Origin: Aminobacterium colombiense DSM 12261
GTDB lineage: Bacteria; Synergistota; Synergistia; Synergistales; Aminobacteriaceae
Length of the DNA: 64,000 nucleotides
NCBI RefSeq assembly: GCF_000025885.1
Contig: NC_014011.1
Span: 186,001 to 250,000, forward strand
Direction: 5' to 3'
Of this stretch, positions 1 to 64,000 are shown one piece after another; within the stretch, counting starts at the first letter, position 1, and each line of letters starts with the position of its first letter. The position numbers and the translations under genes are program-made. The notes below the pieces were generated by a model. It did no database searches. It worked only from the letters and a program-made list of their open reading frames with translations, and was not told where the DNA came from.

Positions 1-2
1 TT

Positions 3-1184
3 GCCCTTCAGAGAGCAAAAACAGCCCGTGAAGCAATCACTGTTATTGGAGAACTTGCAGAGAAGCACGGGTTTCTTCCTTCATGCGGAACAGAGGGAGA
101 AAGTCTCACCATCACCGACGCTGAGGAAGCCTGGCTTTTTGAGATTCGCAGCGCTGGCTTTATGTGGACTCCCGAAAGTGGCAAGCCCGGTGCTGTATGG
201 GTAGCTCAGAGAGTTCCCGATGATGGCGTAGTTGTAATCCCTAACATGAGCCGTATCAGAGAGATCGATGTTAACGACAAAAAGAATTTTATGGCTTCAA
301 AGGATTACATGCAGTTGGCCATCGACAACGGTTGGTACGATCCCAATAGCGGAAAGCCCTTTATCTGGCAGGAGGCTTACTCTCCCCTTACCGGAAACGA
401 AGACTGGTCCCTTTCCTCCATGTGGATCCGCAATAGACTTTACACTCTTTACAGCCAGCTCGACCCCTCCCGCGAATGGGATCCCTATGCAGAAACTATG
501 AGTTACCCCTTTGCAGTTAAGCCCCAGAAGAAACTTTCTGTGCAGGACGTAATGACAATGCTTCGTGGGCATATGGCAGGAACTCCCTTTGATATGGAAG
601 CTGAAAATGCATGGAACGTTCGCGAAGGCGACAATATGGTAAAGAGCCCCCTCGCAACACCATTTGCAACAAAAGACGTTCGCAACCTTCTTGGAATCCC
701 CTATAACAGACCCATATCAAAATGGGACTGTGCGTATAGCTTCGTTTCTCAGGTTCGTTCAGGCTATCCCGCACCAGTAAGAACAGTCCTTTGGTTTGGC
801 TATGACAATCCTCACACAACATGCTATGTTCCTATCTATTCCGGTGTTCTTGAAACAAAGAAAAGCTGGAGAACCTTTGACCGCAATACCTTTAGCCTTG
901 ATTCAGCCCAGTGGGCATTTATCTTGGCTGACGATCTTGTAAATCATCGTTACCAGGAAGCTATGGAAGATCTGAAAGCTGTTCGAGATCCTCTTGAGCA
1001 GGGTTTTGCCAAGCAGGTTCTTGAAGCAGATAAAAAGGCACTAGAGCTTGCGAAAAAAGATCCGGCGAAGGCTCAGGAGTATTTGACGAAATTTACAAGC
1101 GATTGCATGGAAAAAGCTGAAAAAGCCTGGTGGCAGCTTAACTGGGATCTTATTTCAAAGTACAATAACAACAAAAAGAAATAA
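3..1184 (+). CDS. Peptidase family C69 (dipeptidase), 3' part
   Basis: The window opens inside this gene; 393 codons are visible and the start and the N-terminal nucleophile cysteine lie upstream. The segment reading SLTITDAEEAWLFEI and the following GAVWVAQRVPDDGV are typical of the C69/U34 dipeptidase family, Ntn hydrolases that cleave dipeptides. The C-terminus is a charged helix ending in a run of Asn and Lys. In a peptide-fermenting organism it would feed amino acids to the cell, from the cytoplasm or, if the unseen N-terminus carries a signal peptide, from outside. A hairpin follows 50 bases after the stop. Family call is firm; exact substrate cannot be told. Confidence 0.85.
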   Translation, partial: ALQRAKTAREAITVIGELAEKHGFLPSCGTEGESLTITDAEEAWLFEIRSAGFMWTPESGKPGAVWVAQRVPDDGVVVIPNMSRIREIDVNDKKNFMASKDYMQLAIDNGWYDPNSGKPFIWQEAYSPLTGNEDWSLSSMWIRNRLYTLYSQLDPSREWDPYAETMSYPFAVKPQKKLSVQDVMTMLRGHMAGTPFDMEAENAWNVREGDNMVKSPLATPFATKDVRNLLGIPYNRPISKWDCAYSFVSQVRSGYPAPVRTVLWFGYDNPHTTCYVPIYSGVLETKKSWRTFDRNTFSLDSAQWAFILADDLVNHRYQEAMEDLKAVRDPLEQGFAKQVLEADKKALELAKKDPAKAQEYLTKFTSDCMEKAEKAWWQLNWDLISKYNNNKKK

Positions 1185-1234
1185 CATCATTTTTTGATGT
1201 TTAGAGCATAACAAATTTTTAATAACGTAATGTT

Positions 1235-1266
1235 GAAAGGCGAAACCTGGAATGGTTTCGCCTTTC
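1235..1266 (+). terminator. Hairpin after the C69 peptidase gene
   Basis: A perfect 13-bp stem (1235-1247 with 1254-1266) with a 6-base loop. The tail after the stem is not a good T-run, so termination strength is uncertain. It argues that the next gene starts downstream, at 1297, and not at the ATG at 1252 inside the stem-loop. Confidence 0.65.
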
Positions 1267-1296
1267 ATGTATTATAGGTTGGCGGAGGTGAACAGG

Positions 1297-1623
1297 ATGA
1301 TAGAAAACGGAAATCTTTATAATCGTGCAGCGAGATTTCTTGATAAAGAGATAACAGAAACTCTTATTTCTCAGGGAGCGGTTCGAATAGAGCGCATTAT
1401 TTCAACAGGCCAGTGTTCGCCCAACAATTTTTGGTACGATCAGGCGGAAAATGAATGGGTCTGTGTCCTACAGGGGGAGGGGGTTATTGAGTGGCAAAAC
1501 GGTTCCCGGAACATTTTAAAGCCAGGAGATTGGGTTTTTGTTCCGCCTCATGAAAAACATAGGGTTCATAGCACAACAAGTAAGCCTCCTTGCATCTGGC
1601 TTGCCTTTTTTTGGCAAAAATAA
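1297..1623 (+). CDS. Small cupin-domain protein
   Basis: 108 residues forming a single cupin_2 beta-barrel. The second half carries the cupin signature: GEGVIEW, then LKPGDWVFVPPHEKHRV, where the His residues and an upstream Glu would bind a metal. The ATG at 1297 is chosen because GGAGGTG precedes it by about 8 bases; an in-frame ATG at 1252 lies in the terminator of the previous gene and has no ribosome site. Proteins of this type are metal-dependent enzymes or small ligand binders; nothing in the context fixes the function. It is followed closely by an MFS efflux gene on the same strand. Confidence 0.75.
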   Translation: MIENGNLYNRAARFLDKEITETLISQGAVRIERIISTGQCSPNNFWYDQAENEWVCVLQGEGVIEWQNGSRNILKPGDWVFVPPHEKHRVHSTTSKPPCIWLAFFWQK

Positions 1624-1702
1624 TACGCCCCGTGGGTTTTTTTTCCAGTTATAACGTGTTACGATATTCAAGGTTCTTATACTATTCAGGGGGCATTTAA
1701 TA

Positions 1703-2884
1703 ATGAGTGAACGAAGTGTAACTGTTGCAGATCGTCCAAACTTTAAGCTTTCTCTTCTTTCTATAGGGCATTTTTTTAACGACCTTTATGCCGCTTTTTT
1801 GCCGACATTTGTTCCTACAATTATTTCTAGGCTTGGGATTACCATGGCCCAGGCAGGGGCGCTCAACTCAGTGGTAGGAGTTATGCATATTTTTCTTCAG
1901 CCATTGCTAGGGTATGTTTCTGATCGTACGGCCCGTTCCTATCTTATAATGTGGGGTCCTATACTGACGTGTCTCGGTGCAACCTTTCTCCCTGGTTCCC
2001 CAACCTATGGCATGGCCCTCTTTTTTGTAGGGCTTTGGGGAATTGGCAGCGCTACTTTTCATCCTCAGGGGCATGGAGGAGTAGGACACGTTGTTCCCAG
2101 GGACAAGCTGACTGTTTCTTTGGCAGTTTTTGCCGTGGCTGGAAACATTGGAGTGACGGTCAGCCCTCTTTTTGCCGTTGCTTTAACGAAAATAGTGGGT
2201 ATAGAGAAAATTCCATATATAGCTATAATCCCAGTTTTAATACTGGCATTTGCCATTTATAGGTACATGCCGGTGTTGAGTGATGAGGTGACGGAATTCC
2301 CTAAAGATCAAGGGGGGCTCTTCCACTCCATTTTTTCCGTTTTTGCGGTAATCTACCCAGTCTGGATCGTTTCTATGGCACGAGATGCTACGAGTCAGGG
2401 AATACGTTTCTTTTTGCCTATTCGTATTGTCGCAGAGGGCGGCGATATCGGGATGGTAGGGACAGTCCTCTTTATAGTTATGTTGGGCAGTACCATTGCC
2501 ATGCTGATAAGCGGCAAGCTTTCAGATCGGTGGGGAAAAGTGCGGGTGCTCACCCTTATTCTCATTGCAGGGCCGGCAATCATGATTCCGGCAACCTATG
2601 TGAAGGGCAATATGTCTCTTGTTTTGTATATATTGGGCACATCCCTCATTAACTCAAGCATGCCCATAACCGCAGCTGTGGCGCAGGAGCAGGTGCCTAA
2701 CTCACGAGGTGTTGCAAGCTCTATAGTGATGGGGCTTTCATGGGGTGTGGCCAATCTGCTTACAGGGCCCTTAGGAAAGGTTGCTGACGTTTTTGGCATA
2801 CCCACCACAATGTTGTTCATAGCTCTGCTTCCATTGTTGGCGTTACCCGTTGTCTTTTTGAAAACCTTTCGAGGAGCGCAGTAA
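1703..2884 (+). CDS. MFS transporter, fosmidomycin-resistance (Fsr)-like
   Basis: 393 residues with about 12 hydrophobic segments. The N-terminus (LLSIGHFFNDLYAAFLPTF...) and the motif QPLLGYVSDR after the second helix are characteristic of the Fsr branch of the major facilitator superfamily, inner-membrane drug/proton antiporters. A second MFS loop motif, SGKLSDRWGK, marks the start of the C-terminal half. The start has a GGGGG-type ribosome site in front of ATG 1703. The acylphosphatase gene follows after 8 bases, so the two are probably co-transcribed. Natural substrate is unknown; members can also export sugars or metabolites. Confidence 0.8.
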   Translation: MSERSVTVADRPNFKLSLLSIGHFFNDLYAAFLPTFVPTIISRLGITMAQAGALNSVVGVMHIFLQPLLGYVSDRTARSYLIMWGPILTCLGATFLPGSPTYGMALFFVGLWGIGSATFHPQGHGGVGHVVPRDKLTVSLAVFAVAGNIGVTVSPLFAVALTKIVGIEKIPYIAIIPVLILAFAIYRYMPVLSDEVTEFPKDQGGLFHSIFSVFAVIYPVWIVSMARDATSQGIRFFLPIRIVAEGGDIGMVGTVLFIVMLGSTIAMLISGKLSDRWGKVRVLTLILIAGPAIMIPATYVKGNMSLVLYILGTSLINSSMPITAAVAQEQVPNSRGVASSIVMGLSWGVANLLTGPLGKVADVFGIPTTMLFIALLPLLALPVVFLKTFRGAQ

Positions 2885-2892
2885 AAAAGGTC

Positions 2893-3171
2893 ATGAAAAA
2901 ACAGGTTCGTGTCCTCATTACCGGTCATGTCCAGGGTATAGGATTTCGGACTTCGGTTCGAAGGGCAGCACGACGGCTGCATGTAACAGGATGGGTAAAA
3001 AACAACATTGATGGCAGTGTGGAGGCTCTTTTTCAAGGGGAACTTACTGATGTGAATTCGTTGTTGGAGTGGTGCGAAAAAGGGCCTTTTCTTTCTTGTG
3101 TTGAAAATGTTGAAAGTATCTGGCAGCCCCTTTTAAAGGAATTTGAGGATTTTTCTATTCATTTTGAGTAG
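2893..3171 (+). CDS. acyP: Acylphosphatase
   Basis: 92 residues, the normal size for the family, which hydrolyses acyl phosphates such as carbamoyl phosphate and acetyl phosphate in the cytoplasm. The two catalytic residues are in place: Arg19 in GHVQGIGFR and Asn37 in GWVKNNIDG. It lies 8 bases behind the MFS gene and converges on the truncated gene at 3187. Given the carbamate kinase elsewhere in the window, hydrolysis of carbamoyl phosphate is a plausible role, but that link is inference. Confidence 0.92.
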   Translation: MKKQVRVLITGHVQGIGFRTSVRRAARRLHVTGWVKNNIDGSVEALFQGELTDVNSLLEWCEKGPFLSCVENVESIWQPLLKEFEDFSIHFE

Positions 3172-3186
3172 TGGTACGTGAACACC

Positions 3187-3372
3187 TTATACTAAAAATG
3201 AACGGGCGTTGCCGAGGCCAGGTAATTGCTGATCTCGAATGGGAAAAGGCAGCGCCTCAATCTCATCTCGGGTAAGTCCGGGAAATTGCTGTTTTAAAAT
3301 TGCCTGAACCTGGACAACTGCTTCTTTATTGATATGCAGAGTGTTGTCATAGATTCGGCGGATTCTGAACAT
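3187..3372 (-). pseudogene. Truncated remnant of a gene found beside KamA/ATP-grasp clusters
   Basis: A 61-codon reading frame at the downstream end of the KamA operon. Its first 40 or so residues (MFRIRRIYDNTL..., then VQVQAILKQQFPGL) resemble, from memory, the N-terminus of much longer acetyltransferase proteins encoded next to KamA-family and D-Ala-D-Ala-ligase-like genes in other bacteria. After IEALPFPIRDQ the similarity ends and the frame closes quickly. It lies 2 bases after the kamA stop, so it is translated as part of the operon if at all. I read it as a 3'-truncated gene; a real small protein cannot be excluded. Confidence 0.5.
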
Positions 3373-3374
3373 GG

Positions 3375-4676
3375 TTAAATCCCTTCTTCTTTCTGAGAGG
3401 GCCATTCTCCTCGTCGTTTTTTGCGAGGGAGGTTTTCAGGTTCCATGGAGGCTCCTTCCCGTTCAAAAAGGGCAGCGACCCCTCCCGATGAGAATTCCTT
3501 TTGCCGGTTGCATAAAGAAAGGCATTGCCTGTTGCATCGGCTCTGGTTGTCATCAGGTTCAGTGTAGACGGTAAGGACTCCCTCAAAATTCCGTAAGACG
3601 GTTTTTCGATCGGAACGGGAAACTACATAGTTTGGCATCACCGGAATCTTTCCGCCACCACCAGGTGCATCTACTACAAAGGTAGGGACAGCAAGTCCTG
3701 ATGTATGCCCTCTCAAAAATTCCATTATTTCTACACCTTTGCCTATAGAAGTGCGAAAATGTTCTATGCCCTGGCTTAGGTCGCATTGGTAGATATAGTA
3801 TGGGCGAACGCGAATTTTCAGAAGCTGCTGGTTTAGTTCCCTAAAGATGTAGGGACAGTCGTTGATCCCTTTTAAGAGGACAGACTGATTCCCAAGAGGA
3901 ATGCCTGCATTGGCCAACTTTTGGCACGCATCTGCTGACTCTGGAGTGATTTCCCGTGGATGGTTGAATTGTAGGTTCATCCAGAGGGGATGGTACTTTT
4001 TCAGCATAGAGCAGAGATTGTCAGTAATCCTCATGGGCATGACAACTGGCACACGGGTTCCTATTCGAATGATTTCCACATGAGGGATGGCCCGTATTTC
4101 CCTCAAAATCCCTTCAATGCGGTCGTCTGATAGAGTTAAAGGGTCTCCGCCTGAAATAAGCACGTCCCGAATGACAGGAGTTTTTCGAATATAGTCGATA
4201 CAGGCCTCTATTTCTTTTTCACTTCGTGGAAGGTCAGTTTGCCCGGCGAACCGCCGGCGAGTGCAATGTCGGCAGTACATGGAGCATTGGTCTGTGACCA
4301 GTAACAGGCAGCGGTCAGGATACCGGTGGGTCAGTCCGGGAACGGGAGAGTCCACTTCTTCATGAAGAGGATCCAGCTGGTCGGATTGAACGATCAGCGT
4401 TTCTTGCAGTGTGGGGATGCACTGCTTCCGTATAGGACAAGAAGGGTCGTTCCTGTTTATGAGAGAAGCGAAGTACGGAGTAATAGCCATTCTAAGCACA
4501 TTGAGACTGCGCTTGATCATGGCTAGTTCGCTTTTTGTGAGATCCACTACCTGTTCAAGGTGTTTCGCTTCTGTAATACGGTTAGCCATCTGCCAGTGCC
4601 AGTTGTTCCACAGTTCTTCCCCGGCCTCTTCTCGGAGGTCCCGTACTTTAGGCAGGGGGAAGGGTTTTCTTTCCAT
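3375..4676 (-). CDS. Lysine 2,3-aminomutase family radical SAM enzyme
   Basis: 433 residues. The radical SAM cluster motif is Cys131-x3-Cys135-x2-Cys138 (DQCSMYCRHCTRRR). The C-terminal half has DAPGGGGK, whose Lys binds PLP in this family. Two Asp residues that hold the epsilon-amino group of lysine in clostridial lysine 2,3-aminomutase appear conserved, in YIYQCDLS and FVVDAPGG, which favours lysine over glutamate as substrate (inference). The reaction moves the alpha-amino group to carbon 3, giving a beta-amino acid. The start at 4676 is one base after the GNAT stop; an ATG further upstream would overlap that gene by 100 bases. Member of a five-gene minus-strand operon with two ATP-grasp ligases. 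Confidence 0.85.
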   Translation of the reverse strand: MERKPFPLPKVRDLREEAGEELWNNWHWQMANRITEAKHLEQVVDLTKSELAMIKRSLNVLRMAITPYFASLINRNDPSCPIRKQCIPTLQETLIVQSDQLDPLHEEVDSPVPGLTHRYPDRCLLLVTDQCSMYCRHCTRRRFAGQTDLPRSEKEIEACIDYIRKTPVIRDVLISGGDPLTLSDDRIEGILREIRAIPHVEIIRIGTRVPVVMPMRITDNLCSMLKKYHPLWMNLQFNHPREITPESADACQKLANAGIPLGNQSVLLKGINDCPYIFRELNQQLLKIRVRPYYIYQCDLSQGIEHFRTSIGKGVEIMEFLRGHTSGLAVPTFVVDAPGGGGKIPVMPNYVVSRSDRKTVLRNFEGVLTVYTEPDDNQSRCNRQCLSLCNRQKEFSSGGVAALFEREGASMEPENLPRKKRRGEWPSQKEEGI

Positions 4677-4677
4677 C

Positions 4678-5151
4678 CTATCGCGCGGCTTTAATCTTTT
4701 TTGTGTAGATGACAAGGTCATCACCTTCCCCATAAAAATCTTGGATCCGTCCGTTTTCTGAATAACCGGCCACCTCATAGAAATGGCGCTGACCGGCGTA
4801 GCCGCTTTTACCTGAAGTTTCTACCCGTATAACTGCTTGTTTATTGTTCTGAAGCATCTCTTCTTCCATTTTTTTCTGAAGCTTCAGGCCGATTCCCTGC
4901 CTTTGGGAACGGGGGTTTACGATGATCCAGTAGAGATCCCATGCAAATTCTGTCATAGGAGTAGGGCCATAAATAATGAATCCGGAGAGGGTTCCATTAC
5001 GCCGCTCTTCTAAAAGGAAGTAGTCCTTTGATGGATTTTCTTGCCACTCAAAAAGCACTTCTTCGAGAACGGAACATTCCTCTGAAGAGAAAGCCTTAGT
5101 ATCCCTTGCTATGGACAGGTGTTCACCGATGGTATAATCAGTTGTTCTCAT
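4678..5151 (-). CDS. GNAT family N-acetyltransferase
   Basis: 157 residues with one acetyltransferase domain. The acetyl-CoA-binding loop reads NPRSQRQGIGLKLQ, the usual Q/RxxGxG/A pattern. The C-terminal part (AGQRHFYEVAGYSENGRIQDFY) is the usual beta6-7 region. Its start overlaps the preceding ATP-grasp gene by 14 bases, so the two are translationally coupled. It could acetylate the beta-amino product of the adjacent aminomutase, by analogy with AblB in N-epsilon-acetyl-beta-lysine synthesis, but it is shorter than AblB and that role is only a guess. Confidence 0.8.
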   Translation of the reverse strand: MRTTDYTIGEHLSIARDTKAFSSEECSVLEEVLFEWQENPSKDYFLLEERRNGTLSGFIIYGPTPMTEFAWDLYWIIVNPRSQRQGIGLKLQKKMEEEMLQNNKQAVIRVETSGKSGYAGQRHFYEVAGYSENGRIQDFYGEGDDLVIYTKKIKAAR

Positions 5152-6190
5152 GATCGTCCCTCTTTTTGTAATTCAGGATTGCAAGTTGAAGTATTTTCAT
5201 TACAAGTTGTTCATAAGTTTTCCCTTTTTGCATATACTGTCTTGCCATGCCGCTATCTCTGGTAAGAGCGGGATTGGGATTAATATCCATCACGAATAGA
5301 TGTCCCTGATTTTCACGCAGATCCACCCGAAAATAACCTTTGCAGCCTGCCACCAGAGCTGCCCTGGATGCCATGTGGAGAATGGTTTCTTTAAGAGAAT
5401 AGTCAAGATCTATTTCTTCTGGCCAGAGATTCCACTCAGGACTGTTTTCATTCCACTTTGCATCGTAGGAAAGGTACGCTGGACATTCTGGGTAACGACT
5501 GTAATCAAGAGTCCAGAGGCCTACAGGACTAAAAGGACCGTTGTCAACAAAACTTACACAGTACTCCGGTCCAGAAAGAAACTCCTGGATGAGTATGCCG
5601 TCGGGGAATTTGGCAAGTTTTTCTGTGACACTTTCCTGTAATTCCTCTTCGTTAAAAACTAGAGACTTTTTGTCGATGCCTACACTGCCATCCTCACGGC
5701 AAGGTTTGATAAAAAGGGGAAAAGAGATGTTTTCCAACGTTCCCAATGTTTCTTTTCCTTTTAAGAAGTAGCTTAAGGGCACAGGAATGCCCGCGGTTTT
5801 TAACTGTTGATGAAGCGTGTGTTTATCGATGCAAAGCCGCAGAGCTCCAGAAGGATTTCCAGTAAAAGTGAGGTTATTCTTTTCTAGAATTTCACAAAAA
5901 GAAGCTTCAAGCCACGGCTCTGAACCAAAACCCTCAAAGAGGTTAAAAACGCATAGGGGTTGGTACTCATTTATGCGTTGAACGAGGTGCTTCGGATCAG
6001 CAAGGTCAGCTGGAAAGATATCAAGATTGTAGATAGAGTAGCCCTGAGAAGACAAAACACACCCCACATCTTCACGACAAATAAGGCAGTCGAGAAGATC
6101 CTGACGGTGGGTATATTCTTTGGCTGCGGCAATAAGTACCGGACGTTGACCGCTACCTGGAGGTTCTGTAGGCTGTTCCTTACTGGTCAT
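5138..6190 (-). CDS. ATP-grasp ligase, D-Ala-D-Ala ligase-like (second of a pair)
   Basis: 350 residues. The ATP-grasp fold is recognisable from LNITFTGNPSGALRLCIDKH (N-terminal lobe), FPLFIKPCREDGSVGI (phosphate-binding loop), ILIQEFLSGPEY and the metal-binding end VMDINPNPAL. Such enzymes join an amino acid or other amine to a carboxylate with ATP. The start at 6190 (MTSKEQ...) has GGAGAAGG upstream and sits just past the stop of the first ligase. Pairing with a related ligase, a GNAT and an aminomutase suggests synthesis of a small peptide-like compound rather than peptidoglycan, for which a stand-alone ddl would be expected. Confidence 0.8.
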   Translation of the reverse strand: MTSKEQPTEPPGSGQRPVLIAAAKEYTHRQDLLDCLICREDVGCVLSSQGYSIYNLDIFPADLADPKHLVQRINEYQPLCVFNLFEGFGSEPWLEASFCEILEKNNLTFTGNPSGALRLCIDKHTLHQQLKTAGIPVPLSYFLKGKETLGTLENISFPLFIKPCREDGSVGIDKKSLVFNEEELQESVTEKLAKFPDGILIQEFLSGPEYCVSFVDNGPFSPVGLWTLDYSRYPECPAYLSYDAKWNENSPEWNLWPEEIDLDYSLKETILHMASRAALVAGCKGYFRVDLRENQGHLFVMDINPNPALTRDSGMARQYMQKGKTYEQLVMKILQLAILNYKKRDDHENN

Positions 6191-6192
6191 GA

Positions 6193-7296
6193 TCAAGCCT
6201 TCTCCCTTACCAGTTCTGGTTTGTTGAGGCAAGGAGCACACAAACCATATCTTGAGAAGGCCTCGCGAAGGATGGTTTGAATGAGTTCCGAATATTCCCC
6301 TCCGCTGAGCCGATAAAGGATCGGAAGATCGCTATATGCGGGAGACAGCCCAGGCAGGGGGTTGATGTCTATAACCCGGGGTTGCCCCTTGTCATCGAGA
6401 CGGAAATCGATCCGTGCTATATCACGAAGTTCGAGGGCCTTGAAAGCGCGGACAGCAAGATCCCCGATCTTTTTTCTGAGTTGAGGGCTCATTGAATCAG
6501 GCCCAGAGTATCGAATCCGTTCCAGATAGTTTCTTTTCTCTTCAAGGGAGTACAAAAAAGAGCTATTTTCAGTTACTGGTGTAATAGACATCATGCCAAT
6601 GCATTTGGGCTGAGTGTTGCCAGCGACACCTGCTGTTATTTCTATCCCAGGCAAAAATTCCTCTACAATTGCTGGTTGGTTGTAACGTTCCCATATCCGC
6701 TTGATACACGTCTTTACTTTCTCTGGTGTATCCGCAATGGAATCAAGAAAAATTCCCTTTGATGACCCTTCCCAGCGAGGCTTAATGATATATTTTTGAC
6801 AGGTGTTAAAAATAACTTTCTTTTCTGTCGTATCTTGTGGCAGTTTGGCGACATAGTTTTTGGGTGCAGGAATATTTGAAGCCCGAAGGACATGGGACGT
6901 AAGAACCTTGTCCAGAGCTATGGCAAGGGACGCAGAGTCTGAGCCGCTAAAAGGGATGTTGAGGCTTTCAAGAATACAGGGGACCTGGGATTCTCTCCCC
7001 CTGTAGTTTCCAAGACCTTCCGCTATATTCAGCACAAAATCAGGAGCAATAGAGTCGAGTTTCTGTAGAAGGAGCTCATTCTGTTCAAACAAGAAAACCT
7101 GAAAACCAAGAGAAGCGATTTCGTTGGACAATGCTTCTACTGTTTCCAGGCAATCGTATTCTTCATATATATCGTCAGGCTCATCGGCCTGAGCATCTTT
7201 TCGCAAATTATAGGTAATGCCTATAACTTGAACTTCTTTTTTCCGCTTCTTCAGCGGTAAAGGATTTTCTCGTTCCTCCTCATGGCGACGTTCCAT
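6193..7296 (-). CDS. ATP-grasp ligase, D-Ala-D-Ala ligase-like (first of a pair)
   Basis: 367 residues from the ATG at 7296, which has a GGGGGTTG ribosome site; an in-frame TTG at 7341 has none. The N-terminal lobe begins QVIGITYNLRKD. ATP-grasp signatures include NIPFSGSDSASLAIALDK, YIIKPRWEGSSKGI, AIVEEFLPGIEI and the metal site ARIDFRLDD with VIDINPLPGL. It heads the operon, 150 bases behind a good promoter. It is about as distant from its neighbour as paralogues usually are, so the two ligases probably perform successive or different couplings. Confidence 0.8.
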   Translation of the reverse strand: MERRHEEERENPLPLKKRKKEVQVIGITYNLRKDAQADEPDDIYEEYDCLETVEALSNEIASLGFQVFLFEQNELLLQKLDSIAPDFVLNIAEGLGNYRGRESQVPCILESLNIPFSGSDSASLAIALDKVLTSHVLRASNIPAPKNYVAKLPQDTTEKKVIFNTCQKYIIKPRWEGSSKGIFLDSIADTPEKVKTCIKRIWERYNQPAIVEEFLPGIEITAGVAGNTQPKCIGMMSITPVTENSSFLYSLEEKRNYLERIRYSGPDSMSPQLRKKIGDLAVRAFKALELRDIARIDFRLDDKGQPRVIDINPLPGLSPAYSDLPILYRLSGGEYSELIQTILREAFSRYGLCAPCLNKPELVREKA

Positions 7297-7452
7297 GTTC
7301 TCAACCCCCGATACTATTTGATGGTGATTTTCTTCCCGCAAAGGAAGGGCCTATTTCCTTAAAAGTTTTTCTGAATTTCTGTAAGCCTATTGGCTCATTT
7401 TTCCCTCCCATTAAGCGGATGTGCCGCTATTTAATCGTGGGTTCTTGAGCGG

Positions 7453-7480
7453 ATTATATTCCTTTTTGGTACAAATACAA
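7453..7480 (-). promoter_or_regulatory. Promoter for the ATP-grasp/KamA operon
   Basis: On the minus strand TTGTAT (7475-7480) and a perfect TATAAT (7453-7458) are separated by 16 bases. It lies about 155 bases upstream of the first ligase start and nothing else lies between, so it should drive the whole 7.3-3.2 kb operon. Confidence 0.6.
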
Positions 7481-7510
7481 TAGGGGAATTATATGAAAAT
7501 GACATAGAAT

Positions 7511-7538
7511 AAAGCGGGGCCAGAACAGGCCCCGCTTT
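7511..7538 (-). terminator. Rho-independent terminator of the encapsulin operon
   Basis: An 11-bp GC-rich stem (7511-7521 with 7528-7538, AAAGCGGGGCC) with a 6-base loop, immediately downstream of the baeRF-like gene stop on the minus strand. Flanking T/A runs on both sides mean it could work in both directions. Confidence 0.9.
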
Positions 7539-7542
7539 GTTT

Positions 7543-8691
7543 TTAGAACCTGAAAAGGGATGCGACATTTGTCACATCAGGCATATGGTCTGGTGTGAGG
7601 ACATAGACTCGTCCCCCTCGCAAGAGAGTGTGGGAGGCTATAAAATCAAGAAGGTCTATGTCCCCTGGTTGTTTTTCCGGATGCACTGTGGCCTTGAATG
7701 TTTTTTCGTCAAAAAGGCCCCAGACTTGTTCTCCAACAGCTACAAAAACAGTATCAACTTTTCCAGTGAACGCAGCCGTCACTGTTTCTTCGATATCGCA
7801 AGAAGTTTTGCCCGTTCCCCTCATGTCGATGTAACGTTCTGCCCAGATTTGTTCTTCTTTTTTCAAATGGGGAAAAACAATTTCCCATCCTTTTTCTCCA
7901 AGTTCTTTAGGGCTGTATGCATCGGGGTTTCCGTAGATGCCTTCGTTGAGCAAGTGGGGGTAAGTGTTGGCTTCTCTGTATATGGAATGGAGATAATCAA
8001 CACCAGCTAAAATGAGAGGAGACTGTTCTCCTTCGAGAAGATCTGTAATCCCCTTATCAATTGTTTGAAAATATTTGAGAATATATTTTTTTTCTACTTC
8101 CGCTCCCATAACCTGGCCTCTGACGACGGTGCCCTTCATGCCGCTGGTTCCAGATCCGGCAACATGGTATTGAAGTTGTCGTTGCGGAGTGTCGAAACCG
8201 AGGGCGTCCGATACATTTTTAGGGAGATTGTCCACATCTATTTCTCTCGTGCTTGTGCGGGTGCCCTCTAGAAGCCGAACTCCTTTCTGGCTAATGCCGA
8301 GGATAAAGAATTTCCCCTCTCCGCTTAAAAGGGGGAAAAGGGGTTTCAAGTGAAATCTCTCTGCAACCACCACGAGGTCTGAAAATGAAAAAGGCTCATT
8401 ATATATTTTAAAGATATTTGAGGAAAGAAAGAGAGCCAGCCCATTTTCGAGATTCTGCCAAAAAACAGAGTTCACTAAAAGTTTTTTTGCCTGCTCAAGA
8501 AAGGCCTCAGCTTCCTGCTCTTTCATTCCAAGGTCTTTCAACGCTTTTTCACCATCCTGAAGCAAAGACTTAAAACGTATTTGTGCTTGTCGGGGGTCTC
8601 CTGATGACGGGTTTGTCATATACAGAGAGAGGCAAGGTCCCTGACCTTTTTCTAAAAGTTCCTTTAACACTTCTCTGGTCAGTATTTCCAT
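7543..8691 (-). CDS. baeRF-family protein (release-factor eRF1 domain-like)
   Basis: 382 residues. The N-terminal block (LLEKGQGPCLSLYMTNPSSG, then RFKSLLQDGEKAL) and the central segment with GVRLLEG match what I know of the bacterial archaeo-eukaryotic release-factor families, probably baeRF family 3, which are thought to act on ribosomes or RNA. The C-terminal third (TVFVAVGEQVWGLFD ... ASHTLLRGGRVYVL) resembles the eRF1 third domain region. The start at 8691 has GGGAGGAG seven bases ahead. It is the last gene of the Hsp20/ferritin/encapsulin run and lies 59 bases after the shell gene. The functional link to the shell is not known. Confidence 0.65.
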   Translation of the reverse strand: MEILTREVLKELLEKGQGPCLSLYMTNPSSGDPRQAQIRFKSLLQDGEKALKDLGMKEQEAEAFLEQAKKLLVNSVFWQNLENGLALFLSSNIFKIYNEPFSFSDLVVVAERFHLKPLFPLLSGEGKFFILGISQKGVRLLEGTRTSTREIDVDNLPKNVSDALGFDTPQRQLQYHVAGSGTSGMKGTVVRGQVMGAEVEKKYILKYFQTIDKGITDLLEGEQSPLILAGVDYLHSIYREANTYPHLLNEGIYGNPDAYSPKELGEKGWEIVFPHLKKEEQIWAERYIDMRGTGKTSCDIEETVTAAFTGKVDTVFVAVGEQVWGLFDEKTFKATVHPEKQPGDIDLLDFIASHTLLRGGRVYVLTPDHMPDVTNVASLFRF

Positions 8692-8750
8692 ATATACTCC
8701 TCCCTTCATTCCATATAACTCGACTGCGCGCTCCTTTTCAAAAGAGATTT

Positions 8751-9557
8751 TTAAGAAAGGGCAAGGGGGATTATGGCTTCTGAGTTAATGACTCTGAACG
8801 TAAAGGACTCTGTTAGGAAAAAAGTTCCTTTTCGAGAGTCATTGCCAATGAAACCAAGGGAAAGATCCTGTCCTACTACAAGTTCCATATCACCGCCCCG
8901 CATGGAGACGAGAAAAGATTCTTTTTCATGGGTAGAAAGAATAACGGGACCCTCAAGAACCTCCTTGACATTTTTGAAAAGAGGATAGCATTCAGAGAGA
9001 GAATAAAGAGATTTCCAGAGAGTTGGGGAGGCAACAAGGGCATAAGGGCCCTCTATGGCGTCTTGCTGGAAACGATAAATGCCAGAGCTGATAACCTCCA
9101 TTACTCCTCGGGCAGAGGACGTATCTCTTATTTTCAATGTTCTATCCTTTGCTGTTTCCCATAATCCTTCTATCCCGGCCGATGGGAGGCCTTCGTACAC
9201 AGCTTTCTCTTCGAAGGCGGCTATACGGCGGGCTGCTTCATCCAATGGAGAAAGGTCCGGGTTTTTCAGGCCCCGTGTAATGTTATCAAGCTCCCACAGA
9301 TCAAGGTCGAAAGTTACCCGGGATTCTACAAGTGGAAGAACTTGGTGAATTCCGTAGGCCACATTTCCTTCAGAAGTTTCATGGGGGATGTCGAGCCTGC
9401 CGCAGGGGTGAGCGGCATAATCCCAACCCTTAGGGCCGATAACATCTATAAACTTTCGGGCTGAAAGGTGAGATTCAAGAACACGCTTGGCTTGTTCATC
9501 CATTTCATGCCACGCTTCAGAACTTACCATTACTGTTGATCTTCTGAGTATGTCCAT
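8751..9557 (-). CDS. Encapsulin shell protein (family 1, HK97 fold)
   Basis: 268 residues, the normal length. It follows the Thermotoga maritima encapsulin closely in pattern: MDILRRS at the start, the block FIDVIGPKGWDYAAHPCGRL, then TFDLDLWELDNITRGL, DAIEGPYALV, GQDLSLGF and the end FFLTESFTFRVINSEAIIPL. The protein self-assembles into an icosahedral nanocompartment that stores or handles iron in the cytoplasm. It is encoded 39 bases downstream of the encapsulated ferritin whose C-terminal tail docks inside the shell. Strong ribosome site AAGGAGG upstream of the start. Confidence 0.96.
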   Translation of the reverse strand: MDILRRSTVMVSSEAWHEMDEQAKRVLESHLSARKFIDVIGPKGWDYAAHPCGRLDIPHETSEGNVAYGIHQVLPLVESRVTFDLDLWELDNITRGLKNPDLSPLDEAARRIAAFEEKAVYEGLPSAGIEGLWETAKDRTLKIRDTSSARGVMEVISSGIYRFQQDAIEGPYALVASPTLWKSLYSLSECYPLFKNVKEVLEGPVILSTHEKESFLVSMRGGDMELVVGQDLSLGFIGNDSRKGTFFLTESFTFRVINSEAIIPLALS

Positions 9558-9596
9558 ATAGGAATCCTCCTTATTAAATCTTTAAGGTATATTTAT

Positions 9597-9953
9597 CTAT
9601 TCTTTAAGACTGCCTATATTGAGGCTTCCCGAAAGTATTTCACTTTTTTCTGTGGAATCTTCGGTGGCAGCTTCCTCCATTGCGAGCAGTGAACTTTCAG
9701 TAAAAAGATACTGGCGGAGTTCTTTGTCCCAGCCCGGCATGTTACGTCGCAGCCATTCTATGAGCATCACCGCATGTTCTATCTCCTCATCTCTGTTATG
9801 CCCAAGAAGAGCCTTCAGATCTTTGTCCTCAGTGGCGGCAACTCGCTGGTTATACCAGTTAATAGCTTCCAGTTCTTCTTGCATGCTTTTTAATGCCATA
9901 GCACATCTGCGGGTCAAATCATCAAGGTGTTCCACAGGTTCCGTATACTGCAT
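9597..9953 (-). CDS. Encapsulated ferritin-like protein (EncFtn) with targeting peptide
   Basis: 118 residues from ATG 9953, which has GGAGGGGAG ahead of it. The two-helix EncFtn ferroxidase residues are present: Glu27, Glu57 and His60, with the same spacing as Glu32/Glu62/His65 of the Rhodospirillum rubrum protein. Two copies pair to build one iron site. The last eleven residues, SGSLNIGSLKE, contain the LxIGSLK cargo-loading motif that binds the inner wall of family 1 encapsulins. It oxidises Fe(II) for storage as mineral in the shell encoded just downstream. Confidence 0.95.
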   Translation of the reverse strand: MQYTEPVEHLDDLTRRCAMALKSMQEELEAINWYNQRVAATEDKDLKALLGHNRDEEIEHAVMLIEWLRRNMPGWDKELRQYLFTESSLLAMEEAATEDSTEKSEILSGSLNIGSLKE

Positions 9954-9981
9954 TGTTTCACTCCCCTCCAAAGATAGAAAT

Positions 9982-10009
9982 GGCGGGCAGGCCATATGGC
10001 CTGCCCGCC
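9982..10009 (-). terminator. Strong hairpin between hsp20 and encFtn
   Basis: A perfect 12-bp GC-rich stem (9982-9993 with 9998-10009, GGCGGGCAGGCC) with loop ATAT. On the minus strand it follows the hsp20 stop and precedes the encFtn ribosome site; the downstream stretch is only moderately T-rich. It may end most hsp20 transcripts or stabilise their 3' ends. Confidence 0.7.
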
Positions 10010-10014
10010 TCCCC

Positions 10015-10506
10015 TTATTCCAAGTCTTCGTTCTTTATCTCGAGCACCTTGCATTCTTCGGGTTGTTTCTTTTCGGTTACTTCAATTGTCAGAATCCCTT
10101 TTTTGTATGAAGCTTTTGCAGTTCCAGGATCAACCTCTTCAGGGAATTGTAAAATCCGCGAAATATTTCCGTAATATCGTTCTGTTCTGTAGTAATTTTC
10201 CTCTTCAATTTGACGTTCGTCTTTTTTCTCTGCGGTAATAACAAGCCTGTCCGGATATATTTTCAAATCCATCTGAGAAGGATCAATACCTGGAAGCTCT
10301 AGTTCCGCGATAATTTTCCCATCTTTTCTGTACATGTCCCCCCTAGGGCTCATTGCTGCTTCGTAGGGCTCTTCGCTCCATGGAAAGGACGACATCATTT
10401 CGTCAAAACCCCTCATCATGTTCTTCATCATCGTTTCCATGGGAGTGGCGAAAGGAGTTACTGGAAACATCCTTTCTATTGGTCTACGCGCTAAAAATCG
10501 TCTCAA
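10015..10506 (-). CDS. Small heat shock protein, Hsp20/alpha-crystallin family
   Basis: 163 residues from a TTG at 10506. The AGGAGGT ribosome site overlaps the GTG at 10515, so that GTG cannot be used, while TTG three codons on has a 7-base spacing. The alpha-crystallin domain runs from about residue 50 (DMYRKDGKIIAELELPGI) to 150 and includes VITAEKKDERQIEEENYY and the end AKASYKKGILTIEV. The N-terminus is Met- and Phe-rich. It is an ATP-independent chaperone that holds unfolded proteins. No CIRCE box is seen upstream. It begins the run that leads into the encapsulin genes. Confidence 0.92.
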   Translation of the reverse strand: MRRFLARRPIERMFPVTPFATPMETMMKNMMRGFDEMMSSFPWSEEPYEAAMSPRGDMYRKDGKIIAELELPGIDPSQMDLKIYPDRLVITAEKKDERQIEEENYYRTERYYGNISRILQFPEEVDPGTAKASYKKGILTIEVTEKKQPEECKVLEIKNEDLE

Positions 10507-10743
10507 ATGTTCCACCTCCTAATTACTGACCATAATTGACCTTTCAGTATTTATTATATATGTCAGCATTGGTTAGGCAAGTAGATTTAAGTACATATGA
10601 ACGTAAATACACAGAATTATTGGCGATAAATTGCTATGAAGTCGTTTTTTCTAAGTTTAATGAATAAATTTATTTTTTGTGGTCTCTATATACTCTTACT
10701 CTATTATAATGAAAGGCGAGATGAGGTTAAGGAGGTTGTAATA

Positions 10744-11316
10744 ATGAAGAAGTCCATAGGTATCCATATGCCAGTTTATCCAGCTCCTGTTCTTATTATC
10801 GGAAATTATGATGAAAAAGGCAAGCCAAATGTTATGGCCGCGGCGTGGGGAGGCATTTGTTGTTCTGTCCCTCCCTGCATTACTATTTCCTTGCAAAAGA
10901 TCCGCTATAGCTACAATAATATTGTAGATCGGAAAGCTTTCACTGTGAATATCCCTTCAGAAAAATATGTAAAAGAGTCTGATTATTTTGGCATGGTTTC
11001 CGGACGGGAGCACGATAAACTTTCTATAACGAATTTGACTCCCATGAGGGGAGAAAAAGTTGACGCTCCCTATATTGAGGAGTTCCCTGTTTCTATAGAG
11101 TGCAAACTTTTGCAAACGATAGAGTTGGGAACCCATGTCATGTTAGTGGGAAAGGTTGTAAATACGTTGGCAGACGAAGAATGTCTCACTTGTGATAATT
11201 ACCCTGATCCGGAGAAGGTCCGTCCGATCATCTTCACCCCAAAATATCGGCGTTATTATGCTCTGGGAGCGGACTTGGGAGAAGCGTTCCATATGGGTAG
11301 ATTTTTCATGAAGTAG
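10744..11316 (+). CDS. Flavin reductase family protein (FMN-binding split barrel)
   Basis: 190 residues. The N-terminus MKKSIG...PVYPAPVLIIG followed by GKPNVMAAAWGGICCS and TISLQKIRYSYNNI is the usual pattern of the flavoredoxin/flavin-reductase split-barrel proteins, which bind FMN; FTVNIPSEKYVKESDYFG follows. ATG 10744 has a perfect AAGGAGG upstream and TATAAT lies at 10705-10710; a longer open frame upstream has no ribosome site. Likely a cytoplasmic electron-transfer or flavin-reducing protein; partner unknown. Confidence 0.85.
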   Translation: MKKSIGIHMPVYPAPVLIIGNYDEKGKPNVMAAAWGGICCSVPPCITISLQKIRYSYNNIVDRKAFTVNIPSEKYVKESDYFGMVSGREHDKLSITNLTPMRGEKVDAPYIEEFPVSIECKLLQTIELGTHVMLVGKVVNTLADEECLTCDNYPDPEKVRPIIFTPKYRRYYALGADLGEAFHMGRFFMK

Positions 11317-11400
11317 CAATATTTTCGTATCCGTTTCCGTGAAGTGCCCTCGTGTGCTTGTTGATTAATGGAGATGTTTTTAAATAGGAGGATAAAAAAG

Positions 11401-13227
11401 ATGCGGCATCAGCAAGAAAAAAATCCGGATGTTCCTACCGCTCTGCCAAAAAGAGAAGAAATTGATAGCGCATATATATGGAGATTAGAAGATATTTATC
11501 CTTCAATAGATGAGTGGGAAAAGGATTTCGATGGCCTGGAAAAACTATTGCCCCGTTTTCAGGCCTACCAGGGGTGTCTTCTTGAATCAGCAGCCACTCT
11601 TCTGGATGGAATCCGATTGATGGAAAATGCGGAGATTATAATGGGGAAGCTTTATGCTTACGCAGTGATGAAAAGTCATGAAGACACTTCAAAAGAATTC
11701 TACCAGGCTCTTGCAGACCGTGTTGGTTATTTGCTTACAAAACTCACGGCTGCTATTTCCTTTTATACCCCGGAAATTCTTTCTGGGGGAAAGGGAGTCA
11801 TAGACGGTTTTCTGGGGCAATCTGAAGATTTGAAGCAGTACGCTTTCTTTTTTGAAAATATTTTGAGGATGGCTCCCCATACCCTTACTCCGTCAGAGGA
11901 GGAATTGCTGGCTCGTTCTGGCGAGGTGGCAAGGGGGCCGGAGAACATCTTTTCCCTTTTTACCAACGCCGATATGGTCTTTCCAGAGGTCTTCGATGAA
12001 GATGGGAATACGATCGAACTGAGCGAAGAAAGATATACACGGCTTATTCGGTCGCAAGACCGACAGGTTCGCAGAGAAGCCTATGAAGGGCTCTTTGGCA
12101 CCTATAGTAAATATAGAAACTCCCTGGCAGCCATGTATAGTTCTAGTGTGAAGGGCGATCTATTTTATGCCATGTCAAGAAAGTATGGGAGTTGTCTGGA
12201 AGCAGCCCTTGATTCCGATCATATTCCCCTCTCTGTGTATGATTCTGTGGTGGATACTGTGCGTTTCAACCTGAAGCCTCTTCATGAATATGTAGCTTTA
12301 AGAAAAGAAATTTTAAATGTTCCTGAACTTTGCATGTATGATCTCTACGTCCCCCTCGCCAATGAGATTAAAAAGAACATCACCTATGAAGAGGCTCTTG
12401 CCATGGTTGTAAAAGGCCTTGAGCCTCTAGGGGAAGAATATATTTCTGTTTTGAAGCATGGTTTCGAAGCGGGATGGATTGATGTGTACGAAAATCAGGG
12501 GAAACGAAAAGGGGCTTATTCATGGGGCAGTTACGGAACCCACCCTTATGTTTTGCTGAACTACAATGGGACCATTCAAGATGTGTTTACAATCGCCCAC
12601 GAGATGGGGCATGCTATTCACACTTGGTATTCTCACGGCCACCAGCCTTTTATTTATGCTGACTATACAATTTTTCTCGCGGAAGTTGCTTCTACAACAA
12701 ACGAAGCATTATTGCTAGATCATCTTCTTGAGAGTTCTCTTGATCGCCAGAGCCGGCTATATTTGCTGAATTATTCTCTTGAACAGATTCGAACAACAGT
12801 ATATCGACAGGCCATGTTTGCGGATTTTGAACGGCAGGTTCACAATATGGCGGAGGCAGGGGAACCTTTGACAGCAGAACGGCTTTCAGCATTATGGCAT
12901 GGTCTGAACGTGACGTACTATGGCCCGGAGATTTCTGTAGATGCCCATATTGACATAGAATGGGCTCGTATTCCCCATTTCTACACTGCTTTCTATGTGT
13001 ATAAGTATGTAACAGGCTATGCGGCAGCAACATCCCTTTCTCAACGAATCGTAGGGGATGGAATAGCGGCGAGAAAATCTTATCTTGATTTCCTTAAGCA
13101 GGGGGGGGCCGCCTATTCCATTGACATTCTTAAAAACGCTGGCGTAGACATGGCGACACCGCAACCACTGCAGGACACGCTCAATCTCTTTAAAGAAAAG
13201 TTAGGTGAACTGAAGGACCTGCTATAA
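11401..13227 (+). CDS. pepF: Oligoendopeptidase F
   Basis: 608 residues, normal for this M3-family zinc peptidase that cuts oligopeptides in the cytoplasm. The zinc motif HEMGH lies at residues 400-404 (IAHEMGHAIHTWYS) and the third ligand region follows at FLAEVASTTNEALL. The N-terminal half is the helical M3 oligopeptidase F cap. ATG 11401 has AGGAGG at good spacing; an ATG at 11368 has none. A strong terminator follows. Together with the C69 peptidase it fits life on peptides. Confidence 0.95.
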   Translation: MRHQQEKNPDVPTALPKREEIDSAYIWRLEDIYPSIDEWEKDFDGLEKLLPRFQAYQGCLLESAATLLDGIRLMENAEIIMGKLYAYAVMKSHEDTSKEFYQALADRVGYLLTKLTAAISFYTPEILSGGKGVIDGFLGQSEDLKQYAFFFENILRMAPHTLTPSEEELLARSGEVARGPENIFSLFTNADMVFPEVFDEDGNTIELSEERYTRLIRSQDRQVRREAYEGLFGTYSKYRNSLAAMYSSSVKGDLFYAMSRKYGSCLEAALDSDHIPLSVYDSVVDTVRFNLKPLHEYVALRKEILNVPELCMYDLYVPLANEIKKNITYEEALAMVVKGLEPLGEEYISVLKHGFEAGWIDVYENQGKRKGAYSWGSYGTHPYVLLNYNGTIQDVFTIAHEMGHAIHTWYSHGHQPFIYADYTIFLAEVASTTNEALLLDHLLESSLDRQSRLYLLNYSLEQIRTTVYRQAMFADFERQVHNMAEAGEPLTAERLSALWHGLNVTYYGPEISVDAHIDIEWARIPHFYTAFYVYKYVTGYAAATSLSQRIVGDGIAARKSYLDFLKQGGAAYSIDILKNAGVDMATPQPLQDTLNLFKEKLGELKDLL

Positions 13228-13252
13228 AATTTTTGAAGAGGAGAAATTATAA

Positions 13253-13287
13253 AAGAGAGTTCCCGAGGGCACTTCGGGAACTCTCTT
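13253..13287 (+). terminator. Terminator after pepF
   Basis: A perfect 14-bp stem (13253-13266 with 13274-13287) with a 7-base loop, followed by TATTTC. It lies 26 bases after the pepF stop. Confidence 0.85.
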
Positions 13288-13440
13288 ATTTCTGGGGAAT
13301 CTCTGTAACTTCTGGAGGTGGTGATTTTTATCTTTAAGCATCTATAGTGTACATAAAGGATTGTTTATATTCATGGGGCTAATAACCAAAAATAAAGAAC
13401 AACCTAGATGTTTTTTTAGCCTTTTATACAAAGCTATTGT

Positions 13441-14355
13441 TTAGCCCTGGTTTAAAAAGCTAAAAGTAATCTGTTCGGCGATCTTCCCCATCTCCCACCC
13501 GGCGTAGGTAAGTCCCTTAATGGTAGAGTGGGCAAGAAATATTTCACGGCTTATCCCAGCAAGATTCTGAAGAGGAAGTATGATGACTTCTTTTTGTTTC
13601 ACTTCTTTTCGTACGGCTATTTCCATGGCTATCCCCATGCCAAAGCCCTGAGTAACGAGCTGGAGCAGCAATTCCTCGTTATCTACCTGAGTTAAGCGAG
13701 GGGTTTTTAGTTTGTTATTGAGAAAAAAGTCATTTACAAAACAATAATGAGCAGTATCCTTGCTATAAGAGATAAAATTTTCTTCGAGGAGCTGGGCGGG
13801 GGAAATAATTTTCCATTGTGCCCAGGGATGATCAGGTGGCGCTATAAGGGCAAAAGAACTTCTGCCGAGAGACTGCATGGTAAGAGTTGACGATGGACTG
13901 AGAAGCGGGTTGTGGCCAAAGAAAGCCAACTCTATTTCGTCCTTTTCAATCATTGTGAGCAGTGTCTCTTCATTGGCTGTTTTGATCTGTACCTTTATGT
14001 GAGGGAATTTGTGGCGATATTCTGACATAATCAAGGGCAGAAACGTCTTTCCGCACGTAGGGGTGGTGCCTATGCACAGCTCTCCGTATTTAAGAAGCTG
14101 CATTTCCCGAAACTTTTCCGGAACAGCGTCAACAAGCTTAAAAAGGTCCTGGGCTAGAATGTAGAGCGTCCGCCCTTCAGGGGTGAGAGAAATGGAACGG
14201 CCGCGACGCAGAAAAAGTTTCACATCGTAATTTTTCTCAAGAGCAGCTATATATTGGCTTACTGAAGGTTGGGAAAGGAAAAGTTTTTCTCCTGCCTGTC
14301 GAAAAGAACCTTCCTCCACAATAGCGCAAAAAACCCGCAACTGATTAAGATTCAT
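13441..14355 (-). CDS. LysR-family transcriptional regulator
   Basis: 304 residues. Residues 1-60 are the winged helix-turn-helix (MNLNQLRVFCAIVEEGSFRQAGEKL..., LSQPSVSQYIAALE); the rest is the effector-binding domain, starting at about residue 90 with ELCIGTTPTCGKTFL. The second of two close ATGs (14355) is preferred because AAGAAGGG lies at proper distance. It is divergent from the YgeY-like hydrolase at 14465, the usual layout for a LysR protein and the gene it controls, and a perfect palindrome lies between them. It probably senses a substrate or product of amino-acid catabolism. Confidence 0.9.
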   Translation of the reverse strand: MNLNQLRVFCAIVEEGSFRQAGEKLFLSQPSVSQYIAALEKNYDVKLFLRRGRSISLTPEGRTLYILAQDLFKLVDAVPEKFREMQLLKYGELCIGTTPTCGKTFLPLIMSEYRHKFPHIKVQIKTANEETLLTMIEKDEIELAFFGHNPLLSPSSTLTMQSLGRSSFALIAPPDHPWAQWKIISPAQLLEENFISYSKDTAHYCFVNDFFLNNKLKTPRLTQVDNEELLLQLVTQGFGMGIAMEIAVRKEVKQKEVIILPLQNLAGISREIFLAHSTIKGLTYAGWEMGKIAEQITFSFLNQG

Positions 14356-14372
14356 AAGCATCCCTTCTTTGA

Positions 14373-14390
14373 CATAATGTAAATATTATG
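14373..14390. promoter_or_regulatory. Palindrome between lysR and the M20 gene, candidate operator
   Basis: CATAAT-N6-ATTATG, a perfect 6-bp inverted repeat of LysR-box type, 18 bases upstream of the regulator start and 75 bases from the divergent hydrolase. Its place and symmetry suit binding of the LysR protein; not tested. Confidence 0.5.
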
Positions 14391-14464
14391 GTTGTTATTA
14401 GTTATTGTTTATTGAAATAAATAGTAACAGATGTATCCTAGTTTATAAATAGGGAGGGGTCAAT

Positions 14465-15658
14465 ATGGTTCTTAACGGAAAAAGGCAATCGGACCTTGTT
14501 CGAATATGTCAAGAACTTATAAGAAGACCAAGTCCCTCGGGGAAAGAGCGGGAAGTGGCAACCTTTATCGCTGATACCATGCGTTCTATTGGGTACGATG
14601 AGGTGTCAATAGATCTTTACGGAAATGTCATTGGAAGGCAGTTTTTCGCCACACCAGGCAAGAGGCTTCTATTAGAGTCTCAAATGGATCATATTGATCC
14701 GGGCACCCTTACGGATTGGAGTTACTATCCTTACGGGGCATTTATAAAAGATGGCTGCATCTACGGCCGTGGGGCATCGGATCAAAAAGGATGCCTTGCC
14801 GCTATGATCCTTGCGGGAGCAGAGTTGAAAAACAACTTTTACAACAAGCTGAAAGGCGAACTTGTTGTGGCTGGCACGGTGTTTCAGGAACGATTCGAGG
14901 GAGTTGCCTCCCGCACGGTAGCGTCCGCATTTCCTCCTGATTTTGTTGTTTTGGGAGAAGCTACAGAGTTGAAAATAAAAAGAGGGCAGCGCGGTCGAGC
15001 TGAAATAGTCATTGAAACACAGGGTAGAATGACTCACTCTTCCAATCCCGAATTTGGTTCGAACGCGGCAGATGCGATGATATCAATTCTTTCTTCTATT
15101 CACCAATCCTACTCTCCTTCTTTTAAACCATTCTTTGGCGAAAACATTTTAGTTCTCACAACTCTTCGAACATACCCAGACCTGGGAACAGGGCTTGTCC
15201 CGGAAATTTGCAGGGCAATCTTTGATTTGCGGGTTTTTCCTGACGATACTCCTGAATCAGTTGTAAGAAAGTTCAAGGGGCTGATCGAAAGGGCGAAGGA
15301 TTCTTTGCGCGGTATCAAAGTGAAAATATTTATCTCAGAAACAGAAGATCGGACCTATACTGGCGCATCTATCAGAGGAACTCATTTTGCCCGGGCATGG
15401 GCCTTGCCCGAAGAGTCTGACTACCTTAAAAGGGCATTGAGAGCCGTTGAAACTTTGGGTATGGAGGGAGGCGTATCGGATTCACCGGGGTTTGGTACGA
15501 ACGGTTGTTATTACGCAGGAGAACTAGGTATTCCTACTATCGTTTTTGGCCCCTCTGGACGCAGGCTTGTTCACAGCATAGATGAATATATTGAAATAAA
15601 TGACTTGTTCCTCGCTTTTCAAGGATATGAAGGCATAGCAAAAGAAGTTCTGACTTAG
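14465..15658 (+). CDS. M20-family hydrolase, YgeY-like (copy 1)
   Basis: 397 residues. The metal-binding motifs of the M20 peptidase/deacylase family are recognisable: QMDHID (His and Asp), GRGASDQKG (bridging Asp), and the last His in VHSIDEYIEI. The wording resembles the YgeY branch linked in E. coli to the ygeW-X-Y-hyuA-yqeA region. It should remove an acyl or carbamoyl group, or split a dipeptide, in the cytoplasm. GGGAGGGG precedes ATG 14465. A second copy lies at 23562, and a broken C-terminal fragment of a third follows immediately. Confidence 0.85.
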   Translation: MVLNGKRQSDLVRICQELIRRPSPSGKEREVATFIADTMRSIGYDEVSIDLYGNVIGRQFFATPGKRLLLESQMDHIDPGTLTDWSYYPYGAFIKDGCIYGRGASDQKGCLAAMILAGAELKNNFYNKLKGELVVAGTVFQERFEGVASRTVASAFPPDFVVLGEATELKIKRGQRGRAEIVIETQGRMTHSSNPEFGSNAADAMISILSSIHQSYSPSFKPFFGENILVLTTLRTYPDLGTGLVPEICRAIFDLRVFPDDTPESVVRKFKGLIERAKDSLRGIKVKIFISETEDRTYTGASIRGTHFARAWALPEESDYLKRALRAVETLGMEGGVSDSPGFGTNGCYYAGELGIPTIVFGPSGRRLVHSIDEYIEINDLFLAFQGYEGIAKEVLT

Positions 15659-15754
15659 GTCGCCCGCGTAGTTGATGAGTGTATTGAGATCGAACGGCCC
15701 ATACGGGTTTTGAGGGATATGGCGCGTCGCTCGATCCGTAATAATGTTATTTAA
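15659..15754 (+). pseudogene. C-terminal remnant of another YgeY-like M20 gene
   Basis: Directly after the stop of the M20 gene a frame reads 31 codons to a TAA at 15752: it contains VVDECIEIE and an Arg-rich end. This matches the last 30 residues of the two intact copies (AHVVDEYIEID... and VHSIDEYIEIN...) in position and length. No start codon or body is present. It is best explained as the tail left after recombination or deletion between tandem ygeY copies. Confidence 0.7.
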
Positions 15755-15793
15755 AAAGTTTAAATCATCTCATTATATGTAGGAGGGAACCAT

Positions 15794-17050
15794 ATGTTTG
15801 AGAAAGCATGGGAAGAATTAGAGAAGACGGATCGGGCCATAGCCGATGTTATAACCCGTGAACGGGAGCGTCAGGAACACGGCATCGAGCTTATAGCCTC
15901 AGAGAACTTTGTATCCCCCGCCGTCATGTGCGCCATGGGATCAGTGCTGACCAATAAATACGCGGAAGGCTACCCTGCCCACCGCTACTACGGAGGCTGC
16001 CACGTAGTTGATGAAGCCGAGAACCTTGCCCGTGACAGAGCGAAACAGCTTTTTGGCTGCGACCACGTGAACGTCCAGCCTCACTCCGGCTCCCAGGCCA
16101 ACATGGCAGTCTACTTTACATGCCTTGAGCCCGGCGACACCATTCTGGCCATGAACTTGTCCCACGGCGGCCACCTGACCCATGGCTCCCCGGTGAACTT
16201 TTCCGGACAGCTGTACAACATCATTCCTTACGGAGTGAGCAAAGATACAGAGACCATCGACTTTGCCGAAGTTGAACGCCTTGCCCTAGCCCACAGGCCT
16301 AAGCTCATCGTCTGCGGGGGCAGCGCCTATCCCCGTGAGATTGACGCGGAGAAATTCCGCGAGATAGCGGACAAGGCAGGCTCTCTGCTGATGTTCGACA
16401 TTGCGCACATAGCGGGTCTTGTGGCGGCGAAGCTTCACAAAGACCCCATTCCATTCTGCGACTTTGTCACCACCACCACCCATAAGACCCTTCGCGGTCC
16501 CCGCGGCGGCATGATCATGTGCCGAGAGGCCTTTGCCAAGGGAGTTGACAAGAGCATCTTCCCCGGTATGCAGGGGGGTCCTCTTATGCACATTATCGCG
16601 TCCAAGGCAGTGGCTTTTGAGGAAGCCCTTCAGCCGTCCTTCAAGGAGTACCAGGGCAGAATAGTCAAGAACGCGGCCTCCCTCGCGGAAGCCCTTCTGA
16701 AACATGATTTTCATCTTGTTTCCGGTGGAACGGACAACCACCTTATCCTGATCAACCTCACGAGCCGTGGCGTAACGGGTAAGGCCCTTGAGACAGCCCT
16801 TGACAAGGCAGGCATCACGGTGAACAAGAACACAGTGCCTTTCGATACCCAGAGCCCCTTTATCACTAGCGGAGTGAGAATCGGCACGCCGGCGGTGACC
16901 ACCCGCGGCTTTGGTTCCAGCGAGATGGAGCAGATAGCGTCCTGGATGGACGAAGTGGCGAAGAACGTAGAGAACGATAAGGTACTTTCCCGCATCCGCG
17001 CCGAGGTCCTTGATCTCTGTGGCAAATATCCCCTCTACGCGGGAATGTAA
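15794..17050 (+). CDS. glyA: Serine hydroxymethyltransferase
   Basis: 418 residues, full length. It converts serine and tetrahydrofolate to glycine and methylene-tetrahydrofolate. Family marks: [10 protein letters not shown] near residue 35, [26 protein letters not shown] and the PLP Schiff-base Lys231 in [18 protein letters not shown] lies just ahead of ATG 15794. Codon use is markedly more biased (AAG, GCC, CGC) and GC-richer than in neighbours, as for highly expressed genes. It is 33 bases upstream of a PLP enzyme with the same bias, so they form one operon, probably for serine/glycine fermentation. A decayed second copy lies at 29.7 kb. Confidence 0.96.
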
Positions 17051-17083
17051 GCATATTTATAATTAGAACAGGAGTGAAAGCGA

Positions 17084-18553
17084 ATGATCGATCTGACCAT
17101 TCACGAGAAAGGGCTCAAGAAGGCAATAGAGCGAGCCAAGGAGCGCAACGTAATAATACCCACCTTCAAGCAGATGAAGGATCCGGATCGTTATACCCCC
17201 GACAAGATCAAGGAGCGTCTTAAGAACACCGGTCTTTGGGATGTAGACCCAGTAAACCTTTTCCGCATAACCTGGAAGAACGAGCCCAAGAAGCAAGGAG
17301 GGCTGTTCGGCAAGACCAACTACGTGGAGATTCCCCGTGAAGTGACGGGAGTAAACGCCAGGATAGTTGCCATAGTCGGCAAATGGTTCCCGACGGGAGC
17401 CCACAAGGTTGGAGCGAGCTTTGGCTGTCTAGCTCCTCGTCTTGTGACGGGACAGTTTGACCCCACTGCCCAGAAGGCCGTATGGCCCTCCACGGGCAAC
17501 TATTGCCGTGGCGGCGCCTATAACGCCCAGCTTCTTGGGTGCGAATCCATTGCCATATTGCCTGAAGGCATGAGCCCTGAACGTTTTGAGTGGCTTAAGA
17601 CGGTGGCAGGAGAGGTCATAGGTACTCCGGGCACGGAGAGCAACGTCAAGGAGATTTACGACAAGGTCTGGGAGCTTCGTAAGACCCGGGACAACATCAT
17701 GATCTTCAACCAGTTCGAGGAGTTTGGGAACCATCTTTGGCACTACGAGGTGACAGGCAACGCCATGTACGACGTTCTGCAGGAAGTTTGCGGTGAGAAG
17801 GACCGGTATTTTGGCGTTGTAATTACATCTGGATCAGGCGGCACCCTTGCGAGCGGCGACTTTTTGAAGAAGAAGTATCCCCTGAGCAAGATAGCGGTAG
17901 GGGAGGCTCTTCAGTGCCCCACTCTGTTGTGGAATGGATTTGGCGCCCACCGGCTTGAGGGCATAGGCGACAAGCACGTTCCCTGGATCCATAACGTGAA
18001 GAACACCGATATGGTTATAGATGTGGACGACGCAGACAGCATGGCCATGATCCGCCTCTTCAACGAGGATTCGGGCCATGAGTATCTTCGCAAGAACGGA
18101 GTTTCCGAAGAGTTCATAGAGAGCCTTCCGCTGATAGGCATATCAGGTGCGGCAAACATTCTGATGGCCATCAAGATGGCCAAGTACTATGAACTTGGCA
18201 AGAACGATGTGATCATGACAGTTTTGACAGACTCCATGGAGATGTACGGTTCCCGTGTGAAGGAAATGGCCGACGAGACAGGGCCCTACACAGAGATGAT
18301 GGCGTCTGTTGACCATAACCGCCACGTTCTTGGAGTAGGCATAGATGCCATGGAAGAGCTTTCCTACTACGCCCGCAAGCGAGTCCATAACCTAAAGTAC
18401 TACACGTGGATCGAGCAGCAGGGGCGCACGTCTGAGGAACTGAATGCCCAGTGGTACGACTATGATGAGTACTGGGGCTCTATCCAGGGCATGGCTGACG
18501 CCATTGACGAAAGAATAGACGAATTCAACAGATTGACGGGTCTTCTTGTTTAA
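17084..18553 (+). CDS. Fold-type II PLP-dependent enzyme (cysteine synthase/threonine synthase-like)
   Basis: 489 residues. The PLP lysine is Lys108 in PTGAHKVGASFG; STGNYCRGGAYNAQLLG follows as the substrate loop, and SGSGGTLASGDF is the phosphate-binding glycine loop. It is longer than cysteine synthase (about 310) because of N- and C-terminal extensions. The reaction is likely beta-elimination or beta-replacement on serine, cysteine or a related amino acid; I cannot choose. It does not resemble diaminopropionate ammonia-lyase YgeX. Location 33 bases behind glyA and the shared strong codon bias point to a central catabolic role in serine/glycine metabolism. Confidence 0.75.
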   Translation: MIDLTIHEKGLKKAIERAKERNVIIPTFKQMKDPDRYTPDKIKERLKNTGLWDVDPVNLFRITWKNEPKKQGGLFGKTNYVEIPREVTGVNARIVAIVGKWFPTGAHKVGASFGCLAPRLVTGQFDPTAQKAVWPSTGNYCRGGAYNAQLLGCESIAILPEGMSPERFEWLKTVAGEVIGTPGTESNVKEIYDKVWELRKTRDNIMIFNQFEEFGNHLWHYEVTGNAMYDVLQEVCGEKDRYFGVVITSGSGGTLASGDFLKKKYPLSKIAVGEALQCPTLLWNGFGAHRLEGIGDKHVPWIHNVKNTDMVIDVDDADSMAMIRLFNEDSGHEYLRKNGVSEEFIESLPLIGISGAANILMAIKMAKYYELGKNDVIMTVLTDSMEMYGSRVKEMADETGPYTEMMASVDHNRHVLGVGIDAMEELSYYARKRVHNLKYYTWIEQQGRTSEELNAQWYDYDEYWGSIQGMADAIDERIDEFNRLTGLLV

Positions 18554-18776
18554 TGTGAGTTAGAGAGCTGAAGATATTCGGTCTTCTTTTTCCAGGCAGC
18601 CCTCTTTACCCATGATTATATAAAGGGGCGTGCCTAGGACAAAGGGGCCGGAAGATTATGTGTGAATTTTATGTCATTTGTTTCAAGTGGTAATTCACAA
18701 AAATAGCGTTGTCGGGTTTCAAAGCTCTTGGACCACAGTCCTCTTGAGGGACTGCATAAGAAAAAGGAGGCGTTAT

Positions 18777-19859
18777 ATGATGTCTAGGGTTGGGTTCTTG
18801 CGTAAGTGTTTAGTTCTCATGTTGGTTGTTTTATTTTTAAGCAGCGCCATTGCGGCAAGCGCGAAAGCGCCGGAATACAAATGGCGTTTTGGACAGACTT
18901 CAGTTCGTGCTTCTCAGGGGGAGTCCTACAAGCTTTTCTGCGAATTAATTGAGAAATACAGTGATGGCCGGATTCAGGTTGAATTTTTCCCTGACAACCA
19001 GCTTGGTACTCTTGATGAGATTTTCCACGCTGTACAGGATGGGGAAGTCGAAATATGCGGAGTTGCTCCTTATGTAAACCTGGTTCCCGGTGGAATGTTC
19101 AACTGGATGCCCTGGACAGTGGAGTCTTGGGAAGAGTGCAAGATGGCTTTCTCCCGTCCCAACGGATGCCTGTATGTGCCTATGGAAGAAGCAATGAACG
19201 AAGTTGGCATGCACGTTCTTTTCACCGTATCCCAGGGATCTTACGGCATTGGAAACAATACCCGCCCCATTAAGACTCCTGAAGATTTTAAAAACCTGAA
19301 ACTGCGAGTTTCTTCTTCTCTTGGCTGCGTAAGAGGACTTCAGAATATGGCGTCCGGCACAGGCATGACTGTAGAAACAGTTCCATGGGGAGAGCTTTAT
19401 AACGCTCTGTCTCGCGGCGTAGTTGATGGATGCTGGTCTATGTGGCCTTCACTTGTTGAAGAGCGCCACTATGAAGTTTTGAAATATTACACTTCTCTCG
19501 ACTGGATGTGGGATGCGAACCAGGTTGTCATCAATAAAGACATTTGGGATGGACTTTCTGATGATCTTAAGGCCGCTATAGAGAAAGCCGCTTTAGAGGC
19601 TGAAGAGCATCAGTATGCAATTCAAGAGCGTATGGCAGATGAATTTCAGGATTTCCTGAAAAAGCAGGCCAATTTTGAAATTTATTACCCCACAGATGAA
19701 GAGAGAACCGCATTCCGGGAAAAAGCGAACATGCTGAGCGTTTGGGAAGAACTTTGCACTCCTTGGCTTGACAAACATTATCCTGGCCAGAACATGACTC
19801 AAAAGATTCTTGACGAACTTGCGGCAAACAGGGAAAAAGTTTTAGCTGGAAAGAAATAG
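18777..19859 (+). CDS. dctP: TRAP transporter substrate-binding protein DctP (set 1)
   Basis: 360 residues with a signal peptide (KCLVLMLVVLFLSS..., cut near ASAKA). It binds an organic acid in the periplasm and hands it to the DctQM permease. The DctP fold is clear: GGRIQVEF-type DGRIQVEFFPDNQLG, then LKLRVSSSLG with the carboxylate-binding Arg, and DGCWSMWPSLV. ATG 18777 has AAGGAGG ahead; a longer frame upstream lacks one. A terminator separates it from dctQ. Relatives at 30082 and 40795 are closer to each other than to this copy. The adjacent deacylases suggest N-acyl or N-carbamoyl amino acids as ligand (inference). Confidence 0.92.
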   Translation: MMSRVGFLRKCLVLMLVVLFLSSAIAASAKAPEYKWRFGQTSVRASQGESYKLFCELIEKYSDGRIQVEFFPDNQLGTLDEIFHAVQDGEVEICGVAPYVNLVPGGMFNWMPWTVESWEECKMAFSRPNGCLYVPMEEAMNEVGMHVLFTVSQGSYGIGNNTRPIKTPEDFKNLKLRVSSSLGCVRGLQNMASGTGMTVETVPWGELYNALSRGVVDGCWSMWPSLVEERHYEVLKYYTSLDWMWDANQVVINKDIWDGLSDDLKAAIEKAALEAEEHQYAIQERMADEFQDFLKKQANFEIYYPTDEERTAFREKANMLSVWEELCTPWLDKHYPGQNMTQKILDELAANREKVLAGKK

Positions 19860-19862
19860 ATA

Positions 19863-19902
19863 TAAAACAAGGAGGCGGCTTTCAGGCTGCCTCCTTGTTT
19901 TA
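19863..19902 (+). terminator. Terminator/attenuator between dctP1 and dctQ1
   Basis: A stem of about 16 bp with one G-T pair (left arm from 19863, right arm ending 19902) and a T-run at its end. Being inside the TRAP operon it would let dctP be made in excess over the permease. Confidence 0.85.
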
Positions 19903-20027
19903 TCCATTATTTACCTGCTGTATTTTTTTAGATCTGTTCCCCTCAGTGAAACCCCCTTTTATTCAAGGGGGAAGGCTCTCTGCAATCTTGGGGGGAATTG
20001 CACTTCGATAGAGAAGGAAGTGTTACC

Positions 20028-20552
20028 ATGAAAAAATTTTTTTCGCACGTAGAGAAAATAGAGTTTATTTTAGGTTCTATAGGGCTTTTGACAGCAATCG
20101 TTCTTACGTTCTGTCAAGTAGTCAATCGGTACTGGTTGCATTTCGAAATTATGTGGATTGCTGATTTTGCGCTTTATATCTTCATTTTCACAATTTATAT
20201 TGCTATCCCCTATGGTGCGGCTCTGAAAACACATATTGCTGTCGATATTCTCCCCGATCATTTTTGCGGGGATGACAGGGCGAAAAGGGCGATCTTCGAT
20301 ATCGTTAAGAGTTCTGTCACCATCCTTATGGTGCTTTCTATTAGTAGTCCTGTTATGAGAGTTGCTAAAAGAGCGTATAGATACCCGGAGTACGCGACTC
20401 TTGTTCGCTGGTTCAATATGAGCTGGCTTATTTACGCAATGGCAGTAATGATCGTTTTGGTGATTCTCCATTACGGCTGGCATGTAGCTTGTGATGTTTA
20501 CGAGTTAAAACAACTCCGCTGGATTTCAGTAAATGAAGGGGAGGCAAAATAG
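20028..20552 (+). CDS. dctQ: TRAP transporter small permease DctQ (set 1)
   Basis: 174 residues with four hydrophobic segments. The first pair is joined by FCQVVNRYWLHFEIMWIAD, the conserved DctQ segment, and a late EYATLVRWFNMSWLIYA is shared with the set 2 protein. ATG 20028 (MKKFFSHVEK) has AAGGAAG upstream. The stop is followed at once by dctM. It forms the small membrane subunit of the sodium-driven TRAP permease. Confidence 0.92.
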   Translation: MKKFFSHVEKIEFILGSIGLLTAIVLTFCQVVNRYWLHFEIMWIADFALYIFIFTIYIAIPYGAALKTHIAVDILPDHFCGDDRAKRAIFDIVKSSVTILMVLSISSPVMRVAKRAYRYPEYATLVRWFNMSWLIYAMAVMIVLVILHYGWHVACDVYELKQLRWISVNEGEAK

Positions 20553-21887
20553 ATGTTAGACCTCGGTACGGTGACCACACTAATTGCTTTTCTTGTGGGG
20601 ATCGTTCTGGGTTTCCCCATAGGGTGGCTTTTTATAGGTTCAACGGCTTTGGGCCTTTTTGTTATGGGGAGCCCTACGGTCTTTATGGCAAATGCTTTTT
20701 TTCATTCGTTAGATTCATCAACAATTATGGCTATAGCGTTTTTTGTTTTTTCAGGAGCGTTGATATCAGAGGCAGGATTGGCAGATCGCATAGTTAACTT
20801 TTCTTATTCACTGGTTGGGCGCCTCAGAGGCGGTCTTACGGGCGTAGGTATTGTGGCGACTCTATTCCTTAGTGCTTTAACGGGATCATCCGTCCCCTGC
20901 ATTGCGGCGCTGATTCCATTGCTGGTGCCGCGGTTGGAGAAGTTCGGCTACAGAAGGGTGTATACGACAGCTCTTCTTTGTTCTTCAAGCTATTTGGGAT
21001 ATCTGATTCCTCCCAGTGTGCCTGCAATGATCTATTGTCTTCTGGCGGGGCAGTCTGTGGCGGCCCTCTTTCTGGCCACTGTCTTTCCGGGGATCTTGCT
21101 GGCTATTGGTTACGGGATGCTAAACTACTTTATGGTGGGGCGTTATACGTTTGAAAGCACAGAAAAACCTTTGCTTCCCACCACTTTTGAAGAATCTGTT
21201 AAAGATATATTGCACACAGGCAAGATTGCCATTCCGGCGCTCGGTTGTCCAGTGCTGATCCTCGTTGGTATCTATGGCGGAATCTTTACTCCTAACGAAG
21301 CTGGCGGCATTGCCGCAGTATACTGTCTTTTGATAGGCTGGTTTGTCTATCGTGAACTTACCAACGCCAAGCTGAAGAAGGCTCTCTCCAGCACTATTGG
21401 TACTTTTGGTATGACTACTTTGCTTCTCGCCGGCGGAACAATCCTTACCCGCTACCTTACCCGTCAGGGAGTAGCTCAGGAAGTGGCCAATTTTATGCTG
21501 AACATGTTTGAAAACAAATATCTCATTCTTCTCATGTTAAACTTCTTCCTTTTGATACTGGGCATGTTCCTTGATGGTATTCCTATTTTGATCCTCGTTG
21601 TTCCCTTGGCGCTTCCTCTTATGCAGGAGCTCGGCATAAACTTGGTGCACCTTGGAGCTATCATGGTTGTCAATGTGGGAATAGGAGTCATGACACCGCC
21701 CTTTGCTATGTCAATCTTTGTTGGTTCACGACTGGCAGAGGTACCGGCCGCAGAATTAACAAAAACGATGTTGCCGTTTTTGTTTTTGGTCTCAATTCCC
21801 GTTTTGTTGCTGACTACATATATTCCAGCATTGTCATGCTGGCTTCCTGAAATTCTTTTGGGATCATCCATAGTGGGACCATGGTAA
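20553..21887 (+). CDS. dctM: TRAP transporter large permease DctM (set 1)
   Basis: 444 residues, about 12 membrane segments. Conserved DctM features: FLSALTGSSVPCIAALIPLL, GYLIPPSVPAMIYC, GIYGGIFTPNEAGGIA and the C-terminal copy IGVMTPPFAMSIFVGSRL. ATG 20553 directly follows the dctQ stop with no gap. It carries substrate across the inner membrane with sodium. The set 2 protein at 31878 is very similar throughout, as expected for duplicated modules. Confidence 0.95.
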   Translation: MLDLGTVTTLIAFLVGIVLGFPIGWLFIGSTALGLFVMGSPTVFMANAFFHSLDSSTIMAIAFFVFSGALISEAGLADRIVNFSYSLVGRLRGGLTGVGIVATLFLSALTGSSVPCIAALIPLLVPRLEKFGYRRVYTTALLCSSSYLGYLIPPSVPAMIYCLLAGQSVAALFLATVFPGILLAIGYGMLNYFMVGRYTFESTEKPLLPTTFEESVKDILHTGKIAIPALGCPVLILVGIYGGIFTPNEAGGIAAVYCLLIGWFVYRELTNAKLKKALSSTIGTFGMTTLLLAGGTILTRYLTRQGVAQEVANFMLNMFENKYLILLMLNFFLLILGMFLDGIPILILVVPLALPLMQELGINLVHLGAIMVVNVGIGVMTPPFAMSIFVGSRLAEVPAAELTKTMLPFLFLVSIPVLLLTTYIPALSCWLPEILLGSSIVGPW

Positions 21888-21926
21888 TTCTGAGAATGGG
21901 AAAATTTTTTGAGGGGAGGTTCTATT

Positions 21927-23513
21927 TTGTTTGATATTTTAATTAAAAACGGTACCTGTTATGCAGGAGACGGAAAACCTGGTTTTGTTTCTGATGTGGC
22001 TATTGAGGCAGGAGTTATAGCGGCAATAGGCAATCTGCAAAACGCAGAAGCAAAGCGAGTGATCGATGCTCGGAATTTAGCAGTAGCTCCAGGATTTATC
22101 GACACCCACAGCCACTCTGATCTTGTTGCACTTGTAGAACCTGAAATTGCAAATAAGACAACCCAGGGAATAACCACAGACATAATAGGACAGGATGGAA
22201 TGTCTCTTGCCCCAGTTAAGACGGAGTATGTCGGAACATGGAAAAAAGTCATGGCTGGCCTGGAAGGGCAATATGAAGTGGAGTGGGATTGGCTTAGTTC
22301 CTCCGATTATCTCTCCCGGTTAGATGATCAGCCTCTTGGGCCCAATCTTGGCTATCTTGCTCCTTATGGAAATATACGTATGTGTGCTGTGGGTCTTGAC
22401 AATCGTCCAGCTACAAAGGACGAAATCGCAAAAATGCAAAATCTCCTGGAAGAAGCCATATTAAATGGAGCGATGGGCTTATCTACAGGTTTGATCTATC
22501 CTCCTTGCAGTTACGCGTCAGAGGATGAAATAGCCGAGCTTACAAAGGTGCTTACTAAATACGGTCTTCCTCTGGTGATTCACCAGAGAAGCGAGGCAGA
22601 TTATATATTGGAGTCCATGGACGAGGTAATAAGGATCAGCCGGAAATCTGGCTGCCCCATCCACTTCTCTCACTTTAAACTCTGTGGCAAGAAGAATGCT
22701 CATCTCTTCGACGCTGTAATGGAGAAACTGGAAATAGCATCCAGAGAAATCTCAGTTTCCTTTGATCAGTACCCTTATACCGCTGGGAGCACGACGTTCA
22801 GCGTCATTCTTCCTCCTTGGGTTCATGACGGAGGCGCAGATAAGGCACTAGCTCGTTTGGCCGACCCCGTGGCCCGTGAACGGATGAAACAGGATATTCA
22901 TAATGGCATTCCCGGATGGGATAACTTCATTGATTTTGCGGGAATGGAAAATATATCTGTAACTTTCGTTAAAACTGACAAAAATGCCGATGTAGTAGGC
23001 AAGAATATGATCGAGATCGGCAAGTTGAGAGGGAAAGATCCACTTGACGCGGCTTTTGATGTTCTTCTTGAGGAAGAAATGGTGGTAGGGCTGGTCGATT
23101 TTTACGGCTATGAGGAGCACATTGAAAAAATCCTCGCCCACCCCCTTCAAAACGTTTGCACCGATGGCATTCTTGGAGCCCACCCTCATCCCAGGGTATA
23201 TGGTTCTTTCCCCAGAGTGTTGGGAAGTTATGTGCGGGAACGTAAGATTCTGGATCTTCCTACGGCGATTCACAAAATGACCGGACGGCCCGCTTCAATT
23301 TTCAAGATGAAAAATAGAGGTTTTCTTAAAGAAGGTTATGCGGCAGATATCACAATCTTTGACCCCGAAACCGTTATCGACACCGCGACTTACGAAAATC
23401 CAAAGCAGTTTTCCAAAGGAATTCCTTATGTCATGGTAGGCGGAAAGCTCGCAGTTGATGATGAAGTAGTTATGAAGGGGAAATCGGGGCGAGTGGTTAG
23501 GTTTGAAGGTTAG
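21927..23513 (+). CDS. N-acyl-D-amino-acid deacylase family protein (copy 1, Asp variant)
   Basis: 528 residues from TTG 21927, which has GGGAGG at proper distance; the TTG at 21909 encodes that ribosome site and is rejected. Amidohydrolase fold with HxH at residues 61-63 (DTHSHSD), His in IHQRSEAD, His in HFSHFK, and Asp in CTDGILGAHPHPR. In the well-studied D-aminoacylase a Cys in GNCG binds the metal; here that place is Asp90 (GQDGMS). Only 39 bases after dctM, it should act on the imported substrate, releasing a free amino acid. Function could be N-acyl or N-carbamoyl hydrolysis. Confidence 0.85.
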   Translation: MFDILIKNGTCYAGDGKPGFVSDVAIEAGVIAAIGNLQNAEAKRVIDARNLAVAPGFIDTHSHSDLVALVEPEIANKTTQGITTDIIGQDGMSLAPVKTEYVGTWKKVMAGLEGQYEVEWDWLSSSDYLSRLDDQPLGPNLGYLAPYGNIRMCAVGLDNRPATKDEIAKMQNLLEEAILNGAMGLSTGLIYPPCSYASEDEIAELTKVLTKYGLPLVIHQRSEADYILESMDEVIRISRKSGCPIHFSHFKLCGKKNAHLFDAVMEKLEIASREISVSFDQYPYTAGSTTFSVILPPWVHDGGADKALARLADPVARERMKQDIHNGIPGWDNFIDFAGMENISVTFVKTDKNADVVGKNMIEIGKLRGKDPLDAAFDVLLEEEMVVGLVDFYGYEEHIEKILAHPLQNVCTDGILGAHPHPRVYGSFPRVLGSYVRERKILDLPTAIHKMTGRPASIFKMKNRGFLKEGYAADITIFDPETVIDTATYENPKQFSKGIPYVMVGGKLAVDDEVVMKGKSGRVVRFEG

Positions 23514-23561
23514 GCAACTGGTTTAATAGTTTTGTCCCAGTTTCTGTGAGGAGGTATTTCA

Positions 23562-24743
23562 ATGGCTATGGAGTGGAGTGAGTCTTTAGTTTCTTTATGT
23601 AGAGAAATGATACGCCGGCCCAGTCTTTCCGGGCAGGAAAAAGAAATGGCTGATTTTGTAGAACAGAGGATGATAGAACTAGGATTTGACTCTGTAGAGC
23701 GGGATCATTATGGAAACGTTTCAGGGCGCATTGTTCTGGGCAGCGGCGGGCGTCGAATACTTTTTGAGGGACATATGGACCATGTTGATATAGTGGATCC
23801 CTCCAAGTGGACCCACGACCCCTTCGGTGCGGAAGTAGTTGATGGACGTATATATGGAAGGGCAACATCAGACATGAAGGGAAACCTTGCCGCTTCCATC
23901 ATGGCGGCAGCCTTGATAAAAAAAGAAAAGGCAGACCTTAACGGCGAGATCATAGTTGCGGGCTCTGTCCATGAAGAGTGTTTTGAAGGGGTTGCATCCG
24001 AGGCCATAGGCAAGCGTTGGAATCCTGACTGTGTTGTTATCGGCGAGGCGTCCTCTCTGAATCTTAAAAGAGGGCAACGTGGTCGCGCAGAAGTTGTTTT
24101 GGAAACTTATGGCAAATCAGCTCACTCCTCCAACCCAGAGGTAGGTTTGAATGCCGTCAAGGCTATGGTTCCTCTTCTTTCTGCTATAGAGAATGAGTTT
24201 GAGCCAAAGGAACAGCCGGTCCTTGGCAAGGGAATCCTCGAGTTGACAGATATCATCTCTTCTCCTTATCCTGGAGCCAGTGTAGTGCCTGAACGCTGCC
24301 GTGTAACCTATGACCGCCGGCTTCTGGTTGGCGAGACGGATACAGAGGTTTTGGCCCAGATCCAGAAGATTATTGATGAAGAGAAGGGGCGCAATCCCCA
24401 GCTTAAAGCAAACGTATCCCTTGCGGTTGGAAGGGAAACCTGCTATACAGGCGATTCTATAGAAGCCACCCGTTACGCGCCAGGATGGCTTTTCCCTGAA
24501 GATAACTGGTTTGTGGCCGCAGCCATGCGCGGTTTGCGCGAGGCAGGTTTGAACCCAGAGCTTTCTCACTATGCCTTCTGTACCAATGGCAGCTACTATG
24601 CTGGAAAAGCGGGAATCCCAACCATAGGTTTTGGCGGTTCCCTGGAATCTCTGGCCCATGTGGTCGATGAGTATATTGAGATAGACCAGCTTGAGAAGGC
24701 CTGTCTCGGCTATATGGGAATTATCCGTTCTGTGTTGGGATAA
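23562..24743 (+). CDS. M20-family hydrolase, YgeY-like (copy 2)
   Basis: 393 residues. M20 metal motifs: GHMDHVD, GRATSDMKG, HEECFEG (catalytic Glu), and the final His in AHVVDEYIEID. AGGAGGT precedes ATG 23562. It is in line with the TRAP genes and deacylase 1, 48 bases apart, and in front of the hydantoinase remnant and carbamate kinase. This is the ygeY position in the E. coli ygeW-X-Y-hyuA-yqeA order, as I recall it. Nearly half of its residues appear shared with copy 1 at 14465. Confidence 0.87.
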   Translation: MAMEWSESLVSLCREMIRRPSLSGQEKEMADFVEQRMIELGFDSVERDHYGNVSGRIVLGSGGRRILFEGHMDHVDIVDPSKWTHDPFGAEVVDGRIYGRATSDMKGNLAASIMAAALIKKEKADLNGEIIVAGSVHEECFEGVASEAIGKRWNPDCVVIGEASSLNLKRGQRGRAEVVLETYGKSAHSSNPEVGLNAVKAMVPLLSAIENEFEPKEQPVLGKGILELTDIISSPYPGASVVPERCRVTYDRRLLVGETDTEVLAQIQKIIDEEKGRNPQLKANVSLAVGRETCYTGDSIEATRYAPGWLFPEDNWFVAAAMRGLREAGLNPELSHYAFCTNGSYYAGKAGIPTIGFGGSLESLAHVVDEYIEIDQLEKACLGYMGIIRSVLG

Positions 24744-24770
24744 ACACATAACCAAATCTACGTAAAGAGA

Positions 24771-24809
24771 AAGCATAGACGTGCGTTTTGTCAACGCACG
24801 TCTATGCTT
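24771..24809. terminator. Perfect 17-bp hairpin after ygeY copy 2
   Basis: Stem 24771-24787 with 24793-24809 (AAGCATAGACGTGCGTT), 5-base loop. No T-run follows on the plus strand; the minus-strand side is T/C-rich. It ends the ygeY transcript or protects its 3' end; it also marks the boundary to the decayed region. Confidence 0.6.
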
Positions 24810-24986
24810 AATTGAATATCCTGCCCTATCCTAGAATGACGTTGTCTAATGTTTTGTAAGCTCTTCCTCGAAAATTTGGGATGAAAGCTATTGACCATCG
24901 CGGTTGGTATGATGGACAATATTCCTGTTGTTATATTGGCGGCCCTTTCTCCCTTTAATGGTAGGTTTTCTGCCATCTCTTCTTGA

Positions 24987-25181
24987 ATTTTATCCCCTAT
25001 ATCTGGAGAAGCGCCTTGCGCACTGCGGCCTCCAACTTTTTATGAAACCTCAGTTTTCTCTGTTGTTGGGAAAATATGGCGCACTATTTCCCGGGGGGAG
25101 ATCATTGTAGAAAATTGCGAATATGTGGGGATGAAAAAAAGAGGACATTTCCTTCAAAATATGAGAGAAACGGGAGTGTGA
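24987..25181 (+). pseudogene. C-terminal remnant of a hydantoinase/dihydropyrimidinase gene
   Basis: An open frame with no usable start runs from a TGA at 24984 to TGA 25179, ending 4 bases before the carbamate kinase ATG. Its end contains FSVVGKIWRTISRGEIIVE and YVGMKKRGHFL, which is the closing segment of D-hydantoinases and dihydropyrimidinases (pattern: G-W/K-P...ISRGxVIVExGxxVGxxGxGxFL). The catalytic domain is gone. The stretch 24810-24983 shows no recognisable gene and may be further eroded hydantoinase or spacer. Confidence 0.65.
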
Positions 25182-25185
25182 GGGC

Positions 25186-26133
25186 ATGGGGAAAAGGATT
25201 CTTGTCGCACTGGGAGGCAACGCAATTTTGCAGCCTGGTCAAAAAGGGACGTCGGCGGAACAGGTGACAAATATTGATAAGACTGTAAAGCAGCTCATAG
25301 ATGTTGTTGAAAAAGGGTATGAGTTAGTTTTGACCCATGGAAATGGCCCTCAGGTGGGAGCCATTTTGATACAGCACGAGATGGCAAAAGAGGCAATTCC
25401 TGCCATGCCCCTTGATTTCTGTGGGGCAGAAAGCCAGGGCCTTATCGGATACATGCTATGTCAGAGCATACGCAACGAATGTGCCGGGCGGGGACTTAAA
25501 AAAGAAGCTGTTTGTATTGTTACTCAAGTTGAAGTGGACCCTCACGATAAGGCATTCAGAAATCCTACTAAGCCTGTCGGCCCCTTTTATACTCAGGCAG
25601 AAGCGGAACAGAATATGGCTGAGCGGGGTGAACGCTGGATCGAGGATGCCGGAAGGGGCTGGCGGAAAGTAGTCCCTTCTCCGGAGCCTAAGGAAATTGT
25701 AGAAAAAGAAGTGATACGCGCCCTTGTAGACCAGGGAACGGTTGTTATTGCCTCTGGTGGCGGTGGCATCCCTGTCTGTCGGAACGATCAGGGACAATTG
25801 TATGGAGTTGAGGCTGTTATAGACAAAGATTTAGCTGGCGAGCGGCTTGCTCTGGATGTAGGGGCGGATATCTTCGTAATATTGACAGATGTTTCTCATG
25901 CAATTCTTCATTACAACACCCCCCAGCAGAAACCTTTAAAGAAAGTTACTCTGGAGGAAATGAAAAAATACATAGAGGAAGGGCATTTCCGGGCTGGTTC
26001 AATGGGACCGAAAGTGCGGGCAGCACTCAATTTTGTAAAAAAAGGGGGAGGAAGGGCTATCATTGCCAGATTAGATCAGGTCATTCCCGCCTTGAAAGGT
26101 GAAGTTGGCACCCAAATAGAGAGTACGCTCTAA
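25186..26133 (+). CDS. arcC: Carbamate kinase
   Basis: 315 residues, full length. It makes ATP from carbamoyl phosphate and ADP, releasing carbamate. The N-terminus MGKRILVALGGNAIL, the loop THGNGPQVG, and the block DKDLAGERLALDVGAD are diagnostic of the family. GGGAGTGTGAGGGC precedes the ATG; the remnant hydantoinase stop overlaps this leader. As no carbamoyltransferase is present in the window, the carbamoyl phosphate source must lie elsewhere. Position after ygeY and a hydantoinase remnant corresponds to yqeA in E. coli. Confidence 0.95.
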   Translation: MGKRILVALGGNAILQPGQKGTSAEQVTNIDKTVKQLIDVVEKGYELVLTHGNGPQVGAILIQHEMAKEAIPAMPLDFCGAESQGLIGYMLCQSIRNECAGRGLKKEAVCIVTQVEVDPHDKAFRNPTKPVGPFYTQAEAEQNMAERGERWIEDAGRGWRKVVPSPEPKEIVEKEVIRALVDQGTVVIASGGGGIPVCRNDQGQLYGVEAVIDKDLAGERLALDVGADIFVILTDVSHAILHYNTPQQKPLKKVTLEEMKKYIEEGHFRAGSMGPKVRAALNFVKKGGGRAIIARLDQVIPALKGEVGTQIESTL

Positions 26134-26274
26134 AATAAATTATTCGTGCTAATATAGTGAGAGTTCAAAATATAATAAGAATGTGCGAAATAGACCCCTT
26201 TTAAAAACAATTTTTTGCTAAATCCATGTTGATGCCGACGCCATGGACTATAAAGCATAAAGGGGGTAGTGGTT

Positions 26275-27861
26275 ATGTATTTCGATGTAGTAATTAAAGG
26301 TGGACTTTGTTACCTTGGAGATGGCGGGGACCCGGTAAGAAGCGATGTGGGCATAGTAGGGTCTCGTATTGAGGCCATTGGAGATCTGAATGACGCGCAA
26401 ACGGGTTTAAGTGTTGATGCCGCTGGGAAAGTGGTTTGTCCTGGCTTTGTTGATACCCATAGCCATTCTGACCTTGTTGTTCTTAAGGAACCAGCCGTAG
26501 AAAATAAGGTTATGCAGGGTGTAACGACAGAATTGATAGGGCAGGACGGGATGTCTCTGGCCCCTATAATTCCGGAGTACAGGGAACCGTGGAAAAAAAC
26601 CATGGGGTCACTGGAAGGTCACTACGATGTACCATGGGATTGGCAGACGGCTGAAGAATATTTTGAACGGATCGATAGTCAGGACTTGGGACCAAACATA
26701 GCCTACCTTGTTCCCCATGGCAATATACGTCTGTGTGTTATGGGGCTGGATGATCGTGAAGCAACCGATGATGAGATGGCAAAAATGTCTAGGTTGTTAG
26801 CCAAGATTCTCGAGGCGGGGGCTTATGGAATGTCTACGGGCATGATATACCCTCCCTGTTGTTATGCCCCGACCCAGGAATTTGTTGAGCTATGTAAGGT
26901 TCTCAAAGATGCAGATGGCCTCTTTGTGACCCACCAGCGGAATGAATCGGATTACATTCTTGAGGCTATGGATGAAATTTTTGAAATAGGGGCAAAATCA
27001 GGGTGCAGGGTTCATTTTTCCCATTTTAAAGTAGGGGGAAAGAGAAATTGGGATAAGCTGGATACAGTTTTGGCGAAATTAGATGAAGCCAATCTAAGCG
27101 GCATCCCTCTTTCTTTTGACCAGTATCCTTATATAGCAGGAAGTACAATGCTGGGAGTGATCTTGCCACCCTGGGTTCACAACGGCGGTACTGAAAAGGC
27201 ATTAGAAAGATTGGCAGATAAAAACAAACGTGAACAAATGAAAACGGATATCGCAAAGGGAATTCCCGGCTGGGATAACTTTGTAAGTGCAAATGGCGTC
27301 GAAAATATTTATGTTACTTTCGTTAAGACAGACAAGAATTCGAAGTACGTAGGAAAAACCCTTTTAGAAATAGGAAAAATGGCGAACAAAGATCCTCTTG
27401 ATGCTACTTTCGACCTTTTATACGAGGAAGAAATGACGGCGGGCCTTGTGCATTTTTACGGGAAAGAAGAACACATTTCTAAAATAATGCAGAGGGAAGA
27501 GCAGAATTTTTGCACAGATGGCATCTTAGGTGCTCACCCCCATCCTAGGGTCTACGGTACGTACCCACGGGTGCTGGGTAAGTATGTTCGGGAAAATAAA
27601 GATCTAACCATGAGTCAGGCTATTCATAAAATGACAGGTAAACCTGCATCCGTATTAAGACTTGAGAAGAGGGGACTCCTTAAGGAAGGGTATTATGCCG
27701 ATGTGGTTGTTTTTGACCCTGAAACGGTGATCGACAAGGCTACATATGATAATCCAAAGCAATATCCGGAAGGCATAGAGCATGTTTTTGTAAATGGCGT
27801 ACAAGTTGTTGAAAAAGGAGTTTGCAAACCAGCCAAAGCGGGCAGACTCCTGAGAAAATAA
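26275..27861 (+). CDS. N-acyl-D-amino-acid deacylase family protein (copy 2, Asp variant)
   Basis: 528 residues; the ATG at 26275 is preferred over GTG 26269 because AAGGGGG lies at proper distance. Same architecture and many identical stretches as copy 1, including DTHSHSD, GQDGMSLAP, FDQYPYIAGSTMLGVILPPWVHNGG and CTDGILGAHPHPRVYG. It shares the unusual Asp in place of the metal-binding Cys. It is 141 bases downstream of the carbamate kinase and ends at a strong two-way terminator, so it closes the first module. Substrate likely an N-blocked D-amino acid. Confidence 0.85.
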   Translation: MYFDVVIKGGLCYLGDGGDPVRSDVGIVGSRIEAIGDLNDAQTGLSVDAAGKVVCPGFVDTHSHSDLVVLKEPAVENKVMQGVTTELIGQDGMSLAPIIPEYREPWKKTMGSLEGHYDVPWDWQTAEEYFERIDSQDLGPNIAYLVPHGNIRLCVMGLDDREATDDEMAKMSRLLAKILEAGAYGMSTGMIYPPCCYAPTQEFVELCKVLKDADGLFVTHQRNESDYILEAMDEIFEIGAKSGCRVHFSHFKVGGKRNWDKLDTVLAKLDEANLSGIPLSFDQYPYIAGSTMLGVILPPWVHNGGTEKALERLADKNKREQMKTDIAKGIPGWDNFVSANGVENIYVTFVKTDKNSKYVGKTLLEIGKMANKDPLDATFDLLYEEEMTAGLVHFYGKEEHISKIMQREEQNFCTDGILGAHPHPRVYGTYPRVLGKYVRENKDLTMSQAIHKMTGKPASVLRLEKRGLLKEGYYADVVVFDPETVIDKATYDNPKQYPEGIEHVFVNGVQVVEKGVCKPAKAGRLLRK

Positions 27862-27881
27862 AAGCTGATTTTTAAGATGTA

Positions 27882-27926
27882 AAAAGAGCGAGGGTGCACT
27901 TCATAACAAGGCGCCCTCGCTCTTTT
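27882..27926. terminator. Bidirectional terminator between deacylase 2 and pucR
   Basis: 16-bp stem (27882-27897 with 27911-27926, one G-T pair) with an A-run before and T-run after it, placed between convergent genes. Confidence 0.9.
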
Positions 27927-27941
27927 GTCTTTATTTGGTGT

Positions 27942-29504
27942 TTATAAGTGGTTTAGATAAATTCGCATGCTTAAAGCGATGTTCAGTCGGTCTTCGTGAT
28001 CGTCGAGGCTTAAGCCTGATAGTTTTTGGATAGTGTCCACCCTGTATTTTACGGTGTTATGGTGGGTGCCCAGAATTTTGGCTGTTCTTCTATAGTTCCA
28101 GTTATTTTCGACAAGCTTTGCCAACGTTTTAAGCAGGTCTAGGTTGTGTTTCTTATCGTAGTCTAAAACTTCCTCTAAATAATTGTTAAAGAAGGATCTG
28201 AGCTCATTCAAGGGGAGAGAGTGGAGTAATTTTTGTACTCCCAGTTCATCAAAAAAGACAATGGAAGAGTGGTGGCCCAAATTCAAGGCCTCTTGTGCCT
28301 CTTTATAGCTTTTTCTTATTTTGTCGGCGTCATCATAAACTCCGCCCACTCCCATTATCAGCTTTATGCCAAACTCTAACTCGATCTCATTAAAGAGTTG
28401 AGATAGTTGCTCTTCCAATTTTTTCCTAAGGTTTAAAGACAGCTCTTTTTCAGAGGACGAAATGGTAATTATAGAATGGGCCAGGGTTGCGCTGAAAGCG
28501 TTCCCATACAGTTCCTTTATATTCTTTGTGATTTTTAAGGAAACTACATTTGTTATGTTGTCAAAATCATCTTTAGAAGTGAGGGTCACGTCATTGCTTT
28601 CTACCCGAATAATAGACACGAAAAATTTATCCTCAGGTGTCCATTCAAAAAAGTTTTTAAGGAGCGTAGATACTTCTTTTATACTTGATCTGTTTAAGAG
28701 CAGGTCAAAAAAAAGTTCATCTTTATAACGTCGCTCGATATTGCGATTTGATACTTTTTGCTGAAGGTTGAGCTTAAGTATTGTGCAGCCATGTATAAGA
28801 GAGTTTTTTAGAAAAAGAGGCGTAGAATGGGTGTCTTTTTTAAAAGTGTTTTGAAAAAGGTACCCGTAGGTATTTCGCCCAAATTTTAATTCTTCACAGT
28901 TATAAAGGCGGAGATTTTCTTCTAAGGGTAATTTTGTTATGTTGTTTTTAAAGTTATCGTCTAAACTTGAATGGAAGCATTCATTATTAGATGGACTGAC
29001 AAAGGCAAAATCAACATTTGTCATTATTTGAAGGGCGTCTATTATTTGCGAGATGCTGGCCCCATTGGCAACCATGTTTGTGAGTGACTTGTTAATCTTA
29101 TAGCTTTTTAGAAGCTCAAGTTCTCTGTTTTTAAGTATAGTCGATAGAGTAGGAATGAGGATGTCAACAAAACCATAATTAATGGGGTGAGTTATTATGG
29201 GTATGGAAAGTTCATCACTGACCTTTATCACATTGGAAGGAATGTGATCAAGAAATCGCCCAATTTTTATACATAGACACGCGGCATTATGGGTATAAAG
29301 TTTTCTTATGAAATATTCAAGCTCTTCTGGGTTATCCCTCCAGAAAAAACCAGAAGACAGCACCAGTTCTCCTCCATATAGCCAGTTTTCCCACCCGCTA
29401 AGGTTGTCTATGACTGTCACTGTTTTTATATCTCGTGTTATTCCGGATTTGCCAGCGACGAGCTTGAAGGAATTAAATTGAGTTATCTTTAAAAAAGATG
29501 CCAC
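27942..29504 (-). CDS. PucR-family transcriptional regulator
   Basis: 520 residues. The N-terminal PucR domain (ITQFNSFKLVAGKSGITRDIKTV...) runs to about 120, followed by a central region and the C-terminal PucR helix-turn-helix, NWNYRRTAKILGTHHNTVKYRV. Such regulators activate purine, allantoin or amino-acid catabolism genes. The start is uncertain: GTG 29504 has no ribosome site, yet an in-frame TAA lies only about 14 codons upstream, with AAAGGAG followed by no common start codon. Codons are AT-rich compared with the flanking catabolic genes. It separates module 1 from module 2 and likely controls one or both. Confidence 0.85.
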   Translation of the reverse strand: MASFLKITQFNSFKLVAGKSGITRDIKTVTVIDNLSGWENWLYGGELVLSSGFFWRDNPEELEYFIRKLYTHNAACLCIKIGRFLDHIPSNVIKVSDELSIPIITHPINYGFVDILIPTLSTILKNRELELLKSYKINKSLTNMVANGASISQIIDALQIMTNVDFAFVSPSNNECFHSSLDDNFKNNITKLPLEENLRLYNCEELKFGRNTYGYLFQNTFKKDTHSTPLFLKNSLIHGCTILKLNLQQKVSNRNIERRYKDELFFDLLLNRSSIKEVSTLLKNFFEWTPEDKFFVSIIRVESNDVTLTSKDDFDNITNVVSLKITKNIKELYGNAFSATLAHSIITISSSEKELSLNLRKKLEEQLSQLFNEIELEFGIKLIMGVGGVYDDADKIRKSYKEAQEALNLGHHSSIVFFDELGVQKLLHSLPLNELRSFFNNYLEEVLDYDKKHNLDLLKTLAKLVENNWNYRRTAKILGTHHNTVKYRVDTIQKLSGLSLDDHEDRLNIALSMRIYLNHL

Positions 29505-29593
29505 AGTAAAGGAGGATAATGTTTCGCTGCTGTTATTTAATAACAGTTAAAACAACTCCTTTCTAAACGAACTGTTTCGCTTTGGCATTATAT

Positions 29594-29618
29594 CACAAAC
29601 ATTTTGAGATGTTTTGTG
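29594..29618. promoter_or_regulatory. Near-palindrome upstream of pucR, candidate operator
   Basis: CACAAACAT and ATGTTTTGTG face each other around TTTGAG; the arms match apart from one extra base. It is 90 bases upstream of pucR and on the way to the divergent TRAP set 2, a sensible place for PucR binding. Untested. Confidence 0.35.
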
Positions 29619-29730
29619 TTTGTTTACTATTGATAATTGAAAAGCTTCATATATCATAAAAGCACGTCGGCATTAACAAGTGGATCTCGCAAAATTTAAC
29701 ATCTGCAAATATAAAGTAATCTTTACAAAA

Positions 29731-29940
29731 GAGCGGACAAAAGCATTTTCCCCTGAATGGTCAGGGGGTTCATCGTTCACATCATCGCATCTAAAGAGGT
29801 GGTCTTTAAAGGAGCCCTTTGTACGTTCCTCAAAGAGTACCAGGGGCGGGGCAATGTGGAGAAGAATGTAGAGAACGAAAAGGCACTTTCCCGCTTTTGC
29901 GCCAAAGTCCTTAGGCTCTGCAACAAATATTCCCCAACAC
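29731..29940 (+). pseudogene. Internally deleted, frameshifted glyA remnant
   Basis: Translation gives pieces of serine hydroxymethyltransferase: ADKSIFP, then after a frameshift HIIASKEVVFKGAL, LKEYQGRG, joined directly to EKNVENEKALSRF and LCNKYSP. In the intact GlyA the first block is at about residues 253-283 and the second near 396-415, so roughly 110 codons are missing between them. The N-terminal half is absent. It sits 140 bases upstream of dctP2. The remainder of the 29.5-30.08 kb gap is AT-rich and holds promoters, no other gene seen. Confidence 0.88.
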
Positions 29941-30081
29941 ATCAACTCCTAAAATCCATTAATGAAAAAACAAAAAATATTTGTAGCTTATTTGTTATTA
30001 AATACTAAATTTATTCATAATTATAAAAGCATGTTTTATAAGTAATTTTGTTATTATAACTAATATTATGGAGGTGGCAAC

Positions 30082-31155
30082 GTGAGAAGGAATATTTTTT
30101 TAGGGGCGCTTGTTTTACTTTGTGTTTTTAGCCTTCTTGTTGGGGGCGAGGCTTTTGCCAAAGCTGAATATGAGTGGAGTTTTACACAGCCGTGGTCAAG
30201 GCCTCTGAGTAACAAGGGATATGAGTTCTTCTGCGATAAGGTCAAGGAGTATTCAGGCGGTCGGATTGAAATCAAATTTTATTCCGATGGACTTCTTGGC
30301 AACCACGACGAGTCATATCACGCCGTTCAGGAAGGCAGCATCGCCATGGGCGTTTTTTCACCCTACGTCAATTTGGTTCCTGGCGGCATGCTGAACTGGA
30401 TGCCCTGGACAGTGGAGAACTTTGATGAAGCGAGACTGGCATACTCTCCAGCCGGCGGCATTTTGTTCAAGGTTATGGAGGATGCATGGGCAGAAGTTGG
30501 TTTTAAAATTCTCTTCAATGTCGCTCAGGGTCCTTACGGCATAGCGAACAGCAAAAGGCCTATTCGCACTCCCGAAGATTTCAAGAACTTGAAACTGCGA
30601 GTGTCTTCTTCTCTTGGTTTCGTAAAATGCCTCGCGAACATGGGAGAAGGAACGGGCATGACCCTGGAAACTGTTCCATGGAGCGAGCTGTATAACGCCA
30701 TGGCAAGAAAGGTCGTAGATGGCTGCTGGACCATGTGGCCCTCACTGGTTGACGAGAGACACTACGAAGTGGCTCCTTACTTTACAGACCTTAAATGGGC
30801 ATGGGATGCTCAGAATATCGCTATGAACAAGAAACTCTGGGACTCTCTTCCTGACGATCTCAAGGAAGCTATAAAAAAGGCGGCTCTTGAGGCAGAAGAG
30901 TATCTTCTGCAGATTCAGGAAGCGGCACAGGAAGACTATATAGCGACATTAGAGAAGCAGGAGGGCTTTGAGATCATTCGTCTGACCGATGAAGAGCGGC
31001 AGGTCTTCAGAGACAAGGCCCGCATGTCCGGAATCTGGGAAGAGCTTTGCACGCCATGGCTTGAAAAGAAATACCCCGGACAGAATATGACCCAGGTCAT
31101 TCTTGACGAACTTGATCGTATCCACGAAGAGGTTGCTGCGAAAGCAAAGAAATAG
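30082..31155 (+). CDS. dctP: TRAP transporter substrate-binding protein DctP (set 2)
   Basis: 357 residues starting with GTG (GGAGGTGG ahead) and a signal peptide ending near GEAFAKA. The fold marks match set 1: GGRIEIKFYSDG, LKLRVSSSLG with the ligand-binding Arg, and DGCWTMWPSLVDERHYE. TATAAC at 30055-30060 is a likely -10 box. A terminator separates it from dctQ2. It is almost identical to the orphan copy at 40795; a 173-base stretch (30964-31136) is the same base for base. It should deliver an organic or N-acyl amino acid to DctQM set 2. Confidence 0.92.
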   Translation: MRRNIFLGALVLLCVFSLLVGGEAFAKAEYEWSFTQPWSRPLSNKGYEFFCDKVKEYSGGRIEIKFYSDGLLGNHDESYHAVQEGSIAMGVFSPYVNLVPGGMLNWMPWTVENFDEARLAYSPAGGILFKVMEDAWAEVGFKILFNVAQGPYGIANSKRPIRTPEDFKNLKLRVSSSLGFVKCLANMGEGTGMTLETVPWSELYNAMARKVVDGCWTMWPSLVDERHYEVAPYFTDLKWAWDAQNIAMNKKLWDSLPDDLKEAIKKAALEAEEYLLQIQEAAQEDYIATLEKQEGFEIIRLTDEERQVFRDKARMSGIWEELCTPWLEKKYPGQNMTQVILDELDRIHEEVAAKAKK

Positions 31156-31206
31156 CCTTTTCTTAGCCTTGTTGTTTTTGTAGTTTAGAAGAGTTCTTTT
31201 CGCTAT

Positions 31207-31243
31207 AAAAAGGGGAGATATAGAGCTGCTTTCTCCCCTTTTT
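31207..31243 (+). terminator. Terminator/attenuator between dctP2 and dctQ2
   Basis: A 12-bp stem (31207-31218 with 31232-31243, AAAAAGGGGAGA) ending in T5. Same position as the hairpin in set 1, though the sequence differs. Confidence 0.85.
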
Positions 31244-31337
31244 ATTCCTTTAACATGTGGAATCTGTAAATATTGTGTTGTCATCGTTTTTATAGAAAAG
31301 CTTTTTCTATAAGTTTAATGGGCACGGAGGGGTAAGG

Positions 31338-31877
31338 ATGAAGAATTTATACTTACGGTTTGTAAGGCTTATTGAAATATTCGAAAATACAATTTGTGCA
31401 GCTGGGCTTGTTCTCACAACAGTTCTTGTCTTTGCTCAAGTTGTAAATCGTTATTGGCTGCATTTTGAAATAATGTGGTTGTCAGATTTGGCATTGTACT
31501 TTTTTACGTTTTTTATGCTGTTGGCTATCGCTCTTACCACAAGAGTGGAGGGTCACACAAGTGTTGACGTCTTTCTAGAAACCTTTTTTAAGGGAGAACA
31601 CATGGCAAAGTCAAGAGCCATATATATTATGATATTGAATTTAATATCGATTGTTATTATGTTCGCATTTTTGCCAGTTGTTCTAAAGTTTACGCTGCGC
31701 GCAATTACATATCCGGAGTATGGAACTCTGGTACGGTGGTTTAACACGAGCTGGCTCGTTGAGTGTATGTTTATGATGCTTGTACTTTCTATATTTCACT
31801 CTATACATAATGTTGTAGTTAAGTTCATAGATTATCGCCGTCAATACGTAATTCCGGTTTCACAGGAGGGAAAATAA
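31338..31877 (+). CDS. dctQ: TRAP transporter small permease DctQ (set 2)
   Basis: 179 residues with four membrane segments. FAQVVNRYWLHFEIMWLSDLALY and YPEYGTLVRWFNTSWLVE align with set 1. GGAGGGG precedes ATG 31338, and the stop abuts dctM2 directly. Serves as the small subunit of the second sodium-coupled permease. Confidence 0.92.
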   Translation: MKNLYLRFVRLIEIFENTICAAGLVLTTVLVFAQVVNRYWLHFEIMWLSDLALYFFTFFMLLAIALTTRVEGHTSVDVFLETFFKGEHMAKSRAIYIMILNLISIVIMFAFLPVVLKFTLRAITYPEYGTLVRWFNTSWLVECMFMMLVLSIFHSIHNVVVKFIDYRRQYVIPVSQEGK

Positions 31878-33215
31878 ATGGCTTTGGGTCTAACTGTATC
31901 TTTAGTTTTTTTCTTCTTAGGTCTTTTTGGCGGAGTAGCCCTCGGTTGGCTGTTTATAGGAAGCTCTCTTATTGGACTTTCAGTGGCTGGAATGCCGCTG
32001 TCTTTTACAGCAGGAACTTTTTACCACTCTCTCTTTAGTGAAGTCCTAATGGCAATTGGGTTCTTTGTGTATGCGGGAAGCCTTATTTCTGAAGCGGGGC
32101 TGGCTGATCGGATCGTTCGTTTTTCCTATGCCCTTGTTGGTAGGATACGCGGGGGCATGGAAATTGTCTCCATCGTGGCGACCCTCTTTCTCAGCGCTTT
32201 GACAGGTTCGTCAGTTCCCTGCATTTCCGCTCTTATTCCTCTGCTGGTTCCTCGCCTTGCCAAGTATGGATACGAACCCCAATACACCACGGCTATCCTT
32301 TGTTCTTCAAGTTTTCTTGGCTATCTTATCCCCCCAAGTGTTCCAGCCCTCGTCTATTGTCTTGTCGCTCAGCAGTCCGTGACGGCTGTTTTTCTTGCGA
32401 CAGTTGTCCCCGGTCTTTTAATTGCTCTGGGTTATGGGGTTTTGAATTTTTATTTGTGCCCCAAATATATGAATATGGCCATTGCTTCGGAGCACGAACT
32501 GCCACCAGCCGCCTTTTCTGAGAGAATGAAGGAGATAATGAGTTCTACATGGGGAGCTCTTCCCGCGTTGGGATGTCCGCTCATCATTCTGGTTGGCATA
32601 TACGGCGGTATCTTTACTCCTAACGAAGCGGGAGCTATAGCTACTATCTATTGTATTTTTGTGGGACTTTTCGCATATAGGGAACTTACTAAAAAGGGTT
32701 TTTGGAACGCTACGCTCAGTTCCCTTGTTTCTATAGGAGTCATTGCGGTTCTAATAGCAGCTGGAACCGTCTTCGCACGATATTTGATTCGTCTTGGAGT
32801 GGCTCAGGAAGTCGCAAACTGGATGTTGGGGCTTTTCGAGAGCAAGATTATGATCATGCTCATGGTCAATATCCTTCTTTTGATCATGGGGATGTTCATT
32901 GATGGCATTCCCATTTTGATTTTGGCAGTGCCCCTTATCCTGCCTCTGATGAAGGAGCTTGACGTTAATCTGGTTCATTTAGGCGCTATTGTCATTCTTA
33001 ATGTTGGTCTTGGTGTAATAACGCCTCCCTTTGCCATGTCTATTTTTGTAGGGTCCCGGTTGTCGGGATGCTCTTATGGAGAATTAGTGCCAATCATGAT
33101 GAAGTTTCTTCTACTCGTAGGCATTCCTGTTCTTCTTCTGACGACGTATATCCCAGCTCTTTCATGTTGGCTGCCAACTGTTATTTTAGGACCCAATGTG
33201 GTGGGGCCATGGTAG
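31878..33215 (+). CDS. dctM: TRAP transporter large permease DctM (set 2)
   Basis: 445 residues, about 12 membrane segments. The same family blocks as in set 1 are seen: LFLSALTGSSVPCISALIPLL, GYLIPPSVPALVYC, GIYGGIFTPNEAGAIA, and the end SCWLPTVILGPNVVGPW that closely matches the end of set 1. The start follows the dctQ stop without a gap. The pair of transporters likely differ in ligand through DctP rather than through this subunit. Confidence 0.95.
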   Translation: MALGLTVSLVFFFLGLFGGVALGWLFIGSSLIGLSVAGMPLSFTAGTFYHSLFSEVLMAIGFFVYAGSLISEAGLADRIVRFSYALVGRIRGGMEIVSIVATLFLSALTGSSVPCISALIPLLVPRLAKYGYEPQYTTAILCSSSFLGYLIPPSVPALVYCLVAQQSVTAVFLATVVPGLLIALGYGVLNFYLCPKYMNMAIASEHELPPAAFSERMKEIMSSTWGALPALGCPLIILVGIYGGIFTPNEAGAIATIYCIFVGLFAYRELTKKGFWNATLSSLVSIGVIAVLIAAGTVFARYLIRLGVAQEVANWMLGLFESKIMIMLMVNILLLIMGMFIDGIPILILAVPLILPLMKELDVNLVHLGAIVILNVGLGVITPPFAMSIFVGSRLSGCSYGELVPIMMKFLLLVGIPVLLLTTYIPALSCWLPTVILGPNVVGPW

Positions 33216-33299
33216 ATTTTTATTAAGAAGATTTTTTCATGGGGAATTGGCATATAACAATTTTTAACTACACTTTAGAAGTTAAGGAGCGGACCAGCA

Positions 33300-34895
33300 A
33301 TGAACTTTGATGTCATTATTAGAAATGCCATTGTAGTTGATGGTACAAACAGTCCCTGGTTTAAAGCTGATGTCGGAATATCAAACGGCCGCATTGATTT
33401 TGTAGGGAAAGTACCTCTTGATGCGACTGGAAAAGAGGAAGTAGATGCCGAAGGCAAGGTGCTATGCCCTGGGTTTATTGATGGCCATACCCATGCGGAT
33501 TTTGTTCTGCTGCAGGATCCACTGATGCTTTCGAAACTTAAACAGGGAGTAACTACGCAAATAATAGGACAGTGCGGCATAAGCCCGGCACCTGTGACTG
33601 ATGATAAGGTCGAGATGCTTGATCAGTATGTTGGATTCTTTAAAGGCGGGACAACTCTTGACTGGACGTGGCGTAGCTTTGGGGGTTGGCTTGATAAGCT
33701 GGAAACATTGAGTCTGGGAACAAACATAGGCGCATGTGTCGGGCAAGGTACGGTCAGGCTTGCTGTCATGGGCTTTGAAAACAGGCAGCCTACACAGGAC
33801 GAGATGGAAAAAATGCGTGCTTATGTGGAAGAGGCCATAGATAGCGGGGCTTTTGGTCTTACCAGCGGCCTGATCTATCCTCCCGGAGTTTACTCGAGCC
33901 ATGAAGAGCTTTGTGCTCTAACGACTGCACTGAAGAAGAAAAATGCCCTGTATCTGTCTCATATGCGCAGTGAATCAGGAGCAGTTGTAGAAAGCGTTAT
34001 GGAAACTATAGACATTGGGCATAAGAATGATATCCCTGTACAAATCTCCCACCATAAAGCGGCTGGTAAGATGTACTGGGGACTTGTACAAACTACCTTG
34101 CAGAAAGTGGACGAGGCCCGTGCAAATGGGGTGGATGTGACGTTAGATCTGTATCCATATGATTACAGCAGCACGACGTTGCGGGCCATATTGCCGGCAT
34201 GGATTCAAGAGGGCGGTTTGCAGAAACTTAATGAGCGCCTGGCTGATCCTTCTGTGAGAAAACAAGTCATGGGAGAAATAAAAACAGATGTAAGTTGGGA
34301 TAACTACTACTTGCTTGGCGGCGGCAGTGAAGGTATAACATTGTTGTACACTCCAAAGACTCCGGAATGTGAAGGAAAAACCCTATCGGAAGTCGGGAAG
34401 CTTATGGGCAAGTCTCCAATAGAAGCGGCTTTCGACATTATTGTGGCCAATGGAGGTTCGGACACAGTTTGTTACAATGCTATGTCTGAAGACGATGTGC
34501 AGTATGTTATGAAGCACCCGGCAGCCATGTTCGTATCAGACTCTATTTTTGGAGCAAGTGGAGGCAAGTCCCATCCCAGGACCTTTGGGACGAACCCAAG
34601 GGTGCTCTGCAAATATGTAAGGGAAGAAAAGGTTTTGACCATTGAGCAGGCAGTATGGAAGATGACTGGGTTCCCGGCGGCTCGTTATGGTCTCCAGACC
34701 AAGGGGATAATTCGAGAAGGAATGGATGCGGATATTGTCATATTTGATCCAGAAACAGTAAGGGACAAGGCGACTATAGAGAATCCTCAACAGGATCCGG
34801 AAGGGATCGAATACGTCTTTGTAAATGGAGTTAAAACCGTCGAGAAAGGCGTTTGCACCGGAAAAACTGCCGGTAGGGTTTTAAGAAAGAAATAA
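33300..34895 (+). CDS. N-acyl-D-amino-acid deacylase (copy 3, Cys form)
   Basis: 531 residues, ATG 33300 behind AAGGAG. Metal site: HxH in DGHTHAD (residues 63-65), Cys92 in GQCGISPAP, His in LSHMRSESG, His in ISHHKAAG, and Asp in FVSDSIFGASGGKSHPR. These match the classical D-aminoacylase ligands, unlike copies 1 and 2. It splits an N-acyl-D-amino acid to the D-amino acid and a fatty or short acid. It lies 84 bases after dctM2 and 36 bases before the racemase-like gene, which could turn the D-product into the L-form. Confidence 0.9.
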   Translation: MNFDVIIRNAIVVDGTNSPWFKADVGISNGRIDFVGKVPLDATGKEEVDAEGKVLCPGFIDGHTHADFVLLQDPLMLSKLKQGVTTQIIGQCGISPAPVTDDKVEMLDQYVGFFKGGTTLDWTWRSFGGWLDKLETLSLGTNIGACVGQGTVRLAVMGFENRQPTQDEMEKMRAYVEEAIDSGAFGLTSGLIYPPGVYSSHEELCALTTALKKKNALYLSHMRSESGAVVESVMETIDIGHKNDIPVQISHHKAAGKMYWGLVQTTLQKVDEARANGVDVTLDLYPYDYSSTTLRAILPAWIQEGGLQKLNERLADPSVRKQVMGEIKTDVSWDNYYLLGGGSEGITLLYTPKTPECEGKTLSEVGKLMGKSPIEAAFDIIVANGGSDTVCYNAMSEDDVQYVMKHPAAMFVSDSIFGASGGKSHPRTFGTNPRVLCKYVREEKVLTIEQAVWKMTGFPAARYGLQTKGIIREGMDADIVIFDPETVRDKATIENPQQDPEGIEYVFVNGVKTVEKGVCTGKTAGRVLRKK

Positions 34896-34931
34896 ACAGC
34901 ATAACGATTATATGGGCGGGAGGTGTTTAAG

Positions 34932-36056
34932 ATGTCGTGGAGACCTACCAGATTGGAAGTTGACCTTGAGAAGGTCAGAAATAACTATCGGGCAATACGA
35001 AAGCATGTGGGAGAGAGCGTTAGGATCTTTGGCGTTGTAAAAGGTGACGCCTATAACCTCGGAGCAGATAAAATAGGCAGGGTTTTGGCAGATATGGGGG
35101 TAGACTTCTTTGCGGTTGCCACTGGTGATGAGGCCATTTCCTTAAGGGAATCGGGCATTGAATCCCCTATACTGGTGCTGGGGCCTTCTCCGTATGGCAT
35201 TGCTGAAGAATATGTTCGTTTAGGGATAAGAGCTGCCATTAATGATAAAGGAATAGCTAAGGCTCTGTCAGATGCATCTGTCAGACTTCAGAAACCTGCA
35301 TATGGCCATGTCAAGATAGATTCCGGCATGGGAAGAATAGGCTTTTTCCCTCATGAGGCGGCAGATGCGGTAGAAGAGATCTCTCATTTGCCAGGGCTTA
35401 ACCTGGAGGGGATCTTTACCCATTTTGCCATTTCAGATGCAAGGGATCTAACATACACTTATGAACAGCATTCCACCTTTGTAAAAGTTATTGGCGAGCT
35501 TGAAAAGCGGGGCATTACTTTTTCTATAAAACATTGCTGCAATTCTGGCGCTACTCTTGCGCTGCCCCAGTTTGTTATGGACGGCGTAAGGCCAGGACAG
35601 CTTGTAGTGGGTATGTACCCGTCAAAAGAAGTGGTACGTTCTATCGCCATAGAGCCTGTTTTCGAGTTTAAAACAGCCATATCAGCAATTCGTACCGTGC
35701 CAGCCGGAAAAAAACTCAGCTATGGTTTGACATATGAAACTACAGCAGATGAAAGAATCGCTGTTATACCGGTGGGGTATCATGACGGCTATTCCAGAGA
35801 GCTCTCAGGAAAAGGTACGGAAGTGTTAATACACGGGAAACGATGTCCCATAGTGGGGCGGATATGTATGGACCAGGCTCTGGTGGATGTAAGCGTTCTT
35901 CAGAACCCCCAAATAGGAGACGAAGTCGTTCTCCTTGGAAAGCAGGGAGAAGAAACGATCACAGGGGATGAGATCGCTGACAAGATCGGAACCATCTTCA
36001 CAACCCTCCCCAACATGATAGGTAAAAGAGTGCCGAGAGTGTATTTGAACGAATAA
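34932..36056 (+). CDS. Alanine racemase-like PLP amino-acid racemase
   Basis: 374 residues, fold type III. ATG 34932 has GGGAGG nine bases ahead; GTG 34923 abuts that site. The PLP lysine lies in GVVKGDAYNLG, which departs from the usual VVKADAYGHG: the Gly-His after Tyr is Asn-Leu. The second catalytic Tyr is seen in LSYGLTYETTADERIAVIPVGYHDG. The motif around DGVRPGQLVVGMYPS lacks the usual LYG. These changes suggest a broad or altered specificity rather than a housekeeping alanine racemase. Context with deacylase 3 suggests racemising imported D-amino acids for catabolism. Confidence 0.82.
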   Translation: MSWRPTRLEVDLEKVRNNYRAIRKHVGESVRIFGVVKGDAYNLGADKIGRVLADMGVDFFAVATGDEAISLRESGIESPILVLGPSPYGIAEEYVRLGIRAAINDKGIAKALSDASVRLQKPAYGHVKIDSGMGRIGFFPHEAADAVEEISHLPGLNLEGIFTHFAISDARDLTYTYEQHSTFVKVIGELEKRGITFSIKHCCNSGATLALPQFVMDGVRPGQLVVGMYPSKEVVRSIAIEPVFEFKTAISAIRTVPAGKKLSYGLTYETTADERIAVIPVGYHDGYSRELSGKGTEVLIHGKRCPIVGRICMDQALVDVSVLQNPQIGDEVVLLGKQGEETITGDEIADKIGTIFTTLPNMIGKRVPRVYLNE

Positions 36057-36081
36057 AATTGTAAGTTTATAGAAACAGCAT

Positions 36082-36114
36082 TTATCGGGGCTGTCGTTAC
36101 GATGGCCCCGATAA
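36082..36114 (+). terminator. Terminator closing the second TRAP module
   Basis: 10-bp stem (36082-36091 with 36105-36114, TTATCGGGGC) followed by TTTTG, 25 bases after the racemase stop. Confidence 0.85.
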
Positions 36115-36191
36115 TTTTGTGCTATTATGTGAAAAGTGTCTTTTATAATCCATTATAATTGTTGCAACCTGAAAAGGGCGTTTTCTATAAA

Positions 36192-37475
36192 ATGAAGAAG
36201 GGGCTGAGTCTATTGGATCCTCAAAAAGATCTTAAAACCGTTCGGAATGCTCACTTCATCTTTGCGATTATCTTATTAGCTTATTTCATGTCTTATTTTT
36301 TCCGTATCGCGCCTGCGGTTGTCATGCCTCTCTATGCTGCCCCCTTAGGTCTTAGTGCGGCTATGACAGGTTTTATAGCGAGTTTTTATTTTTATGCCTA
36401 TGGGGCAATGCAGCCTGTGTGTGGAGTGCTGCTTGATAAGTTCGGCCCCATGAGAGTTGCTTCTACCGGGCTGTTTATTACCGCGTTGGGCGGATTTATG
36501 ATGGTTTTCAAACCGACAGTTTTCACCCTTTCTCTGTGGCGGCTTCTTATGGGATTGGGCTTCTCACCCCTATTCATGGGAGCTCTGGTCTTTCAGGCTG
36601 CTGCCTTTCCTTTGACTCTTTACGCTTTTTACTCGGGGATTACGTTAGCCACTGGCAATATGGGGACTGTGGTTGGCGTCGCTCCTTTAGGAACAGCTAT
36701 TGATACGTGGGGTATGCCGGTCGTTTCAACTTTCCTCGCTATATTCTGCCTTTTTCTTTCCTCCTTGCTGTTTCTGAAAAGAAAAGACGACCCTGTTTAT
36801 TCAAAAGAGAGATTCCTTTCCCATAGTTTGCTGCAAAACTTTAAGGAAGCCTTCCGTTTTGTTACAGGCTCACCAGTTGGCCGCTCCATAAGCCTTTTAT
36901 GGAGTCTCTCTATGGCATCCATCCTTTCTCTTCAGGCTCTATGGGCTGTTTCCTGGTTTGCTGCCGTTTATGAACGTCCTTTCGCCGATTGCCGAGGCTG
37001 GGCGAGTCTAATAGGAGTGGGAGTTGTCATGGGAACCCTTTTGTCTGGGTTTCTGGGTCGTTCTGAAAAGATCAGGAATTTTCTGCTTTATGCATTTTCA
37101 ATTGTTTTTTCTCTTTCCCTGGCCCTCATTACCGGACTTCTTTTCTTTCATTTTCCCATATATCTTGCGGCATCGGCAGGGTTTCTTTTAGGAATGTGTA
37201 CGGGCGGAGGGGCGGTATGTTACGCGGCGAAGATCAATGAAGTGGCTCCATCTCATTTGCGGGGAGCGGTCATGGGCGTGGTTAATACCTTTATATATTT
37301 GTCTGTAATTATTTATCAGTGGGGGACAGGAGCCATACTTGATTTTTTCCCTGGAGTTGAACCAGGATCCTATGCAAAAGAAGGGTACGCCGCGGCCTAC
37401 ATTATCGTTTTTGGAGTGAGTACTCTTGTTTTCTACGCCCTTTGGGTTTTGCACCGTCATAAAAGGGAGCGTTAA
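36192..37475 (+). CDS. MFS transporter
   Basis: 427 residues, about 12 membrane segments. Typical MFS sections are AYFMSYFFRIAPAVVMPLYA, the loop GVLLDKFGPMR, and WRLLMGLGFSPLF. Start is not settled: ATG 36192 has a weak AAAGGG some 13 bases ahead, and a TTG at 36213 has AAGAAGGGG. It converges on feoB with a two-base gap, so no terminator fits between. It could export an amino acid or organic acid; the substrate is unknown. The -10-like TATAAT elements at about 36144-36158 suggest its own promoter after the preceding terminator. Confidence 0.8.
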   Translation: MKKGLSLLDPQKDLKTVRNAHFIFAIILLAYFMSYFFRIAPAVVMPLYAAPLGLSAAMTGFIASFYFYAYGAMQPVCGVLLDKFGPMRVASTGLFITALGGFMMVFKPTVFTLSLWRLLMGLGFSPLFMGALVFQAAAFPLTLYAFYSGITLATGNMGTVVGVAPLGTAIDTWGMPVVSTFLAIFCLFLSSLLFLKRKDDPVYSKERFLSHSLLQNFKEAFRFVTGSPVGRSISLLWSLSMASILSLQALWAVSWFAAVYERPFADCRGWASLIGVGVVMGTLLSGFLGRSEKIRNFLLYAFSIVFSLSLALITGLLFFHFPIYLAASAGFLLGMCTGGGAVCYAAKINEVAPSHLRGAVMGVVNTFIYLSVIIYQWGTGAILDFFPGVEPGSYAKEGYAAAYIIVFGVSTLVFYALWVLHRHKRER

Positions 37476-37477
37476 AC

Positions 37478-39217
37478 TCACAGGTTTAGAACGATCCGAA
37501 GAAGGGATCCGGCGGTAAGGGCTGAAAAAATCATTATAGCCAGGCTTCCGGCAAGTTTCTTGCCCCCAAGTTCCTTCCAGAGCACGATGAAGGTCGCTAT
37601 ACAAGGAAAGGTCATGGCCAGCGTTACAGTGGCCACTATAAGTTGCTGAGGCGTCAGGTTGAGTGTGGAGAGCATTCCAACAGCAACGTCTTTTCTCAGG
37701 AGCCCCATAATAATGGGACCGGCCGCTTCTGCCGGCAGACCAAGAAGTCCTGTGAAAACAGGCCTGAAAAAGCGTGTAATTCCGTTAATTACGCCTGTCA
37801 TGTAAAGCAGGTTAATAAGAAGCACACCCCCCATGACCAGGGGGATGGCCTCCATAATGAATCCTTTCAGACGAAACCAGAGTTTAAAGAACAGGTCACG
37901 GACCGAAGGGATCCGGTAGGGGGGAATTTCCACTATGAGCTCAGGACTATGCCCTGGCAAAAGGGCATGGAGGATCCTCCCTATAACAACCCAGGCCGAA
38001 AAGAGGACTCCATAGGTTATGATCACATATTTGCCGCCGAGATGTCCTATTACCCCTACGATCATTGCCTGCAGGCCGGCGCAGGGGATGGCTATCGAAA
38101 TAAGGGTGGCGGCAATAAATCTTTCTCGCTCTGATTCGAGAACCCTCGTGGCTAAAATGCCAGGAACGTTGCAGCCCAGGCCAAGAAGAGCTGGCACTAT
38201 TGCATAGCCATGGAGGCCTAAATGGTGGAACAGGGCGTCAAAAAGAACGGCAAAGCGCGGCAAATACCCAACATCTTCCAAAAAGCTGAGAGCCAGGTAA
38301 AAGGACAGCACATAGGGCAGCACCATAACAAGGGGTACGTAAAGTCCTGTAGAAAGCAAACCGAAACTTTGCTCCATATCCACAGTCCCATGGATCAGGG
38401 TTCCTATAAGGAGCTGATGCAGTATAGGGTGTTTGCCTAAAATAGGAGAGAACTTCATCAGGGCTGGTATCCAAACTCTCTCTGTTATCGGGTTAAGCAA
38501 CGTGTTGATAAGCCCTTCTCCAATAAGGCGTATGACATAAAAGCTCAGGGCGATAACCAGAACCCCTATTACGCCTCCCCAGAATGAATCCACTGAAAGG
38601 TCTTCAAGTTTGTCTCTTAGGGTATGATGGCGATGGGTTAGTTTTTGAGTTTGTTCTATAATTAGGCCGATTCGTTTCCATCGTTCCTCACTCGTAAGGG
38701 GAGGGATATGCCCTTTTCGGGCTTCGGGAATACGCTGGATGATGCGATTTATTCCCTGCCCGGACAAGGCTACAGTAGGAACGACAGGTACCCCTAGAAG
38801 CTTCTCAAGTTTTTCAACGTCAATGCTGATGCCTCGATGCCGGGCCTCATCCACCATGTTAAGGGCCACAATAGTATGGATGCCTCGCTCCATGGCTTGA
38901 AAGGCCAGATAGAGGTTTCGTTCGAGAGCTGTGGCATCAAGTACTATAATCGCCAGATCCGCCCCTTCATCTACCATGCGGCGGGCAACTTGTTCCGCCT
39001 CATTCGTGGGATCAAGAGTGTAGGCTCCAGGAACGTCTATAATCCTGTAAACTTCGGAATTGTAACGAAGCCATCCCTCCAAAAAGCCCACTGTGGTTCC
39101 TGGATAATTAGATGAAATGGCCCGTACTCCGGTCAAGCGAGAAAAGATAACACTTTTCCCTACATTGGGGTTTCCAATGAGAAGAAGGGTTTTTTGTGCA
39201 GGGTTCTCAGGCCCCAT
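37478..39217 (-). CDS. feoB: Ferrous iron transport protein B
   Basis: 579 residues. N-terminal G-protein: G1 GNPNVGKS, G2 TTVG, G3 DVPG and G4 NMVD, followed by a membrane part with the gate motif LGLGCNVPGIL and a second gate near AMTFPCIATFIV. It imports Fe(II) over the inner membrane. It is shorter than the about 700 residues common in enterobacteria, as in many anaerobes. ATG 39217 overlaps the feoA end by 11 bases, so they are coupled. Anaerobic iron as Fe(II) is its natural substrate, and the ferritin nanocompartment in this window is a possible sink. Confidence 0.95.
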   Translation of the reverse strand: MGPENPAQKTLLLIGNPNVGKSVIFSRLTGVRAISSNYPGTTVGFLEGWLRYNSEVYRIIDVPGAYTLDPTNEAEQVARRMVDEGADLAIIVLDATALERNLYLAFQAMERGIHTIVALNMVDEARHRGISIDVEKLEKLLGVPVVPTVALSGQGINRIIQRIPEARKGHIPPLTSEERWKRIGLIIEQTQKLTHRHHTLRDKLEDLSVDSFWGGVIGVLVIALSFYVIRLIGEGLINTLLNPITERVWIPALMKFSPILGKHPILHQLLIGTLIHGTVDMEQSFGLLSTGLYVPLVMVLPYVLSFYLALSFLEDVGYLPRFAVLFDALFHHLGLHGYAIVPALLGLGCNVPGILATRVLESERERFIAATLISIAIPCAGLQAMIVGVIGHLGGKYVIITYGVLFSAWVVIGRILHALLPGHSPELIVEIPPYRIPSVRDLFFKLWFRLKGFIMEAIPLVMGGVLLINLLYMTGVINGITRFFRPVFTGLLGLPAEAAGPIIMGLLRKDVAVGMLSTLNLTPQQLIVATVTLAMTFPCIATFIVLWKELGGKKLAGSLAIMIFSALTAGSLLRIVLNL

Positions 39218-39497
39218 GGCCAAACTCCCTGAGAGGTTTAACTATCACCCGTGATGAGATACGCCACCCTATGGCAATCTGCCTGCCGTCTACTATAATG
39301 GTAATGGGGCCATGAAAAGGCATGCCCGAAACCTTTTCAATGATCTTTCCCTCCCGAAGCCCAAGGGCCTCCAGGCGACAGCGGCATTCTCCGCTAGGCA
39401 TTTGAACGATCTGGGCAGTAACTCCATTTTGCAGATCTTTGAGGTTATAAACGTGAACTTTTTTCATTTTGTCTTCGTAACTGACCACATGCGGCAT
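39207..39497 (-). CDS. feoA: FeoA domain protein
   Basis: 96 residues from ATG 39497, with AAGGAT about 10 bases ahead; another ATG at 39467 without a clear site is possible. The SH3-like FeoA domain is seen as LEALGLREGKIIEKVSGMPFHGPITIIVDGRQIAIG. It helps FeoB activity at the membrane. Its start lies inside the end of rlmN (53-base overlap), and its end overlaps feoB. Confidence 0.88.
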   Translation of the reverse strand: MPHVVSYEDKMKKVHVYNLKDLQNGVTAQIVQMPSGECRCRLEALGLREGKIIEKVSGMPFHGPITIIVDGRQIAIGWRISSRVIVKPLREFGHGA

Positions 39498-40488
39498 TGA
39501 TATCAGATCCTTTTTCCCGACGGATTTCATATTCAATGTTCAGTTCACTGAGGATCTTCCCAAAGGCCTTGATGCGTTCCTGGGAAGAACGCCTATATGT
39601 AGCATCTACAGGGTTATAGGGAATAAGGTTCACGTAAATAGAAAGTCCATTCATAAGGGCAGCAAGCTCATATGCTTGTTCCGTATTGTCGTTTACCCTA
39701 TCGATCATCACGTATTCGATGGTAACGCGATCACCAGTTTTTTGCTGATAGTCACGAAGGGCTTCTATAAGGGATCCCAAGGGATACTGTTGATTGATAG
39801 GCATAAGTTTATTCCTCAACATGTCATTTGTGCCATGAAGAGAAACAGAAAGCCTCACAGGGATTTCCAGCTCTGTAAGAGCTCTTATGCCGGGAACAAT
39901 GCCGGCGGTAGAAATTGTCATGTGGCGGGCGCCGAGCCCTCTCATCTTGGGGTGGTTTAATATCTTTATGCTCTTGAAAAGAGCTTCCTGGTTGAGGAGG
40001 GGTTCACCCATGCCCATAAAGACTATATTGGTAATGTTCTGTCCAGCGGCTTTTTCCATGGCCAGAAATTGGCCGACGATCTCTCCGGGAGTAAGGTTTC
40101 GTACAAAACCACCCTTTCCCGTAGCGCAGAAGGCGCAAGCCAAAGGGCAACCAACCTGACTCGATATGCAGGCGGTGTTGTGATTTCCGTGAGACAGGAG
40201 CACGGATTCTATTCTCTGACCGTCCTGAAGCTGCCATAAGAATTTTCGTGTGCCATCTTTTGATGTTTCCTGTTTCACGAGGCTTGGCGGTAAAATTAAA
40301 ATTTTATAAGCAAGATCCTCACGAAGATCCTTTCCGAGATTCGTCATATCGTAGATATTAAAGACCTTTTTTTCATATATCCACTGACAAATCTGATCAG
40401 TTCTGTATCTTTGAAGCCCGAGTTTTTCTGTACAAAACTCAAGCCACTCGTCATAGTTCATTTCAAGAGCAACAACAGCTTCGCTCAT
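39445..40488 (-). CDS. rlmN: 23S rRNA (adenine2503-C2)-methyltransferase RlmN
   Basis: 347 residues. Radical SAM cluster Cys114-x3-Cys118-x2-Cys121 (GCPLACAFCATG). The two cysteines used for methyl transfer are at Cys107 (ACISSQ) and Cys334 (AACGQL), with the same 7-residue spacing to the cluster as in E. coli. It methylates A2503 of 23S rRNA and A37 of some tRNAs. AGGAGG precedes ATG 40488. It leads the rlmN-feoA-feoB overlap chain. Confidence 0.96.
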   Translation of the reverse strand: MSEAVVALEMNYDEWLEFCTEKLGLQRYRTDQICQWIYEKKVFNIYDMTNLGKDLREDLAYKILILPPSLVKQETSKDGTRKFLWQLQDGQRIESVLLSHGNHNTACISSQVGCPLACAFCATGKGGFVRNLTPGEIVGQFLAMEKAAGQNITNIVFMGMGEPLLNQEALFKSIKILNHPKMRGLGARHMTISTAGIVPGIRALTELEIPVRLSVSLHGTNDMLRNKLMPINQQYPLGSLIEALRDYQQKTGDRVTIEYVMIDRVNDNTEQAYELAALMNGLSIYVNLIPYNPVDATYRRSSQERIKAFGKILSELNIEYEIRREKGSDINAACGQLRRQNEKSSRL

Positions 40489-40794
40489 TTCTTAATCCTC
40501 CTGACTGAAAAACAGTTCATATTATATAGCCGTTCGCTTATAATGGCACGTTTAGTCAAAAAATGTCAAGAAGTAATAGCATGGGCTCTGTAGGCCCTCA
40601 CTCTCTTTTTGCGGATCAGTCTCCTTCCGATTTATTTACTCCTCGGGCCCTCGGGAAGCTTTTAAGAGTTTATTAACATTTCCGTTTTGGAAAAATATAA
40701 ATTAATTAACAATTATGAAAATATATTTTGCCAATACTTCAAAAATTGTGTATTATAATTAATGTTGCAATTTACTAAATGTGGAGGTGGCAAA
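40489..40794. other. Intergenic region between rlmN and dctP3
   Basis: 306 bases without a gene. For rlmN (minus) a TTGACA at 40564-40569 and a TATAAT near the gene are seen, but their spacing is not ideal. For dctP3 (plus) a perfect TATAAT lies at 40753-40758 in a leader resembling that of dctP2. Two short GGGCCC-type inverted repeats lie at about 40588-40655. Otherwise nothing is recognised. Confidence 0.5.
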
Positions 40795-41862
40795 GTGAAA
40801 AAGGTCGTACTTTTTTGGGCGCTTATTCTCTGTGTTTTTAGCCTTCTTGTTGGAGGCGAGGCTTTTGCCAAAGCTGAATATGAATGGAGTTTTACTCAAC
40901 CCTGGTCAAGACCTCTGAGTAACAAGGGATATGAATTTTTCTGCGATAAGGTCAAGGAGTATTCAGGCGGTCGGATTGAAATCAAATTTTATCCCGACGG
41001 ATTGCTTGGCAACCACGACGAGTCATATCACGCCGTCCAGGAAGGCAGCATCGCCATTGGCACTTTCTCTCCCTATGTCAATCTGGTGCCGGGGGGCATG
41101 CTGAACTGGATGCCCTGGACAGTGGAGAACTTTGATGAGGCGAGACTGGCATACTCTCCAGCCGGCGGCATTTTGTTCAAGGTTATGGAGGATGCGTGGG
41201 AAGAAGTGGGCTTCCACGTTCTTTTCAACGTTGCCCAGGGTCCTTACGGCATAGCGAACAGCAAAAGGCCCATTCGCACTCCCGAAGATTTCAAGAACTT
41301 GAAACTGCGAGTGTCTTCTTCTCTTGGTTTCGTAAGATGCCTCGCGAACATGGGAGAAGGAACGGGCATGACCCTGGAAACAATTCCATGGAGCGAGCTG
41401 TATAACGCCATGGCAAGAAAGGTCGTAGATGGCTGCTGGACCATGTGGCCCTCACTGGTTGACGAGAGACACTACGAAGTGGCTCCCTACTATACAGACC
41501 TTCAATTTGCATGGGACGCTCAGAATATCGTCATGAACAAGAAGCTTTGGGACTCTCTTCCTGACGATCTCAAGGAAGCCGTAAGCAAGGCGGCTCTTGA
41601 GGCAGATGAGTATCTTCTGCAGATTCAGGAAGCGGCTCAAAAAGATTATATAGCGACATTAGAGAAGCAGGAAGGCTTTGAGATCATTCGTCTGACCGAT
41701 GAAGAGCGGCAGGTCTTCAGAGACAAGGCCCGCATGTCCGGAATCTGGGAAGAGCTTTGCACGCCATGGCTTGAAAAGAAATACCCCGGACAGAATATGA
41801 CCCAGGTCATTCTTGACGAACTTGATCGTATCCACGAAGAGGTTGCCGCGAAAAAGAAGTAG
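40795..41862 (+). CDS. dctP: Orphan TRAP substrate-binding protein DctP (copy 3)
   Basis: 355 residues starting with GTG 40795 (GGAGGTGG ahead, exactly as in copy 2), with a signal peptide ending near GEAFAKA. The protein is nearly identical to the set 2 DctP, with differences grouped in patches such as ITFSPYV-type IGTFSPYV and the DLQFAWDAQ region. No dctQ or dctM follows; a strong terminator ends the unit. It may feed the set 2 permease with a different ligand. Its neighbours, rlmN and the exported [2Fe-2S] protein, are unrelated. Confidence 0.92.
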   Translation: MKKVVLFWALILCVFSLLVGGEAFAKAEYEWSFTQPWSRPLSNKGYEFFCDKVKEYSGGRIEIKFYPDGLLGNHDESYHAVQEGSIAIGTFSPYVNLVPGGMLNWMPWTVENFDEARLAYSPAGGILFKVMEDAWEEVGFHVLFNVAQGPYGIANSKRPIRTPEDFKNLKLRVSSSLGFVRCLANMGEGTGMTLETIPWSELYNAMARKVVDGCWTMWPSLVDERHYEVAPYYTDLQFAWDAQNIVMNKKLWDSLPDDLKEAVSKAALEADEYLLQIQEAAQKDYIATLEKQEGFEIIRLTDEERQVFRDKARMSGIWEELCTPWLEKKYPGQNMTQVILDELDRIHEEVAAKKK

Positions 41863-41905
41863 TAATTATCACCGTATAATCAGAGGCATATAGTTTTTTG
41901 CTAAA

Positions 41906-41947
41906 TAAAGAGGGGAAGAAAGCTTAAAAGCTTTCTTCCCCTCTTTA
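41906..41947. terminator. Terminator after dctP3
   Basis: A perfect 20-bp stem (41906-41925 with 41928-41947) with a two-base centre in the DNA, T/A-rich at both ends. It serves dctP3 and perhaps the convergent small gene at 41999. Confidence 0.88.
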
Positions 41948-41998
41948 TCATCTATTTAGAAATAGCGGGACTTACAGTATTCTAGTGATAGTATTCCA

Positions 41999-42292
41999 TT
42001 AGAGGGTAAAATACGATCTAAGCAGCGCAAAGAGCTTTTCCTTTGTCATGTGGCCATATATTTCTCCTTTAAATTCAACGACAGGAGAAGCGGTACAGGC
42101 TCCGAGGCAGGAAACAAGTTTTATATGAACGTTGTCTTCTAATGCAAGTTCCTGAATAACGTCTTCTGCAATAGGAACAAAGTTTCTGCTGCACGGTCCG
42201 CAAATGTAGAGAAATTCTTCAGCGGCCTGGACTGATAAAGAAGGAACGAAAAAAAATACTCCCAATACGAATAAAAAAAGAATTTTCTTCAT
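41999..42292 (-). CDS. Exported thioredoxin-like [2Fe-2S] protein (NuoE-type)
   Basis: 97 residues. The first 24 form a clear signal peptide (MKKILFLFVLGVFFFVPSLS..., cut near VQAAEE). The rest carries the thioredoxin-like ferredoxin pattern: CGPCSRN, then SCLGACTASPVVEF and the end HMTKEKLFALL, close to NuoE (ECLGACVNAPxVxIN...LTPEKL). NuoE-type domains are normally cytosolic, so export is unusual. The first Cys pair is CxxC rather than Cx4C. Possible roles are redox or metal binding in the periplasm. It is divergent from the ZIP transporter. Confidence 0.65.
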   Translation of the reverse strand: MKKILFLFVLGVFFFVPSLSVQAAEEFLYICGPCSRNFVPIAEDVIQELALEDNVHIKLVSCLGACTASPVVEFKGEIYGHMTKEKLFALLRSYFTL

Positions 42293-42412
42293 TCTATGTG
42301 CCTTCTTTCTTGAGTAGTATTATTATATATAATGATATTTTCTATTTTTTACAGCGGACTTTTTACTGGAACAAGAATCCGCAATATTCATGAGAAATGG
42401 AGTGGTAAAGTC

Positions 42413-43225
42413 GTGGGTGACTTTTTTGCATCTGCCGGCCCTATTGTACAAACCTTAATAGGAACACTCTTTACATGGGGATTGACGGCTTTGGGAGCGG
42501 CGGCTGTTTTTGTTAGAAAAGATCCGAGTAAAAAAATGCTTGATGTCATGCTGGGGTTTGCAGCAGGAGTAATGATAGCCGCGAGTTACTGGTCTCTCCT
42601 TGCCCCTGCCATTGAGATGTCCGCCGAAATGGGCATGTGGCCCTGGTTTCCTCCAGCGGTAGGTTTTCTCTTGGGGGGAGTTTTTCTCCGGATTGTTGAC
42701 CGAATATTGCCCCACCTCCATTTAGGGCAGCTGCGAGAAGAGGCTGAAGGGATCGAAACGACCTGGAAAAGAACAACACTGCTTGTCATGGCTATCACTC
42801 TCCATAACATTCCAGAGGGAATGGCCGTGGGCGTTGCCTTTGGAGCTGTGGCTTCTGGCATTCCTTCTGCATCTTTAGCTGGCGCAATGGCCCTTGTTTT
42901 AGGCATAGGCATCCAGAACTTCCCTGAAGGCATGGCTGTGTCCTTGCCCCTTCGCAGAGATGGGGTCTCTCCCATGAGAAGCTTCTGGTATGGTCAGCTT
43001 TCAGGGATAGTAGAGCCCATTTCCGGGGTAATAGGGGCTGTAGCCGTGGTTATGGCACGTCCCATTCTGCCTTATGCTTTAGCCTTCGCGGCAGGGGCCA
43101 TGATCTTTGTAGTGGTGGAAGAGGTGATACCTGAATCCCAGCAGGGAGGGTATGGCGACCAGGCCACCATGGGAGTTATATTGGGTTTTATAGTAATGAT
43201 GATATTAGATGTGGCTTTAGGATAG
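42413..43225 (+). CDS. ZIP family metal transporter
   Basis: 270 residues from GTG 42413, which has GGAGTGG ahead; the earlier ATG at 42332 lies inside the -10 box TATAAT (42328-42333). About 8 membrane segments. The two ZIP metal-binding helices are present: HNIPEGMAVGVAFG and QNFPEGMAVSLPL. It imports a divalent cation such as Zn, Mn or Fe. It heads a seven-gene operon with an MntP exporter, poly-gamma-glutamate genes and a nickel racemase. Confidence 0.9.
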   Translation: MGDFFASAGPIVQTLIGTLFTWGLTALGAAAVFVRKDPSKKMLDVMLGFAAGVMIAASYWSLLAPAIEMSAEMGMWPWFPPAVGFLLGGVFLRIVDRILPHLHLGQLREEAEGIETTWKRTTLLVMAITLHNIPEGMAVGVAFGAVASGIPSASLAGAMALVLGIGIQNFPEGMAVSLPLRRDGVSPMRSFWYGQLSGIVEPISGVIGAVAVVMARPILPYALAFAAGAMIFVVVEEVIPESQQGGYGDQATMGVILGFIVMMILDVALG

Positions 43226-43261
43226 AATAGTATAAGCCATTTGTTGAAGGGATGGAATTCC

Positions 43262-43816
43262 ATGTCTGTAATCGAACTTTTTTTAACAGCAGCGGCTCTT
43301 TCCATGGATGCCTTTGCTGTCTCCCTTGGCGTAGGGGCCTGTTTGCCTCTTTTAACCCCTGGGGCGGCTTTTCGAATGGGAATCGCCTGCGGAAGTTTTC
43401 AGTTCCTTATGCCTCTTGCGGGGTGGATGGCGGGCATACGTTTACTCTCTCTAATAGAAGCTTATGATCATTGGGTAGCCTTTCTGCTTCTTTTTTTCCT
43501 GGGCGTAAACATGATCAGGGAATCCAGAAAAGAAGAAGCCTGCGAGAGAAGAGACAACACATGGGGACTGACCCTTCTTTCTCTGGCTGTCGCGACTTCT
43601 ATTGATGCGCTGGCTGCGGGCATTGGGGTGGCTGCGCTGAAAGGTTCAGTCATGTTTTTAGCTGTTCCTGCCGGTATCATTACGGCGTGTCTTTCTGCTG
43701 CAGGCGTATGTCTGGGATTCCAGGCAGGCCGATTCCTTGGAAAGTATGTTGAAATTGCAGGTGGAGTTGTCTTATGTTTTATAGGGTTGAAAATCCTTCT
43801 TGTGTCCATTATATGA
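43262..43816 (+). CDS. mntP: Manganese efflux pump MntP family protein
   Basis: 184 residues, six hydrophobic segments. The two repeat signatures are ALSMDAFAVSLGVG and ATSIDALAAGIGVA, each with the acidic Asp of the family. Start ATG 43262 has AAGGGATGG ahead. Its stop overlaps the pgsB start by ATGA. MntP exports Mn(II) when it is in excess; next to a ZIP importer it makes a metal-balance pair. No yybP-type riboswitch fits in the 36-base gap upstream. Confidence 0.9.
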   Translation: MSVIELFLTAAALSMDAFAVSLGVGACLPLLTPGAAFRMGIACGSFQFLMPLAGWMAGIRLLSLIEAYDHWVAFLLLFFLGVNMIRESRKEEACERRDNTWGLTLLSLAVATSIDALAAGIGVAALKGSVMFLAVPAGIITACLSAAGVCLGFQAGRFLGKYVEIAGGVVLCFIGLKILLVSII

Positions 43817-44811
43817 AACAATTGCAGATAGTTGTAACGGGAAGCCGGGGAAAGAGCAGTGTGGTCAGGTTGCTCTTCTATGCCCTTTCTGCTTGTGGGA
43901 TAAAAACCTGGGCCAGAATAACAGGCGTTATCCCAAGGGAATTGTCTCCTGGGGGAGAGAAACCAATTCTAAGAAGTGCCGGAGGGCATGTGGAAGAAAT
44001 GAAATGGTGGCTTCGTGTCATACCTGTTGATGCAGAGGCTGTGGTACTTGAAAATAGTGCTGTGGCGCCAGACCTCCAGGAACTCCCTTCCAAGTGGCTC
44101 AAAGATCCCATATTTGTTATCACTAATGTACGCCCGGATCATCAGGATGCCTGGGGGCCTGGTGAAGAGGGGGCATTAGGGGCCATTATGAGGGGAATAC
44201 CTCAACGTTCTACTGTTTTTATTCCTGAAACTACTGCATCGTCTCTTGCCCTGCTTGATGGGTTAGAGAAAAAACAATGTAAGGTCCACGTTGCCCCTCT
44301 TTCCTCCAAAGGGTATTCTGTATGGAGAGAAGAGAATATGGCGGTAGTGAGAGAGATACTGAACTTCATGGGCCTTGATAGCAAAAAGGGCGAAGATGCT
44401 GCTTCCTCTCTTGTTTCTGATGTTGCGGATTTTCAGGTTATTCCTCTTGGGGATTCCGAATTAGCTGCGGCTTTTTCTGCCAATGACCTTGCGACGACTA
44501 AGTTGCTATTTGCCAGTCTGGAATGGAAAATGGAGGAAACCACCATACTTTTCAACTCTCGTCGTGACAGACCTGAACGGCTGAAGGCCTTTCTTCCATG
44601 GCTTCGTCAGCCAGGATGGAAAAGAGTGCTCTTTATGGGTGCAAGGCCCCTTTATCCCCGTAAGGGAATAAAATATATTTCCATCTCTTCCATAGCAGAT
44701 GTGGAAGAATTGCTCAAGAGAGAAAAAAAAGTTTTCGGGTGCGGAAATGTAGCAGGTATGCCTCTTGCATTTCTTATCGACTATGCTTTAAAGGGAGGTA
44801 ACCATGCATAG
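43813..44811 (+). CDS. pgsB: Poly-gamma-glutamate synthase subunit PgsB/CapB
   Basis: 332 residues, a Mur-ligase-like ATPase. The P-loop is GSRGKSS at residues 10-16. Further marks are VVLENSAVAPDLQ and FVITNVRPDHQDAWG, as in CapB/PgsB. It forms amide bonds between gamma-carboxyl and amino groups of glutamate at the inner membrane, with PgsC. ATG 43813 overlaps the mntP stop. It overlaps pgsC by eight bases. Shorter than the Bacillus protein of about 390 residues. Confidence 0.9.
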   Translation: MKQLQIVVTGSRGKSSVVRLLFYALSACGIKTWARITGVIPRELSPGGEKPILRSAGGHVEEMKWWLRVIPVDAEAVVLENSAVAPDLQELPSKWLKDPIFVITNVRPDHQDAWGPGEEGALGAIMRGIPQRSTVFIPETTASSLALLDGLEKKQCKVHVAPLSSKGYSVWREENMAVVREILNFMGLDSKKGEDAASSLVSDVADFQVIPLGDSELAAAFSANDLATTKLLFASLEWKMEETTILFNSRRDRPERLKAFLPWLRQPGWKRVLFMGARPLYPRKGIKYISISSIADVEELLKREKKVFGCGNVAGMPLAFLIDYALKGGNHA

Positions 44812-45247
44812 CGTTCAATTAGGGACCATTGGTCTTGGTATAGTCTTGGGAATGTTTTTTTATAACCGCACTGGCCGTTCCTGCGGCGGAATTATTACCC
44901 CAGGATTTATTGCCCTTCAAATAGGGAGCCCATCGTCTATTGCAATGGCGCTGGCCTCTGCGGTTGTGCTTTCCTTCGTTCTTGAAGGAGTTGTTCGTGT
45001 AACGGGTATCTATGGCCGCCAGCGTATAGCGCTGGCTATGCTTTTGGCCCTGGGCTGCAAGTTTATGCTTGACCTTTTTTTTCCTGTGAGCTCCCTTTGG
45101 CTTGGGTGGGTTCTTCCAGGTCTTGTGGCGGCTGATATGCAACGTCAGGGACTGGTTGAAACCTTGACTGGAACAGTTATTGTAAGTTTGCTTACAGTGA
45201 TGTCTCTTGAGGTACTGGTTTTTTTGGGGCATTTTGTTGGAAGGTAG
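44804..45247 (+). CDS. pgsC: Poly-gamma-glutamate synthase membrane subunit PgsC/CapC
   Basis: 147 residues with four to five membrane helices. The N-terminus LGIVLGMFFYNRTGRSCGGIITPGFIAL is typical of CapC. AGGGAGGT lies just ahead of ATG 44804. It pairs with PgsB to polymerise and pass poly-gamma-glutamate through the membrane. Confidence 0.92.
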   Translation: MHSVQLGTIGLGIVLGMFFYNRTGRSCGGIITPGFIALQIGSPSSIAMALASAVVLSFVLEGVVRVTGIYGRQRIALAMLLALGCKFMLDLFFPVSSLWLGWVLPGLVAADMQRQGLVETLTGTVIVSLLTVMSLEVLVFLGHFVGR

Positions 45248-45254
45248 ATAGCAA

Positions 45255-46343
45255 ATGGAAGAAAAACATATAACTTCATTGATAGAATATCAGAAGAAAC
45301 AACGTGAATTTGTGCGGAAAGGCAGATTTCGTCTTGTCTTTCTCGCTATAGTCCTCTTTTGTTTGTGGTTAATTCCGAGACAAAGGGGGTTTTCAGCTGA
45401 AGAAGGCCGGTTATGGGATGATGTACGGCAGGCGGAGATTTTTCTCTGGGAATGGAGAGAGGAGAGGGGTGACAGCTCAGGTATTGATGCCGATCCATGG
45501 AAGCTTGGGCTCATCGGTCTGGAATGGAGCCCCCTTACTACGACTCTCGGAAGTCTTGAGGCAAAACGTACAGCCTGTCATCCTAGCTGGTCTGTCGCTA
45601 TACTCAGAGAGTTCGATGCTATGGGACTAAAAGAGGGCGATTCCGTGGCTATTCTATCCTCTTCTTCTTTTCCCGGTTTATTGCTCAACACGTTAAAGGC
45701 GGCGGAGTACAGACACCTTAAGGTTCTTCTTATCCTTTCGCTAGGGTCCTCTACATGGGGGGCGAATGTTCCAGGCGCACCATGGCCGGTTTTGGCTGAA
45801 CAATTGAGAGAGAGAGGTTTATTACATACGAAAGCCGACTATTACACCCTTGGCGGAGACGATGAAAATGGCGGGGGAATTGCCCCTGAAGGGGTTGCTT
45901 TAATGATAGACATGGCCAAAGGAGAAGGGGTTCCCCTTTTGAGAGAGGGGACTCTCGAAGGGATGATCAGTAAAAAGATGGAAATAGTACAAAAGTTTTC
46001 TCCCAGACTTGTTATGAGCATAGGCGGTTCCCACGCTAATATGGGAGAAGATGAGAGTATTCTGGCCCTCCCAGGCGGGCTTCATTTCCCATCAGCGGAT
46101 ATGGTTTCAGGAGACGGAGTCATTGGACAGGCTCTCTCTGCAGGTTACTCGGTTTTCCATCTCCTTAATATTCATGATCTAAGTCTCAGATATGGTATCC
46201 CCTACAATGCAAACCCTTCAAAGGCAATATCATCGAGAAAGAGTTTAATTTCTTCTGTGGCGGGCATCTTTCTTTCAGGGTGGATTCTCTTGTCCCATAA
46301 ACGCTGGATGTTCTGTTGCGGCGGGGGAGGATCGAAGCCGTGA
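45255..46343 (+). CDS. pgsW: Poly-gamma-glutamate system protein (PgsW)
   Basis: 362 residues with one N-terminal membrane anchor (FRLVFLAIVLFCLWLI) and a large outside domain, plus a second hydrophobic stretch near the C-terminus (SVAGIFLSGWILL). It corresponds, by position and sequence feel, to the family annotated as poly-gamma-glutamate system protein. Motifs such as VAILSSSSFPGLLLNTLKA and MSIGGSHANMG are seen. The role is unknown. There is no pgsA or pgsE nearby, so PgsW may replace them. It starts seven bases after pgsC. Confidence 0.75.
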   Translation: MEEKHITSLIEYQKKQREFVRKGRFRLVFLAIVLFCLWLIPRQRGFSAEEGRLWDDVRQAEIFLWEWREERGDSSGIDADPWKLGLIGLEWSPLTTTLGSLEAKRTACHPSWSVAILREFDAMGLKEGDSVAILSSSSFPGLLLNTLKAAEYRHLKVLLILSLGSSTWGANVPGAPWPVLAEQLRERGLLHTKADYYTLGGDDENGGGIAPEGVALMIDMAKGEGVPLLREGTLEGMISKKMEIVQKFSPRLVMSIGGSHANMGEDESILALPGGLHFPSADMVSGDGVIGQALSAGYSVFHLLNIHDLSLRYGIPYNANPSKAISSRKSLISSVAGIFLSGWILLSHKRWMFCCGGGGSKP

Positions 46344-46975
46344 CATTGCATATAGGAGTTATTGATGATGATCGTAAAGTGCTCTATCAGCTTGAAAAAA
46401 TGGCAGAGGCCGAGGAATGGCGCTTTCTTGCAACAGTTGACCCTGAAGAAGTGCTTGGATGGGTGCGTGATGACGAGATCGATATTTTGCTTGTAGATGT
46501 ATGGATGCCTGTAGTGAGTGGCTATCAGCTTGTCCAGAAGGCAAGGAATATTTCTGAAAAGATCGTTCTCATAGCTTTGGCGGAGAACGAAAGAGAAGAT
46601 ACGGCGTCAAGGCTTTTTTTAGCCGGAGCTGATGATTTTGTGGTTAAGCCATTGCAGCTTCTAGATTTCAGAGCCCGTCTGCGTCTCCATGAAAAACTAG
46701 CAAATTACAGAGAGCAGCTCAATTGGGATGTTCGTAAAAAAGGTATTAGCGTGGATACCATGAGAGAAGTTATCTATTGTATTAAACGGCATCAGGGAGC
46801 TATGGATTGCGATGAAGTAGCCGCTAAAACAGGTTTAGCCTATGTGACAGCTCATAGATATCTTGATTTTCTTGCCTCCCGAGGTATGGTAGTGCGCTTG
46901 TCCGCTGCCCTTGACGGTCGTCCAGGGCGTCCAAAGACTTTTTATGAGTGGAAGGGAGGACTTAAGACCCCATGA
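46340..46975 (+). CDS. Response regulator with a C-terminal HTH (CitB/DcuR-like)
   Basis: 211 residues from GTG 46340 (GGGGGAGG ahead; 4-base overlap with pgsW). The receiver domain begins IGVIDDDRKV, with phosphate-accepting Asp53 in LLVDVWMP and the Lys in FVVKPLQL. From about 140 a winged helix follows (DCDEVAAKTGLAYVTAHRYLDFLASRGMV), as in CitB-type regulators. There is no histidine kinase beside it, so it is an orphan. It likely controls the poly-gamma-glutamate/racemase operon it is part of. Confidence 0.85.
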   Translation: MTLHIGVIDDDRKVLYQLEKMAEAEEWRFLATVDPEEVLGWVRDDEIDILLVDVWMPVVSGYQLVQKARNISEKIVLIALAENEREDTASRLFLAGADDFVVKPLQLLDFRARLRLHEKLANYREQLNWDVRKKGISVDTMREVIYCIKRHQGAMDCDEVAAKTGLAYVTAHRYLDFLASRGMVVRLSAALDGRPGRPKTFYEWKGGLKTP

Positions 46976-48240
46976 CTTTTTGCTGCACCTTTGCTTCTGG
47001 CCGCAGAACAATCGATCTTTTCCTGGATAGGCGGGTTACAATAGCAGAAACATCAAAAGAAACGCCATTGCCCAACAGGCCAGAAGACGCCCTCGCTGCC
47101 CCCTGTGAGAGTCCATTATTACGTTTTTTGGCCAGGGAAGTTTCAGATATCGTTGTAATTTTGCCTGATGCCACGCGGGCTTGGCAAAATGTGCCCCTCA
47201 TGGCGCAGGCATTGAGGCGGGAAATTCGAGAAGGCGGCCGTATGTCTGTGAAATGGGTCATTGGCGGGGGACAGCATCGATTGCCCACTGCTAAGGAGAT
47301 CAAAATGCTTCTTGAAGATATTCCCTTAAGGGGGGATTCAATTCTTTGCCACAATAGCGCGGAAGGGGTTAGAACTAAAGAGATTACATCTCGTGGAACG
47401 CCTGTCATCCTTCATAAGGCAGTGGCAAGGGCAGATTTGATTGTCTCCGCGGGCGGTATTGCCTATCACGATCTTGCCGGCTTCAGCGGAGGACGCAAAT
47501 CCATTCTTCCCGGGGCGTCCGGCAGCGAGGCTATTCAGCATAACCATGCCCTTTCTCTTAAAGGCAGCAATTTTGATCCTGCCGTAGGATGTGGTTATTT
47601 AAAAGGAAATCCTGTGGCAGAGGATATGGCCGAATACCAATCCCTTGTTCTTGCTGAAAGAAAAGGATTTCTGCTCAATGTTATCCCTGACGGCAAGGGG
47701 AATCCTTATTGCTATACAGCAGGAGATCCTGTAAGGGCGTGGCTTCAGGGTACAGTTTGGGCTCAGGAGCTTCAGACCCTATGGGTTTCAGAGAAGGCTT
47801 CGTTAGTAGCAGTATCCTGTGGCGGATACCCCTATGATATTGACCTGTACCAGGCAACAAAGTCCATATCGGCAGTCCTTCATGCCCTTGAACCAAAGGG
47901 TGGATTGCTCCTTTTTGCAGAACTTGAGGACGGTGCGGGCCCGGGAAGCTTTGGAGAAGATTTCAGACTCGCTATAGAACAGCCGGAAGCAGCCCTTGGG
48001 AAACTGCAAGATGATTTCACTATCCCGGCATATATCGCGACAAAGATGGCAAGCGACTTGAAAAGTCATCCTGCTGCCCTCGTGACTGATCGTACCGATA
48101 TGGTCTTCCCCGGAAAAATTTTTGCTGATGGCTCCAAAGCTTTACAATGGCTGGAAAAACAGATTCCACCAGGGCCTGTTTTATGTGTGCCTGCAGGAAA
48201 TTGCGTAACCATAAAAGCAAAAGAGAGAAACACCATATAA
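46972..48240 (+). CDS. LarA-family nickel-dependent racemase
   Basis: 422 residues. The family is recognised by PDATRAW, GGGQHRLPT, HDLAGFSGGRKSILPG and IQHNHAL, containing the His and Lys residues that hold the nickel-pincer cofactor in lactate racemase. Members racemise or epimerise 2-hydroxy acids. The start overlaps the response regulator stop by ATGA, so it is the last gene of the operon. No larBCE cofactor genes lie in the window. Substrate may be lactate, malate or another hydroxy acid; context does not tell. Confidence 0.87.
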   Translation: MTFCCTFASGRRTIDLFLDRRVTIAETSKETPLPNRPEDALAAPCESPLLRFLAREVSDIVVILPDATRAWQNVPLMAQALRREIREGGRMSVKWVIGGGQHRLPTAKEIKMLLEDIPLRGDSILCHNSAEGVRTKEITSRGTPVILHKAVARADLIVSAGGIAYHDLAGFSGGRKSILPGASGSEAIQHNHALSLKGSNFDPAVGCGYLKGNPVAEDMAEYQSLVLAERKGFLLNVIPDGKGNPYCYTAGDPVRAWLQGTVWAQELQTLWVSEKASLVAVSCGGYPYDIDLYQATKSISAVLHALEPKGGLLLFAELEDGAGPGSFGEDFRLAIEQPEAALGKLQDDFTIPAYIATKMASDLKSHPAALVTDRTDMVFPGKIFADGSKALQWLEKQIPPGPVLCVPAGNCVTIKAKERNTI

Positions 48241-48252
48241 TGTCTCTCTCTT
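48221..48252 (+). terminator. Terminator at the end of the pgs/lar operon
   Basis: An 8-bp AG/CT stem (48221-48228 with 48245-48252) followed by CTGTTTTTTC. The left arm is inside the last codons of the racemase gene. Confidence 0.7.
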
Positions 48253-48291
48253 CTGTTTTTTCTTATATGTCATTCTTTTTGTGATGCTCTT

Positions 48292-49044
48292 TTATTTAAA
48301 CCATTTGTTGCGCAGCGTTTCCAGCTCCCCGGATTTTTGCATTTCATCAAGTACGCTGCTTATCGCCTCAGCAAATGCTTTTTCTTCGAGATTCATGGCG
48401 AGAGCTTTGCCTGCCCCAGTAATTTCTTGCTCGAAAGCGACGGCTATTTTGCCGTCAAAGTCTTTTTGTTCAAGGAATTTCTTGGCCACAGGAATATCCA
48501 TAAGAGAAGCATCTGCCCGTCCCAGCATGACTTCTCGTACGCAGTCATCGAATTTTTGGAAGGTCTTGACTTTTGCGCCTTCTACCGTGCGTGAGAAAGT
48601 CTCTTGAACAGTGCCAAGCTGAACGGCGATAGTCTTGCTTTTCATGTCATCCAGCGATTTTAACGCTATATTGTCTTTTTTGACAATGAAAGCACTCATC
48701 GATACTTCATAGGGAGTAGAGAAAGCGACTCGTTTCGCTCGTTCTGGAGTAGCGCTCATCCCCGCGGCGACAATGTCAATCTTCTGGGCCAATAGGGCCG
48801 GGATAAGGCTGTCAAAGGGCATGTCGACCCATTCAAGTTCTTTGCCGAGCTTTTCGGCAATGGTGTTCATAAGTTCAATGTCGAAACCCTGAAGGTTGTT
48901 TTTTTCGTCACGAAACTCATAAGGTGGATAGGTACTTTCTGTACCGACGATTATTGTGCCTTTGTCCAGCGCGCCAGCGTAGGCAGACGAAGAAAGAGCC
49001 ATAAAAAGGCAAAGAAGCAACAGGAAACCAGTAATTTTTTTCAT
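48292..49044 (-). CDS. Amino-acid ABC transporter substrate-binding protein, orphan
   Basis: 250 residues with a signal peptide cut near SSAYAGA; no lipobox is seen. Family 3 solute-binding protein: GTESTYPPYEFRDEKNNLQGFDIEL, SLIPALLAQKIDIVAAGMSATPERAK and the end LETLRNKWFK. It binds a polar amino acid in the periplasm. No permease or ATPase gene is near, so it must work with one encoded elsewhere. GGAGGT precedes the start. Confidence 0.92.
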   Translation of the reverse strand: MKKITGFLLLLCLFMALSSSAYAGALDKGTIIVGTESTYPPYEFRDEKNNLQGFDIELMNTIAEKLGKELEWVDMPFDSLIPALLAQKIDIVAAGMSATPERAKRVAFSTPYEVSMSAFIVKKDNIALKSLDDMKSKTIAVQLGTVQETFSRTVEGAKVKTFQKFDDCVREVMLGRADASLMDIPVAKKFLEQKDFDGKIAVAFEQEITGAGKALAMNLEEKAFAEAISSVLDEMQKSGELETLRNKWFK

Positions 49045-49167
49045 TTTTAAAGACCTCCGTTCTAAACAGTAGTTTATATAATCGTAAAATTATGTTTCAG
49101 AGTTTATAGGGAGTATGGTAGCAGAAAAGCCTTACATGTCAAGAAAATCTGTATTGAGGTGATGGTA

Positions 49168-50361
49168 ATGTTTTGGGAATCTCTTTTAAATGCTCGCGCT
49201 CACAGATTGCAACCCTCAGGGATACAGGAAATGATGGTTTATGCTTCCCGCCCTGGTGCAATATCCTTTGCGGCAGGCCAGCCATCTGAAGACCTCTATC
49301 CCATAGAAGAGATAACTCATGGCTTCGAAGAGGCCATGAAGGATACCTCGGTTCTTGCTTATCCTTATACAGAAGGGGACTCCATGCTTCGCCAGTGGAT
49401 TTCGAACTGGATGGTAGAGGAAGGCCTCGCATCTTCAGTTCCTGGATCGGAACGTATTCTCCTCACCACAGGCTCTCAGGAAGGACTAAACATCATCTCC
49501 CAGCTTTTCTTGAAGGACGGGGATGTGGTGGTTGTTGAAAACCCTTCCTACCCGGAAGCCATGTTGACCTTCGGAAAAGAAGGGGTTCGGTTTGTCACTG
49601 TTTCAATGGATGAAGAAGGGCCTGTCGTTTCTGAGCTTGAAGCAGCTTTAGCGAAAGAAAAAGTAGCTTTTTTCTACACCATCCCTACCTTTCAAAACCC
49701 ATCGGGGCACAGCACTTCTCTGGCGAGAAAAAAAGAGATATTGTCTCTCTTAAAAAAATACAACGTTGTGTTGGTGGAAGATGAACCTTACAGACAGTTA
49801 TGGTTTGATGAGAAGCCGGCAAAAACATATTTTAGCTTGGCTAAAGAAGAGCCGGTTCTTTATCTAGGAAGCTTCTCTAAGATTATAGCGCCGGGGCTCC
49901 GTTGTGGATGGATGGTTTTGCCCCCCATCATTATGGAAAAGGCAGTACAACTTCGCCTGACCTTTGAGCTGGGAGTATCAGCCCTTTTGCAGAGGATGAT
50001 CTTCTATGTAGTGTCACGGCGTAATTTTGAAGCTCATCTCAGCCACCTTCGCCATGAGTATAGAGAGCGAAGGGATGCTATGGCAGAAGCCATTTCAAAG
50101 CACTTGGCACCCTTGGGCTTTTCTTTTCCCACCCCCAAGGGAGGTTTCTTTTTCTGGGGAAGCCGGGATGGGTTGAATGGCACAGATTTTGCGCGCTTTG
50201 CGGCAAAAAATTTTGGTGTAGCCCTTATTCCAGGGGAAATCTTTTTTGCTCTTCCTCAGAAAGGACAGAACTTTGTTCGTTTTTCTTTTGCCAAGGTTGA
50301 CAGGGAGGAAACGAATAAGGGGATGGAAAGGCTGGCAAAAGCTTTTAGAGAATTCTGTTAA
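49168..50361 (+). CDS. Aminotransferase, class I fold, LysN/MocR-type
   Basis: 397 residues. PLP Lys238 lies in GSFSKIIAPGLRCGW; the phosphate-loop and Asp region appear as TTGSQEGLNIISQ, IPTFQNPSG and LVEDEPYRQL. The family includes 2-aminoadipate and aromatic/branched-chain aminotransferases. ATG 49168 has GAGGTG at good spacing. It comes before the T-box and lysA, so a link to lysine or aminoadipate metabolism is possible, though a separate promoter drives lysA. Confidence 0.88.
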   Translation: MFWESLLNARAHRLQPSGIQEMMVYASRPGAISFAAGQPSEDLYPIEEITHGFEEAMKDTSVLAYPYTEGDSMLRQWISNWMVEEGLASSVPGSERILLTTGSQEGLNIISQLFLKDGDVVVVENPSYPEAMLTFGKEGVRFVTVSMDEEGPVVSELEAALAKEKVAFFYTIPTFQNPSGHSTSLARKKEILSLLKKYNVVLVEDEPYRQLWFDEKPAKTYFSLAKEEPVLYLGSFSKIIAPGLRCGWMVLPPIIMEKAVQLRLTFELGVSALLQRMIFYVVSRRNFEAHLSHLRHEYRERRDAMAEAISKHLAPLGFSFPTPKGGFFFWGSRDGLNGTDFARFAAKNFGVALIPGEIFFALPQKGQNFVRFSFAKVDREETNKGMERLAKAFREFC

Positions 50362-50383
50362 AATAATCAATTCAGACATTATG

Positions 50384-50412
50384 TTGACGTTCTAAAGGGT
50401 GTTCGCTATAAT
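50384..50412 (+). promoter_or_regulatory. Strong promoter for the lysA T-box leader
   Basis: TTGACG (50384-50389), a 17-base spacer, and perfect TATAAT (50407-50412), giving a start near 50419. Confidence 0.88.
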
Positions 50413-50418
50413 ACTACG

Positions 50419-50678
50419 CAATTATTAATTGAAAAGGCGATGAAGCAGGGTGCGGAATCAGCGCATCGTGATATCAGGGAGGAACGTTCAACAGACTGTA
50501 AAACGTTCTTATCGCGGCTGAGAAGCTTAAAACCTGCTGAGCTGGGGCGGAAAGGATCTGTTTCCGGAGTACGTTTCCCGGGTGGCTTCCGTTATAAGGC
50601 CAGAGTGGGATATAAAAGTATCCAAGCAGGGTGGTACCGCGAGTTTTAAAGCTCGCCCCTTCGGGGGCGGGCTTTTTT
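50419..50678 (+). ncRNA. T-box leader upstream of lysA
   Basis: The T-box signature AAGCAGGGTGGTACCGCG lies at 50624-50641, just ahead of a terminator. In such leaders uncharged tRNA binds a specifier codon in Stem I and pairs its 3' end with the TGGT bulge, which prevents termination. The T after TGG would pair with an A discriminator base, which lysine tRNA has. A lysine specifier is expected from the downstream gene; I could not fix its position. Candidate is an AAG around 50523. A CGATG/CATCG pairing at about 50438-50472 may close an early helix. Confidence 0.88.
50651..50678 (+). terminator. T-box-controlled terminator
   Basis: A 9-bp stem (50651-50659 with 50664-50672, one G-T) with a TTCG loop and six T. 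Its left arm competes with the T-box antiterminator. Confidence 0.9.
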
Positions 50679-50699
50679 GTATTTAGAGGAGGAAGCAGG

Positions 50700-51992
50700 A
50701 TGGGTTCATCGAAACATTTATTTTGGGATGGCTGCGACACAGTCCAGCTGGCGCAAAACTACGGCACACCGCTCTATGTGCTTTCTGAAACAGCAGTACG
50801 AGAACGGTGCCGTGAGGTAAAAAAAGATTTTCTTTGCAAGTATCCCAACACAAGAGCAGTTTATGCCAGCAAGGCATTCCTCACCATGGCAATGGTCCGC
50901 ATTATCGCCAGTGAGGGGCTGGGGCTTGATGTGGTCTCTGGCGGGGAGATCTACACCGCCTATAGAGCGGGATTTCCTATGGAAAAAACAATTTTTCACG
51001 GTAATAACAAGACTCTGGAAGAGCTGCAGCTGGCATTGGAAACTGGCGTGGGGAGAATCGTAGCAGATAGCGAATCCGAATTGGACATTATTGAAGATGC
51101 GGCCAGACGCAGAGGAAAGAGAGCAACGCTTCTTCTTCGTGTGGCGCCAGGGGTTGATGCTGCGACCCATCAATATATGGCCACAGGGCATACAGCCTCG
51201 AAGTTTGGATTTCCTCTTGCCGGTGAATCAATAAGCCGGACGATACAACGCATTAAGGGCTCAGAAAATCTTGTTCTGAAGGGTTTTCACTTTCATGTGG
51301 GCTCTCAGCTGCAAAGCAACCGTTCCCATTGTCTAGCTGTAGATGCTTTGATAAAAGAAATGGTTTTGTTTTCCAGCGATCTTGGATTTGTCACGGAAGA
51401 GTTGAATGTGGGGGGGGGCTATGGTGTTCCTGAGCATGAGGGAGAAGAACGCAAGCCGTTGAAATATTTTACCGAGGGTATCATGGAACGAGTGATAGCG
51501 GGATGCGAACAAGCTGGTATTCCTGTCCCCGCAATTATTATTGAGCCGGGCAGGTGGATTGTTTCCGAGGCGGGCATTACTCTTTACAAGGTTGGAAGCA
51601 TCAAGGAAATTCCAGGAGTTATGACCTATGTAAGCGTTGACGGGGGAATGACAGATAATCCAAGGCCTGCCCTTTACGGAGCGAAATATTGGGGAGTTGT
51701 CGCAAATAGAGCAGATGAGCTTGCGGGGAAGAAAGTGACAATAGTGGGGAAATGCTGTGAGTCTGGAGACGTGTTGATGAAAGATGTCATGGTTACAGAT
51801 CAAATAACCCGTGATGATATCCTTGCCGTTTTCAACACGGGCGCCTACAACTTCTCAATGGCAAACAATTATAACCGTTTGCCTAGACCAGCGGTTGTCC
51901 TTGTTAGAGAGGGCAACGCCTATGTGATAGTGAACCGTCAAGACTATGAAGACCTTCTTTCAGGGGAAGTGATTCCAGATCACTTGCGATAA
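50700..51992 (+). CDS. lysA: Diaminopimelate decarboxylase
   Basis: 430 residues. It makes L-lysine from meso-diaminopimelate, the last step of lysine synthesis. PLP Lys58 is in VYASKAF; HFHVGSQ, the Gly-rich LNVGGGYGVPE and EPGRWIV follow, and ESGDVLMKD near the C-terminus supplies the second active-site part. ATG 50700 is 7 bases behind GGAGGAAG. Regulated by the T-box in front. The companion transporter and dapF follow. Confidence 0.95.
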   Translation: MGSSKHLFWDGCDTVQLAQNYGTPLYVLSETAVRERCREVKKDFLCKYPNTRAVYASKAFLTMAMVRIIASEGLGLDVVSGGEIYTAYRAGFPMEKTIFHGNNKTLEELQLALETGVGRIVADSESELDIIEDAARRRGKRATLLLRVAPGVDAATHQYMATGHTASKFGFPLAGESISRTIQRIKGSENLVLKGFHFHVGSQLQSNRSHCLAVDALIKEMVLFSSDLGFVTEELNVGGGYGVPEHEGEERKPLKYFTEGIMERVIAGCEQAGIPVPAIIIEPGRWIVSEAGITLYKVGSIKEIPGVMTYVSVDGGMTDNPRPALYGAKYWGVVANRADELAGKKVTIVGKCCESGDVLMKDVMVTDQITRDDILAVFNTGAYNFSMANNYNRLPRPAVVLVREGNAYVIVNRQDYEDLLSGEVIPDHLR

Positions 51993-52033
51993 TTTTTAAG
52001 TGATGTTTATCATTTGCAAGGGGAGGTATGGTC

Positions 52034-53692
52034 ATGTATGGAAGACGCAGCGGTAAAAAGATTCTGAACCTGACTATAATGGCGGCATTAAGTCTGCTGG
52101 TTATGACAGGAATAGCCTGGGCGACTGAAGGAGAGGCCAAACCAGATTTCGGCATTCTCTCTCTGTTGCCGCCGCTCATTGCCATAGGGCTCTGCATCTT
52201 TACGAAGGAGGTTATTCCTTCGCTCTTTATTGGAGCATGGTTTGCCGGGACCATGGTAGCAGGGTGGAATCCCATCTTAGGATTTGGAAAGGCAGTAGGG
52301 CTGGTGGCAGATAACCTGGGAGATCCCTGGGGGGCACGGATAGTTCTCACAAGCCTTGTCATGGGCGGTCTGGTAGGTATTATGCAGATCGGCGGAGGGA
52401 TTGAGGCCATAGTCCGTTGGATCACTAAAAAGATTCAGAGCGTCAGAGGTGCAATGCTCGTTACAGAACTGGCAGGTTTCATTATTTTCTTTGAAGACTA
52501 CGTAAATAGCCTCGTGGTGGGCACGACCATGAGCCCCATAACCGATCGTTACCGCATTTCTAAAGAAAAACTTTCATATATTGTCGACTCTACTTCAGCG
52601 CCCATTGCCTGTATTGCCGGTATTTCTTCGTGGGTTGCCTATATGGTGGGACAAATTGGCACTCAGTTCAATGCCCTTGAAATAGGCTATTCACCCTATC
52701 TTGCCTATCTGCGGTCTATTCCCTACGTTTTCTATAATATTATTGCCCTGGTGCTTTTAACCTTTGTGATTTTTTCTCAGCGGGATATGGGCCCCATGCT
52801 CCATGCGGAACGAAGGGCCAGACAAACGGGCAAGGTGCTGCGAGAAGGAGCGAAACCCCTCATTGTTACAAGCCATGCGAATTTTGAGCCCAGTGAGGAA
52901 ACGCCGAGACGTGTCATTAACTTTTTAGTTCCTCTCGGATTTATGGTGGGGTTGATCTTCCTTATGCTTGTAGTTACGGGAGGATGGCCTAGTGTTTCTT
53001 TAGCCACGGCTATTGGAGAAGGGGATAGCTCTCAGGCTTTGGTGTTGGGGTCTTTCGGTTCGGTATTTCTCACTCTTGTCTTCTTCAGGGCTCAGAAGCT
53101 TGCTACTTGGAATCGCCTCTTTGCTGGGTTCATGCAGGGTATGAACTCGATATTCTTCGGCACCCTGATTCTAATCTTTGCCTGGGCCATAGGGGCAGCT
53201 ATAAAAGAAGTGGGAACCGCACAGTATATTGTCAGGATAGCTGGGAATGTCCTCTCGCCAGCGTGGATTCCCTTGCTTACATTCTTTACAGGGGCAATAA
53301 TTTCTTTCTGCACAGGAACATCCTATGGAACCATGGGAGTTCTTATGCCCATAGTTATTCCTCTTGTCTATAATGTTACTGCGGTTCATGATGCGGGATT
53401 TATCGAAATACTCTTGCCCACCATCGGGGCCGTTTTTGCGGGAGCCGTTTGGGGAGACCATTGCAGTCCGATATCCGATACGACTATCATGAGCTCCATG
53501 TTCAGCGGCGCTGATCACGTAGACCACGTTAATTCGCAGATGCCTTACGCCTTTGTAGCCGCTGCAGGAGCTGTGGCGGGCTATGTTTTTATTGGTTTCG
53601 GCCTTCCAGTGCTTTTCTCCCTTATTCTTGGTGCTATTACTACATGCCTCCTCTTTTACTTTGTTTCTCAACCAATAGAAGTGAGAGCCTGA
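52034..53692 (+). CDS. NhaC-family antiporter, candidate lysine transporter
   Basis: 552 residues, about 12 membrane segments with an N-terminal helix that could be a signal anchor. ATG 52034 is spaced properly from GGGGAGG. The NhaC family section FIGAWFAGTMVAGWNP, FFEDYVNSLVVGTTM, and AVWGDHCSPISDTTIMSS is clear. The family includes sodium/proton antiporters and LysW, a predicted lysine transporter found with T-box or L-box control. Its place 41 bases after lysA, with no terminator between, makes it part of the lysine regulon. Either lysine movement or sodium balance is possible. Confidence 0.83.
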   Translation: MYGRRSGKKILNLTIMAALSLLVMTGIAWATEGEAKPDFGILSLLPPLIAIGLCIFTKEVIPSLFIGAWFAGTMVAGWNPILGFGKAVGLVADNLGDPWGARIVLTSLVMGGLVGIMQIGGGIEAIVRWITKKIQSVRGAMLVTELAGFIIFFEDYVNSLVVGTTMSPITDRYRISKEKLSYIVDSTSAPIACIAGISSWVAYMVGQIGTQFNALEIGYSPYLAYLRSIPYVFYNIIALVLLTFVIFSQRDMGPMLHAERRARQTGKVLREGAKPLIVTSHANFEPSEETPRRVINFLVPLGFMVGLIFLMLVVTGGWPSVSLATAIGEGDSSQALVLGSFGSVFLTLVFFRAQKLATWNRLFAGFMQGMNSIFFGTLILIFAWAIGAAIKEVGTAQYIVRIAGNVLSPAWIPLLTFFTGAIISFCTGTSYGTMGVLMPIVIPLVYNVTAVHDAGFIEILLPTIGAVFAGAVWGDHCSPISDTTIMSSMFSGADHVDHVNSQMPYAFVAAAGAVAGYVFIGFGLPVLFSLILGAITTCLLFYFVSQPIEVRA

Positions 53693-53728
53693 TTTTTTAC
53701 TGACGCTAACGATTGAAAGGTACGGTAC

Positions 53729-53763
53729 AATAATGGCAGGGGTGTTACACTCCTGCCATTATT
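53729..53763 (+). terminator. Terminator after the NhaC-family gene
   Basis: 12-bp stem (53729-53740 with 53752-53763, AATAATGGCAGG). T-run weak. It separates the lysA unit from dapF. Confidence 0.7.
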
Positions 53764-53786
53764 AATGCAAATACGAGGTGTAGATT

Positions 53787-54632
53787 ATGTTAGAATTTAC
53801 TAAAATTCAGGGGAATGGCAATGATTTTATTGTTATTGACAACAGGGAGGGGAGCATGACATCCCCCGATCTTTCCAGATTAGCGGCGAGCATCTGTGAA
53901 CGCCGCCAGTCTGTAGGCGCGGACGGACTGCTCGTCGTAGAAATGTCTGAGCGGGAAAATTTTACAATGCGGCTTTTTAATAATGATGGTTCCGAAGGAG
54001 AAATGTGCGGCAATGGAGCTCGTTGTATTGCTCGCTATGCATGGGAAAAGAAAATAGCAGGGGAAAAAATGTCCTTTGAAACCCTGGCGGGACCTATTCA
54101 CGGGGTGGTGACTGCTCCTTTTGTGGAGCTTGATATGGGCGAAACCAATCTATCTCAGGGTTTTTGGGGACAAAGCCTGAAAGTAGAAGGAGAAACATTC
54201 CCTTTCGTTTACCTTGTAGTGGGAGTGCCCCACTGTGTATTGTTTGTTGATAACCTTGAAGACTTTTCCCATGACTCGTTACGGGATATTGGGAGAACTG
54301 TTCGATATGATACCCATCGTTTTCCCAAAGGAACAAACGTAAATTTTGTTCAAAGATCAGGGGAAAGGACTCTCAAAGTTGTGACCTACGAGCGGGGGGT
54401 GGAAGATTTGACCCTTTCATGCGGTACAGGGTCGACGGCATCTGCCATAGCTGCATCCATAGTTTGGGAAATGGCAGCTCCTATACAAGTACAAAACCCA
54501 GGGGGGGATAATTGGGTTACCGTTTCATTTAATGAAACGCGAAGTATCTGCAAAACCTATCTAACAGGGAAGACCGTCATGATTGCAGAGGGGAGGCTTT
54601 ATGACGAAGCCTTGCCAAAGGATATAGAGTGA
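53787..54632 (+). CDS. dapF: Diaminopimelate epimerase
   Basis: 281 residues. The two active-site cysteines are Cys74 (MCGNGARC) and Cys212 (LSCGTGSTASA). The N-terminus FTKIQGNGNDFIVID is typical. It turns LL- to meso-diaminopimelate for lysine and peptidoglycan. AGGTG precedes the start. Neighbour lysA uses its product. Confidence 0.96.
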   Translation: MLEFTKIQGNGNDFIVIDNREGSMTSPDLSRLAASICERRQSVGADGLLVVEMSERENFTMRLFNNDGSEGEMCGNGARCIARYAWEKKIAGEKMSFETLAGPIHGVVTAPFVELDMGETNLSQGFWGQSLKVEGETFPFVYLVVGVPHCVLFVDNLEDFSHDSLRDIGRTVRYDTHRFPKGTNVNFVQRSGERTLKVVTYERGVEDLTLSCGTGSTASAIAASIVWEMAAPIQVQNPGGDNWVTVSFNETRSICKTYLTGKTVMIAEGRLYDEALPKDIE

Positions 54633-54665
54633 ATGTTTTGTACTTCTTCGAGGGAGGTGTAATGA

Positions 54666-57600
54666 ATGAAACGAAGCAGAAAAATGACCCTCGCGCTTTT
54701 TATAGCTATTGGTATCGTAGGGTTGCTTCTTATTATAGGAAGTATGAATGTAGGTGGAGATATAGTAAGACGGGAGGCTGCCAAAGCTGTTGCCGAGGTG
54801 CTTGGGGCTGATCTGACGATCCAGGGTGTGACAGGAAATCCTATACGGGGGTATCGACTCTCTGATATCTCCCTTAAAAAGAAAGAAGACGTATTGCTTT
54901 CTGCTGGCGCCCTTGGTGTGAAAGTAAATCTCATGTCGGTTTTTTCTGGGAACCCCCGCCTTTCCCAGGTGACCATCGACGGCATAGAAGCAGATGGTGA
55001 AAAACTTGCCAGGGAAATCGCAGCCCTTGATTTGAAAGGAGAGGGAGGCGAGATTCCTGTTGAGGCAGTAACCATTAGGAATGGGAAGGTCCGAACTCCC
55101 TGGGGGGAAGCGTCTATTGCGAAAACAGACCTGGTCCTTAAAGCCGATAGTGTAAAAGCTGATCTTGACATTGCGATGAACAATGTCCCCATTAAAGGAC
55201 CTATCAATCTTAGGAAGGGTAAAGACGATCTCGAGTTGAAAGGTCTGGATCTTAAAGTTGGTGACGGCAGGATTAGCGCTAAAGGAGCGATTCTACCCAG
55301 TCTTTCTTTGAAGGGAGAAATGGAGAAGCTGGATGTGGGGCAGGTTGTCCAGTTTTGGCCTCAATTGCCTGTGGACGGCTATAAAGGCCTCTTCTCCAGC
55401 ACAATTTCTATTGGGGGCCTATGGAATGATCCAGTTCTGGAAGGACGCCTTTCTTTTTCCGGAACTTCTTTAGCGGGCTACCCGGTTCAGGCTATTGACA
55501 GCGACTGGAAGTACGGAGCTTTTAGACTGAGCCTTGAAAATTTAAAAGCAAAGGCCCTAGCTCTACCCCTTAGCGGTCGGGCAGCATTCGCTTTTGCTCC
55601 GGGAAAAGTCCCATCTATGGATATACTTATGGAGGGAAAGGATGCGTCCCTGGAGGAGCTTAAAGGTACAGTTCCTGCTTTGGCTTCAGTAAAAGGAAGG
55701 GTCGATTCTTTTTCAGTAGCGGTGAAAGGAACTCTTGCCACCCTTTCTGGGAATATAGATTTGAAAGCCGATCAGGTCGAGGCTTATGGTCAGCAGCTCA
55801 AAAACACAGTCGCTCATGTGGTCTTTAAGGGAAGTGGCGCCACCATACAGGGGAGTTCATCTCTTGAAGGCGGCTCTCTCGCCCTCAGCGGTTCTGTCGA
55901 CCAGTTGCAGCGGGCCCCTCGCCTTAACGTTCTTCTCAAAGCGCGGAGCATTGATGTGGGGAAAATTATAGCCTCTTTGCCCAAGCCGCCGAAGATTACC
56001 CCTAAAGGTTCTGTCAGCGCTGATATAGGAGTGAAGGGATCTATGGCCGATCCGCGTGTTGACGGAACCGTTTGGTCAGATCGTATGGCCTATGGAGAAG
56101 AGGCTCTTAACGATCTTAATACAGCCTTTGTCTTCCACAAAGACAGGGTTACCCTATCTTCTGCCCGGGGTAGATGGAGAAATATCCCTATTACAGGGAG
56201 AGGAACCATAGCAGGTGTATCGAAGGCTGCCCCCTCATTAGATCTTTCTTTCCAGGCGGCGGGTGTGAACCCTGAAAATTTTGAATCCTTCTTTCCTGAT
56301 CTTAAGAGCTATGAATTGCGCGGCAGCATTACTGCAGTTGCACAGGTAGAAGGCACTACAGCTGCTCCTGAGATAAAGCTCTCCATTCAATCTCCTCGCC
56401 TGAACTTTATGGAGCAGGGCCATGTGGCAAACCTCTCGCTGAGCACCGACCTTGCTCTTAAGGAAGGTGTGCCCAAAGAAGTGAACCTTGCCCTGAAAGC
56501 CGCAACTGCTGGATTCGCCGGTGTTGGGGCGGAGAATCTAACGGCGCGTATCGATGCCACAAAGGATGTTGTGACCCTTTCCCAGGCGAGGGCAAGCCTT
56601 GGAAAAGGCGAGATTGCTGGAACTGGAACGGTGAAGCTTCATCCCGAGGCTTCAGCAGATCTCGATCTTTCCTTTGAAATGAAAGAGGGAGACCTTGCCG
56701 CCATTGCCAAAGCAGGAAAATTGCCCTATAGCCTTGGTGGTTCCCTTAGCGGGAAAGTTTCAGTAAAGGGTAAATCTGACAATCCCTCAATTGCAGCAGA
56801 CTTTTCTTCTCCTAAGGCAGTATTTTCAGGATTCACCTTCTCAAATCTAAGTGGAGCTTTGGAAGGGAATATGGAGAGGATGGCTCTGAAGAAATTCACA
56901 GCATCAGCTGGCGGAGGGACTATTACAACATCAGGTTCCTTCAACCTGAAAAAAGAAGCCCCAGAAGCAATCTTATCTCTGACGGGGAAAGGGCTTGATG
57001 TTGCTTCTCTGACAGCGGGGCTTCCTGAAGCGGCTAAATTTAAGCCATCGGGAGCTTTTGATGTTAACTTCGATGGAACTATCGCAGGATCAGCTAGTGA
57101 GGGGAAGGGCGCCGTAACAGCTTCATCTCTTTCTATCGCTGGTCTTAAGATGACAAACATTTCCTATCCCTTTACCTTACAGGGAATGAATCTCTCTATT
57201 GCCAATGCTCATGCCAGCTTCTACGGAGGGACTGTGGCGGGGAAAGGGGACATGAACCTTGCCAAAGGAGCCTTTAGCCAGAATATTACTGTAGAGAACG
57301 TGGATATTGATCCTTTGCTTCAGGATGCTGCAGGAGGGCTTGAGGGGCACATCGTGGGCAAGGCAAAAGGCAATCTCTCCCTTACAGGCACTATGACGAA
57401 GGGGCTTGCCTTTAGTGGCAAGGGGGAGTTGCATGTGGGTGAAGGGGCTGTAACAGATTTCAAGGCAGTTAAAACAGCGGCATCTCTTTATGGACAGTCT
57501 TCCATTCGTTTTGCATCTGTGGAGGCTCCCTTTAGACTTGAAACAAAGCGAGTTATTCTAGAAAATGGGAAGGCTACTGCATTTCCGGAAGATTCCCTGT

Positions 57601-58040
57601 ACAAAATCCTTAAGGCCTCTGGCCCGATAGGATTCGATACTACATTGGCCCTTCAGTGTCAGGGCAATGTCAATATCCAGGTATTGAATGCCCTCTTCGG
57701 GGGAGTGGCTGGAGCCCTTGGGGCAGGAACTGCCACATCCCTTGAAGACATCCTTAAAGGGGCCCTTACCGGGGCAAAATCCGGCCTGGAAAAGGCTGAT
57801 TTCAGGGATGTGTCTTTCAACTTGGGTGGAACCATTGAGAAGCCGTCTGTTTCCAATGTTAAAATAGCACCGGCACCTCAGGCCATACAACAGACAACTC
57901 CTTCAGGCACTGCGCCGACAGCGGTGGAAGAAGCGACGGCTCCTCCCAAGGAAGCGACAGGTGAAACTCAGAAAAAGCCTGAAAACTTACTGGAAGGCGT
58001 TATTCAAGAAGGCCTGAAAAATATATTGAAAAAAGAATAA
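54666..58040 (+). CDS. AsmA/TamB-like envelope protein
   Basis: 1124 residues. One N-terminal membrane helix (about 7-25, LALFIAIGIVGLLLIIGS), then a long beta-rich repeat region, with repeated motifs like SGSFNLKKEA, LTGTMTKGL, GAGGTITTSG-type segments and KGSMADPRVDGTV. This is the repeating groove pattern of AsmA/TamB/YhdP-like proteins that move lipid or protein across the periplasm of diderm bacteria. The tail (1080-1110) is Pro/Ala/Thr-rich. It ends with an amphipathic Lys-rich helix. GGGAGGTG precedes ATG 54666. The partner TamA/BamA is not in the window. Confidence 0.72.
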   Translation: MKRSRKMTLALFIAIGIVGLLLIIGSMNVGGDIVRREAAKAVAEVLGADLTIQGVTGNPIRGYRLSDISLKKKEDVLLSAGALGVKVNLMSVFSGNPRLSQVTIDGIEADGEKLAREIAALDLKGEGGEIPVEAVTIRNGKVRTPWGEASIAKTDLVLKADSVKADLDIAMNNVPIKGPINLRKGKDDLELKGLDLKVGDGRISAKGAILPSLSLKGEMEKLDVGQVVQFWPQLPVDGYKGLFSSTISIGGLWNDPVLEGRLSFSGTSLAGYPVQAIDSDWKYGAFRLSLENLKAKALALPLSGRAAFAFAPGKVPSMDILMEGKDASLEELKGTVPALASVKGRVDSFSVAVKGTLATLSGNIDLKADQVEAYGQQLKNTVAHVVFKGSGATIQGSSSLEGGSLALSGSVDQLQRAPRLNVLLKARSIDVGKIIASLPKPPKITPKGSVSADIGVKGSMADPRVDGTVWSDRMAYGEEALNDLNTAFVFHKDRVTLSSARGRWRNIPITGRGTIAGVSKAAPSLDLSFQAAGVNPENFESFFPDLKSYELRGSITAVAQVEGTTAAPEIKLSIQSPRLNFMEQGHVANLSLSTDLALKEGVPKEVNLALKAATAGFAGVGAENLTARIDATKDVVTLSQARASLGKGEIAGTGTVKLHPEASADLDLSFEMKEGDLAAIAKAGKLPYSLGGSLSGKVSVKGKSDNPSIAADFSSPKAVFSGFTFSNLSGALEGNMERMALKKFTASAGGGTITTSGSFNLKKEAPEAILSLTGKGLDVASLTAGLPEAAKFKPSGAFDVNFDGTIAGSASEGKGAVTASSLSIAGLKMTNISYPFTLQGMNLSIANAHASFYGGTVAGKGDMNLAKGAFSQNITVENVDIDPLLQDAAGGLEGHIVGKAKGNLSLTGTMTKGLAFSGKGELHVGEGAVTDFKAVKTAASLYGQSSIRFASVEAPFRLETKRVILENGKATAFPEDSLYKILKASGPIGFDTTLALQCQGNVNIQVLNALFGGVAGALGAGTATSLEDILKGALTGAKSGLEKADFRDVSFNLGGTIEKPSVSNVKIAPAPQAIQQTTPSGTAPTAVEEATAPPKEATGETQKKPENLLEGVIQEGLKNILKKE

Positions 58041-58065
58041 GAAATGATCTTGAATATATAGCATG

Positions 58066-58099
58066 ACAAGAGACGGTAGAATTTTCTACCGTCTCTTGT
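58066..58099. terminator. Bidirectional terminator between the TamB-like gene and glgA
   Basis: 15-bp stem (58066-58080 with 58085-58099, ACAAGAGACGGTAGA), then TTTT. The genes converge here. Confidence 0.9.
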
Positions 58100-59537
58100 T
58101 TTCAAGGGTTCTATGGTAGAGATCCTGATAGTGTTGTGAAGAAACTTTCCAGGAGAAATCCTTGGACATTCCACGTTTTATGATGCCATCCCAACGAAAA
58201 GGGTCACGATAGGCGTTGAGGGCCCTTCGCACTCCTTTCAAAAGAGCTTCTGTAGTATAGGGTATAAAGGTAAAGCCATAACCATCAGGGTGGTCATCAG
58301 CATCTCGTACGGTATCAGCCAGTCCTCCTGTTTCTCTTACAACAGGTACCGTCCCGTATTGGAGAGCGATGAGCTGTGTTAAGCCGCAGGGTTCAAAAAG
58401 GGATGGCATAATGAGCATATCTGATCCTGCATAGGCAAGATGGGAAAACTCTTCATGGAACCCATGTTTAAAGGCAAAATTGTCTGGGTGGCGATCTGCT
58501 GCTTCGTAAAGAGCTGATGTAAAAATTGGATTGCCACTTCCAATGAAGAGGCAGCGGACCCCTATTTCCCGCAAAGCATCAAGGGCTGGCAGCAGAATAT
58601 CGTAACCCTTCTGCATAGTCAGTCGGCTTATGGAAAGAAAAATGGGAGCCATGTTATCTTTCCATCCTAAATGTTGTAGAAGCACGGAGCGGCAGTGTTT
58701 CTTCCCTTCTAAGTTCTCTGCTGAAAAGGGAAAGGGAATATAAGGATCGTGGACGGGAGACCAGCCTGGGTCAAGGCCGTTCAGAACGCAGTGAAGCTTG
58801 CTTTTTTCCTTTCGGAGAACGCCATCAAGACCATACCCCATCTCCGGGGTCAGTATTTCTTTCCCATATCTGGAACTAACGGTTGTGATACAGTTTGACG
58901 TTATAAGAGCCCCTTTTAGAAGATTTACATGGCCGTAAAATTCCAGCCCGTCGATAGTAAAGGACCGCGTGTCGATGCCCCACTCATCAAGAACATGAAA
59001 AGGAAAGATGCCCTGATGAGCTACATTGTGGATTGTAAAAAACGTCATTGGGCGAGGATTTTTATCCCTATAGAATCTATGCCACTTCAGACTGATTGGG
59101 ACCAGTGCGGAAGGCCAGTCGTGACAATGAATAATATCTGGGGCCCATCGGTTCTTTTGCTCCAGGTCCAGGGCTGAAAGAGAAAAAAATGCGAAGGGCA
59201 GAGCGCTTTCACCTGTGAGTTCTTCTGGGTATATGGGCAGGTTCTCGAAGAGATCACTGTTTTCTAAAATATAGATAGGAACATCATCAATAATTGTCTT
59301 CCATATCTTGCTGCTCATAACGTGCCATTGGAGGGAAATATGCAAAAGAGGAGGAAGACGAACCAGATTTCCTCCCAGTTCATTCGCCTTATCAAGAACT
59401 CCAGGCCAGGCTGGAGTTACGATCCTGGCATCGATACCAAGCTTGCGGAGGGCTTTGGGCAAAGAACCGGCTACATCTCCCAGGCCTCCGACTTTAGATA
59501 GGGGAGCTACTTCACTGGCAACATGCAACACTTTCAT
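58086..59537 (-). CDS. glgA: Glycogen synthase
   Basis: 483 residues, GT5 family. MKVLHVASEVAPLSKVGGLGDV contains the KxGGL ADP-glucose-binding loop; IHNVAHQGIFP and SLFEPCGLTQLIALQYGTVPVVRETGGLADTV are typical. Adds glucose to glycogen. AGGAGGTG precedes the start. Operon with the phosphorylase and malQ; reading from minus strand. The stop overlaps the end of the terminator stem. Confidence 0.96.
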   Translation of the reverse strand: MKVLHVASEVAPLSKVGGLGDVAGSLPKALRKLGIDARIVTPAWPGVLDKANELGGNLVRLPPLLHISLQWHVMSSKIWKTIIDDVPIYILENSDLFENLPIYPEELTGESALPFAFFSLSALDLEQKNRWAPDIIHCHDWPSALVPISLKWHRFYRDKNPRPMTFFTIHNVAHQGIFPFHVLDEWGIDTRSFTIDGLEFYGHVNLLKGALITSNCITTVSSRYGKEILTPEMGYGLDGVLRKEKSKLHCVLNGLDPGWSPVHDPYIPFPFSAENLEGKKHCRSVLLQHLGWKDNMAPIFLSISRLTMQKGYDILLPALDALREIGVRCLFIGSGNPIFTSALYEAADRHPDNFAFKHGFHEEFSHLAYAGSDMLIMPSLFEPCGLTQLIALQYGTVPVVRETGGLADTVRDADDHPDGYGFTFIPYTTEALLKGVRRALNAYRDPFRWDGIIKRGMSKDFSWKVSSQHYQDLYHRTLENKRR

Positions 59538-59571
59538 GTGGAAGACACCTCCTTCATCCTATGGAAGATGG

Positions 59572-61305
59572 TTATATCCCACGAAATTTGACTCCATAAG
59601 CCTTTTCGCAATATTCTGCTACAACTCGATGAGTATGAAAGTAACTTCCATTCATAGCAATGGCGTTTTTCATCATAGTATGCCAGTGTCCCTTGTCGTT
59701 GTAGTAGGCGGGGATTATTTTTTTCTCAAGTTTTTCGTAAAGGTCAAGGGCATCTTTTGATTCATCGTAGGAATGAAGATCGGTATCGCTGGGAGTGGGG
59801 CCGATAGCCCACCCTGTTACATCTTCAATCCATCCTTCAATCCACCAACCATCAAGCACAGAAAAATTCATTACGCCATTGATAGTGCATTTCATTCCGC
59901 TCGTTCCCGACGCTTCTCGCGGCCTGAGAGGGGTGTTAAGCCAGACATCTACCCCTTGGGTAATAAGCCGGCCAAGTTCCATGGTCTGGTTTTCTAGGTA
60001 TACCATGGGTATAGAGTCTTTGATTTTATCTGATGTATTAATGATTTTTTGAATGAGGGCTTTCCCACCATCATCTTTAGGATGGGCTTTTCCTGAAAAC
60101 ACAAGTTGTATTTTGCCCCCTCCAATTTCTATAAGTTTCTTAAGATTCGAGAAAATAAGGTCCGCTCGTTTGTAAGTAGCTGCCCGTCTGGCAAAACCTA
60201 TGGTCAGGACATCAGATTGCAGCGGAACTCCCGTTTCTTCCAGAATGTAGGCAAAGAGTCTCATCTTTGAGGCCTGATGTACAGCCCATAGATCTTCAGA
60301 GGGGAGGGAGAGAGCCTGAATAAGACGAGCTGGATCATTTTCCCAGCCGGGGATATGCCGGGATAGAAGTTTTCTCATCCCTGGGCTGACCCATGTGGTA
60401 GGGTGAATTCCATTAGTGACGCTTTGAATAGTAGGCGCGCTGAAAAGTTTACGGCTCACTTCGGCATGTTTTTTAGAAACACCATTTACAAAGCGGCTGT
60501 ATCGAAGTCCAAGTTCAGTCATGGAAACCCCTTCAGAAGGAATCATTCGTTTCAGTGTTGCCAAAGCATCGGAGGACATGATCTTTTCTATGAGGTCGTA
60601 TTTAAAAAAATCGTGCCCAGCTGCGACAGGAGTATGGGTGGTAAACACCACATGTTCTCTCACTTTTTCAGGATCGTAGTACCCCATCTCCCTCATTAGC
60701 TCCAGCGTAAGAAAACCAGCATGGCCTTCGTTGAGATGAAAAGTTTCAATATTGTTATATCCCAGGTCTCTGAGCATTCGAAGGCCTCCAACTCCAAGGA
60801 CAATTTCCTGGCAAAGGCGATAGAGGTTATCCCCTCCGTAGAGATACCAGGAGAGCTGACGATCTTCGGGGTGGTTGGACTCTATGTCTGTGTCTAGAAA
60901 GTAAATGGGAATGGAATATCCTGAAAGACCTGAAAGTTCATAGACCCATGTCCGTATATGCACATCCCTGTTTTTGATAGCGACAGAAACTTTGTTGGGA
61001 AGAAGGGTGAGTTCCTGTTCTGGTTGCCATAGGGCAGGTTTCTCTATTTGCCACTTTTCTTTGTTAAACTCCTGTTCAAAATACCCCTTTCTATAGAGGA
61101 GAGTGGTTCCGATCATGGGAACACCCAGATCAGCAGCGCTTTTAAGGATATCACCTGCCAGAATCCCCAGCCCCCCTGCATATGTGGGTATGGAAGTTTT
61201 AATGCCCACTTCCATAGAAAAATAAGCAACGGTACGAAAAGAGGGATCTTGTTCTAGAAGGTCTTGAAGTGACCTCCCTAAGCTGCTCTGGGGGTGAAAT
61301 AGCAT
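59572..61305 (-). CDS. glgP: Alpha-glucan phosphorylase (short GT35 type)
   Basis: 577 residues, the shorter phosphorylase type rather than the 800+ glycogen phosphorylase. AYFSMEVGIKTSIPTYAGGLGILAGD is the N-terminal signature, FHLNEGHAGF and THTPVAAGHD follow, and PLRPREASGTSGMK is the PLP/phosphate area. It releases glucose-1-phosphate from glycogen or maltodextrin. GAAGGTGA lies before the start. Positioned between malQ and glgA in one minus-strand operon. Confidence 0.93.
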   Translation of the reverse strand: MLFHPQSSLGRSLQDLLEQDPSFRTVAYFSMEVGIKTSIPTYAGGLGILAGDILKSAADLGVPMIGTTLLYRKGYFEQEFNKEKWQIEKPALWQPEQELTLLPNKVSVAIKNRDVHIRTWVYELSGLSGYSIPIYFLDTDIESNHPEDRQLSWYLYGGDNLYRLCQEIVLGVGGLRMLRDLGYNNIETFHLNEGHAGFLTLELMREMGYYDPEKVREHVVFTTHTPVAAGHDFFKYDLIEKIMSSDALATLKRMIPSEGVSMTELGLRYSRFVNGVSKKHAEVSRKLFSAPTIQSVTNGIHPTTWVSPGMRKLLSRHIPGWENDPARLIQALSLPSEDLWAVHQASKMRLFAYILEETGVPLQSDVLTIGFARRAATYKRADLIFSNLKKLIEIGGGKIQLVFSGKAHPKDDGGKALIQKIINTSDKIKDSIPMVYLENQTMELGRLITQGVDVWLNTPLRPREASGTSGMKCTINGVMNFSVLDGWWIEGWIEDVTGWAIGPTPSDTDLHSYDESKDALDLYEKLEKKIIPAYYNDKGHWHTMMKNAIAMNGSYFHTHRVVAEYCEKAYGVKFRGI

Positions 61306-61324
61306 GGTAAATCACCTTCTTCCT

Positions 61325-62818
61325 TCATAATCTTCCATAAGTTTTCATAAGAGAATGAAGAGATGAAGCAAGATCTTCAGTAAGCGCCTTTTCTTCAGCC
61401 ATCCATTGCCAGTTCCCTTCTAATGTGGAAGGTTTGTTGATCCGCCCCTCGCCTCCAATGTTGAGATAGTCCTGAAGAGGTATTACGGCTCGTTCTGCCA
61501 CTGACATAAGGGCCATTCTGGTCAGGACGGTCGCGGCATTATCTCGGGTAAAAGGCATGTTCATATAGCGGCTTACCCTTTCCTTATCCTGGGGAGACCC
61601 TTCATCGTCGAACCATCCCCGTACAGTGTTGTTATCATGGGTTCCAGTATAAACAATGTTGCGAGGCTCGTGGTTATGTAAAATGTAAGGATTGCGGGGC
61701 ATTGATTCATCAAAGGCGAAAAGTAGAACGAGCATGCCGGGAAGATCGTATTTCTTCATGGCGCGGGTTATATCTGGCGTAATAATACCAAGATTCTCTG
61801 CGAGAAAAGGCATTGAAGGAAAGTTTTTTTCAAGGGCTGAGAAAAAGGAATCGCCAGGGCCTTCCTCCCATCTTCCATAAATAGCGGTCTTTTCTGTATA
61901 AGGAATTGCCCAATACTCCAGAAAACCTCGAAAATGATCAAGACGTGTCATGTCATATAATTGCAGGGAGTGAGCGATCCTTTTGAGCCACCAGTGAAAT
62001 TCCATTCCTTTGGCATAATCCCATCGGTAGAGGGGGTTTCCCCACCGTTGTCCGGTAGAACTAAAATAATCAGGGGGGACGCCCGCAACAGCCTTGGGTG
62101 TCAGATCTCTGTCTAGTTGAAACATTTCAGGGTGACTCCACACATCAGCACTTTCATAGCTGACATAAATGGGAAGGTCGCCGATGAGCTGTATTCCACG
62201 ATCCAGGCTATGTTTCCGCAACCGCTGAATCTGAGTAAAGGCTTCATATTGAATAAAGACGGTAAAGAGAATATGATCTTTTTCTTCTGTTCTAACAGTG
62301 TCAAGAGCGACTTTATCCCTAATCTTAAGGGATGAGGGCCACGTGTTCCACCTATCGTCACCCATGCGGCAGCTTATAGCTGAAAAAAGAGAAAAATCAT
62401 CAAGCCACCATGACTGTCCTTCCCAAAAACGATAGAGAGGGTCTGTATTTGTTCTACTCATAAAACGTTGAAAGGCCTTTTTTAGAAGGGGCATCTTGAT
62501 TTTTTTAGCGGCAGAATAATCAACTCTCCCAGAAGAAACTCTGTTAAGGGAGGAGATTTCCTTGTTGCTTATGAGTTCTTCTTCTGCTAAATCTTCAATG
62601 CTGATGAGAAGGGGGGAGCATGCGAAGGCAGAAATGCTGTCATAAGGCGAGTTTCCGAGAATTTCTTTAGTACACGTCAATGGAAGCATTTGCCAACAGT
62701 TTTGTCCGGCAGCTGCAAGCCAGTCAACAAAATTTCTGGCCCTTGCTCCAATGTCACCAATAGCCCATGGGGAAGGAAGAGAAAAAACCGGCAGTAAAAT
62801 TCCGCTTTGTCTGATCAT
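61325..62818 (-). CDS. malQ: 4-alpha-glucanotransferase
   Basis: 497 residues, GH77 family. ATG 62818 has GGAGGGGAAG ahead; a longer open frame to 63004 overlaps the divergent glgB and is rejected. SGILLPVFSLPSPWAIGDIG, GDLPIYVSYESADVW, RLDHFRGFLEYWAIP (nucleophile Asp), LAENLGIITPDI (acid Glu) and YTGTHDNNTVRGWF are family marks. It reshapes maltodextrin chains. First gene of the minus-strand glycogen operon. Confidence 0.95.
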   Translation of the reverse strand: MIRQSGILLPVFSLPSPWAIGDIGARARNFVDWLAAAGQNCWQMLPLTCTKEILGNSPYDSISAFACSPLLISIEDLAEEELISNKEISSLNRVSSGRVDYSAAKKIKMPLLKKAFQRFMSRTNTDPLYRFWEGQSWWLDDFSLFSAISCRMGDDRWNTWPSSLKIRDKVALDTVRTEEKDHILFTVFIQYEAFTQIQRLRKHSLDRGIQLIGDLPIYVSYESADVWSHPEMFQLDRDLTPKAVAGVPPDYFSSTGQRWGNPLYRWDYAKGMEFHWWLKRIAHSLQLYDMTRLDHFRGFLEYWAIPYTEKTAIYGRWEEGPGDSFFSALEKNFPSMPFLAENLGIITPDITRAMKKYDLPGMLVLLFAFDESMPRNPYILHNHEPRNIVYTGTHDNNTVRGWFDDEGSPQDKERVSRYMNMPFTRDNAATVLTRMALMSVAERAVIPLQDYLNIGGEGRINKPSTLEGNWQWMAEEKALTEDLASSLHSLMKTYGRL

Positions 62819-62927
62819 CTCTTCCCCTCCTTTTTTATTTTCTGGTATGGACATTCTACACCACAGAAGGTCGAGATTGTTATAATTGAAGAAATTATTT
62901 CTATTCACCTTGCAAGGGAGGCGTGTT

Positions 62928-64000
62928 ATGAAGAACTTTAAAGTTTGTCCGTCTCTTTTTTCAGACCTTGACACGTACCTCTTTAAAGAAGGAACCCATC
63001 TCAAATTGTACGAAAAAATGGGTGCTCACCCGTTATGCAGTGGCGAAACACAAGGGGTTTACTTTGCTCTCTGGGCTCCTAACGCATCCCAGGTTTCTGT
63101 TATCGGTGATTTTAATCTGTGGAATCCTGAGGCAGCCCCGTTGTCTTGCCGGCCTGATGAAAGCGGTATTTGGGAAGGATTTGTTTCGTCCGCTTTTATA
63201 GGGGACCGTTATAAATACCGTGTTGTTTCAAAGAGAGGGGAAGCTTTTGATAAAGGAGATCCCTTTGCTTTCGCCTGGGAGGAACTTCCAGGCACGGCAT
63301 CTATTATTGCATCCCTTCATTATCAATGGAACGATCATTTATGGGCAGAAAAAAGGAAGAAGACGAATTGGTTTTCTTACCCTCTTTCTATATACGAAGT
63401 TCATTTAGGTTCCTGGATGAGAAAAGAAGGAAAGTTCCTTTCCTATCGGGAAATAGCAGAACAGTTGACCTGTTATGTGAAAAAAATGGGATTTACGGCC
63501 GTAGAGATTATGCCTCTGATGGAGCACCCTTTTTATGGCTCCTGGGGGTATCAGATAACAGGTTTTTTTGCTCCTACAAGCCGTTACGGTTCTCCTCAGG
63601 ATCTCATGTTCCTTATCGACACTCTTCATCAGGCCGATATCGCTGTTTTTCTTGATTGGGTGCCCTCCCATTTCCCCTCAGATGAGCATGGTCTTGCTTA
63701 TTTAGATGGAACGGCTTTATTCGAACATGCTGATCCGCGCCAGAAGATACATCCTGAATGGCGAAGCTATATCTTCAATTATGGTCGTACGGAAGTCCGT
63801 GAGTTTCTCATCAATAGCGCCCTTTTCTGGCTTGACTACTATCATGTGGATGGCCTTCGCTTTGATGGTGTGGCCTCTATGCTCTACCTTGATTATGCAA
63901 GAAAAGAGGGGGAGTGGGTACCCAACAGGTACGGAGGCCGTGAAAACATAGAGGCCGTGTCTTTTCTCAGGCGCCTCAACGAAGCGGCACATCTCTGTTT
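62928..64000 (+). CDS. glgB: 1,4-alpha-glucan branching enzyme, 5' part
   Basis: The frame is open to the window end: 357 codons of a protein usually about 630. ATG 62928 has GGGAGG ahead. CBM48 domain near residues 40-110 (GVYFALWAPNASQVSVIGDFNLW), then the GH13 barrel: IYEVHLGSW, GFTAVEIMPLMEHPFYGSWGYQ, and YYHVDGLRFDGVASMLYLDY containing the catalytic Asp. It makes alpha-1,6 branches. It is divergent from malQ; a TATAAT lies at 62881-62886. Confidence 0.95.
   Translation, partial: MKNFKVCPSLFSDLDTYLFKEGTHLKLYEKMGAHPLCSGETQGVYFALWAPNASQVSVIGDFNLWNPEAAPLSCRPDESGIWEGFVSSAFIGDRYKYRVVSKRGEAFDKGDPFAFAWEELPGTASIIASLHYQWNDHLWAEKRKKTNWFSYPLSIYEVHLGSWMRKEGKFLSYREIAEQLTCYVKKMGFTAVEIMPLMEHPFYGSWGYQITGFFAPTSRYGSPQDLMFLIDTLHQADIAVFLDWVPSHFPSDEHGLAYLDGTALFEHADPRQKIHPEWRSYIFNYGRTEVREFLINSALFWLDYYHVDGLRFDGVASMLYLDYARKEGEWVPNRYGGRENIEAVSFLRRLNEAAHLC

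Follow-up and report, generated by a model that had tools for sequence, protein, structure and literature searches.

A putative two-gene scar upstream of the carbamate kinase gene of Aminobacterium colombiense carries the 3′ end of a hydantoinase gene

In E. coli, the ygeW-ygeX-ygeY-hyuA-yqeA cluster, in which hyuA is ygeZ, belongs to the reductive uric acid pathway (PMC12507026; PMC4016543). Ring opening of cyclic ureides is the task of hydantoinases, ureido groups are taken off by YgeY and carbamoyltransferases, and ATP is formed from carbamoyl phosphate by carbamate kinase (PMC12507026 and family knowledge). A related operon is found in Aminobacterium sp. MB27-C1 (G001; genome of 2,427,830 bp), in the order TRAP transporter, YgeY, carbamoyltransferase, BMP-type ABC transporter, hydantoinase and carbamate kinase. 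Both systems have a hydantoinase gene directly upstream of the carbamate kinase gene, as well as genes for a YgeY-family hydrolase and a carbamoyltransferase. The MB27-C1 operon would process an imported hydantoin-like compound.

Here we compare with these systems, and with a second congener (G002), a stretch of 64,000 nucleotides (the window) of the genome of the amino-acid-fermenting bacterium A. colombiense, a single contig of 1,980,592 bp. An earlier note on this DNA had proposed that a hydantoinase tail between ygeY and carbamate kinase genes marks a decayed ygeY-hyuA-yqeA pathway. Compared to the E. coli cluster, the window keeps the last 39 codons of hyuA, while the ygeY adjacent to them is a paralogue.

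A 64-aa frame opens past the TGA at 24984–24986 and closes at the TGA at 25179–25181, 4 bases ahead of the carbamate kinase ATG at 25186. Both the frame and the hydantoinase motif described in the earlier note are thus present. The profile search suggested there for the translated frame gave a partial answer: no meaningful match was observed in Pfam, and NCBIfam returned a weak match to TIGR02033 (D-hydantoinase; E 0.0025, 16.8 bits). Residues 24–57 of the frame align with profile positions 420–453 of 454, so that the match stops at the C-terminal end of the profile itself. Against PDB sequences, the frame gave noise only. The 16.8 bits lie below the TIGR02033 cut-off of 393 and the metal-binding catalytic barrel is missing at this locus, from which about 415 residues, barrel included, are gone. 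The frame carries a fragment of a TIGR02033 member and is not itself a member.

The evidence for a hydantoinase comes mainly from MB27-C1. Its hydantoinase (L198:7014–8378, minus strand, 454 aa) is a true TIGR02033 member with 425.6 bits, and lies directly upstream of a carbamate kinase orthologous to that of the window (83% amino acid identity, best match). The tail of the frame matches the C-terminus of this protein over 38 aa by tblastn (66%, E 2.6e-10) and over 39 aa in a whole-genome protein search (64%, E 2.3e-9). At the DNA level, the identity is 71% over 234 bp, extending past the stop codon into the kinase gene (blastn, E 8e-27). The aligned gene products end in IGKTWCTLSRGTVIVENGEYVDLQRRGHFLQ-YRETGA for MB27-C1 and in VGKIWRTISRGEIIVENCEYVGMKKRGHFLQNMRETGV for the window, each followed by the stop, and the stop and intergenic layout before the orthologous kinase is the same in both. 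Upstream of about position 25062 the hydantoinase similarity of the frame is faint. The tail without a catalytic domain that had been proposed is therefore borne out by these matches for about 25062–25178, where hydantoinase identity can be taken as established by homology, and not for the whole of 24987–25181. We hereafter call the last 39 codons plus stop (25062–25181, plus strand; HyuA/D-hydantoinase family), the final twelfth of the gene, the stub.

Hydantoinase and carbamate kinase genes follow each other on the same strand and in the same order, with matches 35–72 bases apart, in four genomes of the same taxonomic order (G026, G035, G101 and G120). The intact pair thus occurs in one congener and, within the order, in no fewer than four other genomes.

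Window and MB27-C1 differ in the tail at 10, 5 and 19 of 39 first, second and third codon positions, respectively, which indicates that the tail diverged mostly while coding. Could it have been retained for a function, as a context for translational coupling or ribosome binding of the kinase gene or as a short leader peptide? The last bases of the tail (GGGAGTGTGAGGGC) contain what is probably the Shine-Dalgarno sequence for the kinase gene, in a layout alike in MB27-C1, and a codon-position bias is seen within the tail. However, the first possible start codon (ATG, GTG or TTG) that follows the upstream stop in this frame is GTG 25125, and the stub therefore has no start codon of its own except for its last 18 codons. 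Furthermore, it is carried by one genome only and the kinase gene of the second congener manages without any hydantoinase tail. A retained function therefore seems very unlikely.

No intact orthologue of the MB27-C1 hydantoinase was found by whole-genome search of A. colombiense: its only hits were the stub and, elsewhere, full-length paralogues with at most 32% identity. We also considered the stub as a recent partial duplicate of the genome's own amidohydrolase loci, and rejected this since the tail did not match them. For the true YgeY of the MB27-C1 operon, no orthologue exists in A. colombiense either (best match 35%, the YgeY-like paralogue upstream of the stub), and the carbamoyltransferase and BMP-type substrate-binding protein of that operon have only paralogues of 29–35% there. 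A. colombiense thus lacks the intact hydantoinase, as well as orthologues of three further operon proteins, namely the true YgeY, the carbamoyltransferase and the BMP transporter protein. While the MB27-C1 operon is complete, with a kinase and a hydantoinase C-terminus orthologous to those of the window, all is gone in the window except the carbamate kinase gene and the stub.

The gene upstream of the stub (23562–24743, plus strand) encodes an M20 hydrolase, a YgeY-like paralogue. It passes one YgeY model, NF009555 (478 bits, cut-off 321), and with 260 bits falls under the cut-off of the other, TIGR03526 (321.5), on which the YgeY of the MB27-C1 hydantoinase operon scores 727 bits. It is 92% identical to its counterpart in the second congener and 35% identical to that operon YgeY. 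By these scores and identities, it is a paralogue, distinct from the YgeY that belongs to the hydantoinase operon. The idea of a decayed ygeY-hyuA-yqeA array accordingly holds for hyuA-yqeA, intact as a pair in MB27-C1, and fails for the adjacent ygeY. In the same way, a hydantoinase lost between flanking enzymes that were kept is right for the retained carbamate kinase and wrong for the upstream ygeY, which does not belong to that pathway. The upstream gene of the same cluster (21909–23513, plus strand) encodes an N-acyl-D-amino-acid deacylase-like amidohydrolase (PF07969).

Further upstream, a PLP enzyme of 488–489 aa (window 17084–18553; L132:10273–11739) shows 86–88% conservation within the genus and occurs close to ygeY-like genes throughout Synergistales. 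It is over no NCBIfam cut-off, the best model being cysK with 93 of 351 bits. A palindrome with 17-bp arms (24771–24809) follows the ygeY-like gene, ahead of the scar, and is present as a single copy in the window. Its T-rich tail is on the minus strand only and it is terminator-like if read on that strand.

The second congener shares the flanking genes of the window, in the order deacylase, ygeY, threonine-synthase-like gene (thrC-like) and carbamate kinase. The thrC-like gene between the ygeY-like gene and the kinase gene encodes an intact protein of 417 aa (NF006050, 308 bits, cut-off 303). No hydantoinase and no stub were found in its spacer of about 140 bp or elsewhere in that genome. The comparison with related genomes suggested in the earlier note thus shows an intact gene at this position in both congeners, which is a hydantoinase gene in MB27-C1 and a thrC-like gene in the second congener. 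The window itself retains scraps of both. Positions 24881–24913 (plus strand; MKAIDHRGWYD) match the PLP-type thrC-like gene at L127:16296–16328 with 88% identity over 33 bp, the whole length of the scrap. In 5000 random sequences drawn from a first-order Markov model with the same dinucleotide make-up, this score was never reached. The bases between both relics (24914–25061, plus strand) gave no significant DNA or protein match to either gene and are too decayed to assign. From these matches, the scar is a junction of two genes: ygeY-like gene, thrC scrap, about 150 bp, hydantoinase tail and carbamate kinase gene. Both scraps have intact counterparts in the two congeners.

With an intact thrC-like gene exactly here in the second congener, a thrC scrap upstream of the tail and a weak NCBIfam match of the tail alone, one could ask whether the tail resembles a hydantoinase by chance and the frame is really decayed thrC-like sequence. 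Nevertheless, the tail has no thrC similarity, either by profile or by frameshift-tolerant alignment, and it matches a full-length hydantoinase adjoining the orthologous kinase. Chance resemblance is thus extremely improbable, and a decayed threonine synthase as identity of the frame is ruled out by the intact MB27-C1 hydantoinase with its DNA match of E 8e-27.

The E. coli-like gene order of the window is thus secondary, a product of deletion or recombination and not the remnant of a contiguous ygeY-hyuA-yqeA array, since the adjacent ygeY is a paralogue whose neighbour in the second congener is the thrC-like gene with a scrap in the window. Identities on both sides bear on the events involved. 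Left of the scar, the ygeY-like gene, ygeY2 (78 versus 67%) and the TRAP permease gene (89 versus 35%) are nearer to the second congener. The kinase gene (83 versus 79%), rlmN (86 versus 77%), feoB (84 versus 81%) and most outer-flank genes on both sides are nearer to MB27-C1. MFS and FeoB genes follow the MB27-C1 operon and are likewise neighbours of the region in the other two genomes, those of the window and the second congener. Accordingly, the scar could be a recombination breakpoint, with a left part of the second congener's type (deacylase-ygeY1-thrC) and a right part of the MB27-C1 type (hydantoinase-carbamate kinase), instead of a simple deletion in one ancestral array. However, the same picture results from differential gene loss in a single long ancestral array, the MFS gene past the kinase gene is again nearer to the second congener (72 versus 55%), and the comparison spans three genomes of the genus. 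We regard a breakpoint as quite possible, while leaning against it. The alternatives are that a single ancestral array with both gene sets lost different parts in each of the three species, or that two versions of the region were brought together at the scar by recombination. A bolder proposal, in which the scar is the exact breakpoint between deacylase/ygeY/thrC and hydantoinase/carbamate kinase versions of a nutrient-use island and the locus a genus-wide site for exchanging modules of amino-acid and ureide catabolism, is tentative and in our opinion rather unlikely.

A breakpoint origin is compatible with the reading that we favour, namely that the locus is very probably a non-functional gene scar, in which removal of an operon left the kinase gene and the final 39 hydantoinase codons, the latter joined to the thrC-like scrap. 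The shortness of the thrC-like scrap, 33 bp, weighs against this reading. Its history, including the substrate, the direction of the pathway and the number and order of events, is what we infer. An ancestor would have had a catabolic operon for an imported hydantoin or cyclic ureide. The hydantoinase would have opened this compound, carbamoyl phosphate would have been freed by a carbamoyltransferase, aided or not by YgeY, and carbamate kinase would have used it to make ATP. In the A. colombiense lineage, one or more deletions or recombinations would have taken the operon, sparing the last 39 hydantoinase codons and the kinase gene. The same events would have taken nearly all of the neighbouring thrC-like gene, and both scraps would have been joined between the ygeY-like paralogue and the kinase gene. 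Since the second congener has neither hydantoinase nor stub, we likewise infer loss, as opposed to gain in MB27-C1, for the operon genes other than the hydantoinase. The hydantoinase stub itself is a case of ordinary gene loss.

The carbamate kinase gene (25186–26133, plus strand; ArcC/YqeA family) is intact. Its product scores 428 bits on TIGR00746 (cut-off 358) over residues 3–311, as expected from a full-length member, with orthologues of 83% identity in MB27-C1 and 79% in the second congener. It is the sole carbamate kinase of the window genome at E ≤ 1e-40. The aspartate/ornithine carbamoyltransferase family has two members elsewhere in this genome. As one of them adjoins a dihydroorotase-like gene, the kinase may serve the other, and our guess is that it now works with this remaining ornithine carbamoyltransferase-like enzyme. 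Uric acid degradation was considered as the lost function and is unsupported: no SsnA scored above the TIGR03314 cut-off (455.5) in the three Aminobacterium genomes, the best scores being 341 bits in the window genome and 373 in MB27-C1. A full uric acid pathway is therefore not indicated.

Downstream of the kinase gene, a block with deacylase, PucR-type regulator, TRAP transporter, second deacylase and alanine racemase genes (26269–36056) lies between the kinase and MFS genes; it is missing in both congeners, where the MFS gene directly follows the kinase gene. Another relic, of the serine hydroxymethyltransferase gene glyA, was observed at 29727–29930, upstream of the second TRAP transporter set. 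It consists of two fragments that resemble the intact glyA (15794–17050), one with 61% identity over 41 aa (E 1.5e-8), the other with 68% over 25 aa. The translation of a lone TRAP substrate-binding protein gene (40762–41862) is nearly identical to that of 30082–31155, which suggests a recent duplication.

Taken together, these results document gene loss within a catabolic operon of which congeners have intact counterparts. They call for caution in A. colombiense, where the surviving ygeY-like and carbamate kinase genes are no basis for predicting degradation of hydantoin or carbamoyl amino acids, and show that a gene order like that of E. coli can be of secondary origin.
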